A stretch of DNA of 64,000 nt from Enterocloster aldenensis (GTDB lineage Bacteria > Bacillota > Clostridia > Lachnospirales > Lachnospiraceae), in assembly GCF_003434055.1 (NCBI RefSeq), contig NZ_QVEX01000014.1, positions 62,001 through 126,000 of the forward strand, in the 5' to 3' direction. Each line of letters begins with the position of its first letter. The stretch's first letter is position 1. The notes beneath the pieces were generated by a model, which was not told where the DNA came from, did no database searches, and saw nothing but the letters and a program-made list of their open reading frames with translations. Below are positions 1-64,000 of the stretch, piece by piece. The translations under genes and the position numbers were made by a program.

Positions 1-926
1 TGTAAACCTTCAAAGCAGATGCTCACCTTACCTGCGTCCTTTCTGTAAACAGGGGATTTAGACAGGATGATGAACCGGGTGGTGTTGTCCTTATCGTGAT
101 TGATGCCCCGCTCAAGGACCTGGAGCCCGTAAAGCCTTCCCGCTGTCTCACTGGCCACCGCTGCCTGGGCAATGTCCTGGTCCTCCAATATCTTCTTGGC
201 AGCGCCTGCCGTGTTCTCCACGCTGAACTGGGTCCACTGCCTGTTGGCATTCAGGTACCTGGAACACTGCATCAGCGCCTGGGGATGGGAATACACCCTT
301 TTGATGTCTGAAAGGACCGCCCCCTTAAGTCCCAGAAGGGCGTGGTTGACAGAGACCTGGGTCTCGGCAACAATATACAGGTTGTGCATGACCAGATTAT
401 CATAGTTGCCGCTGACAGCCCCTGCGGAGGAATTCTCAATGGGTAGGACTGCGTAATCCGCCCGGCCTTCTTCCACTTCCACCATGGCATCCTCAAAGCT
501 GGGCACATGATATACATCCGCGTCATCCCCAAAGTACTGAAGGGCAGCCGCATGGCTGTAGGCCCCCTCCACGCCCTGGTACACAATCCTGGAATGATCC
601 CGCTTCAGTTCCTGCACCATGGTGAACCCGGTATCCAGGCACTGCCCATGCCCTGCCAGGATACCATACTGCAGCCTGCGGCTGATGGTCATAATCTGTG
701 AAAACAGTTCGTAAACGCCCTGCCTGTTAAAGTCCCCATGGGCCATACCGGTCACGGTCCCTAATTTTTCCTTCTCCCTTGCCGCGTCATACACGGCCTT
801 GCCTGTTCCAATCTTATACTCCGCCACGTCCCCGCACAGCTTCATCCTTCTCTCAAATAATTCTACCAGCTGTGAATCAATCCCATCCAGCTGTCCCCTG
901 ATTTCCTGTAAATCCAGATTCTCCAT
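1..926 (-). CDS. pheA: Bifunctional chorismate mutase / prephenate dehydratase (3' end cut by window edge)
   Basis: The P-protein of phenylalanine synthesis converts chorismate to prephenate and then to phenylpyruvate in the cytoplasm. The N-terminal ~90 residues match an AroQ chorismate mutase (IRGQLDGIDSQLVELFERRM). The prephenate dehydratase domain follows, with YQGVEGAYSHAAA, PIENSSAG, YSHPQAL and NTTRF, whose Thr-Arg-Phe is the family's catalytic signature. The ATG at 926 begins MENLDLQEIRGQ. The frame stays open to base 1, so the end of the dehydratase domain and the phenylalanine-binding ACT domain lie outside the window. It lies 52 bp downstream of plsC on the same strand and may be co-transcribed with it. 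The family assignment is firm. Confidence 0.93.
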   Translation of the reverse strand, partial: MENLDLQEIRGQLDGIDSQLVELFERRMKLCGDVAEYKIGTGKAVYDAAREKEKLGTVTGMAHGDFNRQGVYELFSQIMTISRRLQYGILAGHGQCLDTGFTMVQELKRDHSRIVYQGVEGAYSHAAALQYFGDDADVYHVPSFEDAMVEVEEGRADYAVLPIENSSAGAVSGNYDNLVMHNLYIVAETQVSVNHALLGLKGAVLSDIKRVYSHPQALMQCSRYLNANRQWTQFSVENTAGAAKKILEDQDIAQAAVASETAGRLYGLQVLERGINHDKDNTTRFIILSKSPVYRKDAGKVSICFEGL

Positions 927-978
927 GGTATCTAATACACTCCTGTTCCAAAGCGCGCTTCCTGCGCCCTAATGTTCC

Positions 979-1722
979 TTATTCCTGTCCTTCAGACATA
1001 TCCTTAAGCATGCCTGATATCACATCCCTTGTATATGCTCCCGGAAATTTCCTTGCCTCCGGAGGAAGCTCCTTTATATCAATGGGTTCCCCGTACCGGA
1101 TGACCACATGGCTGGGCTTTATGAACGGAAGATGGTCCTCGAATATCCGGGCAGTCCCGGTTATGGCTACAGGGATTACCGGACAGCCGCTTTTCTGGGC
1201 AATCTTAAGGCTGCCCTCATGGAACGGGAGAAGTTCTGTCATATCCTTATTCTCATTGCGCGTGCCTTCCGGGAATATCCAGATGGATATGCCGGATTTT
1301 ACCTTCTCAATGCCTTCCAGTATGGTCTTTAAGCCTTCTTTGATATTCACCCTGTCAAGGAACAGGCAGTTCACCCTGTGCATCCAGTCCCTGAGAAGGG
1401 GTATCTTAAGCATCTCCTTTTTGGCAACAAACCCGGTCAGTCCGGGTACGGTCACATATCCCACAAGGATATCAAAATAACTTCTGTGATTTCCCACATA
1501 CAGGACCGCCCGGTCCGCCGGTATGTTCTCCAGGCCCTGCACCTCATATGTAACCCCCGCCAGCCTGAGTATGAACCTGAATACTCCCTGTACAATATGC
1601 AGGCTCTTAATCTGTGCGCCTTCCGGGTCTTTCTTATCCCGCGCTCCCAGGATGCCCAATAGCGGCATGCTGAAAATCAGGAACAGCACCACGGTCAGTG
1701 CCACCATAATTATCCGTATCAT
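979..1722 (-). CDS. plsC: 1-acyl-sn-glycerol-3-phosphate acyltransferase
   Basis: PlsC transfers the second acyl chain to lysophosphatidic acid, giving phosphatidic acid at the inner face of the membrane. The 247-residue protein has one N-terminal hydrophobic segment (residues ~3-25). It has the acyltransferase H-X4-D motif in NHRSYFD near residue 77 and the glycerolipid motif FPEGTR near residue 153. AAAGGAG lies just upstream of the ATG at 1722. Length and motif order are normal for the family. A candidate promoter lies at 1790-1818, and pheA follows downstream. Confidence 0.93.
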   Translation of the reverse strand: MIRIIMVALTVVLFLIFSMPLLGILGARDKKDPEGAQIKSLHIVQGVFRFILRLAGVTYEVQGLENIPADRAVLYVGNHRSYFDILVGYVTVPGLTGFVAKKEMLKIPLLRDWMHRVNCLFLDRVNIKEGLKTILEGIEKVKSGISIWIFPEGTRNENKDMTELLPFHEGSLKIAQKSGCPVIPVAITGTARIFEDHLPFIKPSHVVIRYGEPIDIKELPPEARKFPGAYTRDVISGMLKDMSEGQE

Positions 1723-1789
1723 TCCCTGTCTCCTTTAATCCCTGTATATATTTTGGCGTCCGGGTGCAAAACCCGGACTATTTCATTTT

Positions 1790-1818
1790 ATTATATAAAA
1801 AGAGCGGATTAAATACAA
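1790..1818 (-). promoter_or_regulatory. Candidate sigma-A promoter for plsC-pheA
   Basis: On the minus strand TTGTAT and TATAAT are separated by exactly 17 bp. The pair overlaps the terminator of the upstream gene. A 21-bp hairpin (1758-1778, GTCCGGGT/ACCCGGAC) would lie in the leader. Prediction from sequence only. Confidence 0.45.
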
Positions 1819-1854
1819 TACCTTCCATCCAGGTTTGATATTTAATAACCGCTC
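1794..1854 (-). terminator. Rho-independent terminator of the CmpB-like gene
   Basis: On the minus strand GAGCGG and TTAAAT pair with ATTTAA and CCGCTC across a ~30-base loop, followed by TTTTTATAT. The 5' arm contains the TAA stop of the upstream gene, so coding and termination overlap. Confidence 0.6.
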
Positions 1855-2321
1855 GTCTGTCCGGCACCCCGGTGCCCTGTACTGGTCAAATATTCAAATA
1901 ACAGCCCGGTCCCAAACCACAGGGGCGCGAACTTAAGGCGGATGACGCCGCCCACATTGTCCGGCCATGCCGAGTAATCCCACGGGCAGATCCCAAGGCT
2001 TGTAAGCCAGGTTCCTGCCACATATTCCGCAATGAATATCAGCACCATGTAGATAAGCCCGTGCCGTATCATCCGCCCTATACGGGACATCCTGTCCCCA
2101 TCCCTGTCCTCAAAGCCCGGCAGGCCCGTAAGCCAGCTGTCTATGAAGCGGCTGATTGGAAACAGCAGGGCGCCCATCCCATAGATGGGGAACATGAGCA
2201 GGGAAGTCTGGCCCATCAGGGTCCAGTCCCCTGCCATGATGGAGTCCACGGATGTGAACATTACCTCCAGACACCACCCTGCAATGCCGCACCGGCAGAA
2301 ATTCATCAGCAGTTCCGTCAT
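1842..2321 (-). CDS. Putative ABC-transporter permease-like membrane protein (CmpB/DUF1113 family)
   Basis: A 159-residue polytopic membrane protein of unknown function, matching PF06541 by pattern. Near the start it has CGIAGWCLEV, the family's typical Gly-Trp-x-x-Glu block in the first membrane segment. Hydrophobic stretches follow around LLMFPIYGMGALLFP and LIYMVLIFIAEYVAG. Family members begin a few residues before this block, so I take the ATG at 2321 (MTELLMNF). An upstream in-frame ATG at 2390 would add a polar 23-residue leader and has no clear Shine-Dalgarno sequence. It lies downstream of cls on the same strand and ends in a terminator. No transport substrate can be inferred. Confidence 0.7.
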   Translation of the reverse strand: MTELLMNFCRCGIAGWCLEVMFTSVDSIMAGDWTLMGQTSLLMFPIYGMGALLFPISRFIDSWLTGLPGFEDRDGDRMSRIGRMIRHGLIYMVLIFIAEYVAGTWLTSLGICPWDYSAWPDNVGGVIRLKFAPLWFGTGLLFEYLTSTGHRGAGQTSGY

Positions 2322-2481
2322 TCTGTTGTCCCGGTTTTCCTTCCGGCTTTTTGTGTGATTGGTTCCTTCTGTCTGCACTCTCATAGCCATTAGTATGAAA
2401 ACCGGTCTGTGCTTTTATTCGCCCGGAACCATTTTTCCAGAACTTTCCCAATGCCTGGCTTCCCATTCCTGGCGGCTTTTG

Positions 2482-4014
2482 TCACAGAAGCGGGGAGAGC
2501 AGGCGGCTGGACTGTTCCTTGATGCGCATCCACATGCCTCTTTCCCTGTAATCCTCCCTTGTAATCTCCCGGCAATGGGGAAGGTCGCCCATGAACGCCT
2601 CCTCCAGTTCGCCTGTGACTTCCTCATCGTAAATCGTGGCATTGACCTCAAAGTTCAGTTCAAAGCTCCGTATATCCATGTTGGCCGTTCCATAACAGCT
2701 GACCCTGCCGTCCACCATGATTCCCTTGGAGTGAAGGAACCCATTTTCATATATATACACCCTGGCCCCATAGTCCAGAAGCTCTCCCGCATAGGAACAG
2801 GTGGCCCAGTACACAAAGGGGTGGTCCGGCTTGCACGGTATCATGAGACGTACATCCACGCCTGAGAGCGCCGCAATCTTTAGCGCTGAAAGAATTGCGT
2901 CGTCCGGGATGAAGTAAGGGGTCTGGATATAGATATGGTGCTTGGCCTTGTGGAACAGCTCCAGGTAATTATTCCTTATATGCGGCTCATTGGTGTCCGG
3001 GCCGCTGGTTATGATCTGCATGGACACCAGTTCATTGACCCGTTCCGGATCAGGCCACACAGGCGTCCATTCACCCCTTAGGCGGCGGGTGATGTACTCT
3101 GCCTCATCCCCAAAATACCTTGCCTCCTTAAAGAGGTTCTCACCGGTGGCATAATTCCAGTCCAGGGCAAACCGGATCTGCAGGCTGATGGCAGCCTCCC
3201 CGTCAATGCGCAGATGGGTATCCCGCCAGTAACCGAATTTGGGATCCTTGGAAATGTACTCCCGCCCAATATTAAAGCCTCCCACAAAACCGGTATGGCC
3301 GTCAATCACAACGATTTTCCTATGGTTCCTATAGTTCACACGCAGGTTAAGCCATCCCAGGAAGGGAGGGAAGAACACCCCCACCTTAATCCCTGCTTTT
3401 TCCATCTTTTCCCAAAGTTTTTTCGGCATGAACCTGCCGCCCATACCATCGCAGAGAATCCGGACCTCCACGCCCTCCTTTACCTTCTCCAGCAGGATCG
3501 GCACGATGGAATCAAACAGCTCGTCATTTTTAATGATATAGTACTGGATGTGGATGAACCGTCTGGCCTGGCGCATCTCATTCCTCAGGGATTCGAACTT
3601 CTCCTGCCCGTCCGTGAATATCTGCACCTTGTTGTTCACCGTCAGCACGGAACCCGAGGTTTCCAGGTTATAGAGGATCAGGCTTTTAAAATCCCTGGTC
3701 ATGGGGTCCATCATCTCCTCAGGCATGTCATCCGAGCGTATGATCTCCTCCTGGCTCTTAATGGGTACATTAAGCCTGTCGCTGATTTCCTTTACCTTGA
3801 ACATCCTGCTTTTCTTTAAGTCCTGCCCGAACAGAAGGTAGAAGATGATACCGAACACAGGGATAAAGTACAGGGCCAGAAGCCAGGTCCACACGCTTCT
3901 GGGATCCCGCCGCTGAAAAAATATGATAATGATTGAAAATACAAGGTTGATGTACAAAAGATGCTCCAGCAGCCATCCCCATATCATCAGCGCCGTGTTC
4001 AAGATTACTTCCAT
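2482..4014 (-). CDS. cls: Cardiolipin synthase
   Basis: Cls is a membrane-bound phospholipase D family enzyme that joins two phosphatidylglycerols to form cardiolipin. The 510-residue protein starts with two hydrophobic segments (MIWGWLLEHLLYINLVFSII and WTWLLALYFIPVFGIIFYLL). It has two HKD motifs, HRKIVVID near residue 230 and HSKGIMVD near residue 423, each followed by the usual Gly/Asn block (GGFNIG, GTANMD). GAGAGGGT precedes the ATG at 4014. Its start is only 27 bp from the last prepilin gene, so it may be read with the pilus genes. Length and motifs are normal. Confidence 0.93.
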   Translation of the reverse strand: MEVILNTALMIWGWLLEHLLYINLVFSIIIIFFQRRDPRSVWTWLLALYFIPVFGIIFYLLFGQDLKKSRMFKVKEISDRLNVPIKSQEEIIRSDDMPEEMMDPMTRDFKSLILYNLETSGSVLTVNNKVQIFTDGQEKFESLRNEMRQARRFIHIQYYIIKNDELFDSIVPILLEKVKEGVEVRILCDGMGGRFMPKKLWEKMEKAGIKVGVFFPPFLGWLNLRVNYRNHRKIVVIDGHTGFVGGFNIGREYISKDPKFGYWRDTHLRIDGEAAISLQIRFALDWNYATGENLFKEARYFGDEAEYITRRLRGEWTPVWPDPERVNELVSMQIITSGPDTNEPHIRNNYLELFHKAKHHIYIQTPYFIPDDAILSALKIAALSGVDVRLMIPCKPDHPFVYWATCSYAGELLDYGARVYIYENGFLHSKGIMVDGRVSCYGTANMDIRSFELNFEVNATIYDEEVTGELEEAFMGDLPHCREITREDYRERGMWMRIKEQSSRLLSPLL

Positions 4015-4041
4015 AGGATACCCTCTCTTACCGCTTCTGTC

Positions 4042-4515
4042 TTACTGATTTGACCAATCAAAATCCTTGCTCACATCCTCAAGCGTGACGTTTCCGTCTT
4101 TATCGTATGTTACCAGCACTGCCTTCTCACTGTACTCCGTATCATATATGATGTTATTCAGACGCCCTTCGCTGGCATCTGCCCTAACAGACCTGATGAC
4201 TGCGCCTTTCTGGCCTCCGGTAATATAATCCTTAAGCGGGCTGTTGGGACTGTCCAGCGCCACGCCCATAAGGTTATGTATGGTTTTGCCGTTCAGCGTT
4301 CCTTTTTCATGCTCATCGGTCAGATAACGCTGTACCGCATCCGCGGCCAGCTTTGCTTCTGCATGGGCGGTGGTGTAGTGGGCGGCCTTAATATAACCTG
4401 TCATGTGGGGCACGGCAAAAGCCAGCAGTATGGCCAGGATTGCAACCACCACGATCAGTTCCACCATGGTGAAGCCCCGGCATCCCAAACGCGTTTTCTT
4501 ATGCTTCATTTTCAT
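4042..4515 (-). CDS. Type IV prepilin-like protein (class III-type signal, GFTMVEL)
   Basis: A 157-residue pilin or pseudopilin. The short basic leader MKMKHKKTRLGCRG is followed by FTMVELIVVVAILAILLAFA. The prepilin peptidase should cut after Gly14 and leave N-methyl-Phe1 and the conserved Glu5. A polar globular domain of ~115 residues follows. I choose the ATG at 4515 because GGAAGG lies just upstream. A longer frame opens at 4575 and overlaps the previous gene's stop as ATGA, but its 20-residue extension does not look like a leader. It follows another prepilin gene and precedes cls. It could be major or minor; sequence alone does not decide. Confidence 0.85.
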   Translation of the reverse strand: MKMKHKKTRLGCRGFTMVELIVVVAILAILLAFAVPHMTGYIKAAHYTTAHAEAKLAADAVQRYLTDEHEKGTLNGKTIHNLMGVALDSPNSPLKDYITGGQKGAVIRSVRADASEGRLNNIIYDTEYSEKAVLVTYDKDGNVTLEDVSKDFDWSNQ

Positions 4516-4571
4516 GTTTCCTTCCCGTTCATCCTCCAGCCAATCATGGTTAATTGTACCACAGATACGGA

Positions 4572-4946
4572 TCATTTTCCAGTTCCCGACACAATCTCGC
4601 CATCCCCGGTGCTGCCCGGATAAACAGCCTTATAGGTCCTGCCGTTTATCTCGCCTTCCCAGAACGCGGAATCGGTTCCGTCCGGATTCCTGGTATAGTT
4701 ATACTCCTGTTTCTCATTTTCCTTCATGGCGCCCGCATCAATCATGTCCTGCTGTGCCTTTCCCAGGGTGTAGTTGGACCTGGCATTGGATATGGCTACC
4801 TGACTGGCTGATTTGTCCTGAAGCCCGCGGTAGGATGGCACCGCAAGCGCAACCAGGATGCCGAGTATGGCAATGACACAGATCAGCTCTATGAGGGTAA
4901 ATCCATCCCTGCTGCGGTTCTTTCCCTTTTGGTCTGCTTTTTTCAT
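4572..4946 (-). CDS. Type IV prepilin-like protein (GFTLIEL)
   Basis: A 124-residue pilin-type protein. The leader MKKADQKGKNRSRDG ends in the processing Gly15, followed by FTLIELICVIAILGILVALA, so the mature protein has Phe1 and Glu5. The remaining ~90 residues are polar, with a Gly/Thr-rich C-terminus. The ATG at 4946 fits the leader and is preceded by an AGAGGGAAC-type site. A longer in-frame start at 5057 lies inside the pilB coding region and is rejected. It lies 37 bp after the ATPase gene. With the neighbouring prepilin it is the best candidate for the major subunit of this pilus or pseudopilus. Confidence 0.88.
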   Translation of the reverse strand: MKKADQKGKNRSRDGFTLIELICVIAILGILVALAVPSYRGLQDKSASQVAISNARSNYTLGKAQQDMIDAGAMKENEKQEYNYTRNPDGTDSAFWEGEINGRTYKAVYPGSTGDGEIVSGTGK

Positions 4947-4983
4947 TCTTATGTTCCCTCTTTTCTTTTGTAGTATATAAGTA

Positions 4984-6696
4984 TTATTCCGCGGAATAAA
5001 GTATTTTTTCAGCCTCTTCCATACTGGTTTCCCCGTGGATTGCCATCTGCACCACATTCTCCTTCAGGGACCGGAATCCCCTTTTCTTCTGGTACGTCCT
5101 GATTTCCTTTGGCAGCACATTATCAGTTATCATGAACTTCACCTCCTCATCCACCTCCATCAGTTCATAAACCGCTTTCCTCCGGCTGTATCCGGTCCCA
5201 TTACAGCACGGACAGCCAGAGGCCTTCCACAGTTTATCCACCTTTCCGGCTCCCAGACCCTCCAGCAGGCCGCGCTCCCTCTCATCCGGTTCATATTCCC
5301 GGCAGCACATGGGACACAGCACCTTCACCAGCCTCTGTGCCACGATCCCGGATAATGCCGCTGCCACCATATAGGGAGCCACGCCCATGTTGCGCAGCCT
5401 GTTTATGGTGGAGGCGCAGTCATTGGTATGAAGGGTGGAAAACACCAGATGTCCGGTTATGGCGGCCCTTACGCCGATGGATACGGTTTCTTCGTCCCTC
5501 ATCTCGCCAACCATGATCACATCCGGGTCCTGCCTCAGGATGGAGCGCAGGGCAGTGGCAAAGGTAAGGCCTGACTTAGGATTGACCTGTACCTGGGTCA
5601 TTCCCTCAAGCACCTTCTCCACCGGGTCTTCCACAGTAACCACATTAATCTTCTTTTTAATGATACGGCTGAGCACCGCGTACAGGGTTGTGGTCTTGCC
5701 GCTGCCGGTGGGTCCTGTCACCAGCACGATTCCATGGGGAACCTTGAGGATCCGCTCAAATATCTCGCGCTGTGCCTCGGTCATCCCAAGACGGCTCACA
5801 TCCATCAGTGAGTTATCCCTGTCATTGCCTAACAGCCTCAAAACCACCTTTTCCCCGAAAACAGAGGGCAGGGTGGAAATCCTCAGGTCCGTGGACACAT
5901 CCGCCCGTTCATAATGGTACTTACCGTCCTGAGGCAGCCTCTTTTCTGCAATATCCATGCCTGCCATCAGCTTCAGCCTGGTTATCATGGGACGGTGGTA
6001 TTCCATCTCTAAAGTAGTATGGACAATCAGGTCCCCATTGATTCTCATCCGGATTACAAGTTCATGATTTCCCGGCTCCACATGGATATCGCTGGCATTT
6101 CTGTTATAGGCTTCCTCAATGATGGCGTTGACCATGCGCACCACGGGCGCGCCTTCCACCCTTTCCTTCAGGACCAGCTCCATCTGGCGGTTACGGTTAT
6201 CCGTGATGCCTGCCCCGGATGTGCCAAACGCGCGGTTCATGAATCCATGATTACTGCCTGAGGTATTTTCATACGTCCTGTCAATGGCCCGTCCCACTGC
6301 CGCGGATGACCCAAGGACCACCTTGACCTCCATGCCGGTAAGGGTTGCGGTCTCGTCAATGACATCCATGTCAATGGGATAGGAGGCAGCTACCACCAGC
6401 CTGCTTTCTTCAAAATCAATGGGAATGATCCGGTTATGCCCTGCAAATCCAGGGGAAACCATGTCCGCTGCCTTCAGGTCAATTTTATAGGAATCCAGGT
6501 CCGTCACCTGCAGATGGTCCCGGACCGCAGCGCATTCCATAACAGCTTCCTCGGTCACATAACCCAGGTCCACAAGGATCTGCTCTGCTGTTTTCCCGGG
6601 TTCCTGTTCCTTAAAGTACATGGCCCGCTCCAACTGGCTCCTGGTCAGGTATCCGTGTTCTACCAGCAATTCTTCTATGTTCATTTTGTATGGCAC
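4984..6696 (-). CDS. pilB: Type IV pilus / type II secretion assembly ATPase (PilB/GspE family)
   Basis: A hexameric cytoplasmic ATPase that drives pilin polymerisation. The 570-residue protein has an N-terminal MshEN-type domain (residues 1-~140). The ATPase core follows, with Walker A GPTGSGKTT near residue 332, an Asp box (SDIHVEP), Walker B (DPDVIMVGEMRD) and a His box (GHLVFSTLHTND). It also has a four-cysteine zinc site, CPMC and CPCC, spaced as in GspE/PilB. I accept the GTG at 6696 because AAGGAG lies seven bases upstream; an ATG four codons later is the alternative. It heads the ATPase-prepilin-prepilin group. The absence of a retraction motif set and the N-terminal domain argue for PilB rather than PilT. 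Confidence 0.93.
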   Translation of the reverse strand: MPYKMNIEELLVEHGYLTRSQLERAMYFKEQEPGKTAEQILVDLGYVTEEAVMECAAVRDHLQVTDLDSYKIDLKAADMVSPGFAGHNRIIPIDFEESRLVVAASYPIDMDVIDETATLTGMEVKVVLGSSAAVGRAIDRTYENTSGSNHGFMNRAFGTSGAGITDNRNRQMELVLKERVEGAPVVRMVNAIIEEAYNRNASDIHVEPGNHELVIRMRINGDLIVHTTLEMEYHRPMITRLKLMAGMDIAEKRLPQDGKYHYERADVSTDLRISTLPSVFGEKVVLRLLGNDRDNSLMDVSRLGMTEAQREIFERILKVPHGIVLVTGPTGSGKTTTLYAVLSRIIKKKINVVTVEDPVEKVLEGMTQVQVNPKSGLTFATALRSILRQDPDVIMVGEMRDEETVSIGVRAAITGHLVFSTLHTNDCASTINRLRNMGVAPYMVAAALSGIVAQRLVKVLCPMCCREYEPDERERGLLEGLGAGKVDKLWKASGCPCCNGTGYSRRKAVYELMEVDEEVKFMITDNVLPKEIRTYQKKRGFRSLKENVVQMAIHGETSMEEAEKILYSAE

Positions 6697-6699
6697 TGG

Positions 6700-6728
6700 T
6701 TGTCTCCTTCTCTCTGAAATGGTATACT
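6700..6728 (+). promoter_or_regulatory. Promoter for the prepilin peptidase gene
   Basis: TTGTCT and TATACT are separated by 17 bp on the plus strand, with a TGG before the -10 (partly extended). It overlaps the ribosome binding site of the divergent pilB gene, so the two genes may interfere with each other's expression. Confidence 0.5.
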
Positions 6729-6796
6729 GACTGAAATGAACTGCAATCCGGATCCATATGATATCCGGGATAATCTACATGATCGGGGTGATTGTA

Positions 6797-7555
6797 ATGG
6801 ATTTCTTCTACCCAGCCTTATATGGAATATGCGGCATTATAATCGGAAGTTTCCTGAATGTCTGCATCCTGCGGATACCCGAAGGCCAAAGCTTTGTCAC
6901 AGGGCGTTCGCACTGCCCTGCCTGTAAAAGACAGCTTTACCCGTTCGACATGGTGCCCGTCCTGTCTTTCCTGTTCCTGGGAGGGAAATGCCGGTTCTGC
7001 GGGAAACCCATATCCATCCAGTATCCTTTGGTGGAGGCAGGCACCGCCCTGCTGTTCTTCCTGTGCTGTCTGGCTAAGGGTCCGGGAGCCGCCGCTGTCA
7101 TCATGTGTCTCTTTGGCTCACTGCTGACCGTGGGCGCCTGGATTGATGCCCGGCATATGTACATCCCGGATGGGATCAGCCTTTCCATCCTTATCCTGGC
7201 GGCAGCTTCCCTGATGATCCTTCCCCTGCCTGATATCCTGAGCCGTATGGCCGGCGCAGCCATGTGCGGCGGTTTCCTGGCAGTGCTGCGTATGCTCACC
7301 AAGGGCGGGATTGGCCTGGGTGATGTAAAGCTCATGGCCTCCAGCGGTCTGCTTCTGGGCGTTAAAGCAGGAATGGCAGCCCTCCTTGCAGCCTACGTCC
7401 TGGCCGGACTCTGGTGCCTCATCCCGCTGATAAGGGGACGGGTAAACGGCAGGACCAGGATTCCAATGGTCCCGTTCTTTGCCATATCCCTGATTGCCTT
7501 CGGACTATGGTACAGGGAAATCATGACCTGGTACATGGGTCTGTTCCTTCCATAA
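6797..7555 (+). CDS. pilD: Prepilin peptidase / N-methyltransferase (PilD/GspO/ComC family)
   Basis: An integral-membrane aspartic protease that removes prepilin leaders and N-methylates the new N-terminus. The 252-residue protein opens with a GSFLNVCILRIP block typical of the family. It has the two CxxC pairs (CPAC, CRFC) of the methyltransferase domain, and two aspartate motifs, DARHMYIPD and GLGDVKLM, the second being the catalytic GxGD. About eight membrane segments are visible. I choose the ATG at 6797 because GGGGTGA precedes it and homologues start here; an ATG at 6758 gives 13 extra residues. It is the only plus-strand gene in the pilus locus. Its stop is 9 bp from the stop of the convergent minor-prepilin gene. 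Confidence 0.93.
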   Translation: MDFFYPALYGICGIIIGSFLNVCILRIPEGQSFVTGRSHCPACKRQLYPFDMVPVLSFLFLGGKCRFCGKPISIQYPLVEAGTALLFFLCCLAKGPGAAAVIMCLFGSLLTVGAWIDARHMYIPDGISLSILILAAASLMILPLPDILSRMAGAAMCGGFLAVLRMLTKGGIGLGDVKLMASSGLLLGVKAGMAALLAAYVLAGLWCLIPLIRGRVNGRTRIPMVPFFAISLIAFGLWYREIMTWYMGLFLP

Positions 7556-7564
7556 GGTATGGTT

Positions 7565-8323
7565 TTAATCCTCATAATACCGATAGACCCCATTACCGCT
7601 TAGATAGATTTCCACATTCCCATTGGACCGCCTGGATCTGCTGGATATGTCCCGCCCAATGGTCATGACCGCGCCGTCGCTGTTGTCAAACACGATATCT
7701 GCTCCCAGGGAAAATGCATACCCGTTGCAGACCACTTCCGTATGTACACTGGCTTTCTCGTCCAGGGGTTTTGCCGCTAATGAGATTTCCACTTCCAGGC
7801 TGCCGTCCGCCAGGGACCGGGAACCCTTCATCACATATTCCTTGTCTCCCAGGGCATGGTAAAGATACCGTTCCCACCGGTCTTCCGGCTCCAGATCCCC
7901 GGCATGACCATCTTCACCGTATACAGATCCGTCTTCTTCCCCATCGCCGTACACCTGCGTGTCCCCTTCCATGGCCTCTTCGGGGATATCGCCTTCCCCG
8001 CCTCCATCCTCCTGGCTGTCCATCATTTCATCATATTCCTCACGGACCATGCGGCAGTCCTCCTCAAAGCACTGCCAGATGCTGTTGATTGCCTGGGAAT
8101 TCCCGCTGGACACTGCCTCGCAGAAGGTGCTGTGTATGGTCTTGGCCGTTATCTGCGCCTCCATATACGTTCTTTCTGTCAGGACAGATTTCATCTGATA
8201 TCTGGAAATCGCCATATAACCGCAGGAAAACACAGACAGCAGGGTAATGGACAGAATCACATATATCAGGCTGCTGCCCTGCTCACCGCGTTTTCCAGGA
8301 CGGCTGCTCCTATTGCCGCCCAT
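7565..8323 (-). CDS. Minor prepilin, PilX/GspK-like (no Glu5)
   Basis: A 252-residue protein with a basic leader (MGGNRSSRPGKRGEQG) and one hydrophobic helix (SSLIYVILSITLLSVFSCG). A large acidic domain follows with Glu/Asp/Gly-rich stretches near residues 95-150. The helix starts right after a Gly, but Phe1 and Glu5 of normal pilins are missing. GspK and PilX tip subunits show the same feature. The start at 8323 overlaps the preceding prepilin gene by 58 bp and has GGGGGAGACGG upstream. Its place at the end of the minor-prepilin set also fits a tip subunit. Assignment to the family is by context and N-terminal pattern, not by the variable globular domain. Confidence 0.7.
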   Translation of the reverse strand: MGGNRSSRPGKRGEQGSSLIYVILSITLLSVFSCGYMAISRYQMKSVLTERTYMEAQITAKTIHSTFCEAVSSGNSQAINSIWQCFEEDCRMVREEYDEMMDSQEDGGGEGDIPEEAMEGDTQVYGDGEEDGSVYGEDGHAGDLEPEDRWERYLYHALGDKEYVMKGSRSLADGSLEVEISLAAKPLDEKASVHTEVVCNGYAFSLGADIVFDNSDGAVMTIGRDISSRSRRSNGNVEIYLSGNGVYRYYED

Positions 8324-8853
8324 GCCGTCTCCCCCTCTTCCACCTGATATTCATACATGGAGTGTATGACTGCTTCCTGTTCATAAACCGTTTCCTCATC
8401 CTTCATGATACGGATCAGCACTTTTGCCTTCCTGGCTTGTGTTCCGTCAAAATCAAGTTCCAAAGTCATCCCGTCAAATGTATCCACATCCAGGTCATCC
8501 GCAGAAATATGGGCCCAGCCGGAGACCGGCGGCAGCTTTTCATAGGTAATCCCGCCCACATCACAGGATGGATTGGGCGTTCCCGGCTCCCGCACATAAT
8601 ATGCCAGTGTTTCCGGATAGCCGGGCTCCACATGATACATATAACCGTATCTCAGCAATCCCTCCAGTTTTGTATACGCCTGACCGCACATGCCCTCTGC
8701 CTTGGCCAGTCTGTCAAATCCATAATAAAGCTTGACCTGCGGATGCAGGAAGCCTGCTGCAAATACACCAATCACCGCCGTGATTGAAAGGGCCGCCACC
8801 AACTCTAAAAGCGTAAATCCCTGACACCCATCCCTTACATTTCTTCCATTCAA
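8266..8853 (-). CDS. Minor type IV prepilin (GFTLLEL)
   Basis: A 195-residue prepilin. The leader MNGRNVRDGCQG precedes FTLLELVAALSITAVIGVFA, with the processing glycine, Phe1 and Glu5 intact. The globular domain of ~160 residues is of unknown fold. The C-terminus (AWAAIGAAVLENAVSRAAA) lies in the overlap with the next gene. GGTAGG precedes the ATG at 8853. It sits between two other minor prepilins, an arrangement like the GspH-I-J-K or PilV-W-X clusters. Its exact counterpart cannot be named from sequence alone. Confidence 0.82.
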   Translation of the reverse strand: MNGRNVRDGCQGFTLLELVAALSITAVIGVFAAGFLHPQVKLYYGFDRLAKAEGMCGQAYTKLEGLLRYGYMYHVEPGYPETLAYYVREPGTPNPSCDVGGITYEKLPPVSGWAHISADDLDVDTFDGMTLELDFDGTQARKAKVLIRIMKDEETVYEQEAVIHSMYEYQVEEGETAWAAIGAAVLENAVSRAAA

Positions 8854-8868
8854 TTTTCCTACCGCCTT

Positions 8869-9216
8869 TTACCTGTGCCTGTAAAATGTCATGGAGCCGC
8901 CAATATCCTCCGGTGCCGTGCTTACCCTGAATTCATCAAAGGATTCTACCGCTGTATAGTCTCCGTCGCCTGATTCATTTTCCATGTAAAACTCCACCAC
9001 CAGGGTATTGCCTGTTGCCTCTCCCGCCCCTGCCCCGGACATGGAACTAAGCTCATAATTCATCCGGCCCATCCTGTGCTCCTTTGCCAGAAGTGCCGCA
9101 TTGGCACCGGACATCATCAGGAAACCGGATACAGTTACTGCCAGAAGGGCTGTGGCCGTGATTACCTCAATCATTGAAAAGCCCTCCTGCCCTTTCGCCC
9201 TATTTTGTCTTTTCAT
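8869..9216 (-). CDS. Minor type IV prepilin (GFSMIEV)
   Basis: A 115-residue prepilin. The leader MKRQNRAKGQEG is followed by FSMIEVITATALLAVTVSGFLM, so Phe1 and Glu5 are present after cleavage at Gly12. The rest is a small polar domain. The ATG at 9216 lies inside the end of the PilO-like gene (17-bp overlap), with GGAGGT upstream, so translation is probably coupled. A longer start at 9237 is not needed. The pattern resembles GspI/PilV-type minor pilins. Confidence 0.8.
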   Translation of the reverse strand: MKRQNRAKGQEGFSMIEVITATALLAVTVSGFLMMSGANAALLAKEHRMGRMNYELSSMSGAGAGEATGNTLVVEFYMENESGDGDYTAVESFDEFRVSTAPEDIGGSMTFYRHR

Positions 9217-10066
9217 AATAATACCTGACCTCCACAATCCCGCTTAAACCTCCGGCGCCAGCCATACCGCTGTCTCCGGCCGCGCCGCTGCCTCCGGTCA
9301 TACCGCTGCCTCCGGCTATCCCGCTGTCTCCGGCCATGCCGCTGCCTCCGGCCGCACCGCTGCCGTTCCTCCCGTCCGATGCCGCCAGATCAATATAGCT
9401 GATTACAAGGCTTTTATCATTCCGGTATATGGCGTCTGCAAATTCCATCATATTCCCCACATCCGCGCACTTTACTTCCAATGTGACCGTAGATACCATA
9501 TATTTTCTTCTCAAACCGGACCCATCCCCTGTATCTGACATACTGTCCGTCCTCTGCGCATCTGCCGTATAATCCACGATACCGGACCCAGAGGAGCCTG
9601 CCGCACCGTTCATGTCCGCTGTGTTCCCCATACCGGAGGAAGCTTCCACGGCATTCCCATCCGCTTTAGCGCCTGCTCCGGATACATGGCCCGCGTCCTC
9701 CATATCCCTGTGTCCCACCCTTGAGCCCACCGGTACAGGCGTCCCGATGTCCAGGCGCACAATCCCCACGCCGGCACGTCCCGCCAGTTCCTGAATGTTC
9801 CGGTCCATAAACACATCGTCAATATCCCGGTAGAAAAATTCCCCACCCTCTTCTTCCTTCAGCTCCTCAAGCCGCTCCCTTAAATCCGGGTAATGCTTCA
9901 GGTACAGCTCTGCCTTTGACTGTTCCTCCTTAACCGTCCTCAGATGTTCCCTGGCTTCCGCCAGACGGCCTTGTCCGGGAAGGATAAAACACTTCAATGC
10001 CAGCGCCCATATGCTGACCAACATTAAAAGCCCCAAGAGGAAGCGTTCCCTTTTACTTCTCTTCAT
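9200..10066 (-). CDS. PilO/GspM-like inner-membrane assembly protein with Gly/Ser repeat insert
   Basis: A 288-residue bitopic protein. A short basic N-terminus (MKRSKRERF) precedes one membrane helix (residues ~9-28). A coiled-coil (AREHLRTVKEEQSK, YPDLRERLEELKEEE) and a periplasm-type domain follow, as in PilO. Near the C-terminus, about residues 235-274, is a five-residue Gly/Ser/Met/Ala repeat encoded by 15-bp DNA repeats, followed only by VEVRYYYEKTK. The start at 10066 has GGAGG upstream and overlaps the previous gene by 14 bp. A longer start at 10123 is rejected. Position after the PilM/N-like gene and topology support PilO; sequence conservation here is weak. Confidence 0.7.
   Translation of the reverse strand: MKRSKRERFLLGLLMLVSIWALALKCFILPGQGRLAEAREHLRTVKEEQSKAELYLKHYPDLRERLEELKEEEGGEFFYRDIDDVFMDRNIQELAGRAGVGIVRLDIGTPVPVGSRVGHRDMEDAGHVSGAGAKADGNAVEASSGMGNTADMNGAAGSSGSGIVDYTADAQRTDSMSDTGDGSGLRRKYMVSTVTLEVKCADVGNMMEFADAIYRNDKSLVISYIDLAASDGRNGSGAAGGSGMAGDSGIAGGSGMTGGSGAAGDSGMAGAGGLSGIVEVRYYYEKTK
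9245..9362 (-). repeat. 15-bp coding tandem repeats (Gly-Gly/Asp-Ser-Gly-x)
   Basis: About seven degenerate copies of a 15-bp unit encode GGSGM, GDSGI, GGSGM, GGSGA, GDSGM and similar. They lie in frame near the 3' end of the PilO-like gene, so changes in copy number would lengthen or shorten the protein without a frameshift. Confidence 0.75.
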
Positions 10067-11516
10067 CCTGCGCCTCCTCTTTGAGGACTGCGCGGATTGA
10101 TGCGTGGATGCGCACCGCGTCATTGTCCTCTTCCTGCTCCCAGTTGCTGTGGCTCACAGAACGGAACACGCCCGAATCCCTGATACGTTCCACAAGAGAC
10201 GGGACCTGTCCAGGATTGCCCTGGGATATGGTCATCTCCATGATTGCCGCTTCCTTTTCATAGACAAGGGACTCCACATCCATATCCGCTTCCATGGCTG
10301 CTGCAAACGCCTCAAAGTCAGTCCTGTCCAGAAAGCCGGACGAAGCGCTCTTTAAGGATTCCTCCTCAGCCATCTGTGCAGCCATTTCCGAAACTTCACG
10401 TTCCAGTTTACAGGACGCCTCATATTGTTCCCTGAAGCCTGCATCTGACATGACTGCCCGGATCCGGTCCAGCTCCCCTGTCACCTGGGCGCGCTTTAAT
10501 CCCACATATCCGGATAGCCCTGCCGCCAATACAAGGTTGGCCAGCAGGAACAGCAGGCTTTTTCCTGATACCACCCCGTATATCCCTGAAAGCAGCCCTC
10601 TATCCTCACCGTCCGGCCCTGGGGAAAGCTTTAATGGCCCCTTACCTGACAGGCTTCCGGCTGCAGCCGCTGCCAATGCGCCGGGCGTCACCCTCACATC
10701 CTTTCCGGATACGTCCATCACCACGCTTTCACACGGCATGTCCAGACGCTCCTTCAGACATGCCGCTGCACCATCCATATGGGAAAAGCAGTTTCCCACC
10801 AGTACGGCGTACTCCGGCCTGAACACCCTCTTGTCATCTTCCAGTTGTTGGCGTATACGGGCCGCCTGTTCCGCGATTTCATCATACAGGACCTCTTTGG
10901 CACCCCGCTCACAGAAATATCCGGCTTTCAGCGGACTGCTTATCCATGACAGGCAGTGTCCTCCGGCAACCGCATACAGCCCAAGTCCTTCCTTTTCCAC
11001 ATCAATGATAAGGCTGGAACGGCGCCTGCACATCATCCGGCTGGCCACAGCCGCGCAGTCCGGCACCAGAAGGGTTCCGCCATATATCATACCTGCCCGC
11101 TCCATGGCTTTGACATACGGTTCAAGCTCTTTCCTTTCCATATAATATACCGTGGCCCCAACATGGGGTTCACCGGAAACCTTCTGTATATCCACTGCCG
11201 TCAGACAGTCCGTGCCGCATCTGCCGCCGGCCATCAGTTCATTATATGCCATGCGCCGGAGCGCCCGCTTTCCGGCCTTTGGGAGTCTGAAGCCCAGGAA
11301 GGAAACCCCGCGCCCCATAACCAGCACGATCCGCTTTCCTTCCAGACCGTATTGGGCCGCCCATCCTGCAAATATCCCCTCAGGACCCCTGCCGGAAGAA
11401 TCGCTTTGCGCCTCCTGTACAACAATCGTTCCGCGGCCTCCACCGCGGCCCGGCGCCTTATATGTACCGCAGATATATGTTATCACGTGTTCTTCCACAC
11501 ATATGTAATGTTTCAT
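10053..11516 (-). CDS. PilM-PilN-like fusion protein of the pilus inner-membrane platform
   Basis: A 487-residue protein. Residues 1-~310 form a soluble, actin-like-looking region: it starts MKHYICVEEHVITYI and later has SSLIIDVEKEGLGLYAV and YAVLVGNCF. This fits PilM in position and length. A single membrane helix follows (SLLFLLANLVLAAGLSGYVG). The C-terminal ~150 residues are coiled-coil and periplasm-facing, like PilN. In most bacteria PilM and PilN are separate proteins that bind each other, so a fusion is unusual. The ATG at 11516 has GGAG upstream; the earlier in-frame start at 11549 is not favoured. Assignment rests on gene order (C-M/N-O) and topology and needs a profile search. Confidence 0.62.
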   Translation of the reverse strand: MKHYICVEEHVITYICGTYKAPGRGGGRGTIVVQEAQSDSSGRGPEGIFAGWAAQYGLEGKRIVLVMGRGVSFLGFRLPKAGKRALRRMAYNELMAGGRCGTDCLTAVDIQKVSGEPHVGATVYYMERKELEPYVKAMERAGMIYGGTLLVPDCAAVASRMMCRRRSSLIIDVEKEGLGLYAVAGGHCLSWISSPLKAGYFCERGAKEVLYDEIAEQAARIRQQLEDDKRVFRPEYAVLVGNCFSHMDGAAACLKERLDMPCESVVMDVSGKDVRVTPGALAAAAAGSLSGKGPLKLSPGPDGEDRGLLSGIYGVVSGKSLLFLLANLVLAAGLSGYVGLKRAQVTGELDRIRAVMSDAGFREQYEASCKLEREVSEMAAQMAEEESLKSASSGFLDRTDFEAFAAAMEADMDVESLVYEKEAAIMEMTISQGNPGQVPSLVERIRDSGVFRSVSHSNWEQEEDNDAVRIHASIRAVLKEEAQDEEK

Positions 11517-11559
11517 CCTGGTTCTCCATTCCGCCGTCCCCAACGGCATTTGTTTACTC

Positions 11560-12750
11560 TTAAAGCATGGACGAGTACATATGAAAAACAGGTATCATGA
11601 CCGCCATGACAATGGAACCCACAATCAATGCCATCAAAAGGATCATGGCAGGCTCCAGAAGGGCAACCATCTGGCCCAGGGCCCTGCCTGCTTCCCTTTG
11701 GTAATAACCGCCTGCATCCCCAAGCACCTTGTCAAGGGCGCCTGATTCCTCGCCGGCCACCACCATGGAAATAAGCACCGGATGGAATATATCCAGACCG
11801 GCTAAGACCTGTGAAAGCATCTCACCTCTTTTCAGACCATCCGCAGCCTGTTCCAGACATTGTTCCACATAGGAATTGCCCATGACCCGTCCCGTGGCAT
11901 GAATTGCTTCCAGTATCCCTACGCCGCTCCCGTAAAGCACTGCAAAGGTAGATGCAAAACGCGATGTTTCAACTGTTTTTAATAATGTTCCGATTATTGG
12001 GATACATAGGACAGCCCGGTCAGCTTTTAACCGGACCCGAGGAATCATAAGAACTCCCATGGACAGGGCAAATAAAACCAATAGCAGCAACAGACACAGC
12101 ATCCCGTGATTTCTCAAGCCAAGGCTTGCGCTCATAAGTACACGTGTCAGCAGGGGAAGTTCCTGTTCTTTCATCATGGATGCAAACTGGGGCAGGACCG
12201 TTGTCAGCATGAAAACCGATGACACGATGGTAACGCCCAACAAAATGACCGGATAAGTCATGGCTGCGCGTACCTTTCCATTCATTTCCTCTTCACGGTC
12301 ATAATACTCAGCCATGGTGCCCAGCATTACGTCCAATTTTCCGCTGGACTCCCCAGTCTGTATCATATAGACCAAAAGGTTGGGGAATACACCCGGCATC
12401 CCCTCCATGGCTTCAAACAAAGTACACCCTTTATGTATGCTCTCCCTCAGCCTCATCAGATTATCCCTGAGCGGGCCATCCTGTGCGGATTCGTAGCTGA
12501 CTGCCAGGGCACGGGACAGCGGAACGCCCGCCGCCAGCATGGCTGACAGCTGTCTGCACAGCGGAGGAAGAAGCTTATGTTTTATCTTGGCCGGACGCAG
12601 GGCCATGCCTGAATCCAGGCCGCGGCATTCAAAGCAGTATAGGCCTTTATCGCGCAGTACCTTAAGAAGGACACGTTCATCCGCCGCCTCCATGACGCCT
12701 TTATAAACATTTCCTTCCATGTCCTTTGCCTTATATTTGTAACGTGGCAT
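11560..12750 (-). CDS. pilC: Type IV pilus / type II secretion inner-membrane platform protein (PilC/GspF family)
   Basis: A 396-residue polytopic protein that couples the assembly ATPase to pilin insertion. It has two repeated GspF domains of ~120 residues. The first contains LCRQLSAMLAAGVPLSRAL and GMPGVFPNLLVYMIQTGESSG; the second contains SRFASTFAVLYGSGVGILEA and FHPVLISMVVAGEESGALD. Three membrane helices include a C-terminal one (MILLMALIVGSIVMAVMIPV). GGGAGGTTTTCC precedes the ATG at 12750. It is the first gene of the minus-strand pilus group, 33 bp after a terminator-like hairpin. Family identity is clear. Confidence 0.92.
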   Translation of the reverse strand: MPRYKYKAKDMEGNVYKGVMEAADERVLLKVLRDKGLYCFECRGLDSGMALRPAKIKHKLLPPLCRQLSAMLAAGVPLSRALAVSYESAQDGPLRDNLMRLRESIHKGCTLFEAMEGMPGVFPNLLVYMIQTGESSGKLDVMLGTMAEYYDREEEMNGKVRAAMTYPVILLGVTIVSSVFMLTTVLPQFASMMKEQELPLLTRVLMSASLGLRNHGMLCLLLLLVLFALSMGVLMIPRVRLKADRAVLCIPIIGTLLKTVETSRFASTFAVLYGSGVGILEAIHATGRVMGNSYVEQCLEQAADGLKRGEMLSQVLAGLDIFHPVLISMVVAGEESGALDKVLGDAGGYYQREAGRALGQMVALLEPAMILLMALIVGSIVMAVMIPVFHMYSSML

Positions 12751-12783
12751 GGAAAACCTCCCTTATTCATATATCAATGAAGC

Positions 12784-12822
12784 AAAACCGGCTTCATCTG
12801 AACCCATCAGACAAAGCCGGCT
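12784..12822 (-). terminator. Terminator or attenuator between the DUF4250 gene and the pilus genes
   Basis: On the minus strand AGCCGGCTT and TCTGA pair with TCAGA and AAGCCGG around a short loop, followed by TTTTG. It lies 33 bp upstream of pilC, and no separate promoter fits in that gap. It may therefore be a partial terminator that sets pilus expression rather than a full stop. Confidence 0.6.
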
Positions 12823-12843
12823 TCTTACCCGATATATAGTTGA

Positions 12844-13023
12844 TTAACGGAAACAATTCTGAGCCGGCTCATAGCGGTAACCAATGCCTGACAACACAGA
12901 TATGATATTCGATTGATCCGTATCCAGCGCCTGGCACATCTCCTCCAGAGAGTTATAATTGTCACGGAGCTGTGTATTTACATAACTTAATAAAATAATC
13001 GGATCTTTGGGAAGGGTATTCAC
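12844..13023 (-). CDS. Small DUF4250-like protein
   Basis: A 59-residue protein starting with GTG at 13023 and ending with TAA at 12844. The sequence MNTLPKDPIILLSYVNTQLR, then DNYNSLEEMCQALD, matches the short DUF4250 family found in Clostridia (PKDP-ILLS-VNTQLRD-Y-SL core). The function is unknown; the second half could be a small helix-turn-helix, as it reads as spaced helices ending in IGYRYEPAQNCF. A good promoter lies upstream (13093-13121) and a hairpin downstream, so it forms the head of the transcript that may continue into the pilus genes. The GTG start and small size make it easy to miss. Confidence 0.75.
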   Translation of the reverse strand: MNTLPKDPIILLSYVNTQLRDNYNSLEEMCQALDTDQSNIISVLSGIGYRYEPAQNCFR

Positions 13024-13092
13024 ATTTCTTACCTGCCTTTTTAATCTATTAAATTCCCTGTAACTAAACTGTAATTTTTCTCAGCCGAAACG

Positions 13093-13121
13093 ATTATATC
13101 ACCTGCAAGTAACGTTTTCAA
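13093..13121 (-). promoter_or_regulatory. Sigma-A promoter for the DUF4250 gene (and possibly the pilus operon)
   Basis: TTGAAA and TATAAT are separated by 17 bp on the minus strand, with TGA next to the -10. It is followed by a ~60-base leader. This is the only strong promoter seen upstream of the pilus assembly genes. Confidence 0.6.
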
Positions 13122-13334
13122 CATTAATTTAGGGTATTTTCTCGTTTTTTCACTGGAGAACCAAAATTTTCCGAAATATATTTCAGTATTAGAAGTTTTC
13201 TGACTATATCATGTGTCCCATCCAGTCAGAATCCATGGTAGCAGTGCTGATACTATAGGTTCTTGCATGGAGCACATGACCAGAGTTCCCTCCACCCCCT
13301 CCCGCAGGCCGGCCGGGGACATGGACCGATGCAG
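13122..13334. other. Intergenic stretch with no gene seen
   Basis: Between the DUF4250 promoter and the clpB terminator, the half nearest the promoter is A+T-rich and the other half is G+C-rich. A 64-codon plus-strand frame crosses the region but has no ribosome binding site or recognisable protein. I found no riboswitch, tRNA or repeat here. Confidence 0.5.
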
Positions 13335-13369
13335 AAGGACCGCCCCGGCCATACGGCTGTGCGGTCCTT
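13335..13369 (-). terminator. Hairpin downstream of clpB
   Basis: AAGGACCGC pairs perfectly with GCGGTCCTT across a 17-base loop. The T-run is poor on the clpB strand (CTTCTG) and slightly better on the plus strand (TTTT). A terminator is the simplest reading. Confidence 0.5.
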
Positions 13370-13437
13370 TTCCTGATGATACGATTAATGATACTATCTA
13401 TATTTGAAACGGGGCCGTGAAGGCCGCTGTCCGTGAA

Positions 13438-16029
13438 TCACTCCACATATGCAATCAGCCTGCTCCCATCTTCAGCAACATCGATTACAATGGTATTGCC
13501 TTCCCTTACGCCGTCGCCCAGTATAAGCTTGGCCGCAAGGGTCTCCACATGTTTCTGAAGATACCGTTTAAGAGGACGGGCCCCGTACACAGGATCATAT
13601 CCCCTCTCCGTGATAAATGACTTGGCGCTGTCAGTCAGTTCAATGGAAAGCTCCCTGTCGGAAAGGCGCTTATTCAGATCAGCCACACAGAGGTCCACAA
13701 TCCGGCTGATATTGTCTTTGGTCAGCGGCTTAAAGAGGATTACCTCATCCAGCCTGTTAAGGAACTCCGGACGGAAATGTACCCGCAGGTCATTCATCAC
13801 CGCTGTCTCTGCCTCTGGTCGGATCTGTCCGCTGCTGTCAATTCCTTCCAACAGGTACTGGGATCCGATATTGGAGGTAAGGATAAGGATTGTATTCTTA
13901 AAGTCCACGGTCCTGCCCTGGGAATCCGTAATACGTCCGTCATCCAGGACCTGGAGCAGAACGTTGAATACATCCGGGTGGGCCTTCTCCACCTCATCAA
14001 ACAGCACCACGCTGTATGGCTTGCGCCGCACTGCCTCTGTCAGCTGTCCGCCCTCGTCGTATCCCACATATCCAGGAGGCGCACCGATCAGACGCGCCAC
14101 GGAGTGCTTCTCCATGTACTCACTCATATCGATACGCACCATGTTGGACTCATCATCAAACAATGCCTCTGCCAGGGCCTTTGCCAGCTCCGTCTTACCT
14201 ACGCCGGTAGGTCCTAAGAACAGGAATGAGCCGATTGGCTTTGATGGATCCTTGATTCCTGCCTTGGAGCGGATGATGGATTCCGTCACCTTTTCCACGC
14301 CTTCATCCTGCCCCACCACGCGCTCATGAAGCACCTCATCCATGTGCAGGGTCTTGCTTCTCTCACTCTCCGTCAGTTTGGAGACCGGGACACCGGTCCA
14401 TCTGGACACAATCTTGGCAATCTCGTCCTCGGTCACGCTTTCATGCACAAGGCTCAGGTCCTCATTCCTAACCCGCTCCTCCTCTGCTTCCAGTTCTTTC
14501 TGAAGCTGGGGCAGTCTGCCGTACTGCAGTTCCGCTGCCTTGTTAAGGTCATAGCGCTGCTTGGCGTCCTGGATATCCCGGTTAACCGCCTCAATCTCTT
14601 CCCTCAGGCTGCTGAGACGGTCCACGCTGGCCTTCTCATTCTCCCACTGGGCCTTCCTTGCCGCAAAATCATCGTGCAGTTCAGCCAGTTCCTTCTGCAG
14701 ATCGGCCAGGCGGTCCTGGCTTAAACGGTCCGTTTCTTTCTTAAGGGCCGCTTCCTCTATCTCCATCTGCATGATCCTCCTGGACATCTCATCCAGTTCA
14801 GCAGGCATGGTATCCAGCTCTGTCTTAATCATGGCACAGGCCTCATCCACAAGGTCAATGGCCTTATCCGGAAGGAAACGGTCGGATATATACCGGTCCG
14901 ACAGGGTGGCCGCGCTGACCAGCGCTGAATCTGTTATCTTAACACCATGGAATACCTCATAGCGCTCCTTAAGCCCCCTTAGGATGGAAATGGTATCCTC
15001 CACCGTAGGTTCATCCACCAGCACCGGCTGGAACCGGCGTTCCAGGGCAGCATCCTTTTCAATATACTGCCTGTATTCATTGAGGGTGGTGGCGCCGATG
15101 CAGTGAAGCTCGCCCCTGGCCAGCATGGGCTTTAACATATTGCCCGCATCCATGGAACCCTCGGTCTTGCCTGCCCCTACAATGGTATGGAGTTCGTCAA
15201 TAAACAGGATGATCTGTCCGTCACTCTTCTTTACTTCCTCCAGCACCGCCTTCAGACGCTCCTCAAACTCACCCCTGTACTTGGCGCCGGCCACCAGGGC
15301 CCCCATATCAAGGGCAAACAGCTTCTTATCCTTTAAACCGTCCGGCACATCGCCGCCCACAATACGCTGGGCCAGGCCCTCCACCACAGCGGTCTTGCCC
15401 ACGCCGGGTTCACCGATTAAAACCGGGTTGTTCTTAGTCTTGCGGGACAGGATACGCACCACGTTCCGAATCTCGCTGTCGCGGCCAATCACAGGATCAA
15501 GCTTCTGGTCCCTGGCCCGTTCCACCAGGTCATACCCATACTTCTGAAGGGTATCATACGTTGCCTCCGGGTTATCCGAAACCACCCTCTGGTTGCCCCT
15601 TACGGTTGACAGGGCCTGTAAAAATGTCTCCCTGGTTATATTGTAGAGCTTCATCAGCCCCTTGATTTCCTTATTCGGGTGTTTCAGCAAAGCCAGGAAC
15701 AGATGCTCCACGGACACATATTCATCGCCCATGGCCTTTGCCTCGTCCTCGCCATTGATCAGTACCTTATTCAGGTCATTGCTGATATACAGCTGGCCGC
15801 CTCCGCTCACTTTCGTAAGACGTTCCACTGCCTGCTTGGCCTCATTGGTAAACATGTCACCCTGAATCCCCATCTTGGTAACCAGCTTCAGAATCAGGCT
15901 GTCATCCAGGGTCAGGAGACTGTAGAGCAGATGCTGTTGGTCAATCTGCTGGTTCCCATATTCATATGCCAGCTTCTCACAGTTCTGCACTGCTTCCATT
16001 GATTTTTGTGTAAATTTATTAATATTCAT
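13438..16029 (-). CDS. clpB: ATP-dependent chaperone ClpB (Hsp100 disaggregase)
   Basis: ClpB rescues aggregated proteins together with DnaK. The 863-residue protein has the N-terminal double Clp repeat (residues ~1-145) and AAA1 with Walker A GEPGVGKT and Walker B LFIDELH. The long coiled-coil middle domain (~400-530) and AAA2 with Walker A GPTGVGKT and [11 protein letters not shown] follow. It ends in a C-terminal small domain. There is no ClpP-binding tripeptide loop pattern and the middle domain is full length, which separates it from ClpA/ClpC. AAGGGGAATGGGCG precedes the ATG at 16029. Expression should be heat-inducible through the CIRCE element at 16167-16193. Confidence 0.97.
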
Positions 16030-16150
16030 CGCCCATTCCCCTTTCTTCGTATCCCCCGTCCTTCAATCCAACAGGTAAGCGGACATCACTTCCTGTCATC
16101 TGAGCGGATGGATATCGGAATTGTGCTGCGGTTTTCTTTGTTCTAGTCGT

Positions 16151-16179
16151 ACTATAACATATGTTATTAGCACTGTCAA
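16151..16179 (-). promoter_or_regulatory. clpB promoter
   Basis: Consensus TTGACA and TATAGT are separated by 17 bp on the minus strand. The -35 box lies inside the CIRCE element, so bound HrcA would block RNA polymerase. The predicted leader is about 115 bases. Confidence 0.8.
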
Positions 16180-16193
16180 GGGGTGAGTGCTAA
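16167..16193 (-). promoter_or_regulatory. CIRCE operator (HrcA-binding site)
   Basis: The plus strand reads TTAGCACTG, nine bases, then GAGTGCTAA. It is the classic 9-9-9 CIRCE inverted repeat with a single mismatch at the inner edge of the left arm. It overlaps the clpB -35 box, which points to HrcA repression that is relieved on heat shock. Confidence 0.88.
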
Positions 16194-16203
16194 TTTTTTT
16201 AAA

Positions 16204-16242
16204 GAAAAAATGCTGTCCTGGTGAAAACTCCCAGGGCAGCAT
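16204..16242 (-). terminator. Terminator of the three-repeat lipoprotein gene
   Basis: On the minus strand ATGCTG-CCCTGG pairs with CCAGG-ACAGCAT, followed by six T. It separates the lipoprotein gene from the clpB promoter. Confidence 0.8.
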
Positions 16243-16269
16243 TTGCATTCATCATAAAACCTTTTTCAC

Positions 16270-17106
16270 TTACTTCAGGCCAGTAGCCGTAATGGACTTG
16301 TCAGTCAAGGTTCCTTCGTAGGCAACCGTGGCCGTATCGCCGACCTTCAGCTTGTCAAACATACCGTCCGTGCCCACAAAGGTAAACAGGGTATTATCCG
16401 GATCTTCCGTTTCCAATACCACATAATTTGTCTTAACCTCTGCCACCTTACCTGTAAGGGTGTTCACCTTTGCTTCCGGCGTATCCATGGCATCCTCTGT
16501 CACGATTTTGGTTGCAACCGGCTTATCTTCCTCATCCTCTAAATCTCCGTAGAAAGTCACATCTGCCTCTGCGCCGGCTTTGATGCCGTCTTTGGTCACC
16601 TTCTGGGCAATGATGGTGCTGAACGTATATGTACCATCTTCTGTCTTTAATGTCAGGGTCTTGTCGTCTGCCTTCTCAATGGTGCCGCTGATTGTCTCGT
16701 CAATCTCTGCGGCAGCCTCTGCAGCTGCTTCTGCAGCAGCGGAGGTGATGATGTCCACTGATTTTGCCTTTGTAACGTCTTCGGACAGCTGGCCGCTGAA
16801 AACCACTTCAACCTCGTCACCGGTTCCGATGGCATCTGCTCCCTCTACCTCAGCCGCTGACACGTCAAACTTAACTTCCTTGCCTTCATCATCCGCAATG
16901 GTTATGACCTTATCATTCACTTCGCTGACAAAACCATAGTAGTAATCTTCCTCTTCATCCTCAGCGGATGCATCGGTTTCTGCTGTTGTCTCAACCGCCG
17001 TGGTAGCTGCGGTGGTATCTGCTGTTGTCTCACTTGTCTTTGATGAACACGCCGTCATACCAAGGGCCATAGCCAGGACAGCGATTGCTAAATAGTGTTT
17101 TTTCAT
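16270..17106 (-). CDS. Secreted lipoprotein with three tandem ~65-residue beta-rich repeats
   Basis: A 278-residue protein of unknown function. MKKHYLAIAVLAMALGMTAC is a lipoprotein signal with Cys20 as the lipid anchor. An Thr/Ala/Glu-rich spacer follows. Three similar units come next, starting at YGFVSEVNDKVITIADDEG, SGTIEKADDKTLTLKTEDG and TGKVAEVKTNYVVLETEDP. Each ends in a GDEVEV / GAEADV / GDTATV block and a short strand, which looks like a repeated small beta-barrel (OB-like) fold. An AAAEAAAEAAAE helix links units 1 and 2. AGGAGATTC precedes the ATG at 17106; a longer frame from 17136 lacks the signal pattern at its N-terminus. It has its own terminator. Confidence 0.8.
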   Translation of the reverse strand: MKKHYLAIAVLAMALGMTACSSKTSETTADTTAATTAVETTAETDASAEDEEEDYYYGFVSEVNDKVITIADDEGKEVKFDVSAAEVEGADAIGTGDEVEVVFSGQLSEDVTKAKSVDIITSAAAEAAAEAAAEIDETISGTIEKADDKTLTLKTEDGTYTFSTIIAQKVTKDGIKAGAEADVTFYGDLEDEEDKPVATKIVTEDAMDTPEAKVNTLTGKVAEVKTNYVVLETEDPDNTLFTFVGTDGMFDKLKVGDTATVAYEGTLTDKSITATGLK

Positions 17107-17250
17107 AATGAATCTCCTCTTTTCTGTTGCTGACACATGATGCGTTACCTTTCATGCACGGCAGCCTGACGCCCCCGCCGTGCACACGATACATATTACT
17201 ACGAAAAACACTATTTTACTATGTCTTTTTCTTTAATTTTTCCTAAAATA

Positions 17251-18084
17251 TTAGAGAATTCCCATTCTGCCAATGGATTCTGACACTAATTCCTTAAACA
17301 GGGGCGCCACCCTGTCTGAGGTTTCCTGAACCTCTTCGTGGGAAAGCGGGGTCTTAGTCATGCCGCATGCCAGGTTGGTAATACAGGAAATCCCGCATAC
17401 CCGCATGCCCATATGGTTGGCCGCCACAGCCTCGCAGGCAGTGCTCATGCCCACGGCATCACCGCCCAGGATCCTGCACATCTTTACCTCCTGGGGCGTC
17501 TCATAGGCAGGTCCTGTCAGCTGTACATAGACTCCCTCCTGAAGCCGGATATCCAGCTCCCTGGCAGCTGTCCTGATTACATCGCACAGCGTGTTATCAT
17601 ATATCTGGCTCATATCCGCAAATCTTGGCCCCAGTTCATCCAGGTTCTGCCCAATCAGCGGAGAAGGCACAAAGCAGGCAATCTGGTCCCTGATCAGCAT
17701 AAAATCCCCTGCCGCATAATCATGATTAACCCCGCCCGCAGCGTTGGTCAGGAACAGGATTTCCGCCCCCATCAGCTTCATAAGCCTGACCGGAAGTACC
17801 ACATCCGTCATGGGATACCCCTCATAATAATGCACACGCCCCTGCATCATGACCACCGGCACACCATTGATATGTGCAAATACAAACCTCCCCTTATGGC
17901 CGGCTACCGTTGATACCGGAAAACCTTCTATATCATGATAATCAATCACGCCTTCCACCTCGGCCTGGTCCGCATAATCTCCCAGGCCGGACCCCAGAAT
18001 AAGGGCTGCCTTGGGCCGGAAAGGAAGCCTGTCCTTTACACTGGCATAGCAGTTCATTAATTTTTCATATACCGGATTTGTCAT
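17251..18084 (-). CDS. punA: Purine-nucleoside phosphorylase (trimeric class)
   Basis: A cytoplasmic enzyme of purine salvage that splits inosine and guanosine with phosphate into base and ribose-1-phosphate. The 277-residue protein has the phosphate-binding LILGSGLGDYAD, then VAGHKGRF, the family signature QGRVHYYEGYP, LFLTNAAGG, and QLTGPAYETPQE near the base-binding site. These features mark the ~280-residue PNP/MTAP trimeric family, not the DeoD hexamer. I use the ATG at 18084 (MTNPVYEK), which follows AAAGGAGAACAG; the frame opens 18 bases earlier. It follows the unknown membrane-anchored gene by 59 bp. Confidence 0.93.
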   Translation of the reverse strand: MTNPVYEKLMNCYASVKDRLPFRPKAALILGSGLGDYADQAEVEGVIDYHDIEGFPVSTVAGHKGRFVFAHINGVPVVMMQGRVHYYEGYPMTDVVLPVRLMKLMGAEILFLTNAAGGVNHDYAAGDFMLIRDQIACFVPSPLIGQNLDELGPRFADMSQIYDNTLCDVIRTAARELDIRLQEGVYVQLTGPAYETPQEVKMCRILGGDAVGMSTACEAVAANHMGMRVCGISCITNLACGMTKTPLSHEEVQETSDRVAPLFKELVSESIGRMGIL

Positions 18085-18143
18085 ATCTGTTCTCCTTTTC
18101 ATTTATTCACCCTCTAAAGTATAACACAGACCTGCCCCGGGCC

Positions 18144-19253
18144 TCAACCGCTTATGTTGTCCGGAAGATATTTCTGTTCCTGCCCCCTCTTTTTCTGTCG
18201 GAGCCAGGATACTGCCAGGGCCAGGATTCCTGCACAGATCCCCACAAGCCCTGCTCCCACCGTAATGATGAAACCGCTGCGCACCCAGTACCACAGCAGG
18301 CCCTCCTCCCCGGCCGGTGAAGGATCCCGGACCGGCGTCCCTGTCCCGGTCCCCGGCGTCTCTTCATCCACCCAGACCCGGGAAGGCGATACCGGCCGGT
18401 AGGCAATCTCCATTTCATATGAGACCGGCTCCATATATTCCACCTCCCCCTCATATGTAATCTCATAATCACGGACCAGCTTCTGCCCTTTTGCCATGGC
18501 CCTGCGGCACAGCTGCCCCTCTTCATCCTCAAACGCCTCACCCTCCCATACCATGGAATGGATACGGTATTGCTGCGGCGAAAGACCCATGACCTCCAGC
18601 AGGCCTTTCTGGGACTCCACTGCCGATGCCAGCACATCCTCACCGCTTATGACAAGGGAGCCGGTCTGGTATTCATCCGCGCCATAGGAATGGAACAGGA
18701 CCGGCGCCTGAAAGCCATCCCGCCATGCTTCCCTTACAATCCGGCTGTCCCGTATATACAATTCCCCCTCTGCCGGTATTCCCGACACTTCTTCTGTCAC
18801 GGTAATGGATTCCGGAAGTCCCTCCGCGCCTTCCACATCTGAATAAACCACCTGTTTTTCCAAAACCCAGCTCACCATATGGCCCGGAACTTCCTTCACC
18901 TCATAATGGTCCAGCACATATTCGCGGCCGTTCCTGTCCCAATAGGACCCGGACGGAACCTCCAGGCCAGTCTGGGTTCCTGCTACCTGGCCAACCGCTG
19001 TCCCGGCTCCTGTATCCTCCGCCTGGCCAACCGCTTTCCCGGCTCCCGCCAGTTCCGGCCCGGCGTCCAATTTTCTTGTGATATAAAGCATCTCCTCTTC
19101 CAAAACCGGGCTGCTGCCCGGCATCTGCTGCCCGGCGTATGCAGCGTCCATCTGCCCGTCCATCTGCAGCATCAATGCCAACGTAACCAGCAATACCGCT
19201 AACAGCCGTACTGCCTTTAAATCCTGCCTTCCAACTCTTCTTTTCCCTGTCAT
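18144..19253 (-). CDS. Unknown exported, C-terminally membrane-anchored protein
   Basis: A 369-residue protein that I do not recognise. It has a signal peptide (AVRLLAVLLVTLALML, possible cut after YA-GQ) and a ~280-residue extracellular domain. A single C-terminal membrane helix (SGFIITVGAGLVGICAGILALAV) and a basic tail (WLRQKKRGQEQK) follow. A Gly/Gln/Val-rich segment (AGKAVGQAEDTGAGTAVGQVAG) lies near residue 85. No LPxTG or catalytic motif is seen. The ATG at 19253 has GGAGGGATGG upstream. It may be co-transcribed with the downstream phosphorylase gene, but no shared function is evident. Confidence 0.7.
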   Translation of the reverse strand: MTGKRRVGRQDLKAVRLLAVLLVTLALMLQMDGQMDAAYAGQQMPGSSPVLEEEMLYITRKLDAGPELAGAGKAVGQAEDTGAGTAVGQVAGTQTGLEVPSGSYWDRNGREYVLDHYEVKEVPGHMVSWVLEKQVVYSDVEGAEGLPESITVTEEVSGIPAEGELYIRDSRIVREAWRDGFQAPVLFHSYGADEYQTGSLVISGEDVLASAVESQKGLLEVMGLSPQQYRIHSMVWEGEAFEDEEGQLCRRAMAKGQKLVRDYEITYEGEVEYMEPVSYEMEIAYRPVSPSRVWVDEETPGTGTGTPVRDPSPAGEEGLLWYWVRSGFIITVGAGLVGICAGILALAVSWLRQKKRGQEQKYLPDNISG

Positions 19254-19276
19254 GACCATCCCTCCTGCTGGTATCA

Positions 19277-19305
19277 TATTTACCTGTCAGGATAACAGAC
19301 TGCAA
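19277..19305 (-). promoter_or_regulatory. Weak candidate promoter for the exported protein gene
   Basis: TTGCAG and TAAATA are separated by 17 bp on the minus strand. The match is modest, and the -10 would place the start site very close to the ribosome binding site. Confidence 0.3.
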
Positions 19306-19470
19306 ATCCTATGAAATTGCCAATGTACGGCGTCCTTATTCTGTTACTGTTAATGGGAAACCACGGGTTTCAGAAAGAATCCCCGCTTCCGTGCAGCTGC
19401 ACGGACAGATGTCGGAATGAAATCATCTGTGGTCATATTATACATAATATCCAGGGAATAATCAAGGGTA

Positions 19471-19514
19471 AAATAAGGGCCGGGGCATCTGATCCACCGC
19501 CAGCCCCGGCCCTT
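19471..19514 (-). terminator. Terminator of the MFS-PHP-AGCS operon
   Basis: A 12-bp perfect stem (AAGGGCCGGGGC / GCCCCGGCCCTT) with a 16-base loop is followed on the minus strand by ATTTTACC. It lies 31 bp after the symporter stop codon. Confidence 0.75.
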
Positions 19515-19545
19515 TGGAGGATGCGGCCCGTCAGGACGGCATCCG

Positions 19546-20892
19546 TTAAACATTTACTTTTGAAAAATATTCCTTTGTAGCCTTCCTGACCTGGGGCGCC
19601 AGCACCACCATGGCAATCAGGTTGGGAATGGTAAGCAGGCCCAGGGCAATATCCTGGATGACCCATACCAGTTCGATTTCCGCCAATGCCCCAACGATAC
19701 AGAAGCACGGGAATACGTATTTAAACTTTTCCGCCACCTTGCTTCCGAATATATAATTCAGTCCCACAAAGCCAAAGTACCACTGGCTCATAAGGGTGGT
19801 GGAAGAGAAAAGCAGAAGGCAGAGGGCCACCACATACCGCAGCGGTTCCCACACGCTTGCAAATGCATTGATTGCCAGCACATTACCCGGCGCCCCGGAA
19901 TCCAGTACCCCGGTCACGCCCAGAATAAGTCCTGTAATGGTGCAGATGACAAATGTATCCAGAAATACTTCTGCCACGCCTGTTATGCCCTGTTCAACCG
20001 GGTGGTCCACCTGTGCGGCTGAGTGGATTACAGGAGCCGAGCCTTCCCCTGCTTCATTGGAATAGAGTCCCCGGGCAACCCCCTTCTGCATTGCAATCAG
20101 CATGGAACCCATGGCGCCTCCGGCCATGGCCCTCAGGCCAAATGCCCCGGCAAAAATGTCTGCAAACACCCCCGGCACCTTGGTAATATTGGCAAGGATG
20201 ATAATAAGGCCCCCGGCCACATAAATCAGGGCCATGGAGGGAACCAGGGTCTGGGCCACATGGGCCAGACGCTTAAGTCCGCCCAGGGTAATGACAAAAA
20301 TAAGAAGGACAAGCACTATACCGGTGGTCATGTAAGGAACCCCAAAGTTTTCCTTCATCACCCCGCTTATGGTATTGGACTGGATGAAGTTGCCTCCTAT
20401 GATCTGGGTTACCATGAAAAAGGCGCAGAGCGTGGCCAGCCAGGGGATGTGCAGCCCCTTCTTTATGTAATACATGGGACCGCCCACGTAATTGCCTTCT
20501 TCATTCTTCTCCCGGTACAGCATGCCCAGGATGATTTCCCCGTACTTGGTTGCCATGCCCACAAAGGCAGCAACCCACATCCAGAAGATGGCTCCCATGC
20601 CTCCGGCCAGCACGGCCGTGGATACGCCCACGATATTGCCGCTTCCCACACAGGATGCCACCGCGGTACACAGGGCCTGAAAGGAAGAAATGGTTCCAGA
20701 CTCTTTGGATTCTTTATTCTTGGAACGGATCGGCTCCCACACGGTCTTCCTGATAATGTATCCAAAACGCCGTATCTGGATTCCTCCAGTAATGACTGTA
20801 TACAAAATACCGACACCCAGAAGCACGAACAGCAGCCAGTTGCCCCAGAGCCAGTCATCAAAGGCCGTAAGAATTGCCTGAAATTCTTTCAT
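19546..20892 (-). CDS. agcS: Sodium:alanine (amino acid) symporter, AGCS family
   Basis: An inner-membrane carrier that imports alanine, glycine or a similar small amino acid with sodium. The 448-residue protein has about eleven membrane segments and the family blocks GSGNIVGVSTAVLAGG, FWMWVAAFVGMATKYGE and SNEAGEGSAPVIHSAA. AGGAAAGGAAGA precedes the ATG at 20892, 26 bp after the PHP gene. It is the last gene of a three-gene operon. Close by, on the other strand, are genes for serine deamination, so a serine- or alanine-like substrate is plausible but not shown. Confidence 0.92.
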   Translation of the reverse strand: MKEFQAILTAFDDWLWGNWLLFVLLGVGILYTVITGGIQIRRFGYIIRKTVWEPIRSKNKESKESGTISSFQALCTAVASCVGSGNIVGVSTAVLAGGMGAIFWMWVAAFVGMATKYGEIILGMLYREKNEEGNYVGGPMYYIKKGLHIPWLATLCAFFMVTQIIGGNFIQSNTISGVMKENFGVPYMTTGIVLVLLIFVITLGGLKRLAHVAQTLVPSMALIYVAGGLIIILANITKVPGVFADIFAGAFGLRAMAGGAMGSMLIAMQKGVARGLYSNEAGEGSAPVIHSAAQVDHPVEQGITGVAEVFLDTFVICTITGLILGVTGVLDSGAPGNVLAINAFASVWEPLRYVVALCLLLFSSTTLMSQWYFGFVGLNYIFGSKVAEKFKYVFPCFCIVGALAEIELVWVIQDIALGLLTIPNLIAMVVLAPQVRKATKEYFSKVNV

Positions 20893-20918
20893 TCTTCCTT
20901 TCCTCCTTTACGTACGGT

Positions 20919-21908
20919 CTACCACTCCAGATAAATGGGATTTGTCCACGCAGTACGTCCATACCGGTCCACTGCCTCCACGCGCACATAGGTTTCATGG
21001 CCCTTCAGCTGGTATTTTGCATGACTGAGCGTATCCTTAAACCGTTCGCCCAGCACCGTGGTCCCGTCATTGATGATATTCCCACATACAAAGTTTACAT
21101 GGTTCACGGCAGATGTGTCAATCCATACCTTCCCATCCCTTACTCCCCAGTCATGGATTTCCGGCCCGGAAGAGGAATAGTAGTTGCCGTCTATAAAATT
21201 CTGTACAATGCTGTCATGACTCAGATCCGGTGCCTGGACACAGATCCAGCCGCCGCATGAATCTTCAAAAAGACCTTCATTATGATTGTCATCACTGGCA
21301 AAGGCATTCATCCGTCTGCCCATGCGCAGCATCCTGTCCCAATAGGTCACGTCATACCCTGTGTTGGATTCCTGGACCGTATTAAAGTTAAAGATTTCCA
21401 GGGCGCTGATGCCTTCCGTATATATGAACTCCTCCTCCGTCACCCTGCTCCAGATAGGGTGGTTATACGTTGTCACACAGCCGTGGTCCCTGAGCATATC
21501 CGCCACTTCCTGGGCAGCCTCTGGCCCGGTCCACTCCCCAAAGAACTTCATGGGCGGAATATACTGCATATGTTTGTATGTCCCAAGAGGCGCCGCATCC
21601 TGCATGGCCTGTGTCCCAAGTATGCCGTGAAGATGGTGTATCTTATAACGCTCATTGGTCCCCTTTGCCCGGTACAGCACCACGCTGCCCTCCACGGCAG
21701 GCACTATGATAAATGTCTCCGTGTTAAACTGCTCCCTGTAATCCGTGAATATGTCATGTTCTGAAAAGCAGAGGAAATGATATCCGTTTTCCTTATACAG
21801 CTTTACGGACTGTTCCGGGGTAAGCATGCCGTCCGATATGGTGGTATGGCTGTGGATATTTCCCTTATACCAGCTGCCGCAGTTCTTAAAACCATTATAT
21901 TCTTTCAT
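20919..21908 (-). CDS. PHP-domain metal-dependent hydrolase
   Basis: A 329-residue member of the polymerase-and-histidinol-phosphatase superfamily, which cleaves phosphoesters or related bonds with two or three metals. The metal ligands are visible in order: GNIHSHTTISDG near residue 18, FSEHDIF near residue 53, TTYNHPIWS and FASDDNHN. The last ~90 residues (from YYSSSGPEIHDWG to AWTNPIYLEW) form a beta-rich tail, as in CehA/McbA-type PHP proteins. It sits between the MFS and AGCS transporter genes with ~25-bp gaps, so it probably acts on an imported compound. The substrate is unknown. Confidence 0.85.
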   Translation of the reverse strand: MKEYNGFKNCGSWYKGNIHSHTTISDGMLTPEQSVKLYKENGYHFLCFSEHDIFTDYREQFNTETFIIVPAVEGSVVLYRAKGTNERYKIHHLHGILGTQAMQDAAPLGTYKHMQYIPPMKFFGEWTGPEAAQEVADMLRDHGCVTTYNHPIWSRVTEEEFIYTEGISALEIFNFNTVQESNTGYDVTYWDRMLRMGRRMNAFASDDNHNEGLFEDSCGGWICVQAPDLSHDSIVQNFIDGNYYSSSGPEIHDWGVRDGKVWIDTSAVNHVNFVCGNIINDGTTVLGERFKDTLSHAKYQLKGHETYVRVEAVDRYGRTAWTNPIYLEW

Positions 21909-21932
21909 CCTATCATACCATCCTTCCGATTC

Positions 21933-23237
21933 TTACTGTGCACTATCCGCTGCATGGCACTTCTTGATGCGGTGGATTAAGAATGTAGATACGCCCACGC
22001 CCACAACGGCCCATGCAATCATGACCCCAAATACAATCCTGAATCCAGTCATACCCGGGTATTTGTCAAGAAAGCTTCCGTACATCACATAGGCAAATGC
22101 GTTGGGCAGATAAATCACAAGAGATGCAAGGCTCATGGCAGCGCCGGTGATTTCCTTGGGGACCCTGACTTCATCCATTGGCGCAAAGAACACGGCGCGC
22201 ATGGTAAATACAATGGCGCCAAAGCCAAGGGTACAGGCTGCTCCCAGGATCCAGCTTCCGTTCTGCCCCAGCGTCTCATGAGGTACCATGAGGAATGCCG
22301 CCATTGCAATGATACATACCACGAAGCCGGCCCTGATGTGCTTGGCTGATGATCTGTGTACTTTATCAGACATGAAGCCGCCGATTGGGCCGCCAACCAT
22401 CTTAAGGCCATACTGGTTGATGATCCCATACATTCCCACTGCGGTTGCAGGCAGGAAATAAATCTGGTTTAAGAATGGTATGAAGTAGGTAAGTCCGCAA
22501 TATATACAGTATACCGTAAATCCGTTTAATGAAACAGCCCATATATCCACACTCTTAACAGCCTGCATCATGCCGCCGAATGCCGCCTGCGCCTTGTTGA
22601 CTTCCTTGCCGGTCTCATCCACACGCTTTTCATCATTGGGGACAAATATCAGGCAGAGCACTCCGGCTGCAGCGGTGACAGCGGATAAAAACAGGAGGCC
22701 GCCCCTTAATGCGCCCGCGCCCTCTCCCATTGCCTTAAAGATGGCAAGGGCCGTGGATGCAATGATTACATCTACAATGCCGCGTCCCATTTCCAGAAAA
22801 CCGAACATACGGCCCTGGGTCTTCTCATCGCCCAGCAGACGGATGGCCTTTAATAACACGGGCCAGTATGTAACCTCCCCCAGGATGGCCATGACGCCAA
22901 ATGCTGCCAGGAATCCCCAGTATCCCGGGAAGGTGGACAGATATACGCCCACTGCCCCAAGTCCGATCAGGGAACCGCCTATCATATACTTCTTGCTGAA
23001 CATATCGCAGATGTAGATACCGGCAATCAGGCCAATGGTCTGTACAATTCCGTACGCGCTCAGGGCGCCGCCTATCTGGGTATTGGAAAGACCCATGAAC
23101 TGCTGCATAGGTACATAGAACATGTCTTTCATGGATGAAAGCTTAAATGCAATTCCTCCTGAAAGTGTGAGGATACAGAATACCAGCCAGCGGTTTGGGG
23201 CCGCCTTTACAATCTTTGCCCTTGTCTCATTACTCAT
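21933..23237 (-). CDS. Major facilitator superfamily transporter
   Basis: A 434-residue, twelve-helix carrier. The N-terminal half has LSGGIAFKLSSMKDMFYVPM and GALSAYGIVQTIGLIAGIY; the central loop (VPNDEKRVDETGKE) and the GGFMSDKVHRSSAK loop are typical of MFS_1 proteins. I use the ATG at 23237 (MSNETRAKIVKAAPNRW), which follows AAAGGAGATTTAATGAC; a frame from 23333 would start upstream of that site. It heads the MFS-PHP-AGCS operon, driven by the promoter at 23353-23381. The substrate is not predictable from sequence. Confidence 0.87.
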   Translation of the reverse strand: MSNETRAKIVKAAPNRWLVFCILTLSGGIAFKLSSMKDMFYVPMQQFMGLSNTQIGGALSAYGIVQTIGLIAGIYICDMFSKKYMIGGSLIGLGAVGVYLSTFPGYWGFLAAFGVMAILGEVTYWPVLLKAIRLLGDEKTQGRMFGFLEMGRGIVDVIIASTALAIFKAMGEGAGALRGGLLFLSAVTAAAGVLCLIFVPNDEKRVDETGKEVNKAQAAFGGMMQAVKSVDIWAVSLNGFTVYCIYCGLTYFIPFLNQIYFLPATAVGMYGIINQYGLKMVGGPIGGFMSDKVHRSSAKHIRAGFVVCIIAMAAFLMVPHETLGQNGSWILGAACTLGFGAIVFTMRAVFFAPMDEVRVPKEITGAAMSLASLVIYLPNAFAYVMYGSFLDKYPGMTGFRIVFGVMIAWAVVGVGVSTFLIHRIKKCHAADSAQ

Positions 23238-23352
23238 GTCATTAAATCTCCTTTCGTCATATATACCTGATACTGCGCAGCATGGACATTTCCGCCCTAA
23301 GCGCCAATGGTATACCCGTTCCCGGCGGGCCATGTAATTTTGCTACAGACTT

Positions 23353-23381
23353 AGTATATCTGCTTTTTATTGGGTTTTCAA
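23353..23381 (-). promoter_or_regulatory. Promoter of the MFS-PHP-AGCS operon
   Basis: TTGAAA and TATACT are separated by 17 bp on the minus strand. One of several TTGGGTTTT elements overlaps the -35 side, and the 21-bp direct repeats begin only four bases upstream of the -35. Confidence 0.6.
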
Positions 23382-23384
23382 GCA

Positions 23385-23426
23385 TTTTCGCAATAATATC
23401 AAATTTTTTCGCAATTATAACAAATT
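23385..23426. promoter_or_regulatory. Two 21-bp direct repeats, candidate regulator-binding site
   Basis: 23385-23405 and 23406-23426 match at 19 of 21 positions; both start TTTTCGCAAT. The core TTCGCAA occurs again at 23502-23508, with TCCGCAA at 23492-23498. Two helical turns of spacing next to the MFS promoter and upstream of the divergent DeoR-type gene suggest its operator. This is an inference from position and repetition. Confidence 0.5.
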
Positions 23427-23581
23427 ATTTGTTGGGTTTTTGTGCATTTAGCATCTATAAAATTGGGTTTCCCTCCGTTATAATGAATATATCCGCAACG
23501 ATTCGCAAGTTTTTACAACACTTTTTTCTGGCCGGCCCAAGGTCCGGACTGGGTTTTTATTGGGAATCATTGCATATTCCC
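23427..23581. other. Rest of the 441-bp divergent control region (23238-23678)
   Basis: This part has no gene. It is A+T-rich and holds scattered TTGGGTTT-like elements (near 23370, 23432, 23463 and 23549) plus the extra TTCGCAA copies. Long leaders, or binding of more than one regulator, would explain its length. Confidence 0.4.
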
Positions 23582-23610
23582 TTTTCTAAATTGGGAAATT
23601 GGGGTATAAT
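23582..23610 (+). promoter_or_regulatory. Weak candidate promoter for the DeoR-type regulator and serine dehydratase genes
   Basis: A perfect TATAAT at 23605-23610 has only a poor TTTTCT 17 bp upstream. Two TTGGG elements lie in the spacer. Activator dependence is possible. Confidence 0.4.
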
Positions 23611-23678
23611 ATAAAAACTGTACATCAACACAAAACATGGCATCAGAAGGATGACATCGGAAGGGAGGGCAATCATTC

Positions 23679-24458
23679 ATGCTGGCAAAGCAGCGCTATA
23701 ACAAGATTCTGGAACTTTTGGATAAAGATGGGATTGTACATACAGCCGAACTGGTAAAACTAATGGGGGTATCATCTGAGACAGTACGCAAAGACCTTGA
23801 ATACCTGGACAACCAGGGACGTCTGTCCAGGGTGCACGGGGGAGCCGTGCCGGTTGATAATGGGACCACGCCGGATATGCCCGGGGGATACATTTCCCTG
23901 CAGATACGTAATTCCCAGCACCTGGAGCAGAAATCAGCCATCACGGCAAAGGCGGCATCCATGGTGGCGGAGGGACAGATTATTGCATTGGATTATGGAA
24001 GCACCAGCCAGATGATGGCGCTGACCCTTAAGGAACGTTTCAACAGACTGACCGTGGTTACCAATTCCATTCAGAATGCCCTAATCCTGGCCGAGAACCC
24101 GGGGATTACCATCATCCTTACGGGCGGGGTCCTGAACCGGGATGAATACACCCTGGTCAATGATTTTTCCGCCACACTGGAGAGTATACACATAGATATC
24201 ATGTTTATGACTGTCACGGGCATTGACCCGGTGGTGGGCTGTACGGACCAGCGGCTCAGTGAGATACGGATCCAGAACCAGCTACATCAGTCTGCCAGCC
24301 GGACCATTGTCCTGGCGGATTCCTCTAAGTTCGGCAAAGCCAGCCTGATTAAGATATGCCCCTTTGAGGAGATTGACACCATCATAACCGACGGGGGAAT
24401 CACCCCGCTGATGGAAGAGAAAATCCGCAAGACCGGTACAAGGCTTATTATTTCATGA
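23679..24458 (+). CDS. DeoR/GlpR-family transcriptional regulator
   Basis: A 259-residue regulator with an N-terminal winged helix-turn-helix (MLAKQRYNKILELLDKDG, then TAELVKLMGVSSETVRKDL and LSRVHGGAV). The C-terminal DeoRC sensor domain (GQIIALDYGSTSQMMA, TVVTNSIQNALIL, IVLADSSKFGKASL) resembles sugar-phosphate isomerases and usually binds a phosphorylated metabolite. AAGGGAGGG precedes the ATG at 23679. It is followed by sdaAB after 28 bp and faces the MFS-PHP-AGCS operon, so it likely controls both. The ligand is unknown. Confidence 0.9.
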   Translation: MLAKQRYNKILELLDKDGIVHTAELVKLMGVSSETVRKDLEYLDNQGRLSRVHGGAVPVDNGTTPDMPGGYISLQIRNSQHLEQKSAITAKAASMVAEGQIIALDYGSTSQMMALTLKERFNRLTVVTNSIQNALILAENPGITIILTGGVLNRDEYTLVNDFSATLESIHIDIMFMTVTGIDPVVGCTDQRLSEIRIQNQLHQSASRTIVLADSSKFGKASLIKICPFEEIDTIITDGGITPLMEEKIRKTGTRLIIS

Positions 24459-24486
24459 AAAAAGTCATAAAGAAAGGCGAGAAACC

Positions 24487-25146
24487 ATGAACGTTTTTGA
24501 TATCCTCGGGCCTGTGATGATTGGCCCGTCCAGCTCCCACACAGCAGGGGCCGCCAGAATCGGCCGTATCACGCTGGCACTTTTAGGAGCCCCCGCCGTA
24601 AAGGCAGACATTTTCCTTCACGGATCATTTGCCAAGACATATAAAGGGCACGGAACCGATAAGGCGCTGATTGCAGGCATCATGGGCATGTCCACGGATG
24701 ACAGCCGCATACGCCGGGCGCCTGAGCTTGCAAGGGAACAGGGGCTTGCGGTCACCATAACCACCGGCGACATTGACGGCGCCCATCCCAACACCGCCAG
24801 GGTGGCCCTGACGGACGCCGATGGCAACCGGGTATCCCTTCTGGGCAGCAGCATAGGAGGCGGCAACATCCTGGTAACAGAGGTCAACGGTATGGAGGTA
24901 TCCATTACGGGCCAGCATACCACCCTGATCGTGCTCCACCGTGATGCGCCGGGCACCATTGCAGCCGTGACAGAGGTCATGGCTGAAGCAGGGGTCAATA
25001 TCTGTAATTTCCGCCTTTCCAGACAGCAAAAGGGCGGGGATGCCGTGATGACCATTGAAATCGACGGCAGCTTTGGACCGGAACTGAACCAGAAAATCAA
25101 GGTACTGCCCAATGTTTTCTCCAGTACCATGCTGCAGCCCATTTAA
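24487..25146 (+). CDS. sdaAB: L-serine dehydratase, iron-sulfur-dependent, beta subunit
   Basis: With the alpha subunit it converts L-serine to pyruvate and ammonia. The 219-residue protein starts FDILGPVMIGPSSSHTAGAARIG, and SSSHT is the family's N-terminal signature. It ends in an ACT domain (VLHRDAPGTIAAVTEVMAEA, VNICNFRLSRQ) that may sense serine. AAAGGCGAGAAACC lies before the ATG at 24487. The beta gene precedes alpha, with a 20-bp gap, as in two-subunit clostridial enzymes. Confidence 0.95.
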   Translation: MNVFDILGPVMIGPSSSHTAGAARIGRITLALLGAPAVKADIFLHGSFAKTYKGHGTDKALIAGIMGMSTDDSRIRRAPELAREQGLAVTITTGDIDGAHPNTARVALTDADGNRVSLLGSSIGGGNILVTEVNGMEVSITGQHTTLIVLHRDAPGTIAAVTEVMAEAGVNICNFRLSRQQKGGDAVMTIEIDGSFGPELNQKIKVLPNVFSSTMLQPI

Positions 25147-25166
25147 CAACAAGGAGGAATCTTACG

Positions 25167-26102
25167 ATGGAACTAGATTTTAATTACTCTTCCGTGGCCG
25201 GTATCGTGGCTGCCGCGGAGCAGGCCGGACTTCCCATCTCCCGGCTTGTGTTGAACCAGCAGGCGCTGCAGATGGAGCAGAGTGAGGAATCTATATACGA
25301 ACACATGAAAAGCAATTACAGGGTCATGGCTGAATGCATTGAACCAGGATGTAAGAAAGACCTGCGCAGTACCAGCGGACTCACAGGCGGCAGCGCCTAC
25401 AAGATGCGCCGGATTGCGGAAAGCGGCACAAGCCTTACCGGCTCCTTCCTTTCAGGCGCGCTGTACCGCGCACTGGCTGTTTCAGAACTGAATGCCTCCA
25501 TGGGCCGTATCGTGGCTGCTCCCACTGCCGGAAGCTGCGGTATCCTTCCCGCCGCCCTCCTGACCATGCAGGAGGAAAAGAATATTCCTGAAAGGGATTG
25601 TGTCATGTCCCTGTTTACAGCCTCTGCCGTGGGCATGGTCATTGCCAATAACGCATCCCTGGCAGGCGCCCAGGGCGGATGTCAGGCCGAGTGCGGCTCT
25701 GCGGCAGCCATGGCGGCCGCTGCCATTGTGGAGCTGGCCGGAGGCACTCCCCGCATGGCGGGACATGCCATCGCCATTGCCATCAAAAACATTCTTGGAC
25801 TTGTATGCGACCCGGTGGCCGGCTTAGTGGAAATACCATGTATCAAGCGCAATGCCTCCGGAGTGGCAGGAGCCTTTGTGGCAGCCGAACTGGCGCTGGC
25901 CGGCATCGAAAGCGCCATCCCTGCGGATGAGGTCATCTGGACCATGAAAAAGGTTGGGGACGCCATGTCCTCGTCCCTTAAGGAGACAGCAGAAGGCGGG
26001 CTTGCCGCCACTCCAACCGGAAGGCGTCTCCACGAGCAGGTCTTTGGAACTGCCAGGGAACCCGGAAGCGGGTGCAGCGGATGCGGTGGGTGTGCATCCT
26101 AG
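25167..26102 (+). CDS. sdaAA: L-serine dehydratase, iron-sulfur-dependent, alpha subunit
   Basis: The catalytic 4Fe-4S subunit. The 311-residue protein contains the conserved TSGLTGGSAYKM, AAPTAGSCGILPAAL and CQAECGSAAAMAAAA blocks and ends in the cysteine-rich GSGCSGCGGCAS. Cluster ligands in this family are three cysteines in such blocks; the terminal cysteine-rich tail is common among clostridial members. AAGGAGGAATC precedes the ATG at 25167. It is the last gene of the regulator-sdaAB-sdaAA unit and is followed by a long hairpin terminator. The enzyme should be oxygen-sensitive, consistent with an anaerobe. Confidence 0.95.
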   Translation: MELDFNYSSVAGIVAAAEQAGLPISRLVLNQQALQMEQSEESIYEHMKSNYRVMAECIEPGCKKDLRSTSGLTGGSAYKMRRIAESGTSLTGSFLSGALYRALAVSELNASMGRIVAAPTAGSCGILPAALLTMQEEKNIPERDCVMSLFTASAVGMVIANNASLAGAQGGCQAECGSAAAMAAAAIVELAGGTPRMAGHAIAIAIKNILGLVCDPVAGLVEIPCIKRNASGVAGAFVAAELALAGIESAIPADEVIWTMKKVGDAMSSSLKETAEGGLAATPTGRRLHEQVFGTAREPGSGCSGCGGCAS

Positions 26103-26120
26103 GGCGTGTCTGAAAATTCA

Positions 26121-26181
26121 TTAAGGGCCGCTGCCGTACAGTCTGTGGATTCATTCCTGACTGTATGGCAGCGGCCCTTAA
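26121..26181. terminator. Bidirectional terminator between sdaAA and the deacetylase gene
   Basis: A 23-bp stem (starting TTAAGGGCCGCTGCCGTACA) with one mismatch and a 15-base loop lies between two convergent genes. T-runs are short on both sides, but stem strength and position fit termination. Confidence 0.7.
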
Positions 26182-26262
26182 TCATGCCCATATAGGCTTC
26201 ATCCTATATATGCCCCATGTTATATATCATGGCTGTTGTACCGTGAGACTGGATATTACCCT

Positions 26263-27651
26263 CTACCTGAACTGGCTGTACTTGTGTCCCGGGGCAGCCC
26301 CTCCCCTGTAGGCAGCCAGCTCACTGACCGTTACAAGCTGGTAGCCCCTAGCTGTCAGTTCAGGAATCAGCACCACTGCCGCGTCGGCCGAGGTGCTGTA
26401 TATATCATGCATCAGGATAATGTCCCCATCCCTTACCTGACTCAGGACCGTGTCAATGGTCCTCTGGGCGTTCCGATGCTGCCAGTCCCTTGTATCAATG
26501 GACCACATGATGGCTGACATCCCCATGTTGCCCACCACGGACAGGGACCTGGTGTCAATGTATCCGCCCGGAGGACGCATCAGCACCGGCGAGACACCGC
26601 ATATGGCTTCAATCTTCTGGTTGGTGGAACCTATCTGGCTGATGATCCCATCCGCACTCAGCTTAGAGATGTATTTGTGGTCATGGGTATGGTTCGCCAC
26701 TTCACAGCCCTGGGCCACCATACGTTTGATTATGCCTGCATTGGCATTCACATTGGAGCCCACCATGAAGAAAGTGGCCCTTCCCCCATTGGCCTGCAGG
26801 CTGTCCAGGATCCTGCCGGTAACCGATGTCTTAGGCCCGTCATCAAAGGTAAGTGCAATCATGGGCCTTGAGGGGTCGATGGAAGCAGATACCGCAGGAG
26901 CCTGTACCGGTTCCGCAGGAAGGCCTGCGCCTTTGGCCGTGATGGAGGCGCGGATACCGTCTACCCTGAGTCCAGCCCCCTCCACACCCGAGGCGCTGCC
27001 GTTGGCAGCCCAGTCCGTCCATGACCCGTTCTGGAGCACCCGGTAATATAAGTCATAATTAGCTGCCGCGCTTCCGGTCAGTTCCATGCGGATGGATTCA
27101 AGAGGCATGACTCCTTCTGCACCGCCCGCCTCTGCTCCGTCTTCGGACCAGGGCAGCCAGCCGGAACCGCTCAGGTTAACCTGATACCGGATTCCCACCT
27201 GCGCACCCTCGGGTATCTGAATCAGATTGGCCCTTATGGAAGTTACCCAGGCCCCTGCCCCAGCCGCACAGGGATGGTTGTCCGCAGTAACCGCGCTCCA
27301 GCCCTGCTGTACCACAAAAGCACTGTAATTGACCTGCAGGGGGGGGTCCGGCTGGACAGGAGGCGCAGCCTGTTCCTGGCCCTCCGCCTGCCCTGCCTGG
27401 GCTTGGCCCTCTGCCTGCCCTTCCGCCTGCCCTGCCTGGCTCTGGCCCTCCGCCTGCCCTGCCTGGCCCTGGCCTTCCGCCTGCCCTGCCTGGCCCTCCG
27501 CCTGCCCTGCCGCGCCGGGACCTGTCTGTTCCGACCTGGCTGCCCCGATGCCCGTGGTGCCGGCAGCCGCGGTCAGCCCCTGTGTGCTGAAAATAATTCC
27601 GGCTGTCAGTATGGCAGCCGTTAATCTACAAAACCTTCCAACTCTTTTCAT
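26263..27651 (-). CDS. Secreted polysaccharide deacetylase with ChW-like repeats and Gln/Gly/Ala-rich linker
   Basis: A 462-residue exported enzyme that probably removes N-acetyl groups from peptidoglycan or another glycan. The order is: a signal peptide (RLTAAILTAGIIFSTQGLTAAAG); a GQAEGQAGQAEGQ-type repeat linker at residues ~39-102; about 150 residues with Trp-Ser and GVR-type repeats (GWLPWSEDG, SWTDWAANG, VDGIRASI) like clostridial ChW modules; and a NodB domain from ~255. The NodB motifs are intact: TFDDGP, the HTHDH metal site, RPPGGY, WSIDTRDW and ILMHD. AAGGAGATTATCC precedes the ATG at 27651. It lies 38 bp after the HD hydrolase gene. Confidence 0.88.
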   Translation of the reverse strand: MKRVGRFCRLTAAILTAGIIFSTQGLTAAAGTTGIGAARSEQTGPGAAGQAEGQAGQAEGQGQAGQAEGQSQAGQAEGQAEGQAQAGQAEGQEQAAPPVQPDPPLQVNYSAFVVQQGWSAVTADNHPCAAGAGAWVTSIRANLIQIPEGAQVGIRYQVNLSGSGWLPWSEDGAEAGGAEGVMPLESIRMELTGSAAANYDLYYRVLQNGSWTDWAANGSASGVEGAGLRVDGIRASITAKGAGLPAEPVQAPAVSASIDPSRPMIALTFDDGPKTSVTGRILDSLQANGGRATFFMVGSNVNANAGIIKRMVAQGCEVANHTHDHKYISKLSADGIISQIGSTNQKIEAICGVSPVLMRPPGGYIDTRSLSVVGNMGMSAIMWSIDTRDWQHRNAQRTIDTVLSQVRDGDIILMHDIYSTSADAAVVLIPELTARGYQLVTVSELAAYRGGAAPGHKYSQFR

Positions 27652-27689
27652 GGATAATCTCCTTACCTATTCAAATTACCGGGAATCTG

Positions 27690-28241
27690 TCATTCCTGCA
27701 CGTATACATCCTCGCCGAATACATTCCTGCAAAGCATGATATATTCCTGATAATATACGTGACTCTCCAGTTCCTTCAATGCATGTGCAATTCCCCAGTA
27801 ATACCACGCATGCTTTCTCTTATCCTTCTCATTAAAGCGCTGCCATATGTGATCCCCCATGACCAGGTAATCTCTGGCCGTGCTCCGCATATTGCTGAGC
27901 TTGTCCCCCAAAGCCAGTATCTTAATCTCCCTGGAGGCAGTCATGAGATGACGGACCGTATACCCCTTCCTCTCCTGCCAGGTCTTTCTCTTATCTTCGC
28001 TTTCATCCATCACCAGCCAGGCCACCCTGGGACCAAAAGCCTGCTCCAGCTCTTCCCGCGTAACCCCGGCATCCTCCATAACGTCATGCAGCAACGCAGC
28101 TGCAATCATCTCTTCATCATCCGTAAATGCGGATACAATCACTGCTGCTTCCATGGGATGTGTAATGTAGGGAATGTCCGTCCCCTTCCTGAATACCCCC
28201 CTGTGTGCCCTTTCGGCAAATACAGCTGCTTCTCCTATCAT
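27690..28241 (-). CDS. HD-domain hydrolase, RelA/SpoT-like (p)ppGpp hydrolase family
   Basis: A 183-residue single-domain HD protein of the HD_4/MESH1 type. It shows AERAHRGVFRKGTDIPYITHP, ALLHDVMEDAGVTREEL (the HD pair) and ILALGDKLSNMRS (the distal Asp), as in the hydrolase half of SpoT. It lacks a synthetase domain. It could hydrolyse (p)ppGpp or another nucleotide. The ATG at 28241 follows AAAGGAGCAG; the frame upstream to 28355 crosses the predicted promoter and is rejected. It heads a likely two-gene operon with the deacetylase. Confidence 0.85.
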   Translation of the reverse strand: MIGEAAVFAERAHRGVFRKGTDIPYITHPMEAAVIVSAFTDDEEMIAAALLHDVMEDAGVTREELEQAFGPRVAWLVMDESEDKRKTWQERKGYTVRHLMTASREIKILALGDKLSNMRSTARDYLVMGDHIWQRFNEKDKRKHAWYYWGIAHALKELESHVYYQEYIMLCRNVFGEDVYVQE

Positions 28242-28313
28242 GGGTTCTGCTCCTTTTGTGACGGCGTATTTTATTTTATGGATCCTGTGTCCTGAACCGG
28301 CAGGACTACACCT

Positions 28314-28342
28314 ATCATACCATAACCAGCTGTTCTTTTGAA
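28314..28342 (-). promoter_or_regulatory. Candidate promoter for the HD hydrolase-deacetylase operon
   Basis: TTCAAA and TATGAT are separated by 17 bp on the minus strand, with TGG just before the -10. The position shows that the longer start of the HD gene (28355) would not be transcribed. Confidence 0.45.
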
Positions 28343-28450
28343 GAGTGTTGTGCAATCTTTGGCATTTTCCAACTTCACCTTGTAAGAAAAGGTATTTTCT
28401 GATATGCTATAAAAGTATTTTTGGTGCTTATACTTTAAGGAGGATTTTTT

Positions 28451-29674
28451 ATGAATCGTCATTCATCATATTCCGCCCCCCGCAGCGAGCGTCCATCCGG
28501 CTCCTACGGCGGTCAGAGGGGCCGCAGCAACAAGCGCAACACCTATAATAAACGTTCCTGGAAGGACAACCGGACCCTGTTCAACCTGGTATGCTTCATC
28601 CTTCCCTTTATCATCCTGAACCTGATCATCCTTTTCCTGGCTGTCTCAACGCCAAAGATTGAATATACGGTATCTGATACCCAGGACTATAAGACGGTGG
28701 AACTGAGTGTCAAAATCCGTTCCCTGCTTCCTATAAAGGAAATGACGGTAAGCCTTGAGACACAACCCCTGGAGATGGTTAAGGAAAAAGGGGTATATAA
28801 GGCCACCCTGGAAAATAACGGGACCCTGGAAATATATGTAACCGGCTGGAACGGAATGTCCAACCGTATATACGACCATGTTGCCACCCTGGACGATGCG
28901 CCGCCCACCATCAATGAAGAGGATTATGTGATGGAAGGAGGCCGGCTCACCATCAATGTAGGCGACAGCCAGTCCGGCGTCAACTTTGATACCGCCTATG
29001 CAACAGATGAAAATGACCAGACGGTAAAGCCTGTGAACGTCACCAAGAACACCGGCAGCACCGGGACCACAGGTACAAGCGGAACCATTACCTTCCCCAT
29101 GGATACCGCCTCCCTGACCGTCTACATAGAAGACTACGCAGGCAATACATTCAAGGCCTCCTTCACCAGCCACACCGAAGGCATTGATACCAGCAGCCGT
29201 GACAATGATTTTTCATCAGATGATTCCGGCAGCAGTTCCTCCGGCAGCGCCTCCAAGTCAGGCAGTACAACCAAGGAAACCACCAAGGCTGCTAAGGAGA
29301 CCACCAAGGCCGCCAAGGAAACCACCAAGGCCGCCAAGGAAACCACCAAGGCTGCTAAGGAGACCACCAAGGCTGCCAAGGAGACCACTAAGGCTGCCAA
29401 GGAAACCACTAAGGCTGCCAAGGAAACCACCAAGGCTGCCAAGGAAACCACCAAGGCGCCGGAAACCACCAAGGCGCCGGAAACCACCAAAGCGCCGGAA
29501 ACCACTGCGGCCAATACCTTGTCACCATCACCCACCCAGGCCACCAATGCACCTGCCGGACCGGGAGGGGATACCGCACCGACACAGTCCCCAAGCCCGT
29601 CGCCCACCCAGGGTTCGCAGCCGGCATCGCCCACCAGCGGGGCCAGTGATATTGTTGTGGTGCCTGTGGGTTAG
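28451..29674 (+). CDS. Membrane-anchored surface protein with KAAKETT repeats
   Basis: A 407-residue protein of unknown function. The N-terminal ~45 residues are cytoplasmic and rich in Arg/Ser/Asn. A membrane helix (LVCFILPFIILNLIILFLAV) follows, then an extracellular part of ~200 residues with Ig-like beta patterns (VELSVKIRSLLPIKEMTVSL, GGRLTINVGDSQSGV, TASLTVYIEDYAGNTFKA). A Ser-rich spacer comes next, then eight KAAKETT heptads, three KAPETT hexads and a Pro/Thr/Ser tail. The repeats look like a stiff or wall-crossing stalk. No sortase motif is seen. AAGGAGGATTTTTT precedes the ATG. It is transcribed away from the HD gene. Confidence 0.8.
   Translation: MNRHSSYSAPRSERPSGSYGGQRGRSNKRNTYNKRSWKDNRTLFNLVCFILPFIILNLIILFLAVSTPKIEYTVSDTQDYKTVELSVKIRSLLPIKEMTVSLETQPLEMVKEKGVYKATLENNGTLEIYVTGWNGMSNRIYDHVATLDDAPPTINEEDYVMEGGRLTINVGDSQSGVNFDTAYATDENDQTVKPVNVTKNTGSTGTTGTSGTITFPMDTASLTVYIEDYAGNTFKASFTSHTEGIDTSSRDNDFSSDDSGSSSSGSASKSGSTTKETTKAAKETTKAAKETTKAAKETTKAAKETTKAAKETTKAAKETTKAAKETTKAAKETTKAPETTKAPETTKAPETTAANTLSPSPTQATNAPAGPGGDTAPTQSPSPSPTQGSQPASPTSGASDIVVVPVG
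29285..29506 (+). repeat. 21-bp and 18-bp coding tandem repeats (KAAKETT x8, KAPETT x3)
   Basis: Eight 21-bp units (29285-29452) are followed by three 18-bp units (29453-29506), all in frame. Silent third-base differences show that the copies are not all recent, but several neighbours are identical. Confidence 0.85.
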
Positions 29675-29738
29675 GGCCTGTTTGGAAAACCATTCCCGCC
29701 ATCCGTATACCCTATGACATATCATATATGAATCATGA

Positions 29739-29776
29739 TCAGGCCATGACTTCCGTATAAGGGATACATGGCCTGA
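29739..29776. other. Stem-loop after the surface-protein gene
   Basis: TCAGGCCATG pairs perfectly with CATGGCCTGA across an 18-base loop. There is no T-run on either strand, so it may be a weak terminator or an operator-like element before the MBL gene. Confidence 0.35.
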
Positions 29777-29914
29777 AACTGTCCTGTCACCGTATCATCT
29801 GCCGTACCAAAGGGAAAGGAGACATAATGGATACCATTATAAGGATACCTGCTAAAAACCGATCATCCTCTGTGCAGCCCTACAACTAAGTATTTGTGCA
29901 GAGGAGAATATAAA

Positions 29915-30742
29915 ATGAAGCGATTAAACAGACCACTGGTTACCCAGGAAACAATAAAGGCCATGGAAGACATGTCCTTCTTCACACACGCCATGATATT
30001 TGATGACCTTCTAATCATTGCCCAAAGGGAGACCAGCTGTTTTGTACTATGGACCACTGACGGACTAATCATAATCGATGCAATCTGGCCGGCAAGACCG
30101 GCATTTGATGCAATTGTCAATGCCATCAGCGATGCGGGATGGGGCGGATGCCCGGTGAAAAAGCTGCTGCTTACCCATGGACACGTTGACCACACGGGCT
30201 GCGGCAGATGGCTGGCAGAAAGGTACCGCCTTAAAACCTACCTGTCGGAAACAGACGATGTCTTCTGGCAGGAGCATCCGGCCAAACCAGACCGGCCGGA
30301 AACCTGGAAGGATTACAGGATTGATTGCTATATAAAGGACAAGGATACCATCACCCTGGGGGACAAGACCATATATGTCTGCGGCACACCAGGACATACC
30401 CCGGGATGCCTGAGCTATCTGTTTCCTGTAACGGAAAACGGACAGACCCACATGGCGGCTTTATGGGGAGGCGCCACCCCGCCCCGGACAAGGGAGGGGG
30501 TAGTACAGTATCTGGAATCCCTGGATTATTTTATGGAGGCAGCAAAGGAAAGGAATGCGGACGTGGCATTAAGTAACCACACTTCCATTGACAATGGGCT
30601 GGAACGCATTGCATATGCAGCAAAAAGGATGTCCTATATGCCTAATATCTATATCATCGGACAGGACGGATTCCGGCAATACTGTCAGGTGTTCAGGACC
30701 CTGAGCAGCGAAATGCTGCAGCGCATCCGCAAAACCCAGTAA
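29915..30742 (+). CDS. MBL-fold metallo-hydrolase
   Basis: A 275-residue metallo-beta-lactamase-superfamily hydrolase with no signal peptide. The metal motif LLLTHGHVDHTG holds the HxHxDH set; VCGTPGHTPGCLSYL carries the next His, and LSNHTSIDNG the last. The general plan resembles class B3-like enzymes, but the cytoplasmic location argues against a beta-lactam role. GAGGAGAATATAAA precedes the ATG at 29915; a frame from 29894 includes this site and is rejected. The last four codons and the TAA stop lie inside an 18-bp tandem repeat. The substrate is unknown. Confidence 0.83.
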   Translation: MKRLNRPLVTQETIKAMEDMSFFTHAMIFDDLLIIAQRETSCFVLWTTDGLIIIDAIWPARPAFDAIVNAISDAGWGGCPVKKLLLTHGHVDHTGCGRWLAERYRLKTYLSETDDVFWQEHPAKPDRPETWKDYRIDCYIKDKDTITLGDKTIYVCGTPGHTPGCLSYLFPVTENGQTHMAALWGGATPPRTREGVVQYLESLDYFMEAAKERNADVALSNHTSIDNGLERIAYAAKRMSYMPNIYIIGQDGFRQYCQVFRTLSSEMLQRIRKTQ

Positions 30743-30823
30743 CTCCGCAAAACCCAGCAACTCTGCAAAACCCAGCAACTCCGCAAAACCCAGCAACTCC
30801 GCAAAACCCAGCAACTCCGCAAA
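30727..30823 (+). repeat. 18-bp tandem repeats spanning the MBL gene stop codon
   Basis: Five full copies of CCGCAAAACCCAGCAACT (30727-30816) and a partial sixth are present. Copy 1 has TAA where the others have CAA, and this TAA is the stop codon. Copy 3 has CTGC for CCGC. The unit is a multiple of three, and the downstream copies stay open in the gene's frame. Confidence 0.9.
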
Positions 30824-30853
30824 CCACATGGGGCCATCCTGCCCAGTGCGCGC

Positions 30854-30905
30854 AAAAAGCCATGTCTCCCATTTGAAATCATTCAATGGCCAGACATGGC
30901 TTTTC
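30854..30905. terminator. Bidirectional terminator between the MBL gene and dctP
   Basis: A long stem (AAAAGCCATGTCT / AGACATGGCTTTT) is flanked by T4 on the plus strand and T5 on the minus strand. The dctP stop codon lies in the loop side of the minus-strand arm. It serves two convergent genes. Confidence 0.8.
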
Positions 30906-31932
30906 CCGCTTCCATGATTGCGTTTATGATATCTACATAATCCGAACAGTACTTTTCATACATGGGGGCAACCGCTTCCTGAAACCTTGCCTTTTCCCTG
31001 GGCGTCAGCTCTGTTACAACACAGCCTGCATTCCTCACGAAGTTCTCAGAAATCTTCTCCCTGGCCGCCCACAGCTGTCTCTCATACTTTGCCGATTCCA
31101 GCGCGCACTCCTTGATGATGCTTCTGTACTCCGGGGAAAGCTTATCCCATGTGGGCTGGGCCGCAAGCTGCAGCTCCGGTACGCGCGTGTGTTCATCCAG
31201 GGTATAATATTTAGCCACCTCGTAATGCCTGGTGGATTCATAGGAAGGCCAGTTATTCTCAGCCCCGTCTATCTTGCCGGTCTGAAGCCCGGAATATACT
31301 TCCCCATACGCAGCAGGCACAGGCGTGGCTCCCAGGGCCTCAATGGTGTCCTTCATCAGTTCAGATTCCTGGACCCGGATATTCAGCCCCTTCATATCCT
31401 CCAGGCATTCAATGGGCTTTGCCGTACTGTAAAAGTTCCTGGCCCCCGCATCATACCAGGACAGGGCCACCAGGTGGGAACCGCCAAAGGAATTCATGAA
31501 ATCATCCCCGATACTCCCCTCCAGGACCTTCCACATATGTTCCCTGCCTGTATACAGATAGGGCATCTGAAGCACATTGAGCTTGGGCACGAATTCAGCC
31601 AGCGGTGAAAGGGATACCCTGGCAAAATCAACGCCCCCAAACTGGAGCTGTTCAATTACCGTCTTTTCATCCCCAAGCACGCCGCCTGCATTGACCTGAA
31701 TCTCAATCTTGCCTCCGGTCCGCTCATACACCAGTTCCGCAAACTTGTACGCGCCCTGGGTGGTGGGATAATCCTCGGCCTGGTTTTCCGCATAGGTCAG
31801 GACAAATTCCGGCACATTGGCCTGGGCCTTCTCCCGTTCCGCCCTGCTGCGGCAGGCAGTGGCAGCACAACACATCAATAATACCAGCCCGCACAATACC
31901 GCTGCCCATATCTTCTTTTTCACGCCGCACAT
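30883..31932 (-). CDS. dctP: TRAP transporter substrate-binding lipoprotein (DctP family), without its own membrane subunits
   Basis: A 349-residue solute-binding protein. The signal WAAVLCGLVLLMCCAATAC gives a lipidated Cys. The DctP fold has TTQGAYKFAELV, DFARVSLSPLAEF, MPYLYTGREH, GARNFYSTAKPI, LNIRVQESEL, the Arg of which usually binds a substrate carboxylate, and PAAYGEVYSGLQTGKIDGAEN. No dctQ or dctM follows it; the gene is followed by a terminator. It is separated by 157 bp from the SGNH gene of the upstream TRAP operon, with a possible promoter between. It could share that operon's permease or act as a sensor. I use the ATG at 31932 after GGGAGAAGG; a GTG three codons on is possible. 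Confidence 0.88.
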   Translation of the reverse strand: MCGVKKKIWAAVLCGLVLLMCCAATACRSRAEREKAQANVPEFVLTYAENQAEDYPTTQGAYKFAELVYERTGGKIEIQVNAGGVLGDEKTVIEQLQFGGVDFARVSLSPLAEFVPKLNVLQMPYLYTGREHMWKVLEGSIGDDFMNSFGGSHLVALSWYDAGARNFYSTAKPIECLEDMKGLNIRVQESELMKDTIEALGATPVPAAYGEVYSGLQTGKIDGAENNWPSYESTRHYEVAKYYTLDEHTRVPELQLAAQPTWDKLSPEYRSIIKECALESAKYERQLWAAREKISENFVRNAGCVVTELTPREKARFQEAVAPMYEKYCSDYVDIINAIMEAGKAMSGH

Positions 31933-32011
31933 TTCTCCTTCTCCCAATCTATTTTCAAACAATCTGAGGTGTGTCTGAAAAACAATCAGCACGTCTTTCT
32001 GCCTGTCTCTT

Positions 32012-32017
32012 ATCATA
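32012..32017 (-). promoter_or_regulatory. Possible extended -10 promoter for the stand-alone dctP
   Basis: TGGTATGAT on the minus strand looks like an extended -10 box; the -35 region is poor. It would allow expression of this dctP apart from the upstream operon. Confidence 0.3.
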
Positions 32018-32089
32018 CCATATTTTATATCATAATTCCAGGGGAAGGATTATCCGTGTGCAGGTCTGGAACCGTGTCTTACCGTAATG

Positions 32090-32743
32090 CTAATACGAGG
32101 AGGTATCCGCCAGACATCCTTTTACTGCCGGCGCCAATGCCTCTGCCAGTTTTTTATGCTCCGCCGCCGTCATATGAAGCTTATCTTCATCGCTGGCCTG
32201 GGCCACGGATGCGGCATCAAAGAAGCAGCAGCCTTTTTCACTGCATATCTGTCTGTACTCCCTGGCAAACGCGTGGGACATTTCCACTGCCTCTGTGGTA
32301 AAGCAGCCATAAATACCGTCCTCAATCCCCTCCTTAATGAATACAGGCGAGACTACCAGAATCTGGGGCCTTGGATAGACGGGTTCAAAGGGAAATGAAA
32401 GGATAACGTCAATGACCTGCCCCATCGCCTTTCCCAAATCCCAGGCCGTGGCCTGGAACCGGTGTTTTAAATCATTGGTTCCAAGGGAAAGGATGATTAA
32501 ATCCAGCGGATTATGGCTGGCAATGCAGGGGACCAGCATTTTAAGCCCGTTCCTTCCATAGGAAAGTTCATCGTCAAAGACCGTGGTCCTTCCTCCGCAT
32601 CCTTCTTCTATTATATTGTACTCCGGCCCCAGCAGCTGCCTGAGCACGCCCGTCCACCGCACATCCCGGGGATGGCGGCCCCCATTCACAGGATCTGTAC
32701 CGAATGTATTGCTGTCGCCATAACATAATATATTCTTCATCAT
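32090..32743 (-). CDS. SGNH/GDSL-family esterase
   Basis: A 217-residue cytoplasmic SGNH hydrolase. Block I is CYGDSNTFG with the catalytic Ser, block III is SLGTND, and the C-terminal DEDKLHMTAAEH carries the Asp/His pair. Enzymes of this type commonly remove O-acetyl groups from sugars. The start at 32743 overlaps the dctM stop as ATGATG, so it is translationally coupled to the TRAP transporter. That coupling suggests it deacylates the imported compound before or alongside NagA. There is no signal peptide; the longer frame back to 32917 lies inside dctM and is rejected. Confidence 0.87.
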   Translation of the reverse strand: MMKNILCYGDSNTFGTDPVNGGRHPRDVRWTGVLRQLLGPEYNIIEEGCGGRTTVFDDELSYGRNGLKMLVPCIASHNPLDLIILSLGTNDLKHRFQATAWDLGKAMGQVIDVILSFPFEPVYPRPQILVVSPVFIKEGIEDGIYGCFTTEAVEMSHAFAREYRQICSEKGCCFFDAASVAQASDEDKLHMTAAEHKKLAEALAPAVKGCLADTSSY

Positions 32744-34044
32744 AATAACCCCAACAGCCGCGGCAGGCCCAGTGAAAGCGCGGGAATGAATGTCAGCAGC
32801 AGAAGCATGATTACCATGGACAGGTAAAAGGGCATGAATCCCTTTACCACTTTTTCCACCGGCGTTTTGGCAATGGAGCAGCCGATGAACAGCGATGTGC
32901 CTACCGGCGGCGTACACAGCCCGATTCCATATGCAAGCACCAGCACAACCCCGAAATGATACGGATTAAATCCTAAAACCCCGGTTGCAATGGGATACAG
33001 GATCGGCGTGGTAAGAAGAATCAGGATTCCCATGTCCATGAAACAGCCCAGTATCAGCATCATGACCAGTAAAAGCAGGGTCAGCAGTATCTTATCAGAG
33101 GTCAGGGAAAGCAGCCAGGTGGTAAGGTTCTGCGGAACCTTCAGATAAGACATCACATAACTGAATGCGCCTGAGGCGGATATGATTGCCATTGCCATGG
33201 TCATGGTGGGAAGGCACTTCTTAAGCCCCTCAACGTACTTTTTCACGGTCATGTTCCTGTATGCAACCACGGTGATGACCAGGGCATAGACTGCGGCCAC
33301 TGCCGCTGCCTCGGTGGCCGAACAGACGCCAAAGGAAGTTCCTGCGATTACGATTACGATTGCGCCAAGACCCAGGACCGCCTCCGTGACGATTTTTACA
33401 TTCTCTTTCAGGGAATGCTTCTCGCCCAGGGGATACTTCTTCTGCATGGCGATGGCGTAGGCCGGAATCATCAATCCCAGTGTCAGAAGGATTCCCGGAA
33501 CATAACCGCAGATTAGCAGGGTGCTGATGGAAATGCCGCTGGCTGATGCAAGGGCATAGAACAGCATGTTCTGGCTGGGAGGGATGATGACGCCCTCAAC
33601 AGAGGATGTAACGGTAACAGCAACGCTGTAATCCACATCATACCCCTCATCTATCATGGCCGGGATCAGCATGGCCCCGATGGAGGATACGTCTGCCGCC
33701 GATGAGCCGGATATGCCGCCAAACAGCATGCTTACCAGTATGTTAACGATTGCCGTGCCTCCCCTGACCCTTCCCACAATGATGTTGCAGAAAGCCATCA
33801 GCTTTTTTGTTATCTCGCCGTCGGTCATTACCTGGGCCATCATGATAAAAAAGGGGACGGCGATAAAGGTAAAACTGATCAGGCTCACGGACATTTTCTG
33901 GAACAGGTTAAAATATGGGATTCCCAGATAGGTTGCCGTTATCATGGCTGAAATAGCCAGGGAAAAGGCAATGGGAATACGGATAATCATAAGTATGGCC
34001 AGTGCCGCGAATAACATGACCGTTCCGATTGCAACTTCACTCAT
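32740..34044 (-). CDS. dctM: TRAP transporter large permease subunit
   Basis: A 434-residue DctM protein with about twelve membrane helices, forming the sodium-driven channel. It has the usual blocks: IPIAFSLAISAMITA near the start, GGISGSSAADVSSIGAMLIPAM, SSVEGVIIPPSQNMLFYA, LGCFMDMGILILLTTPIL and GLCTPPVGTSLFIGCSIA. GGAGGAAACGGCAGG precedes the ATG at 34044, which overlaps the dctQ stop by four bases. The SGNH gene overlaps its own stop. It belongs to the lacI-dctPQM-SGNH operon. Confidence 0.94.
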   Translation of the reverse strand: MSEVAIGTVMLFAALAILMIIRIPIAFSLAISAMITATYLGIPYFNLFQKMSVSLISFTFIAVPFFIMMAQVMTDGEITKKLMAFCNIIVGRVRGGTAIVNILVSMLFGGISGSSAADVSSIGAMLIPAMIDEGYDVDYSVAVTVTSSVEGVIIPPSQNMLFYALASASGISISTLLICGYVPGILLTLGLMIPAYAIAMQKKYPLGEKHSLKENVKIVTEAVLGLGAIVIVIAGTSFGVCSATEAAAVAAVYALVITVVAYRNMTVKKYVEGLKKCLPTMTMAMAIISASGAFSYVMSYLKVPQNLTTWLLSLTSDKILLTLLLLVMMLILGCFMDMGILILLTTPILYPIATGVLGFNPYHFGVVLVLAYGIGLCTPPVGTSLFIGCSIAKTPVEKVVKGFMPFYLSMVIMLLLLTFIPALSLGLPRLLGLL

Positions 34045-34535
34045 CCTGCCGTTTCCTCCTTCTTATATGGAATCAGGGTTTCTATCAGGTTCACGATGCT
34101 GTAGACAGTCATGAGGACGCCGCTAAACACCATGGGGAAATACTGGAGTCCCTGGGACCAGTGTGTTGCAGGAAGGCGTTTCTGCAGGTTAATCTTAAAT
34201 ATCTTCCATCCGTAATAGGTCATGAACATACAGAATACCATCAGCAGCACATGCCTGAAAACAGTCAATGCCTTCCTGGCCAAAGGCGGAAGCTTGTTAA
34301 AGACGCCTTCTATGGCAATATGGTCATCCCTGTAAATGCCAATGGAAATACACATGAACCCAAACCATATCAGACAGGTCAGAATCACTTCCTCCGACCA
34401 TACAATGGGGCTGTTGAACGCATAACGCATGACAACCGCCACAAAACAGATGGACAGCATCACAACCAACAGCGCGCAGCAGACATACTGTTCCACTGCC
34501 ACGACATAGCCAAGGCCCTTCTTTATCTTACCCAT
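34041..34535 (-). CDS. dctQ: TRAP transporter small permease subunit
   Basis: A 164-residue DctQ protein with four membrane helices. The family core is seen in VWSEEVILTCLIWFGFMCISIGIYRDDHIAIE, where the WxEE and R-D-H-I elements are typical. It partners DctM and helps dock the binding protein. GGAGGAAACGACCCT precedes the ATG at 34535. A stem-loop lies between dctP and this gene, a common way to make more binding protein than permease. Confidence 0.92.
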   Translation of the reverse strand: MGKIKKGLGYVVAVEQYVCCALLVVMLSICFVAVVMRYAFNSPIVWSEEVILTCLIWFGFMCISIGIYRDDHIAIEGVFNKLPPLARKALTVFRHVLLMVFCMFMTYYGWKIFKINLQKRLPATHWSQGLQYFPMVFSGVLMTVYSIVNLIETLIPYKKEETAG

Positions 34536-34569
34536 AGGGTCGTTTCCTCCTCAATGATTGATAAAATAC

Positions 34570-34591
34570 GGGGCAGACATAATGCTGCCCC
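34570..34591 (-). other. Intercistronic stem-loop between dctP and dctQ
   Basis: GGGGCAG pairs with CTGCCCC across eight bases, followed on the minus strand by GTATTTTATC. It probably trims or stabilises the dctP message so that binding protein exceeds permease. Confidence 0.6.
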
Positions 34592-34611
34592 ATGTTATGG
34601 TTTTCCTGTTA

Positions 34612-35709
34612 TTACTGTGCCGCACGGACCATATCCACAACCTCTTTGTACTGCGGATACTCGTCATATACAGAGGCCACTGCATCCTGGAACTCTTTTA
34701 CATCAACCTCAATGATCTCACATCCGGCTTCTTCACACTTGGCCCTGGATTCCTCCTGGAAATCCTGCATGGCCTGACGCTGCCACTTGGCTGCTTCCTT
34801 CGAAGCCTTGATAACGCCTTCCTTCTGCGGATCTGACATCTTATCCCATGCAGCCTGGCTGCAGATCAGCAGCGCCGGAGGAGCCATATGTCCGTCCAGG
34901 CTGTAATACTTTGCCACTTCGTAATGTCCGGAGGTAAAATAGCTTACAAAGTCATTTTCAGCCCCGTCCACAATACCGGTCTGAAGTCCCTGGAATACCT
35001 CGCCGTATTCCATAGGGGTTGCCTCTGCGCCCAGGGCCTGAACCATGGAAATCGCCACTTCCGTGGGCTGCACGCGGAACTTCATGCCCTTTAAATCCGC
35101 CACGGACCGTATGGGCTTGTTAACCGTATAAAAGCATCTGGAACCAGCCTCATAATAGTCAAGTCCCACCATGTTATAATCGCTTAAGGCTGACAATACT
35201 GCCTGGCCGGCTTCACCGTCCAGGGCCTTGTATTTCTGTTCCGTGCTGGAGAACAGATAAGGCATTGCAAATACGCCGAATATATCAATGACAGGAGCCA
35301 TTGTATTTGTATTCACACGTGAGAAATCCAGCGTCCCCATCTGTACCTGGTCAATGGAGGATGCCTCATCACACAATGCGGCGTTGGGATACACGTCAAT
35401 ATTAACGGTTCCGCCTGTATATTCCTTGGCAAGCTCGGCAAACATCTTCATGCCTTCCGTAACCGGGTTGCCGTCAGGCTGGTTCTCCGCCAGTTTAAAA
35501 TGCAGTTCCTCCCCCATGTCCGCCTGTCCGGCTGCCTCTGAACCTTCCTCTTTTTCACCGGCAGCATCTTCTTTTTCAGCGGATGTTTCAGGTGCGGCGG
35601 CCTGGGCCGTGGTGGCAGCTGTCTCTGCGGGTTTGGCTGCGCCTCCCCCACATGCTGTCATGGACATCACCATTGCACATGATAATAGTACGGATATCGC
35701 TTTCTTCAT
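34612..35709 (-). CDS. dctP: TRAP transporter substrate-binding lipoprotein (DctP)
   Basis: A 365-residue solute-binding protein. The signal KKAISVLLSCAMVMSMTAC places the lipid anchor at Cys20, followed by an Ala/Thr/Glu-rich spacer. The fold includes NPVTEGMKMFAELAKEY, MGTLDFSRVNTNTMAP, MPYLFSSTEQ, GSRCFYTVNKPI, LKGMKFRVQPTEV with the substrate-binding Arg, and MEYGEVFQGLQTGIVDGAEND. GAGGAGGAAAAGGTAG precedes the ATG at 35709. It starts 17 bp after the LacI regulator gene. The conserved Arg implies a substrate with a carboxylate. Confidence 0.94.
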   Translation of the reverse strand: MKKAISVLLSCAMVMSMTACGGGAAKPAETAATTAQAAAPETSAEKEDAAGEKEEGSEAAGQADMGEELHFKLAENQPDGNPVTEGMKMFAELAKEYTGGTVNIDVYPNAALCDEASSIDQVQMGTLDFSRVNTNTMAPVIDIFGVFAMPYLFSSTEQKYKALDGEAGQAVLSALSDYNMVGLDYYEAGSRCFYTVNKPIRSVADLKGMKFRVQPTEVAISMVQALGAEATPMEYGEVFQGLQTGIVDGAENDFVSYFTSGHYEVAKYYSLDGHMAPPALLICSQAAWDKMSDPQKEGVIKASKEAAKWQRQAMQDFQEESRAKCEEAGCEIIEVDVKEFQDAVASVYDEYPQYKEVVDMVRAAQ

Positions 35710-35726
35710 CTACCTTTTCCTCCTCA

Positions 35727-36815
35727 TTAGATAAATTCTTCATAAAATTTAATATTGTTCTGTAAAATTATGGATATGGGTACGCTGATTGCTTCTCCTT
35801 TGGGAGGTATCCCTTTAATCAGATATTCAAATAAGGTCTTATATCCCTGATACCCCTTCTGATACGGCCCTTTATAGACAATTGCTTTGAGGATACCATC
35901 ACTCAGCATCTGGGCGCTTTCCGGGAACAGGTCGCTTCCCACCAGGAAAAGTTCATTAATCCTTCCTGAATCCATTGCCGCCTCACACAGGGGAATGGTG
36001 TTCCTGGCCCTTACGGAGTACGCGCCGATAATGCTTTTATCCTCCCTGAGGCATGCCAGCATCTGCTGCCTGTTGGCCTCTGCCCGGTATAAGTCCTGGA
36101 TGCATCTTACCGTGATGTCCGCATTATTCTTCCTGAAATATTCCTCAAAACCAGCTGCGTTCATCTTATGAGACAAGGAACCTTCGTCACCTGCCGCAAC
36201 AAGGATGGTGCCTTTCTGTCCTTTCAGGACCATGTTCATAAGCTCCGCTGCCAGCTGTCCGGTAAAGGTGTCATTGGGCGCCACGCAGCAGAGCCGTCCG
36301 CAGTCTTTAAAGTCATTGTCAATAAGGACCACGGCCACTCCCTTTGCCGTGAACTGGCTTAACAGGCATTCCATCCTGGAACTATTGATATTGGGCGCGG
36401 TCAGAAGCCCGTCCAGCTGGCCGCCCCATTCCTCATACAGGTTCTTTAAGATCTCCACCTGTTCCCTATCACCGGAGTCCCCGTCAACACTGAATGTGTA
36501 GTTCATCACATTCATGTTATATCCTTCTTCTTCTGCCTCGTATACCTTACAGCCCTTCCATATGTAACGGAAGTAATACTTTCCGCCTTCCTCCGGCTCC
36601 GGGAGCACCACTGCCAGATTCACCTGACGCCGCTTCAGCGCTGAGGCCACATAGTTGGCAGTATATCCCATCTCATTGGCAACATTCAGGATTTCCTGCT
36701 TCACTGCCTTGCTGACCCCTTCTTTGTTGTTCAGGGCCCGATGGACGGATACCAGGGAATACCCGCTGGCCTGGGCTATGTCCTTTAAGGTTATCTTTTT
36801 TACTTCCATCGGCAT
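35727..36815 (-). CDS. LacI-family transcriptional regulator
   Basis: A 362-residue regulator. The N-terminal helix-turn-helix reads ITLKDIAQASGYSLVSVHRALNN, with the hinge helix near AANYVASALKRR. The C-terminal periplasmic-binding-protein-like domain (LAVVLPEPEEGGKYYF to SVPISIILQNNIKFYEE) is of the sugar-sensing type. The ATG at 36815 follows GGGAAGGG; another ATG is two codons later. It is the first gene of the TRAP operon, and a perfect palindrome lies just downstream of its predicted start site, so it probably represses itself, the TRAP genes and the divergent nag genes. The inducer is likely a sugar or sugar phosphate from the pathway. Confidence 0.9.
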   Translation of the reverse strand: MPMEVKKITLKDIAQASGYSLVSVHRALNNKEGVSKAVKQEILNVANEMGYTANYVASALKRRQVNLAVVLPEPEEGGKYYFRYIWKGCKVYEAEEEGYNMNVMNYTFSVDGDSGDREQVEILKNLYEEWGGQLDGLLTAPNINSSRMECLLSQFTAKGVAVVLIDNDFKDCGRLCCVAPNDTFTGQLAAELMNMVLKGQKGTILVAAGDEGSLSHKMNAAGFEEYFRKNNADITVRCIQDLYRAEANRQQMLACLREDKSIIGAYSVRARNTIPLCEAAMDSGRINELFLVGSDLFPESAQMLSDGILKAIVYKGPYQKGYQGYKTLFEYLIKGIPPKGEAISVPISIILQNNIKFYEEFI

Positions 36816-36884
36816 GATTCCACATCCCTTCCCACTCTCTCCCCAGCAATTGGTCACATGTTGTGAAATTAACTAAGTTAAATT

Positions 36885-36902
36885 GTTTTCGAAAACGTTT
36901 CC
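36885..36902. promoter_or_regulatory. LacI-type operator palindrome
   Basis: GTTTTCGAAAAC is a perfect 12-bp palindrome, and the overlapping GAAAACGTTTCC is a near palindrome of the LacI/GalR kind with a central CG. It lies a few bases downstream of the predicted lacI start site, where a repressor would block transcription. Assignment to this LacI protein is by position. Confidence 0.6.
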
Positions 36903-36911
36903 GTTATCCAT

Positions 36912-36941
36912 ATTATAGTCCAACGCAATAAGTGATGTCAA
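36912..36941 (-). promoter_or_regulatory. Promoter of the lacI-dctPQM-SGNH operon
   Basis: Consensus TTGACA and TATAAT are separated by 18 bp on the minus strand. It is flanked by palindromes downstream (36885-36902) and upstream (36944-36958). Confidence 0.7.
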
Positions 36942-36943
36942 TA

Positions 36944-36958
36944 CGAAAAAAATTTTCG
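36944..36958. promoter_or_regulatory. Second palindrome, possible auxiliary operator
   Basis: CGAAAAAAATTTTCG is a 15-bp palindrome that shares the CGAAAA/TTTTCG core with the main operator. The centres of the two sites are ~60 bp apart and lie between the divergent promoters. Confidence 0.4.
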
Positions 36959-37011
36959 CTATTTTTATCCGGCATATATTCGATTTTATTGTATATTTTA
37001 CCCAAAACCTA

Positions 37012-37040
37012 TTGACTTTTAATTGCTTTTCTTCTATTCT
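37012..37040 (+). promoter_or_regulatory. Promoter of the nagA-nagB-nagB operon
   Basis: TTGACT and TATTCT are separated by 17 bp on the plus strand. The leader to the nagA ATG is only ~25 bases. Confidence 0.6.
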
Positions 37041-37072
37041 GGAATCAATTCGACTAAAGGAGCGAAACACAT

Positions 37073-38257
37073 ATGGAGCATTTTATATTTACAAACGCCC
37101 GGATTGTACTTCCTGATACCATACTTGATGACCACTATCTATCTGTGAAAAACGGAGTAATTGAATCCATCGGCAAGGGAACGCCTGACCGGGAGCAGCT
37201 TAACTCCTGCACCACGGTGGACTGCGGCGGCCAGTATCTGTCGCCGGGATTTATCGATATCCACTGTCATGGCGGAGGCGGGGCCGACTTTATGGACGGG
37301 CACATGGAAGATATCCTCACCGCTGCCAGGGCACATCTTATCCACGGGACCACCGGAATCTGTCCCACCACACTGACCTGTTCCGATGAGGAGCTGTTTA
37401 CATTTTTTGAATCCTTCAGGCAGGCCAGGGAAGTAACAGAGCAGATGCCCCACCTTTTAGGCATCCATCTGGAAGGACCTTACTTTTCCCCGGCCCAGGC
37501 CGGCGCCCAGCCCCCAAAGTATCTGGTGCATCCCAGGCCGGAGCATTATCATGAAATCCTCAGGCGGGGCCAGGGCAATATCGTAAGGTGGTCTGCTGCA
37601 CCCGAACTTCCAGGCGCGCTGGAACTTGGGGATGAGCTTGCGGGAAAGGGGATTAAGGTTTCCATGGGGCACAGCGATGCCGGATTTGAGGATATTGTAA
37701 ACGCGATGGAACACGGCTATAGCCAGATCACGCATTTTTACTCCGCCATGTCCACCATCACCAGGAAACGGGGACGGCGCGTACTGGGGCTGATTGAATG
37801 CGGTTACCTGTTTGACCGTCTGAAGGTTGAGATCATCGCCGATGGAATCCATCTTCCCCCTGAGTTATTAAAGTTAATCCTTAAATGCAAGAACCATGAT
37901 GATATCTGCCTTGTGACAGACAGCATGCGGGGAGCAGGCATGCCGGACGGCCCCTCCCTGCTGGGTTCTAAGAAGAACGGCGTGCCCGTCATCATTGAGG
38001 ACGGGATTGCCAATATGCCTGACTTCTCAAGCTTTGCAGGCAGCGTGGCCACCACGGACCGGCTGGTCCGCGTGATGGTGCAGAAGGCTGGCCTTCCTGT
38101 CTGGGAGGCGGTTAAGATGGCTTCCCTGAACCCGGCCTCCTTCCTGGGAATCCAGGAAACATACGGAAGCATCCAACCGGGGAAATCAGCGGACCTGCTT
38201 ATTTTTGATGACGATATCCGTATATCTTCTGTTTACGTATCCGGTATCAGACAATAA
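37073..38257 (+). CDS. nagA: N-acetylglucosamine-6-phosphate deacetylase
   Basis: This amidohydrolase removes the acetyl group from GlcNAc-6-phosphate or a close relative in the cytoplasm. The 394-residue protein has the metal pair His64/His66 (DIHCHGG), the ligand Glu134 (HLEGPY), His200 (MGHSD), His221 (THFYSAM, where most homologues have THLFNAM) and the catalytic Asp283 (TDSMRGAG). AAAGGAGCGAAACAC lies before the ATG at 37073. It heads an operon with two nagB-like genes and is divergent from lacI. The altered block near His221 and the neighbouring TRAP system leave room for a substrate other than plain GlcNAc-6-P. Confidence 0.9.
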   Translation: MEHFIFTNARIVLPDTILDDHYLSVKNGVIESIGKGTPDREQLNSCTTVDCGGQYLSPGFIDIHCHGGGGADFMDGHMEDILTAARAHLIHGTTGICPTTLTCSDEELFTFFESFRQAREVTEQMPHLLGIHLEGPYFSPAQAGAQPPKYLVHPRPEHYHEILRRGQGNIVRWSAAPELPGALELGDELAGKGIKVSMGHSDAGFEDIVNAMEHGYSQITHFYSAMSTITRKRGRRVLGLIECGYLFDRLKVEIIADGIHLPPELLKLILKCKNHDDICLVTDSMRGAGMPDGPSLLGSKKNGVPVIIEDGIANMPDFSSFAGSVATTDRLVRVMVQKAGLPVWEAVKMASLNPASFLGIQETYGSIQPGKSADLLIFDDDIRISSVYVSGIRQ

Positions 38258-38292
38258 AAACACATAATATTTTTATAAAGGAGAAATTAATT

Positions 38293-39033
38293 ATGAGCAT
38301 AATGATCCACGTATCTTCTACCCCCAGCCAGCTGGGGGCACAGGCAGCCAATGCAATTGCCGTTCTTTTAAATGAGGCCGTCAGCCGCCAGGGACATGCC
38401 CGTCTGGTGCTGTCCACCGGAGCCTCCCAGTTTGAGACCCTGGACGCCCTCATCGGCCTTGACGTTCCCTGGAGCCAGGTAGAGATGTTCCATCTGGACG
38501 AGTACGTGTCCCTTCCCGAAAGCCATCCTGCCAGCTTCCGCAAATACTTAAAAGAGCGCTTTGTCAGCAAGGTTCCCCTGAAAGCAGCTTATTTTGTTGA
38601 CGGCGAGGGAGATGTGGCAGGAAATATTGCCGCCCTGTCCCGTGAACTTAAAAAGGAGCCGGTGGATGTGGGCGTCATTGGAATCGGCGAAAACGGCCAC
38701 ATTGCATTTAATGACCCGCCTGCTGATTTTGATACGGAAGAAGCCTATAAAATCGTTGATTTGGATGAGAGATGCAAGAAACAGCAGGTGGGCGAGGGAT
38801 GGTTTGCAGATGTTGACTCAGTCCCCAAGCAGGCCATAACCATGTGCGTGAAACAAATCCTGTCATGCCGCCATATCATCTCGGCCGTCCCCCACAATGT
38901 GAAGGCCGAAGCCATCCTGCACACGGTCACAAAACCGGTGACCCCTGATGTGCCTGCAACCATCTTAAAGATGCATCCGGACTGGAGACTGTTCCTGGAC
39001 AGCCAGTCAGCCGCGCGCCTGCTTTCCCTGTGA
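38293..39033 (+). CDS. nagB: NagB-family glucosamine-6-phosphate deaminase/isomerase, first copy
   Basis: A 246-residue sugar-phosphate isomerase-deaminase. Compared with E. coli NagB, Asp72 corresponds to Asp69 in FHLDEYVSL and His143 to His136. The general base Asp141 is Asn134 and Glu148 is Asp141 in the motif GENGHIAFNDPP. This variant is common in a distinct NagB-like subgroup, so activity on a related amino sugar phosphate is possible. AAAGGAGAAATTAATT precedes the ATG at 38293, 35 bp after nagA. A second, divergent copy follows. Confidence 0.85.
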   Translation: MSIMIHVSSTPSQLGAQAANAIAVLLNEAVSRQGHARLVLSTGASQFETLDALIGLDVPWSQVEMFHLDEYVSLPESHPASFRKYLKERFVSKVPLKAAYFVDGEGDVAGNIAALSRELKKEPVDVGVIGIGENGHIAFNDPPADFDTEEAYKIVDLDERCKKQQVGEGWFADVDSVPKQAITMCVKQILSCRHIISAVPHNVKAEAILHTVTKPVTPDVPATILKMHPDWRLFLDSQSAARLLSL

Positions 39034-39051
39034 TAAGCAGGGCCCGGGTCC

Positions 39052-39081
39052 CACGAGCCAATAAAAAGCACGAGCCAATAA
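39052..39081 (+). repeat. Short direct repeat between the two nagB-like genes
   Basis: CACGAGCCAATAA occurs at 39052-39064 and again at 39069-39081, just before the ribosome binding site of the second nagB-like gene. It looks like a small local duplication. Confidence 0.7.
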
Positions 39082-39093
39082 CAAGGAGGACTT

Positions 39094-39867
39094 ATGGAAA
39101 CCATAAGATATTTTACAAAAGATGCCTTACAATGCTTTGTCTATGAAGACCGCGGAAGGATGGGAAAAGCGGCTGCCAGGGATATCATTGCCATGATTCA
39201 TGTGATGCTCTCCCAGAAACCTGTGATTAACATGATGTTCGGGGCAGCGCCGTCCCAGAATGAAGTCCTGGCCGGGCTGCGGGAAGCGGATGATGTGGAC
39301 TGGACGCGGATTAACTGTTTCCACATGGATGAATACATTGGGTTATCACCGGATGCGCCCCAGGGGTTCGGAAACTTTTTGCGGGAGCATCTCTTCGGGC
39401 ACAAGCCATTTGCCCAGGTAAATTATATTTCCCCTGAAACAACGGAGCCTGAGAAGGAAGCGGCCCGCTATGAAGCCCTGCTAAAAGAGCATCCCATCGA
39501 TATCTGCGTCCTGGGCGTGGGGGAAAATGGACATGTGGCATTTAACGACCCGCCTGTGGCTGATTTTAAGGACACGCGGCTGGTAAAACCAGTAAAGCTG
39601 GATCCTGTCTGCCGCCAGCAGCAGGTCAATGACGGCTGCTTTGCATCCATGGACCAGGTTCCGGAATATGCCATGACGGTCACGGTTCCCGGGCTGATGG
39701 CGGCCAGGGCTTTGTTCTGCGTGGTTCCGGCGCCCACCAAGGCCCAGGCCATAGCCCGCCTTATAAACGGCCAAATATCGGAATCCTGCCCTGCCAGCAT
39801 CCTCAGGCTTCAAAAATCAGCCAGGCTGTACCTGGACCCTGACTCTGCCGGCCAATTGGAATCATGA
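39094..39867 (+). CDS. NagB-family glucosamine-6-phosphate deaminase/isomerase, second copy
   Basis: A 257-residue paralogue of the preceding protein with clearly different sequence. It keeps FHMDEYIGL (Asp79) and GVGENGHVAFNDPP. Here too the E. coli Asp141 position is Asn145, the Glu148 position is Asp152, and His147 is conserved. AAGGAGGACTT precedes the ATG at 39094, 60 bp after the first copy. Two adjacent copies in one operon suggest either a hetero-oligomer or two related substrates. I do not assign a specific sugar. Confidence 0.83.
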   Translation: METIRYFTKDALQCFVYEDRGRMGKAAARDIIAMIHVMLSQKPVINMMFGAAPSQNEVLAGLREADDVDWTRINCFHMDEYIGLSPDAPQGFGNFLREHLFGHKPFAQVNYISPETTEPEKEAARYEALLKEHPIDICVLGVGENGHVAFNDPPVADFKDTRLVKPVKLDPVCRQQQVNDGCFASMDQVPEYAMTVTVPGLMAARALFCVVPAPTKAQAIARLINGQISESCPASILRLQKSARLYLDPDSAGQLES

Positions 39868-39905
39868 ACATGTCCCAATCACAGCAAAGCTTCTGTGCAT
39901 AAGAC

Positions 39906-39964
39906 CGCGCCCATGCCGGGCGCGCAAAAAAATCTCCGCCCATACCCACATGGACGGAGATTTA
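39906..39964. terminator. Terminator pair between the nag operon and the second TRAP operon
   Basis: Two hairpins lie here. CGCGCCC/GGGCGCG spans 39906-39924. A 14-bp stem (AAATCTCCGTCCAT / ATGGGCGGAGATTT on the minus strand) is followed by seven T in all. The latter ends the dctM message and can also serve the convergent nag message. Confidence 0.8.
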
Positions 39965-39993
39965 TGATTTTAATCATATGGAAACACCGCTGT

Positions 39994-41298
39994 TTATTTC
40001 GCCATGCCACCCAGTACGGTGGGCAGCCACATGCTGACAGCCGGGACAAAGGTAATCAGCAGCAGTGTAATGATCATGCACAGATAGAACGGAAGCGTCG
40101 CCTTGACCACACGCTCCATGGGCACCTTGGCAACGGCAGAGCCAATGAAAAGCACTGCGCCTACAGGAGGTGTCAGAAGGCCGATACCGCAGTTAAGGAC
40201 AACCATGATACCGAACTGGATTGGATCCAGGCCAATGGAGGTTGCGATTGGAAGCAGGATTGGCGTTGCAATCAGGATGATGGGCGCCATATCCATGATG
40301 CATCCAAGAACCAGCAGGATCAGGTTCAGCAGCAGGGCCAGAAGGATTGGATTATTGGTCATGCCTGTAATGGTGCTGGCTGCCAGGTCCGGCACATGCA
40401 GCTGGGTCAGGCAGAATCCGAAGATACTGGATGTTGCAATCAATATCATAACAATGGACAAGGTGTCCACGCAGTCCCCAAGCACCCTCCAGACGCCCTT
40501 CCAGTCAAGTCCCCTGTAGATGAACACGCTGACAATCAGGCTGTAGATAACCGCCACGGCCGCGGACTCAGTGGCAGTGAACACGCCCCCAACCACGCCG
40601 AACACAACAATCAGCACAGCTGCCAGGGCCCAGAAGGAAATACCCAGCTGTTTAATCAGGTTCATGATGTTGAACTTCTCGCCCTTAGGGTAATTGCGCT
40701 TAACAGAGATTATATAGGAACCGATCATCAGTGTGACAGCCAGAAGCGCACCTGGTATATATCCTGCCAGGAAAAGGCTTCCCACGGAAATGCCTCCTGC
40801 CGTGGTTGCATAGATAACCATGTTATGGCTGGGAGGAACCAAAAGTCCCTCACAGGAAGATGTAATGGTTACAGCGGTTGAGAAATCATCATCATATCCC
40901 TGGTCCACCATCATCGGTATCAGGATGGAGCCAAGGGAAGCCGTGTCCGCGGAAGCGGAACCGGAAATACCTCCGAAGAAATAGGAAGCAACGATATTAA
41001 CCATTGCCATGCCTCCGCGCATCCAGCCAACACACGCATTGGCCAGGGCAATGAGCTTTTCGGAGATACCGCCTGAACCCATCAGGCATCCCATGGTGAT
41101 GAAGAAAGGGACTGCCATCAGGCTGAAGGAACTGATGCCTTTTACCATCTGCTGGCAGATGGTGGTCAGGTTATGCCCCTGGTACAGAAGGCAGAACACA
41201 GAAGAAAGCGCTACCGCATAGGCGATGGGGAAACGCAGGAATACCATCAGGAAGAAACTTCCCAGCAAAACCAGGATTGCCATGCTATTTGCATCCAT
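39994..41298 (-). CDS. dctM: TRAP transporter large permease subunit, second system
   Basis: A 434-residue DctM with about twelve membrane helices. Conserved blocks include RFPIAYAVALSSVFC, GGISGSASADTASLGSILIPMM, SSCEGLLVPPSHNMVIYA, LGCIMDMAPIILIATPILLP and GLLTPPVGAVLFIGSAVA. The ATG at 41298 overlaps the dctQ stop (TAATG). It is the last gene of the dctPQM operon and is followed by a strong terminator. It is related to the first system's DctM but not nearly identical, so the two TRAP systems are old paralogues rather than a recent duplication. Confidence 0.94.
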   Translation of the reverse strand: MDANSMAILVLLGSFFLMVFLRFPIAYAVALSSVFCLLYQGHNLTTICQQMVKGISSFSLMAVPFFITMGCLMGSGGISEKLIALANACVGWMRGGMAMVNIVASYFFGGISGSASADTASLGSILIPMMVDQGYDDDFSTAVTITSSCEGLLVPPSHNMVIYATTAGGISVGSLFLAGYIPGALLAVTLMIGSYIISVKRNYPKGEKFNIMNLIKQLGISFWALAAVLIVVFGVVGGVFTATESAAVAVIYSLIVSVFIYRGLDWKGVWRVLGDCVDTLSIVMILIATSSIFGFCLTQLHVPDLAASTITGMTNNPILLALLLNLILLVLGCIMDMAPIILIATPILLPIATSIGLDPIQFGIMVVLNCGIGLLTPPVGAVLFIGSAVAKVPMERVVKATLPFYLCMIITLLLITFVPAVSMWLPTVLGGMAK

Positions 41299-41822
41299 TA
41301 CTCCATCCCCTCCTTTACAAAGAATCCTTTAATATGATTATATATGGCTTCTATCTCAAAAACAAACATTGCCGCGCCCGCCAGAGGAACCGGGAAGTAC
41401 ATCCAGAATCTGGAAACCTTCGGCATGCTTACATAAGTACCCTTGGAACCAATCCCGGTGGCATATTTCCAGCCAACCGTAATCATGATGATTGCAAGGG
41501 CAAACACTGCCAGGTCGGCGAGAATATCCAGGCTTTTCACCAGATTGGACGGCAGATAGCGGTCAAATGCAGTCATGCGGATATGGGCGCCCCTTCTGAT
41601 TGCAAGGGCAGCAGAAAGCACCGCCATATAGGACATACAGGTCAGTACCACTTCCTCACTCCACGCCGGATCAGGAATGAACGGTATGTATCTTCCTGCC
41701 ACTGCCATGCTTGTGATAAGGATATCCACCACCAGAAGTACCTTGCAGAGAAACAGGACACACTTATATGTCACGTCATATGCGGGTTTGATTTTATCAA
41801 TCTTTTCAAACATTGCTGGCAT
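41298..41822 (-). CDS. dctQ: TRAP transporter small permease subunit, second system
   Basis: A 174-residue DctQ with four membrane helices. It has the DctQ core DPAWSEEVVLTCMSYMAVLSAALAIRRGAHIRM. AAAGGGGAATTGAT precedes the ATG at 41822. It sits between dctP (with an intervening stem-loop) and dctM. Confidence 0.91.
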   Translation of the reverse strand: MPAMFEKIDKIKPAYDVTYKCVLFLCKVLLVVDILITSMAVAGRYIPFIPDPAWSEEVVLTCMSYMAVLSAALAIRRGAHIRMTAFDRYLPSNLVKSLDILADLAVFALAIIMITVGWKYATGIGSKGTYVSMPKVSRFWMYFPVPLAGAAMFVFEIEAIYNHIKGFFVKEGME

Positions 41823-41843
41823 ATCAATTCCCCTTTCACTAAT

Positions 41844-41879
41844 ACAGGCACAGAGTGAATTTCCTTTCCCTGTGCCTGT
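41844..41879 (-). other. Intercistronic stem-loop between dctP and dctQ, second system
   Basis: ACAGGCACAG pairs perfectly with CTGTGCCTGT across a 16-base loop. It is at the same place as the stem-loop in the first TRAP operon, which supports a shared role in setting the binding-protein to permease ratio. Confidence 0.6.
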
Positions 41880-41894
41880 TCTGATTGCCGTTTA

Positions 41895-43010
41895 TTAATT
41901 GTTCATGTCAAGAATCTTCTGATACAGTTCAGCCTGATCCTTTGTGGAAGACTCGATGATATCCTTACAAGCATCCTGCCATGGTTTGATATCAGGAACT
42001 TCAACTACATTAATTCCATCAGCCTTCAGCTCATCCAGCACCTTGTTCTCGGCTTCCTCAGAGATAGTCCTGTTGAATTCAGAAGCAACTTTGCCGGCTT
42101 CCATGAGGATGTTCTGCTGCTCTTCTGTCAGCTTATCCCAAGCCTCGTCTGTGATGATGACCTGGATGGCGCCCAGTGTGTGGCCGTCCAGGATCAGGTT
42201 CGGGGCAACTTCCGGGAATGCGTTGGATTTATAGTTGGCAATCGGCTGCTCAGCGCCGTCAACAACACCGGTCTGAAGCGCGGAGTACAGTTCGTTGAAG
42301 GAAACAACGGTTGGGCTTGCGCCAAGTCCGTTTACCATACCGTTCATGATTGGGTCGTTGGACACACGTAATTTCATGCCCTTCAGGTCATCTAAACCTT
42401 TTACTTCCTTAACAGTAAAGAAATGACGGAAACCTTCCTCACCGTAGAACAGGCCTCTTACCCCAAGTCCGTTGTCGTGCGGTTCCATCAGGAATTCAGG
42501 AGCCAGTTCGCTGTCAGCAAACTTCCAGAAGTGGTCACGGTTTGCAAATGTGTAAGGAATGGAGAGAAGTACGGACTTCTCAGCGCCATAACTGGTCAGT
42601 GCAAATGCGGAAATACGGGAAATATCAATGGTTCCGCCGCCGCCCAGCATGGTATCCAGGACATCGTTCTCAGAACCAAGTACACCGCTGGCCTGCAGGT
42701 CAATCTTAATCTTTCCGCCGGACATTTCCTCAACCGTCTCTTTGAACTTGGTGTCGGTCTGTCCAACGATTGTGTCTAAGGGGTTAACCTCTGCCATTAC
42801 CAGGGTAATCTCCGGCTCACTGGCTGTGTCGGCTGCCGCCTCGGTCTTGGCTTCCTCTTTGCTCTCACCTGCTGCATCCGCTGCCGGGGCCTCGGTTGCT
42901 GCAGGAGCAGCTGTTGTTGTAGGTGCGTCCGGTGTCTTCAGGCCGCAGCCTGCCAGGGAACCAGCTACCATTACTGCGCACAGTGCTGCACTCATCCATC
43001 TTTTTTTCAT
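41895..43010 (-). CDS. dctP: TRAP transporter substrate-binding lipoprotein, second system (DctP)
   Basis: A 371-residue solute-binding protein. The signal MKKRWMSAALCAVMVAGSLAGC gives lipid-anchored Cys22, then a Thr/Ala/Glu-rich spacer. The fold includes GGGGTIDISRISAFALTSY, IPYTFANRDHFWKF, GFRHFFTVKEV, LKGMKLRVSNDPI with the carboxylate-binding Arg, and SFNELYSALQTGVVDGAEQP. GAGGAGGATATGTTAC precedes the ATG at 43010; the frame upstream to 43052 is rejected. The promoter has AraC-type direct repeats, so the two-component system just upstream probably activates it. Confidence 0.93.
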   Translation of the reverse strand: MKKRWMSAALCAVMVAGSLAGCGLKTPDAPTTTAAPAATEAPAADAAGESKEEAKTEAAADTASEPEITLVMAEVNPLDTIVGQTDTKFKETVEEMSGGKIKIDLQASGVLGSENDVLDTMLGGGGTIDISRISAFALTSYGAEKSVLLSIPYTFANRDHFWKFADSELAPEFLMEPHDNGLGVRGLFYGEEGFRHFFTVKEVKGLDDLKGMKLRVSNDPIMNGMVNGLGASPTVVSFNELYSALQTGVVDGAEQPIANYKSNAFPEVAPNLILDGHTLGAIQVIITDEAWDKLTEEQQNILMEAGKVASEFNRTISEEAENKVLDELKADGINVVEVPDIKPWQDACKDIIESSTKDQAELYQKILDMNN

Positions 43011-43083
43011 GTAACATATCCTCCTCTTTATACTTTTTTTATGCTTTCGCATATTTTGTTTACGTTTTCTTTACGCTAATTAA

Positions 43084-43137
43084 ATTATAGGAGGAAAATC
43101 TTAATCTGAACATAGTAAATTTTTGTGAATCATAGTA
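43084..43137 (-). promoter_or_regulatory. dctP promoter with direct-repeat activator site
   Basis: A TATAAT -10 lies at 43084-43089 (read on the minus strand) with no good -35. Instead TACTATG occurs twice, at 43131-43137 and 43111-43117, 20 bp apart, each followed by a TTCA element. Two direct repeats two turns apart that overlap the -35 are typical for an AraC-type activator, here most likely the neighbouring response regulator. Confidence 0.6.
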
Positions 43138-43201
43138 CGATTTTAACCTGTCTTAACATTTTCTTTATGCACATATCACACAATCCGTCTTAATGCCGCC
43201 T

Positions 43202-44113
43202 TTATCCCTTCTGGAATATGCACAAGCGGTACTCTGTAGGGCTCTGCCCTGTTATCCGCTTAAATACCTTTGCGAAATAATTGGAATCCGAATACCCAAC
43301 CGCCCTGCCGATGTCCTTGACATTCACCGTGGGCATGGCCAGCATCCTCTTGGCTTCCACCACCCGGTACTCTGTCAGGTAGGATGTGAAATTCTTATTA
43401 AAACACTGCTTAAACAGCTTGCAGAAATAAGCCTCCGAATAGTTCATATGCCGCGCCAGGTCCTGCATGGATATGTCGTACATGTAATTGGTCTCTATAT
43501 AATGGCTTATGATTTCCGTCACCTTGGACAGACGGACCTGGCCTCCGTCCTCCATGTCATCCCCCACCGGAAGGCCTGTTTCCGGCAGTTCATTCTTCTG
43601 GCCCGGGCCGGCCGGTTGGCTTGCCTGATGTCCGGCTGCCGGACGGCTGGCCTGGTAACCGGATGCCGGACGGTTGGCCTGGTAACCGGATGCCGGACGG
43701 TTGGCCTGGTAACCGGCTTCCTGTCGGTTGGCCTGGAACTCGGCTGCCAGGCGCATGGCTTCCTCCACCACCAGCATCAGCTCCTGCTCATCATAAGGTT
43801 TCAGCAGATAATCCAGGGCACGCACCGTTATGGCCTTTTTGGCATAGGAAAACTCATCAAAGGCAGTCAGGAAAATAATGCAGCATTCCTTATCCTTTTC
43901 CCGGATTTTCTGTGCGGCCTCAATCCCGTTAATGCCAGGCATTTCAATGTCCAGGATTGCAATCTGGATTTTCTCTTCCTCATAGACCCTAAGCGCCTGC
44001 CGTCCATTTTCAGCCTGGAAAATCACGCACTGGTCCCCCACGTTCTTCTGCAGGGTTTTGTAAAGGACCTTTCTCTCAATCACCTCATCGTCAGCTATCA
44101 ATAAACGCAGCAT
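43202..44113 (-). CDS. AraC-type response regulator (YesN family) with repeat linker
   Basis: A 303-residue regulator. The receiver domain (residues 1-~120) has LLIADDEVIERK, the phosphoacceptor Asp in IAILDIEMPGING, and the Lys in LLKPYDEQE. The linker (~125-174) contains tandem GYQANRPAS nonapeptides. The C-terminal double helix-turn-helix of AraC type (MQDLARHMNYSEAYFCKLFKQ, VGYSDSNYFAKVFKRITGQSPTEYR) is complete. GGGGGGATTAC precedes the ATG at 44113; an earlier frame from 44167 overlaps the kinase gene and is rejected. It follows the kinase gene by 10 bp and precedes the second TRAP operon. Confidence 0.92.
   Translation of the reverse strand: MLRLLIADDEVIERKVLYKTLQKNVGDQCVIFQAENGRQALRVYEEEKIQIAILDIEMPGINGIEAAQKIREKDKECCIIFLTAFDEFSYAKKAITVRALDYLLKPYDEQELMLVVEEAMRLAAEFQANRQEAGYQANRPASGYQANRPASGYQASRPAAGHQASQPAGPGQKNELPETGLPVGDDMEDGGQVRLSKVTEIISHYIETNYMYDISMQDLARHMNYSEAYFCKLFKQCFNKNFTSYLTEYRVVEAKRMLAMPTVNVKDIGRAVGYSDSNYFAKVFKRITGQSPTEYRLCIFQKG
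43616..43740 (-). repeat. 27-bp coding tandem repeats in the response-regulator linker
   Basis: About four copies of a 27-bp unit encode GYQANRPAS-like nonapeptides; two central copies are nearly identical. They lie between the receiver and DNA-binding domains and remain in frame. Confidence 0.85.
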
Positions 44114-44123
44114 GTAATCCCCC

Positions 44124-45641
44124 CTATGTTGTTTCCTGATTCCTGTTATCCATTTCCACGTGTTCATCCTGCGGTACGGTTACCTGCACCACCGTGCCAT
44201 TCCCCTGGCTGCTGTATATCCGGAAGTCGCCGTTTTTGTACATGGCATGTATCCGGCGGCAGATGTTGCCCAGCCCAATCCCAACCCGGGCAGTCCCGCC
44301 CGCTTTCAGGGCGCCGCGGAGTTTAAGAAGACTTTCCTGGCTCATCCCCACCCCGGTATCCGCAACAGATATGATGACCTTATTCCCCTCTTTCCAGATC
44401 TTCAGAAGGATTTTTCCGCCCTGCTCCTTCTTTGAAAGGCCGTGGATGATTGCATTTTCCACAATCGGCTGAAGGGTGAATGCGGGTATGATGGTTTCCT
44501 CCTCATCCACTTCCAGCCGGCAGTCATATGCAATCCGGCTGCCAAAACGCATCTGCTGGATATACATATAATCTTCCACCACCTTAAGCTCCTGGGCCAG
44601 GGGCACAATCTGCTCGGATGTCTTAAGGTTATACCGGAACAGGCTGCTCATACTGGATATCATCCTCTCAGTGGTATCCGCCTCCTCCAGTTTGGCCATG
44701 CACGCAATCATGTTCAGGGTATTGAACAGGAAATGCGGGTTAATCTGGCTTTTCAGCAGTTCCAGCCTGGCAGCATCCAGACGTTTCTCCATTTCAATCC
44801 GTCCAAGTTCCTCTTTATGAAGACGTTCGGCTATCTCATTTTTCTCCTTCAGCGTGTTAATATGCCCTTCGGTGGCATGTTTCATCTTATTGAATGCCTG
44901 GACCAGCTCGCCCATCTCATCCTTATTCTCAACCGTCACGTCATTGCCGCTGAAATCATTCCTGGCAATCTTCCTGGAACAGTGGGCCAGCCGCACCATT
45001 GGGTTAATCAGGGTGTTGGACAGAAGCTTGGTCAGACAGATGACGGTTATGATCATCACAATGGAGTATGCCATGATCATGGATGGAATATAATACAGGA
45101 CCGGAACTTTCTGCTGATAACTGCTCTTTCCCTCTTTCAGGGTGGCCTGCATCAGCCTTCTGGCATAAGTCTGGAGATACCCCTGCATGCCATACACTTT
45201 ATAAAGCTTGTCCACAAAGCCCCTGTCCTCCGGGTTCATGTGAAGCACCTCATCCCGGAACACGCGGTAGCCTTCATATCCATTTTTAATATTCCATGTC
45301 CTGGCATAGCGTTCCTGGTTAATGTCCGTATATTGAAAAGGCAGCGCTTTTATGCTCTCCTCAGTCTTAAAGCAGGCCAGCCTGTACTCCTTGGCCCGTT
45401 CCCAGGAGCGGTCCCTTATGTACTCCTCAAAAGCAGAGGCCTCCTGTTCCAGCGCCTCCTGCAAATCGTAACAAAGGGAATTATCGTTCAATATTACATT
45501 AAAGCTGTCCAGGGAAAAATTCATGATTAAGATATTAAAGGCAATGGAAAGCCCCATAACCAGGATGACAATAATGGAAAATGTCCCCAGCTTCTTCTTG
45601 AGGGAGATTGTAAGCCATAGGTTTTTTATGTATCTGAACAT
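44124..45641 (-). CDS. Sensor histidine kinase (YesM/LytS-type, His_kinase PF06580)
   Basis: A 505-residue membrane kinase. The order is: membrane helix (~18-40), an extracellular sensor of ~150 residues, a second helix (IPSMIMAYSIVMIITVICLT), a HAMP domain, a coiled-coil, and the His_kinase box QINPHFLFNTLNMIACMAKL with the phosphorylated His near residue 300. The ATPase domain follows, with VENAIIHGL, VADTGVGMS and GIGLGNICRRI. GGGAGGGGAAAGG precedes the ATG at 45641. Its partner is the next gene. YesM/YesN pairs next to sugar transporters usually sense an extracellular glycan or acid and switch on the transporter. Confidence 0.92.
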   Translation of the reverse strand: MFRYIKNLWLTISLKKKLGTFSIIVILVMGLSIAFNILIMNFSLDSFNVILNDNSLCYDLQEALEQEASAFEEYIRDRSWERAKEYRLACFKTEESIKALPFQYTDINQERYARTWNIKNGYEGYRVFRDEVLHMNPEDRGFVDKLYKVYGMQGYLQTYARRLMQATLKEGKSSYQQKVPVLYYIPSMIMAYSIVMIITVICLTKLLSNTLINPMVRLAHCSRKIARNDFSGNDVTVENKDEMGELVQAFNKMKHATEGHINTLKEKNEIAERLHKEELGRIEMEKRLDAARLELLKSQINPHFLFNTLNMIACMAKLEEADTTERMISSMSSLFRYNLKTSEQIVPLAQELKVVEDYMYIQQMRFGSRIAYDCRLEVDEEETIIPAFTLQPIVENAIIHGLSKKEQGGKILLKIWKEGNKVIISVADTGVGMSQESLLKLRGALKAGGTARVGIGLGNICRRIHAMYKNGDFRIYSSQGNGTVVQVTVPQDEHVEMDNRNQETT

Positions 45642-45779
45642 CCTTTCCCCTCCCTATCCATTGAATCACGGCAATGTGATGTGTACAGTCATTGTACTGC
45701 CAGGGCGTGCAGATGGCGGAATGGATGCTCAAACACACCCCAGTCTGCTTTCCCTGTCCTTCTTATTGTCTGCCTGGAT

Positions 45780-45808
45780 ATTATACCATAAACACGGAAA
45801 GAGCGCAA
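45780..45808 (-). promoter_or_regulatory. Promoter of the two-component system genes
   Basis: TTGCGC and TATAAT are separated by 17 bp on the minus strand, with TATGG before the -10 (extended type). It overlaps the glgB terminator hairpin. The leader is ~130 bases. Confidence 0.5.
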
Positions 45809-45827
45809 AGCCTGCGGGCCTGCGCTC
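45797..45827 (-). terminator. Terminator of glgB
   Basis: On the minus strand GAGCGCA pairs with TGCGCTC (one offset base) across a G+C-rich loop, followed by TTTCC. It lies ~30 bp after the glgB stop. Confidence 0.6.
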
Positions 45828-45856
45828 TCCTTGTATTCTATGGTTTTTCTGCTCTT

Positions 45857-48796
45857 TTATCTGTTATCTTCTGTCTTTGGGGACCCTGCTTTGGATGCCC
45901 CCAGCCGTTTCTGGCCTGTCTTTGATGTGGATATCTGTTTGGGCTCTGTCTTTTTTGTTGTTATCTGTTTTGTTCCTTCTTTTTTCGTAGATAACCTGCC
46001 AGGTTCTTTCCTAGCCGTGGACAGCTTCTTCTGGTCTGTTTTAGCGGTGGATATCTGCTTTTGGCCTGTTTTAGCAGTGGATATCTGCTTCTGGTCTGCC
46101 TTAGTTGTGGATATCTGCTTCTGCTCTTTCTTAGTTGTGGATATCTGCTTCTGGTCTGCCTTAGTTGTGGATATCTGCTTCTGATCTTTCTTAGCGGTAG
46201 ATATCTGCTTCTGAACATCCTTGGCAGTTGTCAGCTTTTTTTGATCCTCTTTTTTAGTGGAAAGCCTTTTAGGTGCTGGTTTCTTCTCTGTCTTTTTCTC
46301 AGGCTCTGCTTCTGTTTCCGCCTTCTTTTCAGGCTCTGCTTCCACTTCCACCTTTTTCTCAGGCTCCGCTTCCACTTCCGCCTTCTTCTCAGGCTCTGCT
46401 TCCACTTCCGCCTTCTTCTCAGGCTCTGCTTCCACTTTTGCCTTCTTCCCCGGCCCAGCCTTGACTTCCGTCCTAACCCCAGCCTTCTTAACCGCCTTAG
46501 CCGCCTGCCCTTTTCCAGCCGCGGCCTTACCGGCCCCAGCCTTTTTAGCCTTCGGCTCAGGCGTACAGGTAAATATGCTGACACTCATGGGAGGGATATT
46601 AACTTCTATAGAATCTTCCTTCTCATCCCATTCAATCTTCTTCGATGACTTCATACGGCCATTGACCCTGCCGCTGCCGCCGAATTCCTTTGCATCCGTG
46701 TTGAAGATTTCCTTGTATTTGCCCTCGAACGGAACCCCTACACGGAATTTCTCATGCTCTATATTATCAAAATTACAGATGAACAGCAGCGTTTCCCCGG
46801 CCTTTTTGCTCCTGCGGATAAACATGACCATGCTTTCATTCTGATAGCTGCAGTTAATCCATTCAAAGCCCTCCGGGTCATAATCCATCTCATACAGGGC
46901 AGGATGTTCCAGATACAGCTTATTCAGGGTCCTCACATAGTCCTGCATGTTCTTATGGACAGGCTGTTCCAGCAGCCCCCACTCCAGGGACGCGCCTTCG
47001 TTCCACTCGCTGACCTGGGCGTACTCCTGGCCCATGAACAGCAGTTTCTTGCCCGGATGTCCCATCATGAAGGCGTAAGCCGTCCTCAGGTTCTCTGCCT
47101 TTGTCTCCAATGTGGCGCCAGGCATTTTTCCAATCATGGAACCCTTGCCATGGACCACTTCATCATGGGAAAATACCAGCACAAAGTCCTCGCTGTACGC
47201 ATACAGCATGGAGAAAACCAGTTCACCGTAATTATTCTTCCTGAAATACGGGTCGCAGCGCATATAGTTGGTGAAATCATTCATCCAGCCCATGTTCCAC
47301 TTGTAGTCAAAGCCCAGGCCGCCTTCCTTTGCGTTCCCTGTTACCATGGGCCATGCCGTGGACTCCTCTGCAATGATGACGGCTCCATCCCGGCGCCCTT
47401 TGAACACGGAATTCAGATGCTTCAGGAATTCCACTGCCTCCAGGTTCTCGTTTCCTCCATATATGTTAGCCACCCATTCCCCGTCGTTCTTTCCGTAGTC
47501 CAGGTACAGCATGGAGGCCACTGCATCCATACGGATTGCATCCGCATGATACTTCTCAGCCCAGAAAAGCGCATTGGCAATCAGGAAGTTGGAAACCCCG
47601 GGACGTCCGTAATTGTAAATCAGCGTTCCCCAGTGGGGGTGCGAACCCTTGCGCGGGTCCATGTGTTCATAAACGCATGTGCCGTCAAAATTAGCCATGC
47701 CGTATGCATCACGTGGGAAATGGGCCGGTACCCAGTCCAGGATAACCCCGATTCCCCTGCCATGCATATAGTCCATAAAATACATGAAGTCATCGGGCGT
47801 GCCGTATCGGCTGGTGGGCGCATAATAACCTGTAACCTGGTATCCCCAGGACTCATCCAGGGGATGCTCCATTACCGGCATCAGTTCCACATGGGTATAC
47901 CCCATGTCCTGCACATAATCAGCCAGCCGGGGCGCTATCTCCCTGTAATTATAAAATTCCGAGCCCACAATATCCTCTCCGGCCTCATCCTTTGCTGTTT
48001 CCTTCCTCATCCAGGAGCCGAGATGTACCTCATAGATATTGAACGGCTTGTCCTTTGTATTGGTCCCCGCCCGCTTGTCCATCCAGGCCTTGTCGTTCCA
48101 CTGGTACTGGTTGATATCCCACACAACCGAAGCATTGTTGGGACGCAGTTGTGCATAATTGCCGTAAGGGTCGGCCTTTAACATGGGCAGTCCTGCCTTT
48201 GTCTTGACCTCGTACTTATAAATCAGTCCGGTTGTCAGGCCGGGGATGAACAGTTCGAATACACTGCCGTCCCCTTCCCCAATCCGGCGCATCTGATGGC
48301 GTCTTCCATCCCAAAGGTTAAAGTCCCCCACCACGCTGACGCGCAGGGCGCAGGGCGCCCATACGGAAAAATACACGCCTGAAACACCGTTTATGGTCAT
48401 TGGATGCGCACCCATCTTGTCATAGATGGAATAATGTATGCCTGCTGCAAATTTCTTAAGGTCCTCGGAGGTGAACTGCGGCGCATAGGCGTATGGGTCA
48501 TGGATTTCGTCCGTCACCCCATTGTCATAGGTCACAAGCAGCGTATATGCCGCCAGGCTCTTCCTTGGAATAAGCACAGCAAAGAATCCGGCTTCATCAG
48601 CCAGCTCCATGGCATACTTCCTGCCCGTGGACGCTATCTTCACAACAATCTGGGCTGCCGTGGGGATCAGGGCCTGTATCAAAAGACCGGATTCCGTCAG
48701 ATGAGGTCCCAGCATGGCGTGGGGATTGGATGCTTCTGAATACACCAGTTCCTCAATTCCCGCCCAATCCATCAAATCGTATAAATTCTGTTCCAT
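45857..48796 (-). CDS. glgB: 1,4-alpha-glucan branching enzyme with long Lys-rich C-terminal repeat tail
   Basis: GlgB forms the alpha-1,6 branches of glycogen. The 979-residue protein has two N-terminal carbohydrate-binding-like domains and the GH13 core with ILDWVPAHFPRD, AIRMDAVASM (nucleophile Asp), IIAEESTAWP (acid Glu) and VFSHDEVVHG (Asp), all intact. A C-terminal beta domain ends near IFTCTPEPK. Typical family length ends there, at about residue 745. The last ~234 residues are an unusual tail: Ala/Lys-rich, then EPEKKAEVEA decapeptides, then TTKADQKQIS decapeptides. AGGGGGCACATAAT precedes the ATG at 48796. It follows mgsA by 60 bp. Confidence 0.93.
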   Translation of the reverse strand: MEQNLYDLMDWAGIEELVYSEASNPHAMLGPHLTESGLLIQALIPTAAQIVVKIASTGRKYAMELADEAGFFAVLIPRKSLAAYTLLVTYDNGVTDEIHDPYAYAPQFTSEDLKKFAAGIHYSIYDKMGAHPMTINGVSGVYFSVWAPCALRVSVVGDFNLWDGRRHQMRRIGEGDGSVFELFIPGLTTGLIYKYEVKTKAGLPMLKADPYGNYAQLRPNNASVVWDINQYQWNDKAWMDKRAGTNTKDKPFNIYEVHLGSWMRKETAKDEAGEDIVGSEFYNYREIAPRLADYVQDMGYTHVELMPVMEHPLDESWGYQVTGYYAPTSRYGTPDDFMYFMDYMHGRGIGVILDWVPAHFPRDAYGMANFDGTCVYEHMDPRKGSHPHWGTLIYNYGRPGVSNFLIANALFWAEKYHADAIRMDAVASMLYLDYGKNDGEWVANIYGGNENLEAVEFLKHLNSVFKGRRDGAVIIAEESTAWPMVTGNAKEGGLGFDYKWNMGWMNDFTNYMRCDPYFRKNNYGELVFSMLYAYSEDFVLVFSHDEVVHGKGSMIGKMPGATLETKAENLRTAYAFMMGHPGKKLLFMGQEYAQVSEWNEGASLEWGLLEQPVHKNMQDYVRTLNKLYLEHPALYEMDYDPEGFEWINCSYQNESMVMFIRRSKKAGETLLFICNFDNIEHEKFRVGVPFEGKYKEIFNTDAKEFGGSGRVNGRMKSSKKIEWDEKEDSIEVNIPPMSVSIFTCTPEPKAKKAGAGKAAAGKGQAAKAVKKAGVRTEVKAGPGKKAKVEAEPEKKAEVEAEPEKKAEVEAEPEKKVEVEAEPEKKAETEAEPEKKTEKKPAPKRLSTKKEDQKKLTTAKDVQKQISTAKKDQKQISTTKADQKQISTTKKEQKQISTTKADQKQISTAKTGQKQISTAKTDQKKLSTARKEPGRLSTKKEGTKQITTKKTEPKQISTSKTGQKRLGASKAGSPKTEDNR
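45985..46450 (-). repeat. 30-bp coding tandem repeats in the glgB tail
   Basis: Two families of in-frame 30-bp units are present. About ten encode K-x-DQKQIST-type decapeptides (45985-46230), and about six encode EPEKKAEVEA (46285-46450). The encoded tail is strongly charged and predicted unstructured. Confidence 0.82.
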
Positions 48797-48856
48797 ATTA
48801 TGTGCCCCCTTATCTGCTTCATTCTTATCCTGATATTCAGTGATGCGGCAAATAGA

Positions 48857-49321
48857 TCAGAGCGTATTCGCCCTCTCAGTTATATTCTGCTTAAAATTCA
48901 CCACATCATGCTCATATTCTTCATCCATAAGAGGAGATGTAATCATGAAATCCGCACTGGCCTTGTTGTTGGCAATGGGGATGTCATAAACCTGGGCAAT
49001 CCTTAAAAGCGCCTTTACATCCGGGTCATGAGGCTGTGCCGTCAGCGGGTCGGAGAAGAAAATCACAAAGTCAATCTTCCCTTCCACAATTTTTGCGCCA
49101 ATCTGCTGGTCGCCTCCCAGCGGCCCGCTGTTATACCCCTTCACAGGAAGATTGGTTGCATCCGTAATCATGCGCGCCGTGGTCCCTGTCCCGCACAGGA
49201 AGTGCTTAGACAGTATATCCTTGTGTTCATTACACCACTGGATCAGCTCACGCTTTTTCTGGTCGTGGGCAATCAGGGCAATGTTCTTCTGTTTGCGTAT
49301 GGTCATTGGTAAATAGTCCAT
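48857..49321 (-). CDS. mgsA: Methylglyoxal synthase
   Basis: MgsA turns dihydroxyacetone phosphate into methylglyoxal and phosphate, a bypass when sugar phosphates pile up. The 154-residue protein has IALIAHDQKK, GTTARMITDATNLPVKGY, SGPLGGDQQIGAKI and the catalytic Asp region FFSDPLTAQPHDPDVKALLR. GAGGAGGATAAAAG precedes the ATG at 49321. It sits between a fumarylacetoacetate-hydrolase family gene and glgB, all in one direction, so its control may be tied to glycogen turnover. Confidence 0.95.
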   Translation of the reverse strand: MDYLPMTIRKQKNIALIAHDQKKRELIQWCNEHKDILSKHFLCGTGTTARMITDATNLPVKGYNSGPLGGDQQIGAKIVEGKIDFVIFFSDPLTAQPHDPDVKALLRIAQVYDIPIANNKASADFMITSPLMDEEYEHDVVNFKQNITERANTL

Positions 49322-49335
49322 CTTTTATCCTCCTC

Positions 49336-50232
49336 TCAGTCCATTACCTTATTGGCAATGGTCCCAATCCCTTCAATGGTACACTCCACCACATCACCCG
49401 GCTTCAGGAATCTGGGCGGGTTGAATCCCATGCCCACCCCGGCCGGTGTTCCGGTGGCAATGATGGTGCCCGCCTTCAGCGTCATGCCCTGGGACAGTTC
49501 ACTGACAATATGGTCAATATCAAATATAAGCAGCCGGGTGTTGCTGTCCTGGCGCAGTTCCCCGTTTACCCTGGACTGTATCTGCACATGGGGCGGATAC
49601 TGCAGCTCATCCACCGTGGCAATACATGGCCCCATGGGAAGGAAACCGTCCAGGCCCTTGCCGAAATACCACTGCTTATGCTGCGTCTGCAGGGTACGGG
49701 CGCTCACATCATTGATGATGGTGTACCCGAAAATATAATCCTTTACCTGTGACGCGGGCACATGGGACGCCTCCCTGCCAATGATGACTGCCAGTTCCGC
49801 CTCATAATCCAGGTCTTTCACAATATCCTGATGGCTGGGGATGCCTTCTCCCGGCGCAGTGGCCCGGTTCACCCTCTTTGAGAAATAAATCGCAAAGGGC
49901 CTTTCCCCGTTAAATTCTTCCTTCTTATAACGGGCGGATTCCTCTGCATGGGCCATGTAGTTAACGCCCAGGCAGATCACATCCTGCTTTGGATAGGGAA
50001 TCGGGGCCTTAAGGCATACCTCTTCCATGGGGGCCGCTCCCTTTATCTTATATGGGTCCTGGCCGGACGCATAGTCCAGCAGCTGTTTCTCCGAATCACT
50101 GATATTCTCAATCAGTTCCTGCATGGTTTTGTAATCCATATCCAGCGATGTCAGGGGATATATCCATCTGCCGTCTTTGCTGATTACCCCAAGTCCGGAT
50201 TTGTGTTCGATTTCATATGTTACAAGTCTCAT
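49336..50232 (-). CDS. Fumarylacetoacetate hydrolase family protein
   Basis: A 298-residue FAH-fold enzyme. Members hydrolyse or decarboxylate C-C bonds in diketo acids using a divalent metal. The core motifs are CLGVNYMAHAEES, KRVNRATAPGEGI, DLDYEAELAVIIG (Asp/Glu metal ligands), GYTIINDVSARTLQ, GLDGFLPMGPCI and TIIATGTPAGVGMG. The substrate cannot be told from sequence. CAGGAGGGTATC precedes the ATG at 50232; a longer frame from 50292 is rejected. It ends 14 bp before mgsA and probably shares its transcript. Confidence 0.9.
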   Translation of the reverse strand: MRLVTYEIEHKSGLGVISKDGRWIYPLTSLDMDYKTMQELIENISDSEKQLLDYASGQDPYKIKGAAPMEEVCLKAPIPYPKQDVICLGVNYMAHAEESARYKKEEFNGERPFAIYFSKRVNRATAPGEGIPSHQDIVKDLDYEAELAVIIGREASHVPASQVKDYIFGYTIINDVSARTLQTQHKQWYFGKGLDGFLPMGPCIATVDELQYPPHVQIQSRVNGELRQDSNTRLLIFDIDHIVSELSQGMTLKAGTIIATGTPAGVGMGFNPPRFLKPGDVVECTIEGIGTIANKVMD

Positions 50233-50367
50233 GATACCCTCCTGATTCTTCCGGCCGCGCCATGTCAGCCACAGCAGCTGCGCCGAAACCATTTCTAAGG
50301 TTTACTCTACCACATTTTCCCGGACTTTTCTACGATTTTGCCATTATTTTCAGAAATCAGGCACAAT

Positions 50368-53100
50368 TCAGGCAATGGATTCCTTTATTATTTTATGTAT
50401 CTGGATGACCAGGGTGGGCAGGAATGCAGCCGAAACAATGGTGGACAGCTGGCTCAGGCTCAGATCCGCTGCCGCAAACATGATCTGCAGCCCCGGAACA
50501 AATAATACGGCTGCCAGAAGCAGGGCCCCCAGCTGGAATGCCATGACGCTGTACAGGTTGCTCCCCAGTCCCAGCCGGATGATGGAGTGGCTGCTGCGGC
50601 AGTTAAATCCATGGAACAGGCGGGCCAGGGTCAGGGTGGAAAACGCCATGGTGCATGCCCTTCCCGGCCCTCCCTCGTGAAGGCCCGTGGTATAGGCCCA
50701 CATGGTGGCTGCCGCTATAAGGCCGCCCTGGACCAGGATATCGCGTATGAAGGAGGCGGTCAGTATCCCTTCCCTGGGATTCCTGGGCGGTTCCTTTAAC
50801 AGACCGTCCTCGGGCGGCTCCATGCCGATTGCAATGGCGGGAAGGGAATCCGTAATCAGGTTGATGAACAGCAGATGGACCGGCGCAAAGGGCAGCGGCA
50901 GCGCCAGCAGGGATGTATACAGTACGCATAAAATCCCCGCCATGTTGCCGGACAGCAGGAACTGGATGGCATTCTTTATATTCCGGTAAACATTCCTGCC
51001 ATTGGCCACCGCCTTTATGATGGTGGCGAAATTATCATCCGCCAGGATCATGGAAGCCGCGTCCTTGGACACCTCGGTTCCTGTAATGCCCATGGCCACG
51101 CCGATATCCGCTTTTTTAAGGGCAGGGGCATCGTTGACGCCGTCCCCTGTCATGGCCACGATATGTCCCCTTCTCTGCCATGCGCTGACAATCCGTATCT
51201 TATGCTCCGGCGACACACGGGCGTACACGGAAATGTGCTCCAGCCTCCGGTCCAGGTCCTCTTCCTCCATCTGGTCCAGCTCCGCGCCCGTGGCAGCCAT
51301 GTCCCCCGGCGTCAGTATGCCGATCCGTTCCGCGATTGCCATGGCCGTCACCTTGTGGTCTCCGGTAATCATCACCGGGCGGATTCCGGCCTGCCTGGCG
51401 CTGGCAACCGCGGAACGGGATTCCGGCCTGGGAGGGTCCATCATGGCCATAAGGCCAAGGAAGATAAGGTCCTCCTCCTCCGCGTTCTTCCCCGCCTCCG
51501 CATAAGGACGGCAGGCAAGGGCCAGGACCCGCAGTCCCCTGGATGACCAGAGGGTATTCTGGTTCAGGATTTTCTGTCTGTCCGAGGAGGACAGGCTGCG
51601 GGAGGGAACGCCTCCGGCCCCTGTCCTGGATCCGGTTCCGTATCCGCTTTCAGGTACGCCTGGGAATCTGTCTCCTGCCCCGGCAGCCGAACGTTTCCTG
51701 CCGTCCCTTACCTCTCCCTGCCCGGCTGCCGGGTTTGCAAGGCGGCTGCATTTTTTCAGAAGCACATCCACGGCGCCTTTGACAAAAATCAGTTCCTGGC
51801 CTTCCACCTCGTTGACCGTGGTCATCAGCTTCCTGGCCGAATCAAAGGGGATTTCCCGTTTCCTGTGGTTCATCATCCGCACCTGTTCCGGAATCATGCC
51901 GGCCTCCCTGGCCATGTGGAGCAGGGCAATCTCCATGGGGTCCCCCTCATCCTGTCCGGCGCCCGAGGAGGCATTGTTGTTGAGCACGGCTCCGTACAGG
52001 AACAGCTTTACATCCATCCTGTTCCTGCTGCGGCCCAGCCACATCACATCCTGTTCCGTGTGGTTGATATAGACCCGTTCCACATCCATCCGGTTCTGTG
52101 TCAGCGTGCCTGTTTTGTCCGAACAGATCACGGACACGCATCCAAGGCTTTCCACTGCCTTCAGGTCCTTGATGATGGCCTGTTCCTTTGCCATTTTCTG
52201 GGTGCCCATGGCCTGGACAATGGTGACAATGGAACTTAGGGCCTCAGGAATTGCCGCCACTGCCAGGGCCACTGCAAACATCAGGGCATCCAGCACCGGC
52301 TCCCTGCGGTACAGGCTCAGAAGAAATACCAGGCCGCATATGGCTATGATGGCCATGGCCAGACGGCCGGAAAAGCGGTCCAGGCTGACCTGGAGCGGTG
52401 TTTTCTTCTCCTTTGTTTCATTCATCAGGGACGCAATCTTGCCTATCTCCGTGCCCATGCCGGTGGCCGTGACAACGGCCATGGCCCTGCCCGAGGTAAC
52501 CAGGGAACCGGAAAACACCATATTGGTCCTGTCCGCCAGGGCCACTGCGGATTCCCTGCCTTTTATGGCCTTGGTATGTTTTTCCACACTAAGGGACTCC
52601 CCGGTCAGGGAGCTTTCATTTACAGTGAACCCATGGACCTCCAGGAGCCGCCCGTCCGCAGCCACCAGGTCCCCTGTCTCCATCATCAGGATGTCACCGG
52701 GAACCACCATTGAGGAAGGGATGATTTCCAGCGCTCCCGCCCGGATGACCCTGGCTTCCGGAGAGGACAGCTGCTTTAAGCTGTCCAGGGATTTCTCTGC
52801 TTTCTGGTGCTGTACCGTGCCCAGCACCGCGTTAAGCAGAAGGACTGCAAATATGACCATGGCGCTTTCCGGGTCTCCTGTGAGCATGGATACGGCTGCC
52901 GCCGCAATCAGGATGATGACCAGCAGGTCCTTAAACTGGGACAGGAACACCTGCCACCACTGGAGCCTGCCGTTATCCTCCAGTACATTTTCCCCATATT
53001 TTTCAAGCCTTGCCCGGGCATCCCCCCCATCAATTCCCTGCCGTCCGGTTTCAAGGCCATTCAATACGTCTGCTCCTGACAGTTCATGCCATTCTGCCAT
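50368..53100 (-). CDS. P-type calcium-transporting ATPase
   Basis: A 910-residue P2-type pump that exports calcium from the cytoplasm at the cost of ATP. It has the actuator motif LTGESLSVEKH, the M4 ion site AAIPEALSSIVTI, the phosphorylation motif CSDKTGTLTQNRM, the hinge GDGVNDAPALKKADIGVAMG and the M6 site NLITDSLPAIAIGMEPPE. All catalytic residues are present. Residues ~452-512 of the nucleotide-binding domain hold a Gly/Ser/Arg/Ala-rich insert that looks disordered and is not usual for the family. GGGAGAGACAG precedes the ATG at 53100. No operon partner is evident. Confidence 0.92.
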   Translation of the reverse strand: MAEWHELSGADVLNGLETGRQGIDGGDARARLEKYGENVLEDNGRLQWWQVFLSQFKDLLVIILIAAAAVSMLTGDPESAMVIFAVLLLNAVLGTVQHQKAEKSLDSLKQLSSPEARVIRAGALEIIPSSMVVPGDILMMETGDLVAADGRLLEVHGFTVNESSLTGESLSVEKHTKAIKGRESAVALADRTNMVFSGSLVTSGRAMAVVTATGMGTEIGKIASLMNETKEKKTPLQVSLDRFSGRLAMAIIAICGLVFLLSLYRREPVLDALMFAVALAVAAIPEALSSIVTIVQAMGTQKMAKEQAIIKDLKAVESLGCVSVICSDKTGTLTQNRMDVERVYINHTEQDVMWLGRSRNRMDVKLFLYGAVLNNNASSGAGQDEGDPMEIALLHMAREAGMIPEQVRMMNHRKREIPFDSARKLMTTVNEVEGQELIFVKGAVDVLLKKCSRLANPAAGQGEVRDGRKRSAAGAGDRFPGVPESGYGTGSRTGAGGVPSRSLSSSDRQKILNQNTLWSSRGLRVLALACRPYAEAGKNAEEEDLIFLGLMAMMDPPRPESRSAVASARQAGIRPVMITGDHKVTAMAIAERIGILTPGDMAATGAELDQMEEEDLDRRLEHISVYARVSPEHKIRIVSAWQRRGHIVAMTGDGVNDAPALKKADIGVAMGITGTEVSKDAASMILADDNFATIIKAVANGRNVYRNIKNAIQFLLSGNMAGILCVLYTSLLALPLPFAPVHLLFINLITDSLPAIAIGMEPPEDGLLKEPPRNPREGILTASFIRDILVQGGLIAAATMWAYTTGLHEGGPGRACTMAFSTLTLARLFHGFNCRSSHSIIRLGLGSNLYSVMAFQLGALLLAAVLFVPGLQIMFAAADLSLSQLSTIVSAAFLPTLVIQIHKIIKESIA

Positions 53101-53147
53101 CTGTCTCTCCCCTCTTCCCTATCACATATCTTTTTCAGGATACAAAA

Positions 53148-53255
53148 GTGCCGGGGTTGCCGCAAAATGTAAAATCCCAGCAAGATATGGTTTCCGGCCC
53201 ATAAGCCAGAACTGACATCCTGCATTGATAATTCATTTTACGGCAGCCCCAGCAC
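53148..53255. repeat. 108-bp element bounded by 22-bp imperfect inverted repeats
   Basis: The left end GTGCCGGGGTTGCCGCAAAA (continuing ATG) matches the reverse complement of the right end at 19 of 22 positions. The arms are separated by ~64 bp with no gene. No clear target-site duplication is seen. It could be a small non-autonomous mobile element (MITE) or a large RNA stem-loop; neither is proven. Confidence 0.5.
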
Positions 53256-53353
53256 TCTATATTCCCACGCTTCCTGCTATCGTGGACATTCCTTAAGAGT
53301 ACCCACTCTAAATCTATGTAGGGGAAATTATCATTATGACCTGAGAGCAGTTT

Positions 53354-54511
53354 TCAATCACGTCCCAATATCATATCAAACGCCACCTTATATCCCTGTT
53401 CCAGGGACGCGGCCTCCACGTATTCATCCCTTGTATGGGCGCCGCTGCCCGTAAAGCTTCCCACGCACACACTGGGGATTCCAAGGGAAAGAGGGATATT
53501 GCAGTCCGTGGAGCCGGAATGGAGTTCAGGCTTCACACCCGTGACGCCGCTGACCGCCCGGACAGCACGTTCCACCAGCGCGCGTTCCTTTTCCTGGTCC
53601 ACGTCACCGCCGCAGGGCCGCAGGCCAATCACCTCCAGGGACACGTCCGCGCCCTCTGATTTTGCCTGCTCAATGACATCCAGGAACATTTTCTCCATAT
53701 AATCCATGTTTTCCCTGGATTCGGAACGGAACTCATAGAGCATTTCCGCATGCTGGGCAATGGTGTTGACCGATGTGCCTCCGGTTATCACGCCTACGTT
53801 GTAGGTGGTCCTGCCGCCCTCCACCGGCGCCTGCAGCGCATACAGCCTGCTGATTATGTCCGCCAGCCTGGCAATGGCATTATCGCGGCCAAAATCATTA
53901 TAGGAATGGCCGCCCCGGGTCTTTACGCATACCCGGAACCGCTTGGAGCCAACAGCGCTGTCCACAATACTGTCCAGGCTGCTGTCAAAGGTGCAGAAGG
54001 AAACCATCCTGCTGCCATAGACCTGGCAGATCTTCCTTACCCCCTTCAGATTGCCCAGTCCCTCTTCGCCGGAGTTGCATACCAGCACCAGTCCCGGGGC
54101 ATCCGGCCCCCTCAGTTCCTTCCAGCCAGGGCTGCCCACATGCCCTGCAATATACTTTGCGGCCAGCAGGAGACTTACCAGGCATGCCGTGTCATCCCCC
54201 ACGCCGGGACAGTAAATCCTCCCCTCCTCCACCCTGAGAGGCAGTTCCTCCTCATCCGGGAACACCACATCCGTGTGGGCCATATACACCTCTACCGGGA
54301 CATGGTCCCCTGCCTCCACTGGATAGACCACGTTCAGGGCCTCGTCCACATAGACCCCCTCTGCCCCCTGGGCCTTCAGCCACTCACTGCAGAACCTGGC
54401 CCGTTTCTCCTCATGGTTGGACGGCGCCGGAATCCTGGCCAGGGTCAGAAGCAGTTCATAGGCTTCCTCCCTGTGGTTTTGTATATACTGGAGAATTTCT
54501 TCATTCAACAT
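53354..54511 (-). CDS. M20-family zinc peptidase (peptidase T-like)
   Basis: A 385-residue cytoplasmic metallopeptidase or amidohydrolase. Metal and catalytic blocks are VYMAHTDVVFPDE (His, Asp), GVGDDTACLVSLL, VCNSGEEGLGNLKG (the catalytic Glu pair) and HSGSTDCNIPLSLGIPSV. GVITGGTSVNTIAQ marks the dimerisation domain. The length fits PepT and related tripeptidases or carboxypeptidases. I use the ATG at 54511 (MLNEEILQYI) preceded by GGAAGG. It overlaps the end of the GlgX-like gene by 11 bp; the longer frame to 54610 is rejected. It should share the promoter at 56498-56526. Confidence 0.87.
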   Translation of the reverse strand: MLNEEILQYIQNHREEAYELLLTLARIPAPSNHEEKRARFCSEWLKAQGAEGVYVDEALNVVYPVEAGDHVPVEVYMAHTDVVFPDEEELPLRVEEGRIYCPGVGDDTACLVSLLLAAKYIAGHVGSPGWKELRGPDAPGLVLVCNSGEEGLGNLKGVRKICQVYGSRMVSFCTFDSSLDSIVDSAVGSKRFRVCVKTRGGHSYNDFGRDNAIARLADIISRLYALQAPVEGGRTTYNVGVITGGTSVNTIAQHAEMLYEFRSESRENMDYMEKMFLDVIEQAKSEGADVSLEVIGLRPCGGDVDQEKERALVERAVRAVSGVTGVKPELHSGSTDCNIPLSLGIPSVCVGSFTGSGAHTRDEYVEAASLEQGYKVAFDMILGRD

Positions 54512-56441
54512 GGGTATCCGATTCCTTCCGGTTATTTTTTGTCCCCTTGGTTTTTGTACGGGGGGATGCCGCTTTTTTCCCGACTGGATCGTCAGCCGCC
54601 GCCTTCCCAATCAGCACCACAATGCTTCTGGCCTTTACCAGCATTTTCTTCTGGTCCTTCACCAGGCATTCCTCACCGGACGCATATATGCCGGTTTCCT
54701 TTTCCGTGTCCACGGCAACGTGCCAGCTAAGGTTCTTTGGAAGGTTGGGCAGTGCAAACTCACATGGCTCCCAGTGCATGTTATAGGCCACATAGAAATA
54801 GTCGTCGTCCCCGCCGTCCTTTTGCCCATACTTACCGCAGTACAGGATCCCCAGCTGGCGGCAGTAGTTCTCAAACATGGGGCACCAGGTCTTAAGGCCA
54901 TGATAGGATACGTCCGGCATGCCCACGGACTTATAATCCAGAAGGGCCGGTTCCTTGGCCATATGGAATACAGGGTGTTCCCTGCGCAGCGCTATGAGCT
55001 GTTTCACAAATCCATATAAATCCTGGTTGGTATCCAGAAGCCGCCAATTAATCCAGGAAATCTCATTATCCTGGCAGTAGGCATTGTTATTGCCTTTCCG
55101 GGTCCTGCCAAACTCATCCCCTGCCATGATTAACGGCGTTCCCTGGCTCAGGAACAGAAGCACCATGGCGTTGCGCAGCTGCTGCTTCCTCATCCGGATA
55201 ACCCGTTTCTTCCTGCTGGGCCCCTCCTCCCCGCAGTTCCAGGAAAGGTTATAGTCCGTACCGTCGCGGTTGTCCTCCCCATTGGCTTCATTGTGCTTCC
55301 GGTCATAGGACACCATGTCCATCATGGTAAATCCGTTGGTGTTGGCCATGTAATTAATGACCCCGACCTTCTCCGGATGGTTGCGGGTGTGGAAGGCCAG
55401 ATGGTCCAGGTGTCCCTCGTCCCCTTTTAACAGGCCCCGCATATCCATCATAAAGCCGTCATTATACCTGGCCAGGTGCCTGCATGCCCCGGGATCCACG
55501 CCTTCCCAGTCAGGTGCAAAGAGTTTCAGCCTGCTGAGGTACGGATCCTCTCCCAGCAGCTTGACCGGCGCATGGCCAACCAGATGGATTCCGTCCACAT
55601 GGTACTCATGGGCCCAGAAACGCGCCGCATCCAGCACATAGGCCGGAGCCTCCTTTCCGTCAAAGAACAGCTCTATTACAATCTCAAGCCCTTCCCGGTG
55701 AAGGGCCTTTACCATGTCCTTAAATTCCCTGACCGGCTCTTTCCCGCTGCCGCCGGAGTAAGCGCTTTTGGGCGCAAATGAATAACCCCGGGTGTATCCC
55801 CAGTAATTCAGCTTTCCGTCCGGTATTTCCGGTTCAAAGGGACTGTCTTGGTGGGATGGCATGATGATTTCATCAAATTCAACCGGCGGCATCATTTCCA
55901 CGGTCGTGACCCCAAGCTCCTTGAGATAGGGAATCTTGTCAGCCACGCCTTTAAACGTGCCCCGGTCCGCCTGCTTTACCCCGGATGAGGCGTGCCTGGT
56001 AAACCCCCTTGGATGTATATGGTAAATCACGCATTGTTCATATGGTATCCGGGGCAGCGTGTCCCCTTCCCAGTCATATATCTCCCCGGCGCCGGACACA
56101 GGGCACCGCACCGGTCCGCCAAGCCGTCCTAAGCTTCCCCAATGCTCCATGCCGGTAAACTGCCTGCCATAGGGATCCGGCGTCTCCTTCCCATCCACCT
56201 CATAGGTATAGAACAGCCCTTCAAAGTCCCCAAGCACAGTAACATTCCACACATCCCCTGTCCTCAGTCCATCGGGAAACAGGATCCGGGCCAGGGGCGC
56301 CGTCCCCTCCTTCTTATATAAAAGCAGGGCGCAGCTTTTTCCTTTTGACGCGTATGAAAAATGCATTCCTCCGGCAACAGCGGTTACACCCATTGCATAT
56401 ATCCTTCCATCGGTCCTGCCTATCTGAAAACCCTCTTTCAT
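54501..56441 (-). CDS. GlgX/isoamylase-like GH13 protein lacking catalytic residues
   Basis: A 646-residue protein with the full GlgX/pullulanase architecture: an N-terminal beta domain (VTVLGDFEGLFYTYEVDG), VIYHIHPRGFT, TVEMMPPVEFDE, NYWGYTRGYSFAPKSAY and, further on, SYDRKHNEANGEDNRDG, SWNCGEEGP, MAGDEFGRT and NNNAYCQDNEISWINW. The four catalytic regions are altered. DVVYNH is ELFFDG. GFRFDLA is GIHLVGH at residues 284-290. The Glu block reads KLFAPDW. The HDGF of region IV is TNGF at residues 368-371. All three acids of the GH13 triad seem lost. The ATG at 56441 lies downstream of the predicted promoter; the frame from 56510 starts upstream of it. A non-catalytic glycan-binding or regulatory role is likely. 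Confidence 0.85.
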   Translation of the reverse strand: MKEGFQIGRTDGRIYAMGVTAVAGGMHFSYASKGKSCALLLYKKEGTAPLARILFPDGLRTGDVWNVTVLGDFEGLFYTYEVDGKETPDPYGRQFTGMEHWGSLGRLGGPVRCPVSGAGEIYDWEGDTLPRIPYEQCVIYHIHPRGFTRHASSGVKQADRGTFKGVADKIPYLKELGVTTVEMMPPVEFDEIIMPSHQDSPFEPEIPDGKLNYWGYTRGYSFAPKSAYSGGSGKEPVREFKDMVKALHREGLEIVIELFFDGKEAPAYVLDAARFWAHEYHVDGIHLVGHAPVKLLGEDPYLSRLKLFAPDWEGVDPGACRHLARYNDGFMMDMRGLLKGDEGHLDHLAFHTRNHPEKVGVINYMANTNGFTMMDMVSYDRKHNEANGEDNRDGTDYNLSWNCGEEGPSRKKRVIRMRKQQLRNAMVLLFLSQGTPLIMAGDEFGRTRKGNNNAYCQDNEISWINWRLLDTNQDLYGFVKQLIALRREHPVFHMAKEPALLDYKSVGMPDVSYHGLKTWCPMFENYCRQLGILYCGKYGQKDGGDDDYFYVAYNMHWEPCEFALPNLPKNLSWHVAVDTEKETGIYASGEECLVKDQKKMLVKARSIVVLIGKAAADDPVGKKAASPRTKTKGTKNNRKESDTHVE

Positions 56442-56497
56442 CTCTATGTTACCGCCTTTCCTCAAACCGCCTGTGTCCAAACAGACACGATACAAAA

Positions 56498-56526
56498 AGT
56501 ATATAATCACTTTGTCCCTTTGTCAA
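56498..56526 (-). promoter_or_regulatory. Promoter of the GlgX-like / M20 peptidase operon
   Basis: TTGACA and TATACT are separated by 17 bp on the minus strand. The start site (~56491) lies inside the longer reading frame of the GlgX-like gene, which supports the shorter start. Confidence 0.7.
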
Positions 56527-56609
56527 CAAAATAGCCCCTACCCGTCAATATCGTCATCCATTTCCCGTTTATGTATTTCAGATTCAGATAATATTGCCCC
56601 TTTATCCAG

Positions 56610-56643
56610 TAAAAAATAACCGCAGTGAATCCAATCACTGCGG
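56610..56643 (-). terminator. Terminator of the ABC-F gene
   Basis: CCGCAGTGA pairs perfectly with TCACTGCGG around a six-base loop, followed on the minus strand by TTATTTTTTACT. Confidence 0.85.
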
Positions 56644-56673
56644 CCGTGGTACTGAACATTATCCTGAATCCCC

Positions 56674-58542
56674 TTATTTCTGCGCTTCAATCTGTTCCAT
56701 CAGCTCATTCAGGTACATCCAGCGCTCCATTTTTTCTTCCAGTTCTTTTTCCTTTGCATCCTTTTCAGCCATCAGTTCATTGAGCCTGGTATAATTGCTG
56801 GAGGACCGGATGATTTCCTTTTCCAGTTCTTCCACCGCTGCTTCCAGGCCCGCGATATCCTCCTCAATGGTCTCCCAGTCCCTTTGCTCCTTAAACGAAA
56901 GCTTCAGCTTCCTGGTGACGTTCTGGCCCTCTTTCCAGTTATTCCGCTTCACGGCCTGGTTTCCATCCTGGGCCTCCGGCGTATTGGCGGCGCCTCCGGC
57001 CGTCAGGGTTTCCCCTGTATCCGCACGGTTTCCTGCCTGGCTTTCCCCTGCTTTGGCCGTCCTCTGGTAATCCGTGAAGCCGCCCTCATACTGGGTCACC
57101 CTGCCCTGTCCCTCAAAGGCAAAGATGCGGTTTACCACACGGTCCAGGAAATACCGGTCATGGGAAACCGTAATCACAATCCCCGGAAATGTATCCAGAT
57201 AATCCTCCAGGATTGTCAGCGTCTGGATATCCAGGTCATTGGTGGGCTCGTCCAAAAGAATCACATTGGGCGCCTCCATAAGGATGCGCAGCAGATAAAG
57301 CCTGCGTTTCTCACCCCCGGACAGCTTGCTTATGGCCGTATACTGGATATGGGAGGGAAATAAAAACCGCTCCAGCATCTGGCTGGCGCTGATGCTCCCG
57401 TCCTTTGTCTTTACATACTCCGCTGCATTTTTGATATAATCAATAACCTTCAGGCTTTCGTCCATGGCTTCATTTTCCTGTGAAAAATATCCCATCTTCA
57501 CGGTCTGCCCTATCTCCACCGTACCGGAATCCGGCTGTACCCAGCCCGCTATGATTTTCATCAGGGTGGACTTGCCGCTTCCGTTCGGGCCTATGATGCC
57601 CACCCGGTCGCTCTTTAGGAAAATGTAGGTAAAGTCCTTCATCAGGACCTTGTCCCCATAGGATTTGCAAAGGTCCTTTACCTCCACCGTGGTGCGGCCC
57701 AGGCGGCTGGCAATGGATTCCAGCTCCACATTCCGGTCATACTCCGGCCCTGTCTGGTCCCGCAGTTCCTCATATCGCTGGATGTGCGCCTTCTGCTTGG
57801 TGGAACGGGCCCTGGCGCCCCTCTGGATCCACGCGATTTCCCTGCGCAGGATGGACTGGCGCTTGCGCGACCTGGCCTCTGCCATCTCCAGCCGCTCCGC
57901 CTTCAGCCTCAGGAACGCCTCATAACCTCCCTGATAGCCGTAGAGCTTTCCCTGGTCCAGTTCCACAATCCTGTTTACCACGCTGTCCAGGAAATAACGG
58001 TCATGGGTAATCATGAGAAGGGCGCCCCTGAAGTTCTTTAAGTAATCCTCCAGCCAGTCCGCCATGGCGCTGTCCAGATGGTTGGTGGGCTCGTCCAGTA
58101 TCAGCAGCTCCGCCCGGCTCATGAGCACGCCTGCCAGGGCCACGCGCTTGCGCTGGCCTCCTGAAAGGGTCTCCACCCTGGCGTCATGGTCCCTGATTCC
58201 CAGCTCATTGAGCATGCTTTTTGCAGTGGCGGACATCTCTTCCCTGGAGCTGTAGTGGGTTTCATTTTCATTGTCCCTCATGATGCTTTCCAGCACCGTG
58301 TCCCCTTGGGTAAACTCCGGTATCTGGGGCAGATAGCGGATATAGAGGTTCCTTGTGCGGACCACGCTTCCGTCATCCGGCTCCTCCAGCCCTGCCACGA
58401 TTTTCAACAGGGTGGATTTGCCTGTGCCGTTGATGCCGATCAGGCCCACCTTTTCCCCTTCATTGATGGAAAAGGCCGTGTCGTCAAACAGCAGCCTTTC
58501 TGTGTATGATTTTGTTAAATGTTCAATGGTTACCAGATTCAT
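56674..58542 (-). CDS. ABC-F family ATPase (Uup-like)
   Basis: A 622-residue soluble ATPase with two ABC domains and no membrane part; ABC-F proteins act on the ribosome. Walker A motifs are GINGTGKST and GPNGSGKST, signatures are LSGGQRKRVALAG and LSGGEKRRLYLL, and both Walker B motifs end in LLDEPTNDLD / ILDEPTNHLD. The inter-domain linker (~240-300) is Arg-rich and helical. A C-terminal coiled-coil (LEAAVEELEKEII to YLNELMEQIEAQ) follows an Ala/Gly/Thr-rich spacer, as in Uup and some antibiotic-resistance ABC-F proteins. Sequence alone does not separate housekeeping from resistance. Promoter 58653-58681 gives a ~100-base leader. Confidence 0.92.
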   Translation of the reverse strand: MNLVTIEHLTKSYTERLLFDDTAFSINEGEKVGLIGINGTGKSTLLKIVAGLEEPDDGSVVRTRNLYIRYLPQIPEFTQGDTVLESIMRDNENETHYSSREEMSATAKSMLNELGIRDHDARVETLSGGQRKRVALAGVLMSRAELLILDEPTNHLDSAMADWLEDYLKNFRGALLMITHDRYFLDSVVNRIVELDQGKLYGYQGGYEAFLRLKAERLEMAEARSRKRQSILRREIAWIQRGARARSTKQKAHIQRYEELRDQTGPEYDRNVELESIASRLGRTTVEVKDLCKSYGDKVLMKDFTYIFLKSDRVGIIGPNGSGKSTLMKIIAGWVQPDSGTVEIGQTVKMGYFSQENEAMDESLKVIDYIKNAAEYVKTKDGSISASQMLERFLFPSHIQYTAISKLSGGEKRRLYLLRILMEAPNVILLDEPTNDLDIQTLTILEDYLDTFPGIVITVSHDRYFLDRVVNRIFAFEGQGRVTQYEGGFTDYQRTAKAGESQAGNRADTGETLTAGGAANTPEAQDGNQAVKRNNWKEGQNVTRKLKLSFKEQRDWETIEEDIAGLEAAVEELEKEIIRSSSNYTRLNELMAEKDAKEKELEEKMERWMYLNELMEQIEAQK

Positions 58543-58569
58543 CTATATATCTTCCCTCTGCCTTTCAAC

Positions 58570-58595
58570 AAGCCCCCTTGCAGGAAACCGGGCTT
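58570..58595 (-). other. Stem-loop in the ABC-F leader
   Basis: AAGCCC and GGGCTT form a stem across 14 bases inside the ~100-base leader. Some ABC-F resistance genes are controlled by ribosome-mediated attenuation. There is no T-run here and I see no convincing leader peptide, so this is only a hint. Confidence 0.3.
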
Positions 58596-58652
58596 TTCCC
58601 ATAGTATGACAATATCTCAGGAACCAATCCGTCCTTTATTCCCAGTCATTAA

Positions 58653-58681
58653 ATTGTATCATCTATAATTATTTTTTGCAA
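58653..58681 (-). promoter_or_regulatory. Promoter of the ABC-F gene
   Basis: TTGCAA and TACAAT are separated by 17 bp on the minus strand. Confidence 0.55.
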
Positions 58682-58765
58682 TATACGGTTTGCCCGGTTT
58701 AAGGTGCAGGAACCAGGCCGGTGTATGGTGGCATGGTCCCGATGAATTCTGGTAAATATGGCTGT

Positions 58766-60052
58766 TTAATAAAAGAGATTTACTAAAAATGTGGTAAACG
58801 GCTCAAACCAGGTTAAAAGCAGCAGGTTGGTTACCAGCAGTATGTAAAAGGGAACAGCCTCTTTAATAAAGTCAGCTGTCTTGCATTTGGTGATGGAACA
58901 GGTCACAAACATCAGTGTCCCCATTGGCGGTGATAGAGCCCCTATTGCATTATTGAAGATGTATATCATTGCAAACTGGATTTCATTGATACCATAGGAG
59001 GCGGCAATGGGAGCCAGCAATGGTACCAGGATAATCATGGAGGCATTTCCCTCTATGAACATGCCCACAATAAGCAGGAAAATATTAACCACTATGAGGA
59101 ACACGATTCTGCTGTGGATGGTGGCCAGCATCCACTCTGTTAGCATCTGAGGAATCCGTTCCTTGGTCAGGATCCAGGAGAATACGGAGGCAGCGGATAC
59201 AATCAACATGATGGAAGCCGTGGTGCATACGGTTTCCTTCAGTCCGCGGCACAAATCCGTCAGCTTCATTTCCCTGTATATAATACCCAGGATTACGGCA
59301 TAGATGATGGCAACAGCTCCTGCCTCCGTAGCGGTAAACACGCCAATCCGGATTCCCCCGATGATGATGACGGGGAGCAGCAACGGCAGTACGGCGGGCC
59401 TGAAAACCTTCCAGAACCTGGGCCAGCTCATTTTCTCAGTGCTGAGGTTTCCATACCCCCTTTTCTTGGAAATGATACCCACAAGAATCATCATGGTCAC
59501 GCACAGCAGCCCGCCCACGCCAATCCCTGAGATAAACAGCTTTCCAATGGATACATTGGCAATGCAGCCATAAAGAATCATTGCGATACCCGGTGGGATT
59601 AAGGGTGTTATCATGGATGAGGCGGCTGTTACCACACTTGAGAATTCGAGGGAAAATCCCTTTTTCGTCATCTCCGGCACCAGCATCTTGGACTCCATAG
59701 CAGCGTCTGCGATGTTGGAACCAGATAAGCCTCCCATAACCGTTGACAGCAGCACATTCACCTGGGCCAGCCCCCCGGGAAGCCGTCCGGTCACCACCTC
59801 GCAGAAGTTCATAATACGTTTGGTCACCCCTGTATAATTCATGAAAATACCGGCGCACACAAAGAAGGGGATTGCCAGCAGGGATATCTTTTCCGTACCC
59901 ACGATGGCCTGCTGGGCAAAAACAATGGAGTTAATATCCGGGTTCAGAAGGAAATAGACCATGGAGCCTCCCAAAACCGCAATATATACAGGAACCTTTA
60001 AAAACAGCAGCGCCAGCATTACAATGGACGCCAGTATTAATATATCACTCAT
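58766..60052 (-). CDS. dctM: TRAP transporter large permease subunit, third system
   Basis: A 428-residue DctM with about twelve membrane helices. Blocks: KVPVYIAVLGGSMVYF, VMGGLSGSNIADAAMESKML, SSMITPLIPPGIAMILYG, VGMFIEGNASMIILVPLL and GALSPPMGTLMFVTCSI. The ATG at 60052 (MSDILIL) follows AAGGAGGCAGCAAGCA and overlaps the dctQ end by eight bases; a longer frame to 60085 is rejected. It is the most divergent of the three DctM proteins here, and belongs to the dehydrogenase-dctPQM operon. Confidence 0.93.
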   Translation of the reverse strand: MSDILILASIVMLALLFLKVPVYIAVLGGSMVYFLLNPDINSIVFAQQAIVGTEKISLLAIPFFVCAGIFMNYTGVTKRIMNFCEVVTGRLPGGLAQVNVLLSTVMGGLSGSNIADAAMESKMLVPEMTKKGFSLEFSSVVTAASSMITPLIPPGIAMILYGCIANVSIGKLFISGIGVGGLLCVTMMILVGIISKKRGYGNLSTEKMSWPRFWKVFRPAVLPLLLPVIIIGGIRIGVFTATEAGAVAIIYAVILGIIYREMKLTDLCRGLKETVCTTASIMLIVSAASVFSWILTKERIPQMLTEWMLATIHSRIVFLIVVNIFLLIVGMFIEGNASMIILVPLLAPIAASYGINEIQFAMIYIFNNAIGALSPPMGTLMFVTCSITKCKTADFIKEAVPFYILLVTNLLLLTWFEPFTTFLVNLFY

Positions 60053-60551
60053 TGCTTGCTGCCTCCTTTGCCTCAGACTTAACACCTTTTGCCAGACTGT
60101 AGAAATAGCTGATTATCATATCAATATAGGAAACCATGGCGATTCCGTAGATTCCTGCATAAGGTATTTTCAACATGCTGGTGGAACGGCCGCTTCTTAA
60201 AAACATCTGTATGAATCCGATACTCTGCTTAAACAGATACCCGATAACAGCCACAACCACAACGGATATAACCACCTCCATCACTTTCTGTATTTTAGGC
60301 GGCATCATATCTACAATCATTTCAATGGCAACATGGTTGCCGGTTCGGAAGGCTGCGCCGGCAGCTGCGAACACAATCCACACCATACAGGCCAGCTGGA
60401 CTTCCTCCAGCCAGGTAAACGGCGCTTTGAAAAGATAACGCCATATGACTCCCATGAATGTCAGCACAATCAGCACGGAAAGAACTGCTGCTGCAACTAT
60501 TATATCCAAATCCCCCAGCCAGGACAGCCTACTTTTATTTTTGCTTTGCAT
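60045..60551 (-). CDS. dctQ: TRAP transporter small permease subunit, third system
   Basis: A 168-residue DctQ with four membrane helices and the core APFTWLEEVQLACMVWIVFAAAGAAFRTGNHVAIEM. It starts 12 bp after dctP (no stem-loop between them, unlike the other two systems) and overlaps dctM by eight bases, so the three subunits are tightly coupled. Confidence 0.91.
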   Translation of the reverse strand: MQSKNKSRLSWLGDLDIIVAAAVLSVLIVLTFMGVIWRYLFKAPFTWLEEVQLACMVWIVFAAAGAAFRTGNHVAIEMIVDMMPPKIQKVMEVVISVVVVAVIGYLFKQSIGFIQMFLRSGRSTSMLKIPYAGIYGIAMVSYIDMIISYFYSLAKGVKSEAKEAASNE

Positions 60552-60563
60552 AAGTCTTTCTCC

Positions 60564-61643
60564 TTATTCCCCCATTGCTTCTTTAACCGTGTCATACAGT
60601 CCCTGGGACCAGCCGAATCTGTCTCCCATGGTATAGAATGCCTGCGCCTTTTCCTTGAATCCCTTAAGCACCTCCTCGCTGGGTTCCACAACCGTAACGC
60701 CCTCATCCTTCATCAGCTGCAAGTATTCCTTATCAGCCGCTTCCTGTACCTGGTTATTATACTCCCCGGCTTCCTCCACGGTTTCAACCAGCCACTGCTG
60801 CTGTTCGGCGGTCAGGGAATTGAACCAATCAGCGGAGCAGACCCAGGTAGTGAAATTCTTCACATGACCGTCCAGAATCAGATAGGGAGCAACCTCATGA
60901 AGCTTTCTTCCGTATAAAGTGGCCAGGGGGTTCTCCGCGCCATCAATGGTCTTTGTCTGCAGGGCCTGATATACATCACCAAGAGACATGCCTGTAGAGG
61001 TGGCCCCCAGCACATCAAAGCCAATGGACTGGATTTCATTCGAGGGAACGCGAATCTTCATCCCGCTCAAATCCTCTACCGTGTTGACCGGTTTGGTAGT
61101 AAGGATATGCCGCTCTCCATATACCCAGTTGGAAGACAGGATTTTCAAGCCCTTTTCTTCCAGCTTGGCGCACTGTTCCTTATACCAGTCGGATTCTGTC
61201 AAGGTCCAGCACTGCTCCCAGCTGTCAAAGAGGAAGGGACCAAACACAATACCAAAATCCGGTACACCGTAATCCGCATAAAACGCTCCGTCCGCCAGGG
61301 TACATACATTCTCCCCTAACAGCATAGAGTCAATCAGGGATGATTTATCTCCCAGTTGGGAATCCGGATAAATCTCAATGGCCATGGTGCCGCCGGACTT
61401 CTGTCTTATGAGCTCCTGGGCCTTTTCCCAGCCAGCGCCCACTGGTTCGGAACCGGAATTTTCAAAGGCCACTTGCAGGACAACATCCGGCTCTGCATTA
61501 TCTCCGGCCAACGCCTGACCTTTGCTTTCCCCTGCCTCTGCCGCTGCGCCTGTATCAGGCGCTGAACCACCTCCGCATGCAGACAGACCTGCTGCCGCCA
61601 ATACCCCTGCCATGGTTAATGCCGCTAATTTTCTTAATTTCAT
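60564..61643 (-). CDS. dctP: TRAP transporter substrate-binding lipoprotein, third system (DctP)
   Basis: A 359-residue solute-binding protein. The signal MKLRKLAALTMAGVLAAAGLSAC ends at the lipid-anchored Cys23. The fold includes VGAGWEKAQELIRQKSGG, GPFLFDSWEQCW, GERHILTTKPV, LSGMKIRVPSNEI with the carboxylate-binding Arg, and MSLGDVYQALQTKTIDGAENP. GGAGGGAACAAGG precedes the ATG at 61643; an earlier frame from 61706 is rejected. It follows the dehydrogenase gene by 110 bp and probably imports the acid that the dehydrogenase oxidises. Confidence 0.93.
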   Translation of the reverse strand: MKLRKLAALTMAGVLAAAGLSACGGGSAPDTGAAAEAGESKGQALAGDNAEPDVVLQVAFENSGSEPVGAGWEKAQELIRQKSGGTMAIEIYPDSQLGDKSSLIDSMLLGENVCTLADGAFYADYGVPDFGIVFGPFLFDSWEQCWTLTESDWYKEQCAKLEEKGLKILSSNWVYGERHILTTKPVNTVEDLSGMKIRVPSNEIQSIGFDVLGATSTGMSLGDVYQALQTKTIDGAENPLATLYGRKLHEVAPYLILDGHVKNFTTWVCSADWFNSLTAEQQQWLVETVEEAGEYNNQVQEAADKEYLQLMKDEGVTVVEPSEEVLKGFKEKAQAFYTMGDRFGWSQGLYDTVKEAMGE

Positions 61644-61753
61644 CCTTGTTCCCTCCATCATCCATAATATATTTATTTTTTTCCGCCCCGTTGTGCCGGG
61701 TACCAACGCACTCCGCTATGCACAGCTAACGGAAAGCAACCATTAAACACGCC

Positions 61754-62782
61754 TTAATTTTTTGTGAAATCCAGAATTACCTTCAGCATATTGCCGGGAT
61801 TATTGGCAAAGTCATGAAATGCCATGGCTCCGTCCTCAAACCTATACATATTGGTGATGATACGCTCCACCGGTGTATTACCTTCTTTTACCAAATCAAT
61901 CAACTCCACAAAGTCCTTCTTTAATGCGTTTCTGGACCCAAAAACATTTAGCTCCTTTTTCTGAAGCAGTGTAAAATTGAAATCCAGGTTTTTCTTGCCC
62001 ACACCAATGACAGCTACCTTCCCACCAAAACAGGCCGCGTCTATACAGTTCTGGAAGGTAGAAGGAAGCCCCACTGCTTCAATCGTCACATCAAATCCAT
62101 CCCCGTCCGTGATATCACTCACCTTCCTGTTAAAAGCTTCTGAGGAATCATTAAGGAGTACTCCGTCCACGCCAAATTCCGTTGCCATCTTAAGCTTCCC
62201 CTGGGATACATCGGAAATGTAGACCTGGGCCCCCTTGGCCTTTGCTGCCACGGCGGCCAGCACACCTATGGTTCCTGCCCCCACTACCAGAACCCTGTCA
62301 CCTTCGGTTACCCCGGCCCTGCTTACTCCGTGGTAGCTGATGCAGAATGGCTCAATTGCAGCCAGCAGCCTTGGGTCCAGCCCCTTTCCGTCGTAGACCC
62401 GTTCTTCAGGCATGGTTATGTACTCCTGGAATGCCCCGTCTCTCTGGCATCCCATGGTCTGGTTATCCATGCAGGCATTCACGGTCCCGTGTTCGCAGGA
62501 ATAGCAGTGTCCGCAGTTAAAATAAGGATTGCAGGTCACAACCATACCGGCACGAAGTCCATGGCCATTATCCCTGTCAGCCTCCACTATTTCCGCGGAG
62601 AATTCATGTCCCGGTATACGCGGATAATCAAAGTAAGCAAAGGTTCCCTTATAAGAGCCCAAATCACTGCCGCAGATTCCGCCGTACAAAATCTTCAGTA
62701 ACACCTCACCCTTTTTCCGCACCGGCATCTCAATGTCTTTGAACTCTACCTGACCAGGCGCCTTTATATACATAGCCTTCAT
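61754..62782 (-). CDS. Zinc-dependent alcohol/polyol (sugar acid) dehydrogenase, RspB/sorbitol dehydrogenase-like
   Basis: A 342-residue medium-chain dehydrogenase. The catalytic zinc ligands are Cys37 (GGICGSD), His59 and Glu60 (GHEF). The structural zinc is bound by Cys90, Cys93, Cys96 and Cys104. The NAD-binding glycine motif is VVGAGTIGVLAA, with an acidic residue (SDVSQGK) after the next strand that favours NAD over NADP. Family members next to TRAP genes and GntR regulators often oxidise hexonates such as L-gulonate or L-idonate. GGGAGGATAATG precedes the ATG at 62782. It is the first gene of the operon and directly follows the GntR operator. Confidence 0.9.
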   Translation of the reverse strand: MKAMYIKAPGQVEFKDIEMPVRKKGEVLLKILYGGICGSDLGSYKGTFAYFDYPRIPGHEFSAEIVEADRDNGHGLRAGMVVTCNPYFNCGHCYSCEHGTVNACMDNQTMGCQRDGAFQEYITMPEERVYDGKGLDPRLLAAIEPFCISYHGVSRAGVTEGDRVLVVGAGTIGVLAAVAAKAKGAQVYISDVSQGKLKMATEFGVDGVLLNDSSEAFNRKVSDITDGDGFDVTIEAVGLPSTFQNCIDAACFGGKVAVIGVGKKNLDFNFTLLQKKELNVFGSRNALKKDFVELIDLVKEGNTPVERIITNMYRFEDGAMAFHDFANNPGNMLKVILDFTKN

Positions 62783-62811
62783 TCATTATCCTCCCTTGCC
62801 TTCAATGTATT

Positions 62812-62831
62812 CTTTGTTGTATACATCAAAG
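62812..62831. promoter_or_regulatory. GntR-type operator palindrome
   Basis: CTTTGTTGTATACATCAAAG is a palindrome with 18 of 20 symmetric positions and a TTGTATACA core, like the sites of FadR-subfamily GntR repressors. It covers the predicted start site of the dehydrogenase-TRAP operon. Its pairing with the adjacent GntR gene is an inference. Confidence 0.72.
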
Positions 62832-62858
62832 TATATTAAATAGTATCCAAGTTGTCAA
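62830..62858 (-). promoter_or_regulatory. Promoter of the dehydrogenase-dctPQM operon
   Basis: TTGACA and TATACT are separated by 17 bp on the minus strand. The downstream edge of the -10 touches the GntR-type palindrome, so a bound repressor would block it. Confidence 0.75.
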
Positions 62859-62974
62859 TATTTTTTTGTCTATTCTTGTATCCTTTGTTAAAATTGTTAA
62901 AATTTTTTGGTATTTTTTATGCATTTTAACTATTTTAATTTAGTGGTCACAATATCATATCATCTCCCTTCTGC

Positions 62975-63003
62975 TTGAAGGAATCCAGTATCTATGTTAA
63001 GAT
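62975..63003 (+). promoter_or_regulatory. Candidate promoter of the GntR regulator gene
   Basis: TTGAAG and TAAGAT are separated by 17 bp on the plus strand. Just downstream is TACATGTA, a short palindrome that might allow autoregulation. Confidence 0.45.
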
Positions 63004-63049
63004 ACAATGAGGGATACATGTACGCACACATAAAAGGAGCTATGGGGAA

Positions 63050-63724
63050 ATGGCAAAAACGAATCTAAAAACCCTGGCATATAACAGCATTAAACAAAAG
63101 ATTATTACCTGCGAATATGCGCCGGGAACTTATTTAAGCGAGGAATTAATAACAGACCAGTTAAAGATAAGCAGAACACCTGTCCGTGACGCTCTGAGCC
63201 GTTTGGAGCAGGAAGGGCTATTGGAAATAAGACCCAAAAAAGGAATCATGGTCACCACCCTTTCCATCAAGGATGTGAATATGATATTCGAAATCCGTAA
63301 AATGTATGAGCCTTATATTTTAATCAATTATGGTTCGCTCATACCCGAGGACCGGCTCAATGAGTTCTATCAGATTTTTTCATGCAAGAATGCTGACAGC
63401 GAATGCTTTCAGAATAACAATTATTTTTATGACCTGGATTCCTCCTTCCACATGCTGATTGTCAACGCCTGTCCTAATATATACCTGAGACAAAACTATG
63501 AATTAATCCAGACCCAGAGCGAACGCTTCCGCTACATGACCGGCAACGTATCCAACAACCGTCTGGAGGAAACCTTTAAGGAGCATGTGGACATTATTGT
63601 GAACTGTCTTCAGAAGGATTGGAATGCTGCCGCAGAAAAACTTCTTCTCCATCTGGATGAATCTAAGAAATCAACTTTTAAATTGGTTTTTGACAGCATG
63701 GATAGCCATGATATCGGATTCTAG
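63050..63724 (+). CDS. GntR-family regulator (FCD-type)
   Basis: A 224-residue regulator. The N-terminal winged helix domain has LAYNSIKQKIITCEYAPGTYL and ISRTPVRDALSRLEQEGLLEI, the GntR signature. The C-terminal helical domain (MIFEIRKMYEPYILINY, DLDSSFHMLIVNACPN, EEHVDIIVNCLQKDW with His ligands) fits the FCD effector-binding fold, which senses organic or sugar acids. AAAGGAG lies 10 bases before the ATG at 63050. It is divergent from the dehydrogenase-TRAP operon, which it likely represses through the palindrome at 62812-62831. Confidence 0.92.
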   Translation: MAKTNLKTLAYNSIKQKIITCEYAPGTYLSEELITDQLKISRTPVRDALSRLEQEGLLEIRPKKGIMVTTLSIKDVNMIFEIRKMYEPYILINYGSLIPEDRLNEFYQIFSCKNADSECFQNNNYFYDLDSSFHMLIVNACPNIYLRQNYELIQTQSERFRYMTGNVSNNRLEETFKEHVDIIVNCLQKDWNAAAEKLLLHLDESKKSTFKLVFDSMDSHDIGF

Positions 63725-63731
63725 ACAAAAT

Positions 63732-63773
63732 AAGAGACCTCACAGCCCATAAAAATCTTCTGTGGGGTCTTTT
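63732..63773 (+). terminator. Terminator of the GntR gene
   Basis: AGACCTCACAG pairs with CTGTGGGGTCT (one mismatch) across a 14-base loop, followed by TTTTATC. It can also serve the convergent exonuclease gene. Confidence 0.8.
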
Positions 63774-63814
63774 ATCATTAATATTTCAGTCTTTATTTTT
63801 GTCTTTCTGGCTTC

Positions 63815-64000
63815 CTACTCCATCACCAGCTCCACCGGACAATGGTCAGATCCCATGACTTGCGTATGGATGGACGCGCCAACCAGCCTGTCCTTCAGGC
63901 TTTCCGACACGCAGAAATAATCAATGCGCCACCCTGCGTTCTTGGCCCTGGCGCTGAAACGGTAGGACCACCAGGAATAAATCCCTTCTGCATCCGGATA
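63815..64000 (-). CDS. Exodeoxyribonuclease III, 3' end only
   Basis: The last 61 residues of an ExoA/XthA-type base-excision repair nuclease; the rest lies beyond the window. The frame is open from base 64000 and reads YPDAEGIYSWWSYRFSARAK, then GWRIDYFCVSESL and MGSDHCPVELVME before TAG at 63815. WWSYR, WRIDY and the terminal GSDHCP with the catalytic Asp-His are the conserved C-terminal motifs of this family. It is convergent with the GntR gene. Confidence 0.92.
   Translation of the reverse strand, partial: YPDAEGIYSWWSYRFSARAKNAGWRIDYFCVSESLKDRLVGASIHTQVMGSDHCPVELVME

Follow-up and report, generated by a model that had tools for sequence, protein, structure and literature searches.

A candidate kinase-free route for acetylated amino sugar acids, built on a TRAP transporter and NagA- and NagB-like enzymes, in Enterocloster aldenensis

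The solute-binding proteins of TRAP transporters bind acids, and in the hexuronate-type proteins STM3169 and Apre_1383 seven residues hold glucuronate (PMC7660916, in excerpt). The mycobacterial deacetylase NagA requires an anion at C6, does not use GlcNAc and tolerates a 6-sulfate, according to the excerpted report (PMC6016474), which contradicts the statement in a preliminary description of the present locus that NagA acts on neutral substrates. A literature search for TRAP-nagA-nagB systems returned studies of sialic acid and microbiome papers on other subjects, and a search for catabolic pathways of free N-acetylhexosaminuronate monomers found none. Surface polymers of bacteria contain N-acetylhexosaminuronates; one example is the Vi capsule, a homopolymer of O-acetylated GalNAcA (excerpted in PMC3448643).

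We analyzed a 64,000-nucleotide stretch of the Enterocloster aldenensis genome (the window) and identified a unit in which LacI-dctPQM-SGNH is divergent from nagA-nagB1-nagB2, with a conserved operator region between the two sides. An extra dctP gene (dctPx), which begins 73 bases past SGNH on the same strand, probably belongs to the dct side as its last gene. We propose, with a probability slightly below one half, that the unit encodes a LacI-controlled, kinase-free route for 2-acetamido-2-deoxyhexuronates, which are deaminated to fructuronate or tagaturonate. The gene content claimed in the preliminary description (LacI, TRAP, SGNH, nagA and two nagB-like genes) was confirmed by Pfam and NCBIfam, and the features are:

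30883..32016, minus strand: DctPx, extra TRAP solute-binding protein (PF03480, 3.6e-85; best PDB match 4x8r, 1.6e-83)
32090..32743 (likely), minus strand: SGNH/GDSL hydrolase (PF13472, 2.8e-16; best PDB matches GDSL/arylesterases, 7bxb at 157 bits)
32740..34044, minus strand: DctM1, TRAP large permease (PF06808, 1.5e-102)
34041..34535, minus strand: DctQ1, TRAP small permease (PF04290, 1.2e-28)
34612..35709, minus strand: DctP1, TRAP solute-binding protein (PF03480, 2.5e-80; best PDB match 4x8r, 4.3e-72)
35727..36857, minus strand: LacI-family regulator, start codon uncertain (PF00356, 8e-10; PF13407, 8e-28)
36886..36902, no strand: operator-like block 1, TTTTCGAAAACGTTTCC (conserved across six aligned loci)
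36942..36957, no strand: operator-like block 2, TACGAAAAAAATTTTC (sole window match at ≤3 mismatches)
37073..38257, plus strand: NagA-like deacetylase, YSAM class, remodelled anion site (TIGR00221, 255 bits; cut-off 226)
38293..39033, plus strand: NagB1, FNDPP-type deaminase/isomerase (PF01182, 3e-17; 121 bits against a nagB cut-off of 237)
39094..39867, plus strand: NagB2, FNDPP-type deaminase/isomerase (PF01182, 1e-18; 122 bits against a nagB cut-off of 237)
39994..41298, minus strand: DctM2, second TRAP (Pfam/NCBIfam)
41298..41822, minus strand: DctQ2, second TRAP (Pfam/NCBIfam)
41895..43052, minus strand: DctP2, second TRAP (Pfam/NCBIfam)

The SGNH open reading frame reaches 32917, with a likely ATG start at 32743 that is shared by locus L005, and the sequence of its product suggests a probable cytoplasmic O-acetylesterase. 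In 4 of 5 genomes operator block 1 has a single occurrence, at the corresponding position, and the core of block 2 is exact in L002-L004 and altered in L001 and L005. The blocks were not found in the examined intervals of L006, L007, L008, L024, L035 and L063, so the operator is demonstrated for close relatives only. The second TRAP system had been counted as part of a single supercluster, a grouping that we rejected: it lacks the operator, comes with a separate histidine kinase and response regulator, carries a DctP2 whose pocket differs from that of DctP1, and adjoins the core in L001 alone among 80 fetched loci, some of them short.

Comparison of neighbourhoods, as the preliminary description had suggested, showed that the arrangement recurs in L001 with ∼92% DNA identity over the core, and that its core is also found in Bacillota, Spirochaetota and Fusobacteriota; the arrangement is therefore not due to chance. 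Absences at individual loci are weak evidence because the loci differ in length and some are cut, and the counts are not independent because several spirochaete genomes are closely related. Open reading frames at these loci were chosen mechanically, longest first, a procedure that missed true genes (NagB1 of L001, and DctP and NagA of L010, the latter two later recovered), and neighbours were assigned to Pfam through representatives of neighbour clusters.

The reported absence of nanA, nanE, nanK, kinase and PTS genes also held: phmmer searches of 56 window ORFs with five E. coli kinase queries (NagK, NanK, RbsK, KdgK and XylB) and with E. coli NanE, NanA and NanQ gave no match, nor did a NagE query within the window. 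By the same five kinase queries, kinases are present at 3 of 80 related loci, none of the three with a TRAP system. This scarcity bears on the view that the nag genes serve ordinary GlcNAc or chitobiose-type catabolism with a kinase encoded elsewhere, the TRAP genes being metabolically unlinked neighbours. NagA does exceed the TIGR00221 cut-off, and nagB1 accompanies sugar-type ABC importers in Paenibacillus and some spirochaetes. However, the divergent operator region is common to the TRAP and nag sides, the TRAP-nagA-nagB linkage spans three phyla, 7 of the 8 genomes carrying the linked nagA have a separate, higher-scoring copy, and TRAP proteins bind acids (PMC7660916), making this explanation very unlikely.

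A PDB sequence search with DctP1 returned 4x8r, 4mhf/4mij, 4p1l, 4ovr and 4n8y at the top, most of which we take to be hexuronate complexes, with SiaP far lower. The carboxylate-binding Arg said to be present in all of the DctPs is indeed kept in three of three (KFRVQ, NIRVQ and KLRVS) and is Arg212 in DctP1. Allowing for a numbering offset, Arg191, Arg212, Asn252, Asn76, Gln77 and Glu115 of DctP1 correspond to Arg150, Arg170, Asn210, Asn35, Gln36 and Glu74 of STM3169. The acidic seventh position, Asp237 in STM3169, is Ala279 in DctP1, a placement based on the numbering offset and alignment to 4x8r, not on a structure, and is Glu in DctPx, which keeps every named position of a full hexuronate-type pocket. 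Ala or Ser occupies this position in 12 of 12 nagB1-linked members of the DctP1 clade. In a structure comparison with a DctP1 model, the Z scores of many TRAP proteins lay only a few units apart, and no ligand could be singled out. DctP1 searches of 391 Clostridia genomes (3 matches) and of 397 genomes of the family of L001 (6 matches) gave no new contexts, since the matches were few and all except L001's own were near 40% identity. In L196 and L197, TRAP genes lie beside a NagB1-like gene but have different pockets.

The TRAP system could also take up a plain hexuronate while nagA and nagB ride along for another purpose. Both DctP1 and DctPx are closest to 4x8r, and the species description of Treponema parvum, which bears the cluster, has a title that terms it "glucuronic or galacturonic acid-dependent", as given in a reference list (PMC3637317). 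Yet the pocket change marks the nagB1-linked clade, the operator region is shared with nagA, and T. parvum encodes 15 DctPs, some of them, apart from the cluster's own, close to uxuA and uxaC. We consider a plain hexuronate route highly improbable.

The linked NagA keeps the metal ligands and the catalytic Asp and scores above its family cut-off, with an altered anion site. In all 10 TRAP-linked rows Ser replaces the phosphate-binding Asn (Asn212 in MSNagA, Asn219 in E. coli) and the loop reads R-x-x-G-x-R, not R-x-PG; MAFFT aligns an Arg in the YSAM loop with E. coli Arg227, one residue later than an ungapped count. All 24 further NagA-type rows from related genomes (24 of 24) retain the Asn, and most genomes with the linked NagA also have a classical one. 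The substrate might instead be another acidic amino sugar, such as GlcNAc-6-sulfate, a muramic or neuraminic derivative or the aldonic acid GlcNAc1A, as the 6-sulfate tolerance of mycobacterial NagA (PMC6016474) and the sulfonate binding by TRAP proteins indicated in the titles of IseP papers would allow. Against this, no sulfatase, nanA lyase or etherase was recognized at the locus, a C1 acid is barred from the aldose-ketose reaction of NagB, and the GlcNAc1A route, as far as its report was available, relies on unrelated enzymes (PMC12017989); we regard such substrates as distinctly unlikely.

NagB1 and NagB2 are 35% identical to each other and both fall short of the curated nagB cut-off (237 bits). 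The catalytic residues Asp72 and His143 of E. coli NagB, together with Lys208, are kept in 77 of 77 rows. Arg172, a phosphate ligand, is missing from all 77. Our literature search on these NagB residues found nothing. A third group, NagB3, is the sister clade of NagB1. Of 14 spirochaete genomes examined, 8 have a uxuA gene 93-2430 bases from NagB3, and in an even draw of 296 Spirochaetota the distance is 94-1569 bases in 5 of the 7 NagB3 genomes; among 13 non-spirochaete genomes, including relatives of the window, none had NagB3 beside uxuA. UxaC was found in 14 of 15 NagB3 genomes, indicating that NagB3 need not replace UxaC. We tentatively suggest, with the odds leaning against it, that the FNDPP-type family (NagB1, NagB2 and NagB3) comprises 2-amino-2-deoxyhexuronate deaminases/isomerases yielding fructuronate or tagaturonate, which with a dedicated deacetylase and interchangeable importers form an undescribed N-acetylhexosaminuronate route in at least three phyla.

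The preliminary description had raised an acetylated amino sugar acid handled by an undescribed route. This reading is the best supported because of the DctP1 pocket, the altered NagA and NagB sites and the NagB-uxuA linkage; it remains a candidate, and a phosphorylated amino sugar is a less likely alternative. Gene content, conserved linkage, operator blocks, residue changes, kinase scarcity and the NagB3-uxuA linkage were observed directly; the substrate, the sequence of steps and what SGNH, DctPx and each NagB do are inferred. The substrate would be GlcNAcA, GalNAcA or ManNAcA, perhaps carrying O-acetyl groups as it does in bacterial capsules. Outside the cell DctP1 would capture the free acid, which DctQ1-DctM1 would bring in; DctPx may feed plain hexuronates to the same permease. 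Inside the cell SGNH would strip O-acetyl groups, and the NagA-like enzyme would take off the N-acetyl group, with the C6 carboxylate facing its remodelled anion site. Isomerization and deamination by NagB1, NagB2 or both would then turn the 2-amino-2-deoxyhexuronate into ammonia and either fructuronate or tagaturonate, and this sugar acid would enter the Ashwell (uxu/uxa) pathway encoded elsewhere.

At L028, nagA-nagB1-SSF adjoins an altronate dehydratase gene. UxuA is present in 9 of 11 TRAP-locus genomes versus 22 of 32 other genomes, which is no enrichment, and we dropped this non-discriminating co-occurrence as proof of the route. UxaC is present in 9 of the 10 TRAP-locus genomes searched. 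L010 carries the core and L063 a TRAP locus; in their assemblies as searched, UxuA was unmatched in the first and both UxuA and UxaC in the second.

The main counter-evidence comprises the lack of UxuA with L010 and L063, the differing pockets of L196 and L197, and a genomic context of nagA-nagB1 that suits a phosphorylated amino sugar. Elsewhere the same pair adjoins an AfuA-like ABC importer, at some loci together with a phosphohexomutase-like gene, and TRAP and ABC contexts interleave in the NagA tree. The TRAP system might thus import GlcNAc-6-phosphate or a relative, which NagA and NagB would convert directly to fructose-6-phosphate; a kinase is unneeded here because the imported sugar is already phosphorylated, and the locus would be self-contained. 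In the NagA tree L008, a TRAP locus, groups with 100/100 support as the sister of L019/L064, which have an AFU importer and a mutase, and both sides are flanked by the same AraC-type gene, a pattern that resembles an exchange of transporters. In the PDB the nearest relatives of the ABC binding protein are AfuA and a PLP-binding protein, and it has Ser at the AfuA phosphate positions, and the adjoining mutase retains the TASHNP and DGDGDR motifs. The binding protein nevertheless lacks the essential His205/Asp206 of AfuA, and we rejected the spirochaete importer as an AfuABC member for this reason. Also unaccounted for are the hexuronate-type pocket of DctP1, the missing phosphate ligands of NagA and NagB and the NagB3-uxuA linkage, and we judge import of a phosphorylated sugar unlikely.

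Under the hexosaminuronate reading, this self-regulated set of a gut bacterium probably takes in acidic acetylated sugars such as occur in bacterial coats and, with no sugar kinase, degrades them to a common sugar acid. Defining the importer, the deacetylase and the deaminase would account for kinase-free NagA/NagB sets in three phyla, give many paralogues now labelled "GlcNAc-6-P" or "GlcN-6-P" a corrected name and reveal gut feeders on the coats of other bacteria. If the FNDPP-family reading is true, N-acetylhexosaminuronates from bacterial capsules and wall polymers serve as food for bacteria of the gut and the mouth.

Among known systems, SiaPQM-nan sialic acid loci likewise have a TRAP system adjoining nagA/nagB, but nanA, nanE and nanK are missing here and DctP1 is much nearer the hexuronate type than SiaP. 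The AfuABC hexose-phosphate importer has a distant relative beside the same NagA-NagB1 pair in spirochaetes, not in the window. The oxidised-chitin (GlcNAc1A) pathway with OngB/OngC also deacetylates and deaminates without prior phosphorylation, in the available part of its report (PMC12017989), but it handles a C1 acid with a D-aminoacylase-like OngB and other chemistry. NagA-NagB of GlcNAc catabolism in E. coli and mycobacteria shares folds, metal ligands, the NagA catalytic Asp and the NagB Asp/His with the present enzymes, which differ in the lost NagA Asn and NagB Arg172, the lack of kinase/PTS and import by TRAP. The hexuronate TRAP proteins (STM3169, Apre_1383/4N91 and Bpro_3107/4MHF) match DctPx at all named positions (Glu for Asp237) and DctP1 at 6 of 7, DctP1 differing in Ala279 and in NDF for NNW; unlike hexuronate TRAP systems with the Ashwell pathway, the unit here holds nagA and nagB in place of uxu/uxa.

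The gene content of the locus given in the preliminary description was borne out: a LacI-dctPQM-SGNH group is divergent from nagA-nagB1-nagB2, with an extra DctP and a second TRAP system alongside.

30883-32016, minus strand: DctPx, a further binding protein
Alongside LacI, minus strand: DctP1, DctQ1, DctM1 (core TRAP transporter) and an SGNH hydrolase
35727-36857, minus strand: LacI
37073-38257, plus strand: NagA, divergent from LacI
With NagA, plus strand: NagB1 and NagB2, divergent from LacI
39994-43052: second TRAP system, convergent with nagB2
43202-45641: AraC-type response regulator and histidine kinase (PF06580), preceding the second TRAP system on its strand

As also described, no kinase, PTS or nan genes were found: among the 56 window ORFs examined, none matched ROK-, PfkB- or FGGY-type kinases, a NagE-like PTS, or NanA, NanE or NanQ. 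The DctPx gene starts 73 bases after the SGNH gene on the same strand and is probably the last gene of the dct operon; no DctPx gene was seen behind SGNH in L004 and L005 (L numbers denote loci fetched from other genomes, with coordinates within each locus). A probable two-way terminator separates the convergent nagB2 and dctM2 genes: an inverted repeat of 14 bases around a 6-base loop (39930-39963), preceded by a second GC-rich stem.

The 215-base LacI/nagA interval holds two operator-like blocks, each unique to it within the window. Block 1 is kept in 6/6 aligned loci, namely the window and L001-L005. Of these, the window and L002-L004 have an exact block 2, and L001 and L005 an altered one. 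Allowing one mismatch, block 1 occurred in four of five related genomes as a single exact copy between nagA and lacI, with no match in the fifth; the reversed pattern, searched as a control, gave three matches across the five. These findings suggest that the two divergent transcripts are under a local regulator. No such blocks were seen in six more distant loci. The larger "supercluster" proposed earlier did not hold. The second TRAP system is a neighbour of the core unit and not part of it, because it has no operator-like block of this kind, its DctP2 pocket has Gln where hexuronate-type proteins have a conserved Asn, and, among the best 80 loci with NagB1 relatives, it adjoins the core only in L001, whose core is ~92% identical to the window's at the DNA level.

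Elsewhere in the window, a third TRAP system (DctM 58766-60085, possible DctQ 60045-60551, DctP 60564-61706) lies beside a zinc-type dehydrogenase (61754-62782) and a GntR/FCD regulator (63050-63724); 58766-63724 is probably a sugar-acid or polyol unit. A GlgB-type branching enzyme (45857-48796, 979 aa; the L001 ORF is longer) has a below-cut-off Trypan_PARP match at residues 753-842, which suggests a repetitive C-terminal tail.

We propose that DctP1-DctQM would import an N-acetylhexosaminuronate, from which SGNH would remove O-acetyl groups and NagA the N-acetyl group; NagB1/NagB2 would then release ammonia and the product would pass into the Ashwell pathway. Read from its likely start, the SGNH protein shows no signal sequence, and its relatives are arylesterase-type.

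TRAP genes occur at 11 of the best 80 NagB1-relative loci (L001, L003-L006, L008, L010, L024, L035, L047, L063), spanning Bacillota, Spirochaetota and Fusobacteriota. A nagA of the window's class (YSAM) is present at ten of the 11; none was recognised at L063. All genes are on one strand in L006, L008 and L024. In L003 an N-acylglucosamine 2-epimerase-like gene (3124-4431) takes SGNH's place behind dctM, and its cluster is present at five other loci, some with an ABC importer. Kinase genes were found at 3/80 loci (L056, L057, L077), none with TRAP genes. We counted L010, which has the full core, as added support.

The window NagA keeps its metal ligands and catalytic Asp. Mycobacterial NagA is reported to bind the phosphate through Asn212 and an Arg in the loop after it, to have an essential conserved Arg, and to require an anion at C6 (PMC6016474). 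Ser replaces this Asn in 35 of 44 NagA rows from the best 80 loci, including 10/10 aligned TRAP-linked rows, where the loop reads R-x-x-G-x-R, while NagA-type rows outside the YSAM/YSAC classes, fetched from these and spirochaete genomes, keep Asn (24/24). By TIGR00221, a second, higher-scoring nagA is present in 7/8 genomes with a linked copy, Treponema parvum being the exception, and the L063 genome has one nagA. On these grounds, the TRAP-linked copy is a specialised paralogue.

NagB1 and NagB2 score about half of the nagB family cut-off. In all 77 aligned rows the catalytic Asp and His are kept, as is Lys208; Arg172 is absent, and Asp stands in the position of E. coli Glu148, making FNDP. 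Each of the two NagBs may serve a different C4 epimer. Fructuronate and tagaturonate are the substrates of UxuB and UxaB, and one or the other would result if a 2-amino-2-deoxyhexuronate underwent a NagB-type reaction.

A third NagB-like clade, NagB3, is sister to NagB1, shares its motifs and lies in uxuA regions. Among 14 spirochaete genomes examined, eight have it at a distance of 93-2430 bases from uxuA (in two of the other six the contig is cut); it was near uxuA in 0/13 non-spirochaete genomes. Of 296 evenly drawn Spirochaetota genomes, seven had NagB3 (E 4.5e-89 or better), with uxuA 94-1569 bases away in five and not seen in two. Spirochaete examples beside uxuA, often divergent, and uxuB include L145 7342-9299, L146 2576-4585, L150 7433-10134, L190 and L192-L194. 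UxaC was found in 14/15 NagB3 genomes, so NagB3 is not simply a stand-in for the isomerase; YSAM NagA (E 1e-90) occurs in 4/296 genomes and only one of the seven with NagB3, which is thus independent of it. In L028, nagA-nagB1-SSF symporter adjoins an altronate dehydratase gene, and in the L001 genome uxaC, uxaA, eda-like and kdgK-like genes are grouped. L036 offers a weak link to hexuronate metabolism: its short contig also carries a gene of the mannitol-dehydrogenase family, but unrelated genes intervene. Several results count against the proposed route. UxuA is not discriminating (9/11 TRAP-locus genomes vs 22/32 others). The L010 genome, despite its full core, has no UxuA match and the L063 genome neither UxuA nor UxaC, though either genome may be incomplete.

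An ABC importer often lies close to the NagA-NagB1 pair in spirochaetes (its permease cluster occurs at 16 of the best 80 loci). Its binding protein has AfuA, of the AfuABC hexose-phosphate importer, or related proteins as nearest PDB matches, and some of these loci carry a phosphohexomutase-like gene whose motifs are intact. In the NagA tree, loci with TRAP genes are intermixed with ABC loci; L008, a TRAP locus, and L019/L064 (ABC and mutase) form sister groups with full support and share an AraC-type flanking gene. A change of transporter with no change of substrate would make a phosphorylated aminosugar, the main rival reading, a good fit; however, the spirochaete binding protein lacks AfuA's essential His205/Asp206, and such a substrate leaves the DctP1 pocket and enzyme-site changes unexplained. 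The mutase-like family is divergent, having the TASHNP and DGDGDR motifs with EESAHYY replacing the usual sugar loop. Its members (L019 2767-4377, L064 4474-6069 and related ORFs) sit close to AfuA-like importers and nagA-nagB1.

L196 and L197 count against the N-acetylhexosaminuronate route and slightly lower our confidence in it. TRAP genes with unrelated DctP pockets lie beside NagB1-like genes there (L197 390-7613, L196 3679-7541), L197 additionally having an LGNG-class NagA-like gene; these are possibly sister systems for other acids.

Our literature searches did not find this combination of families and proposed substrate described. Every protein family here is already known.
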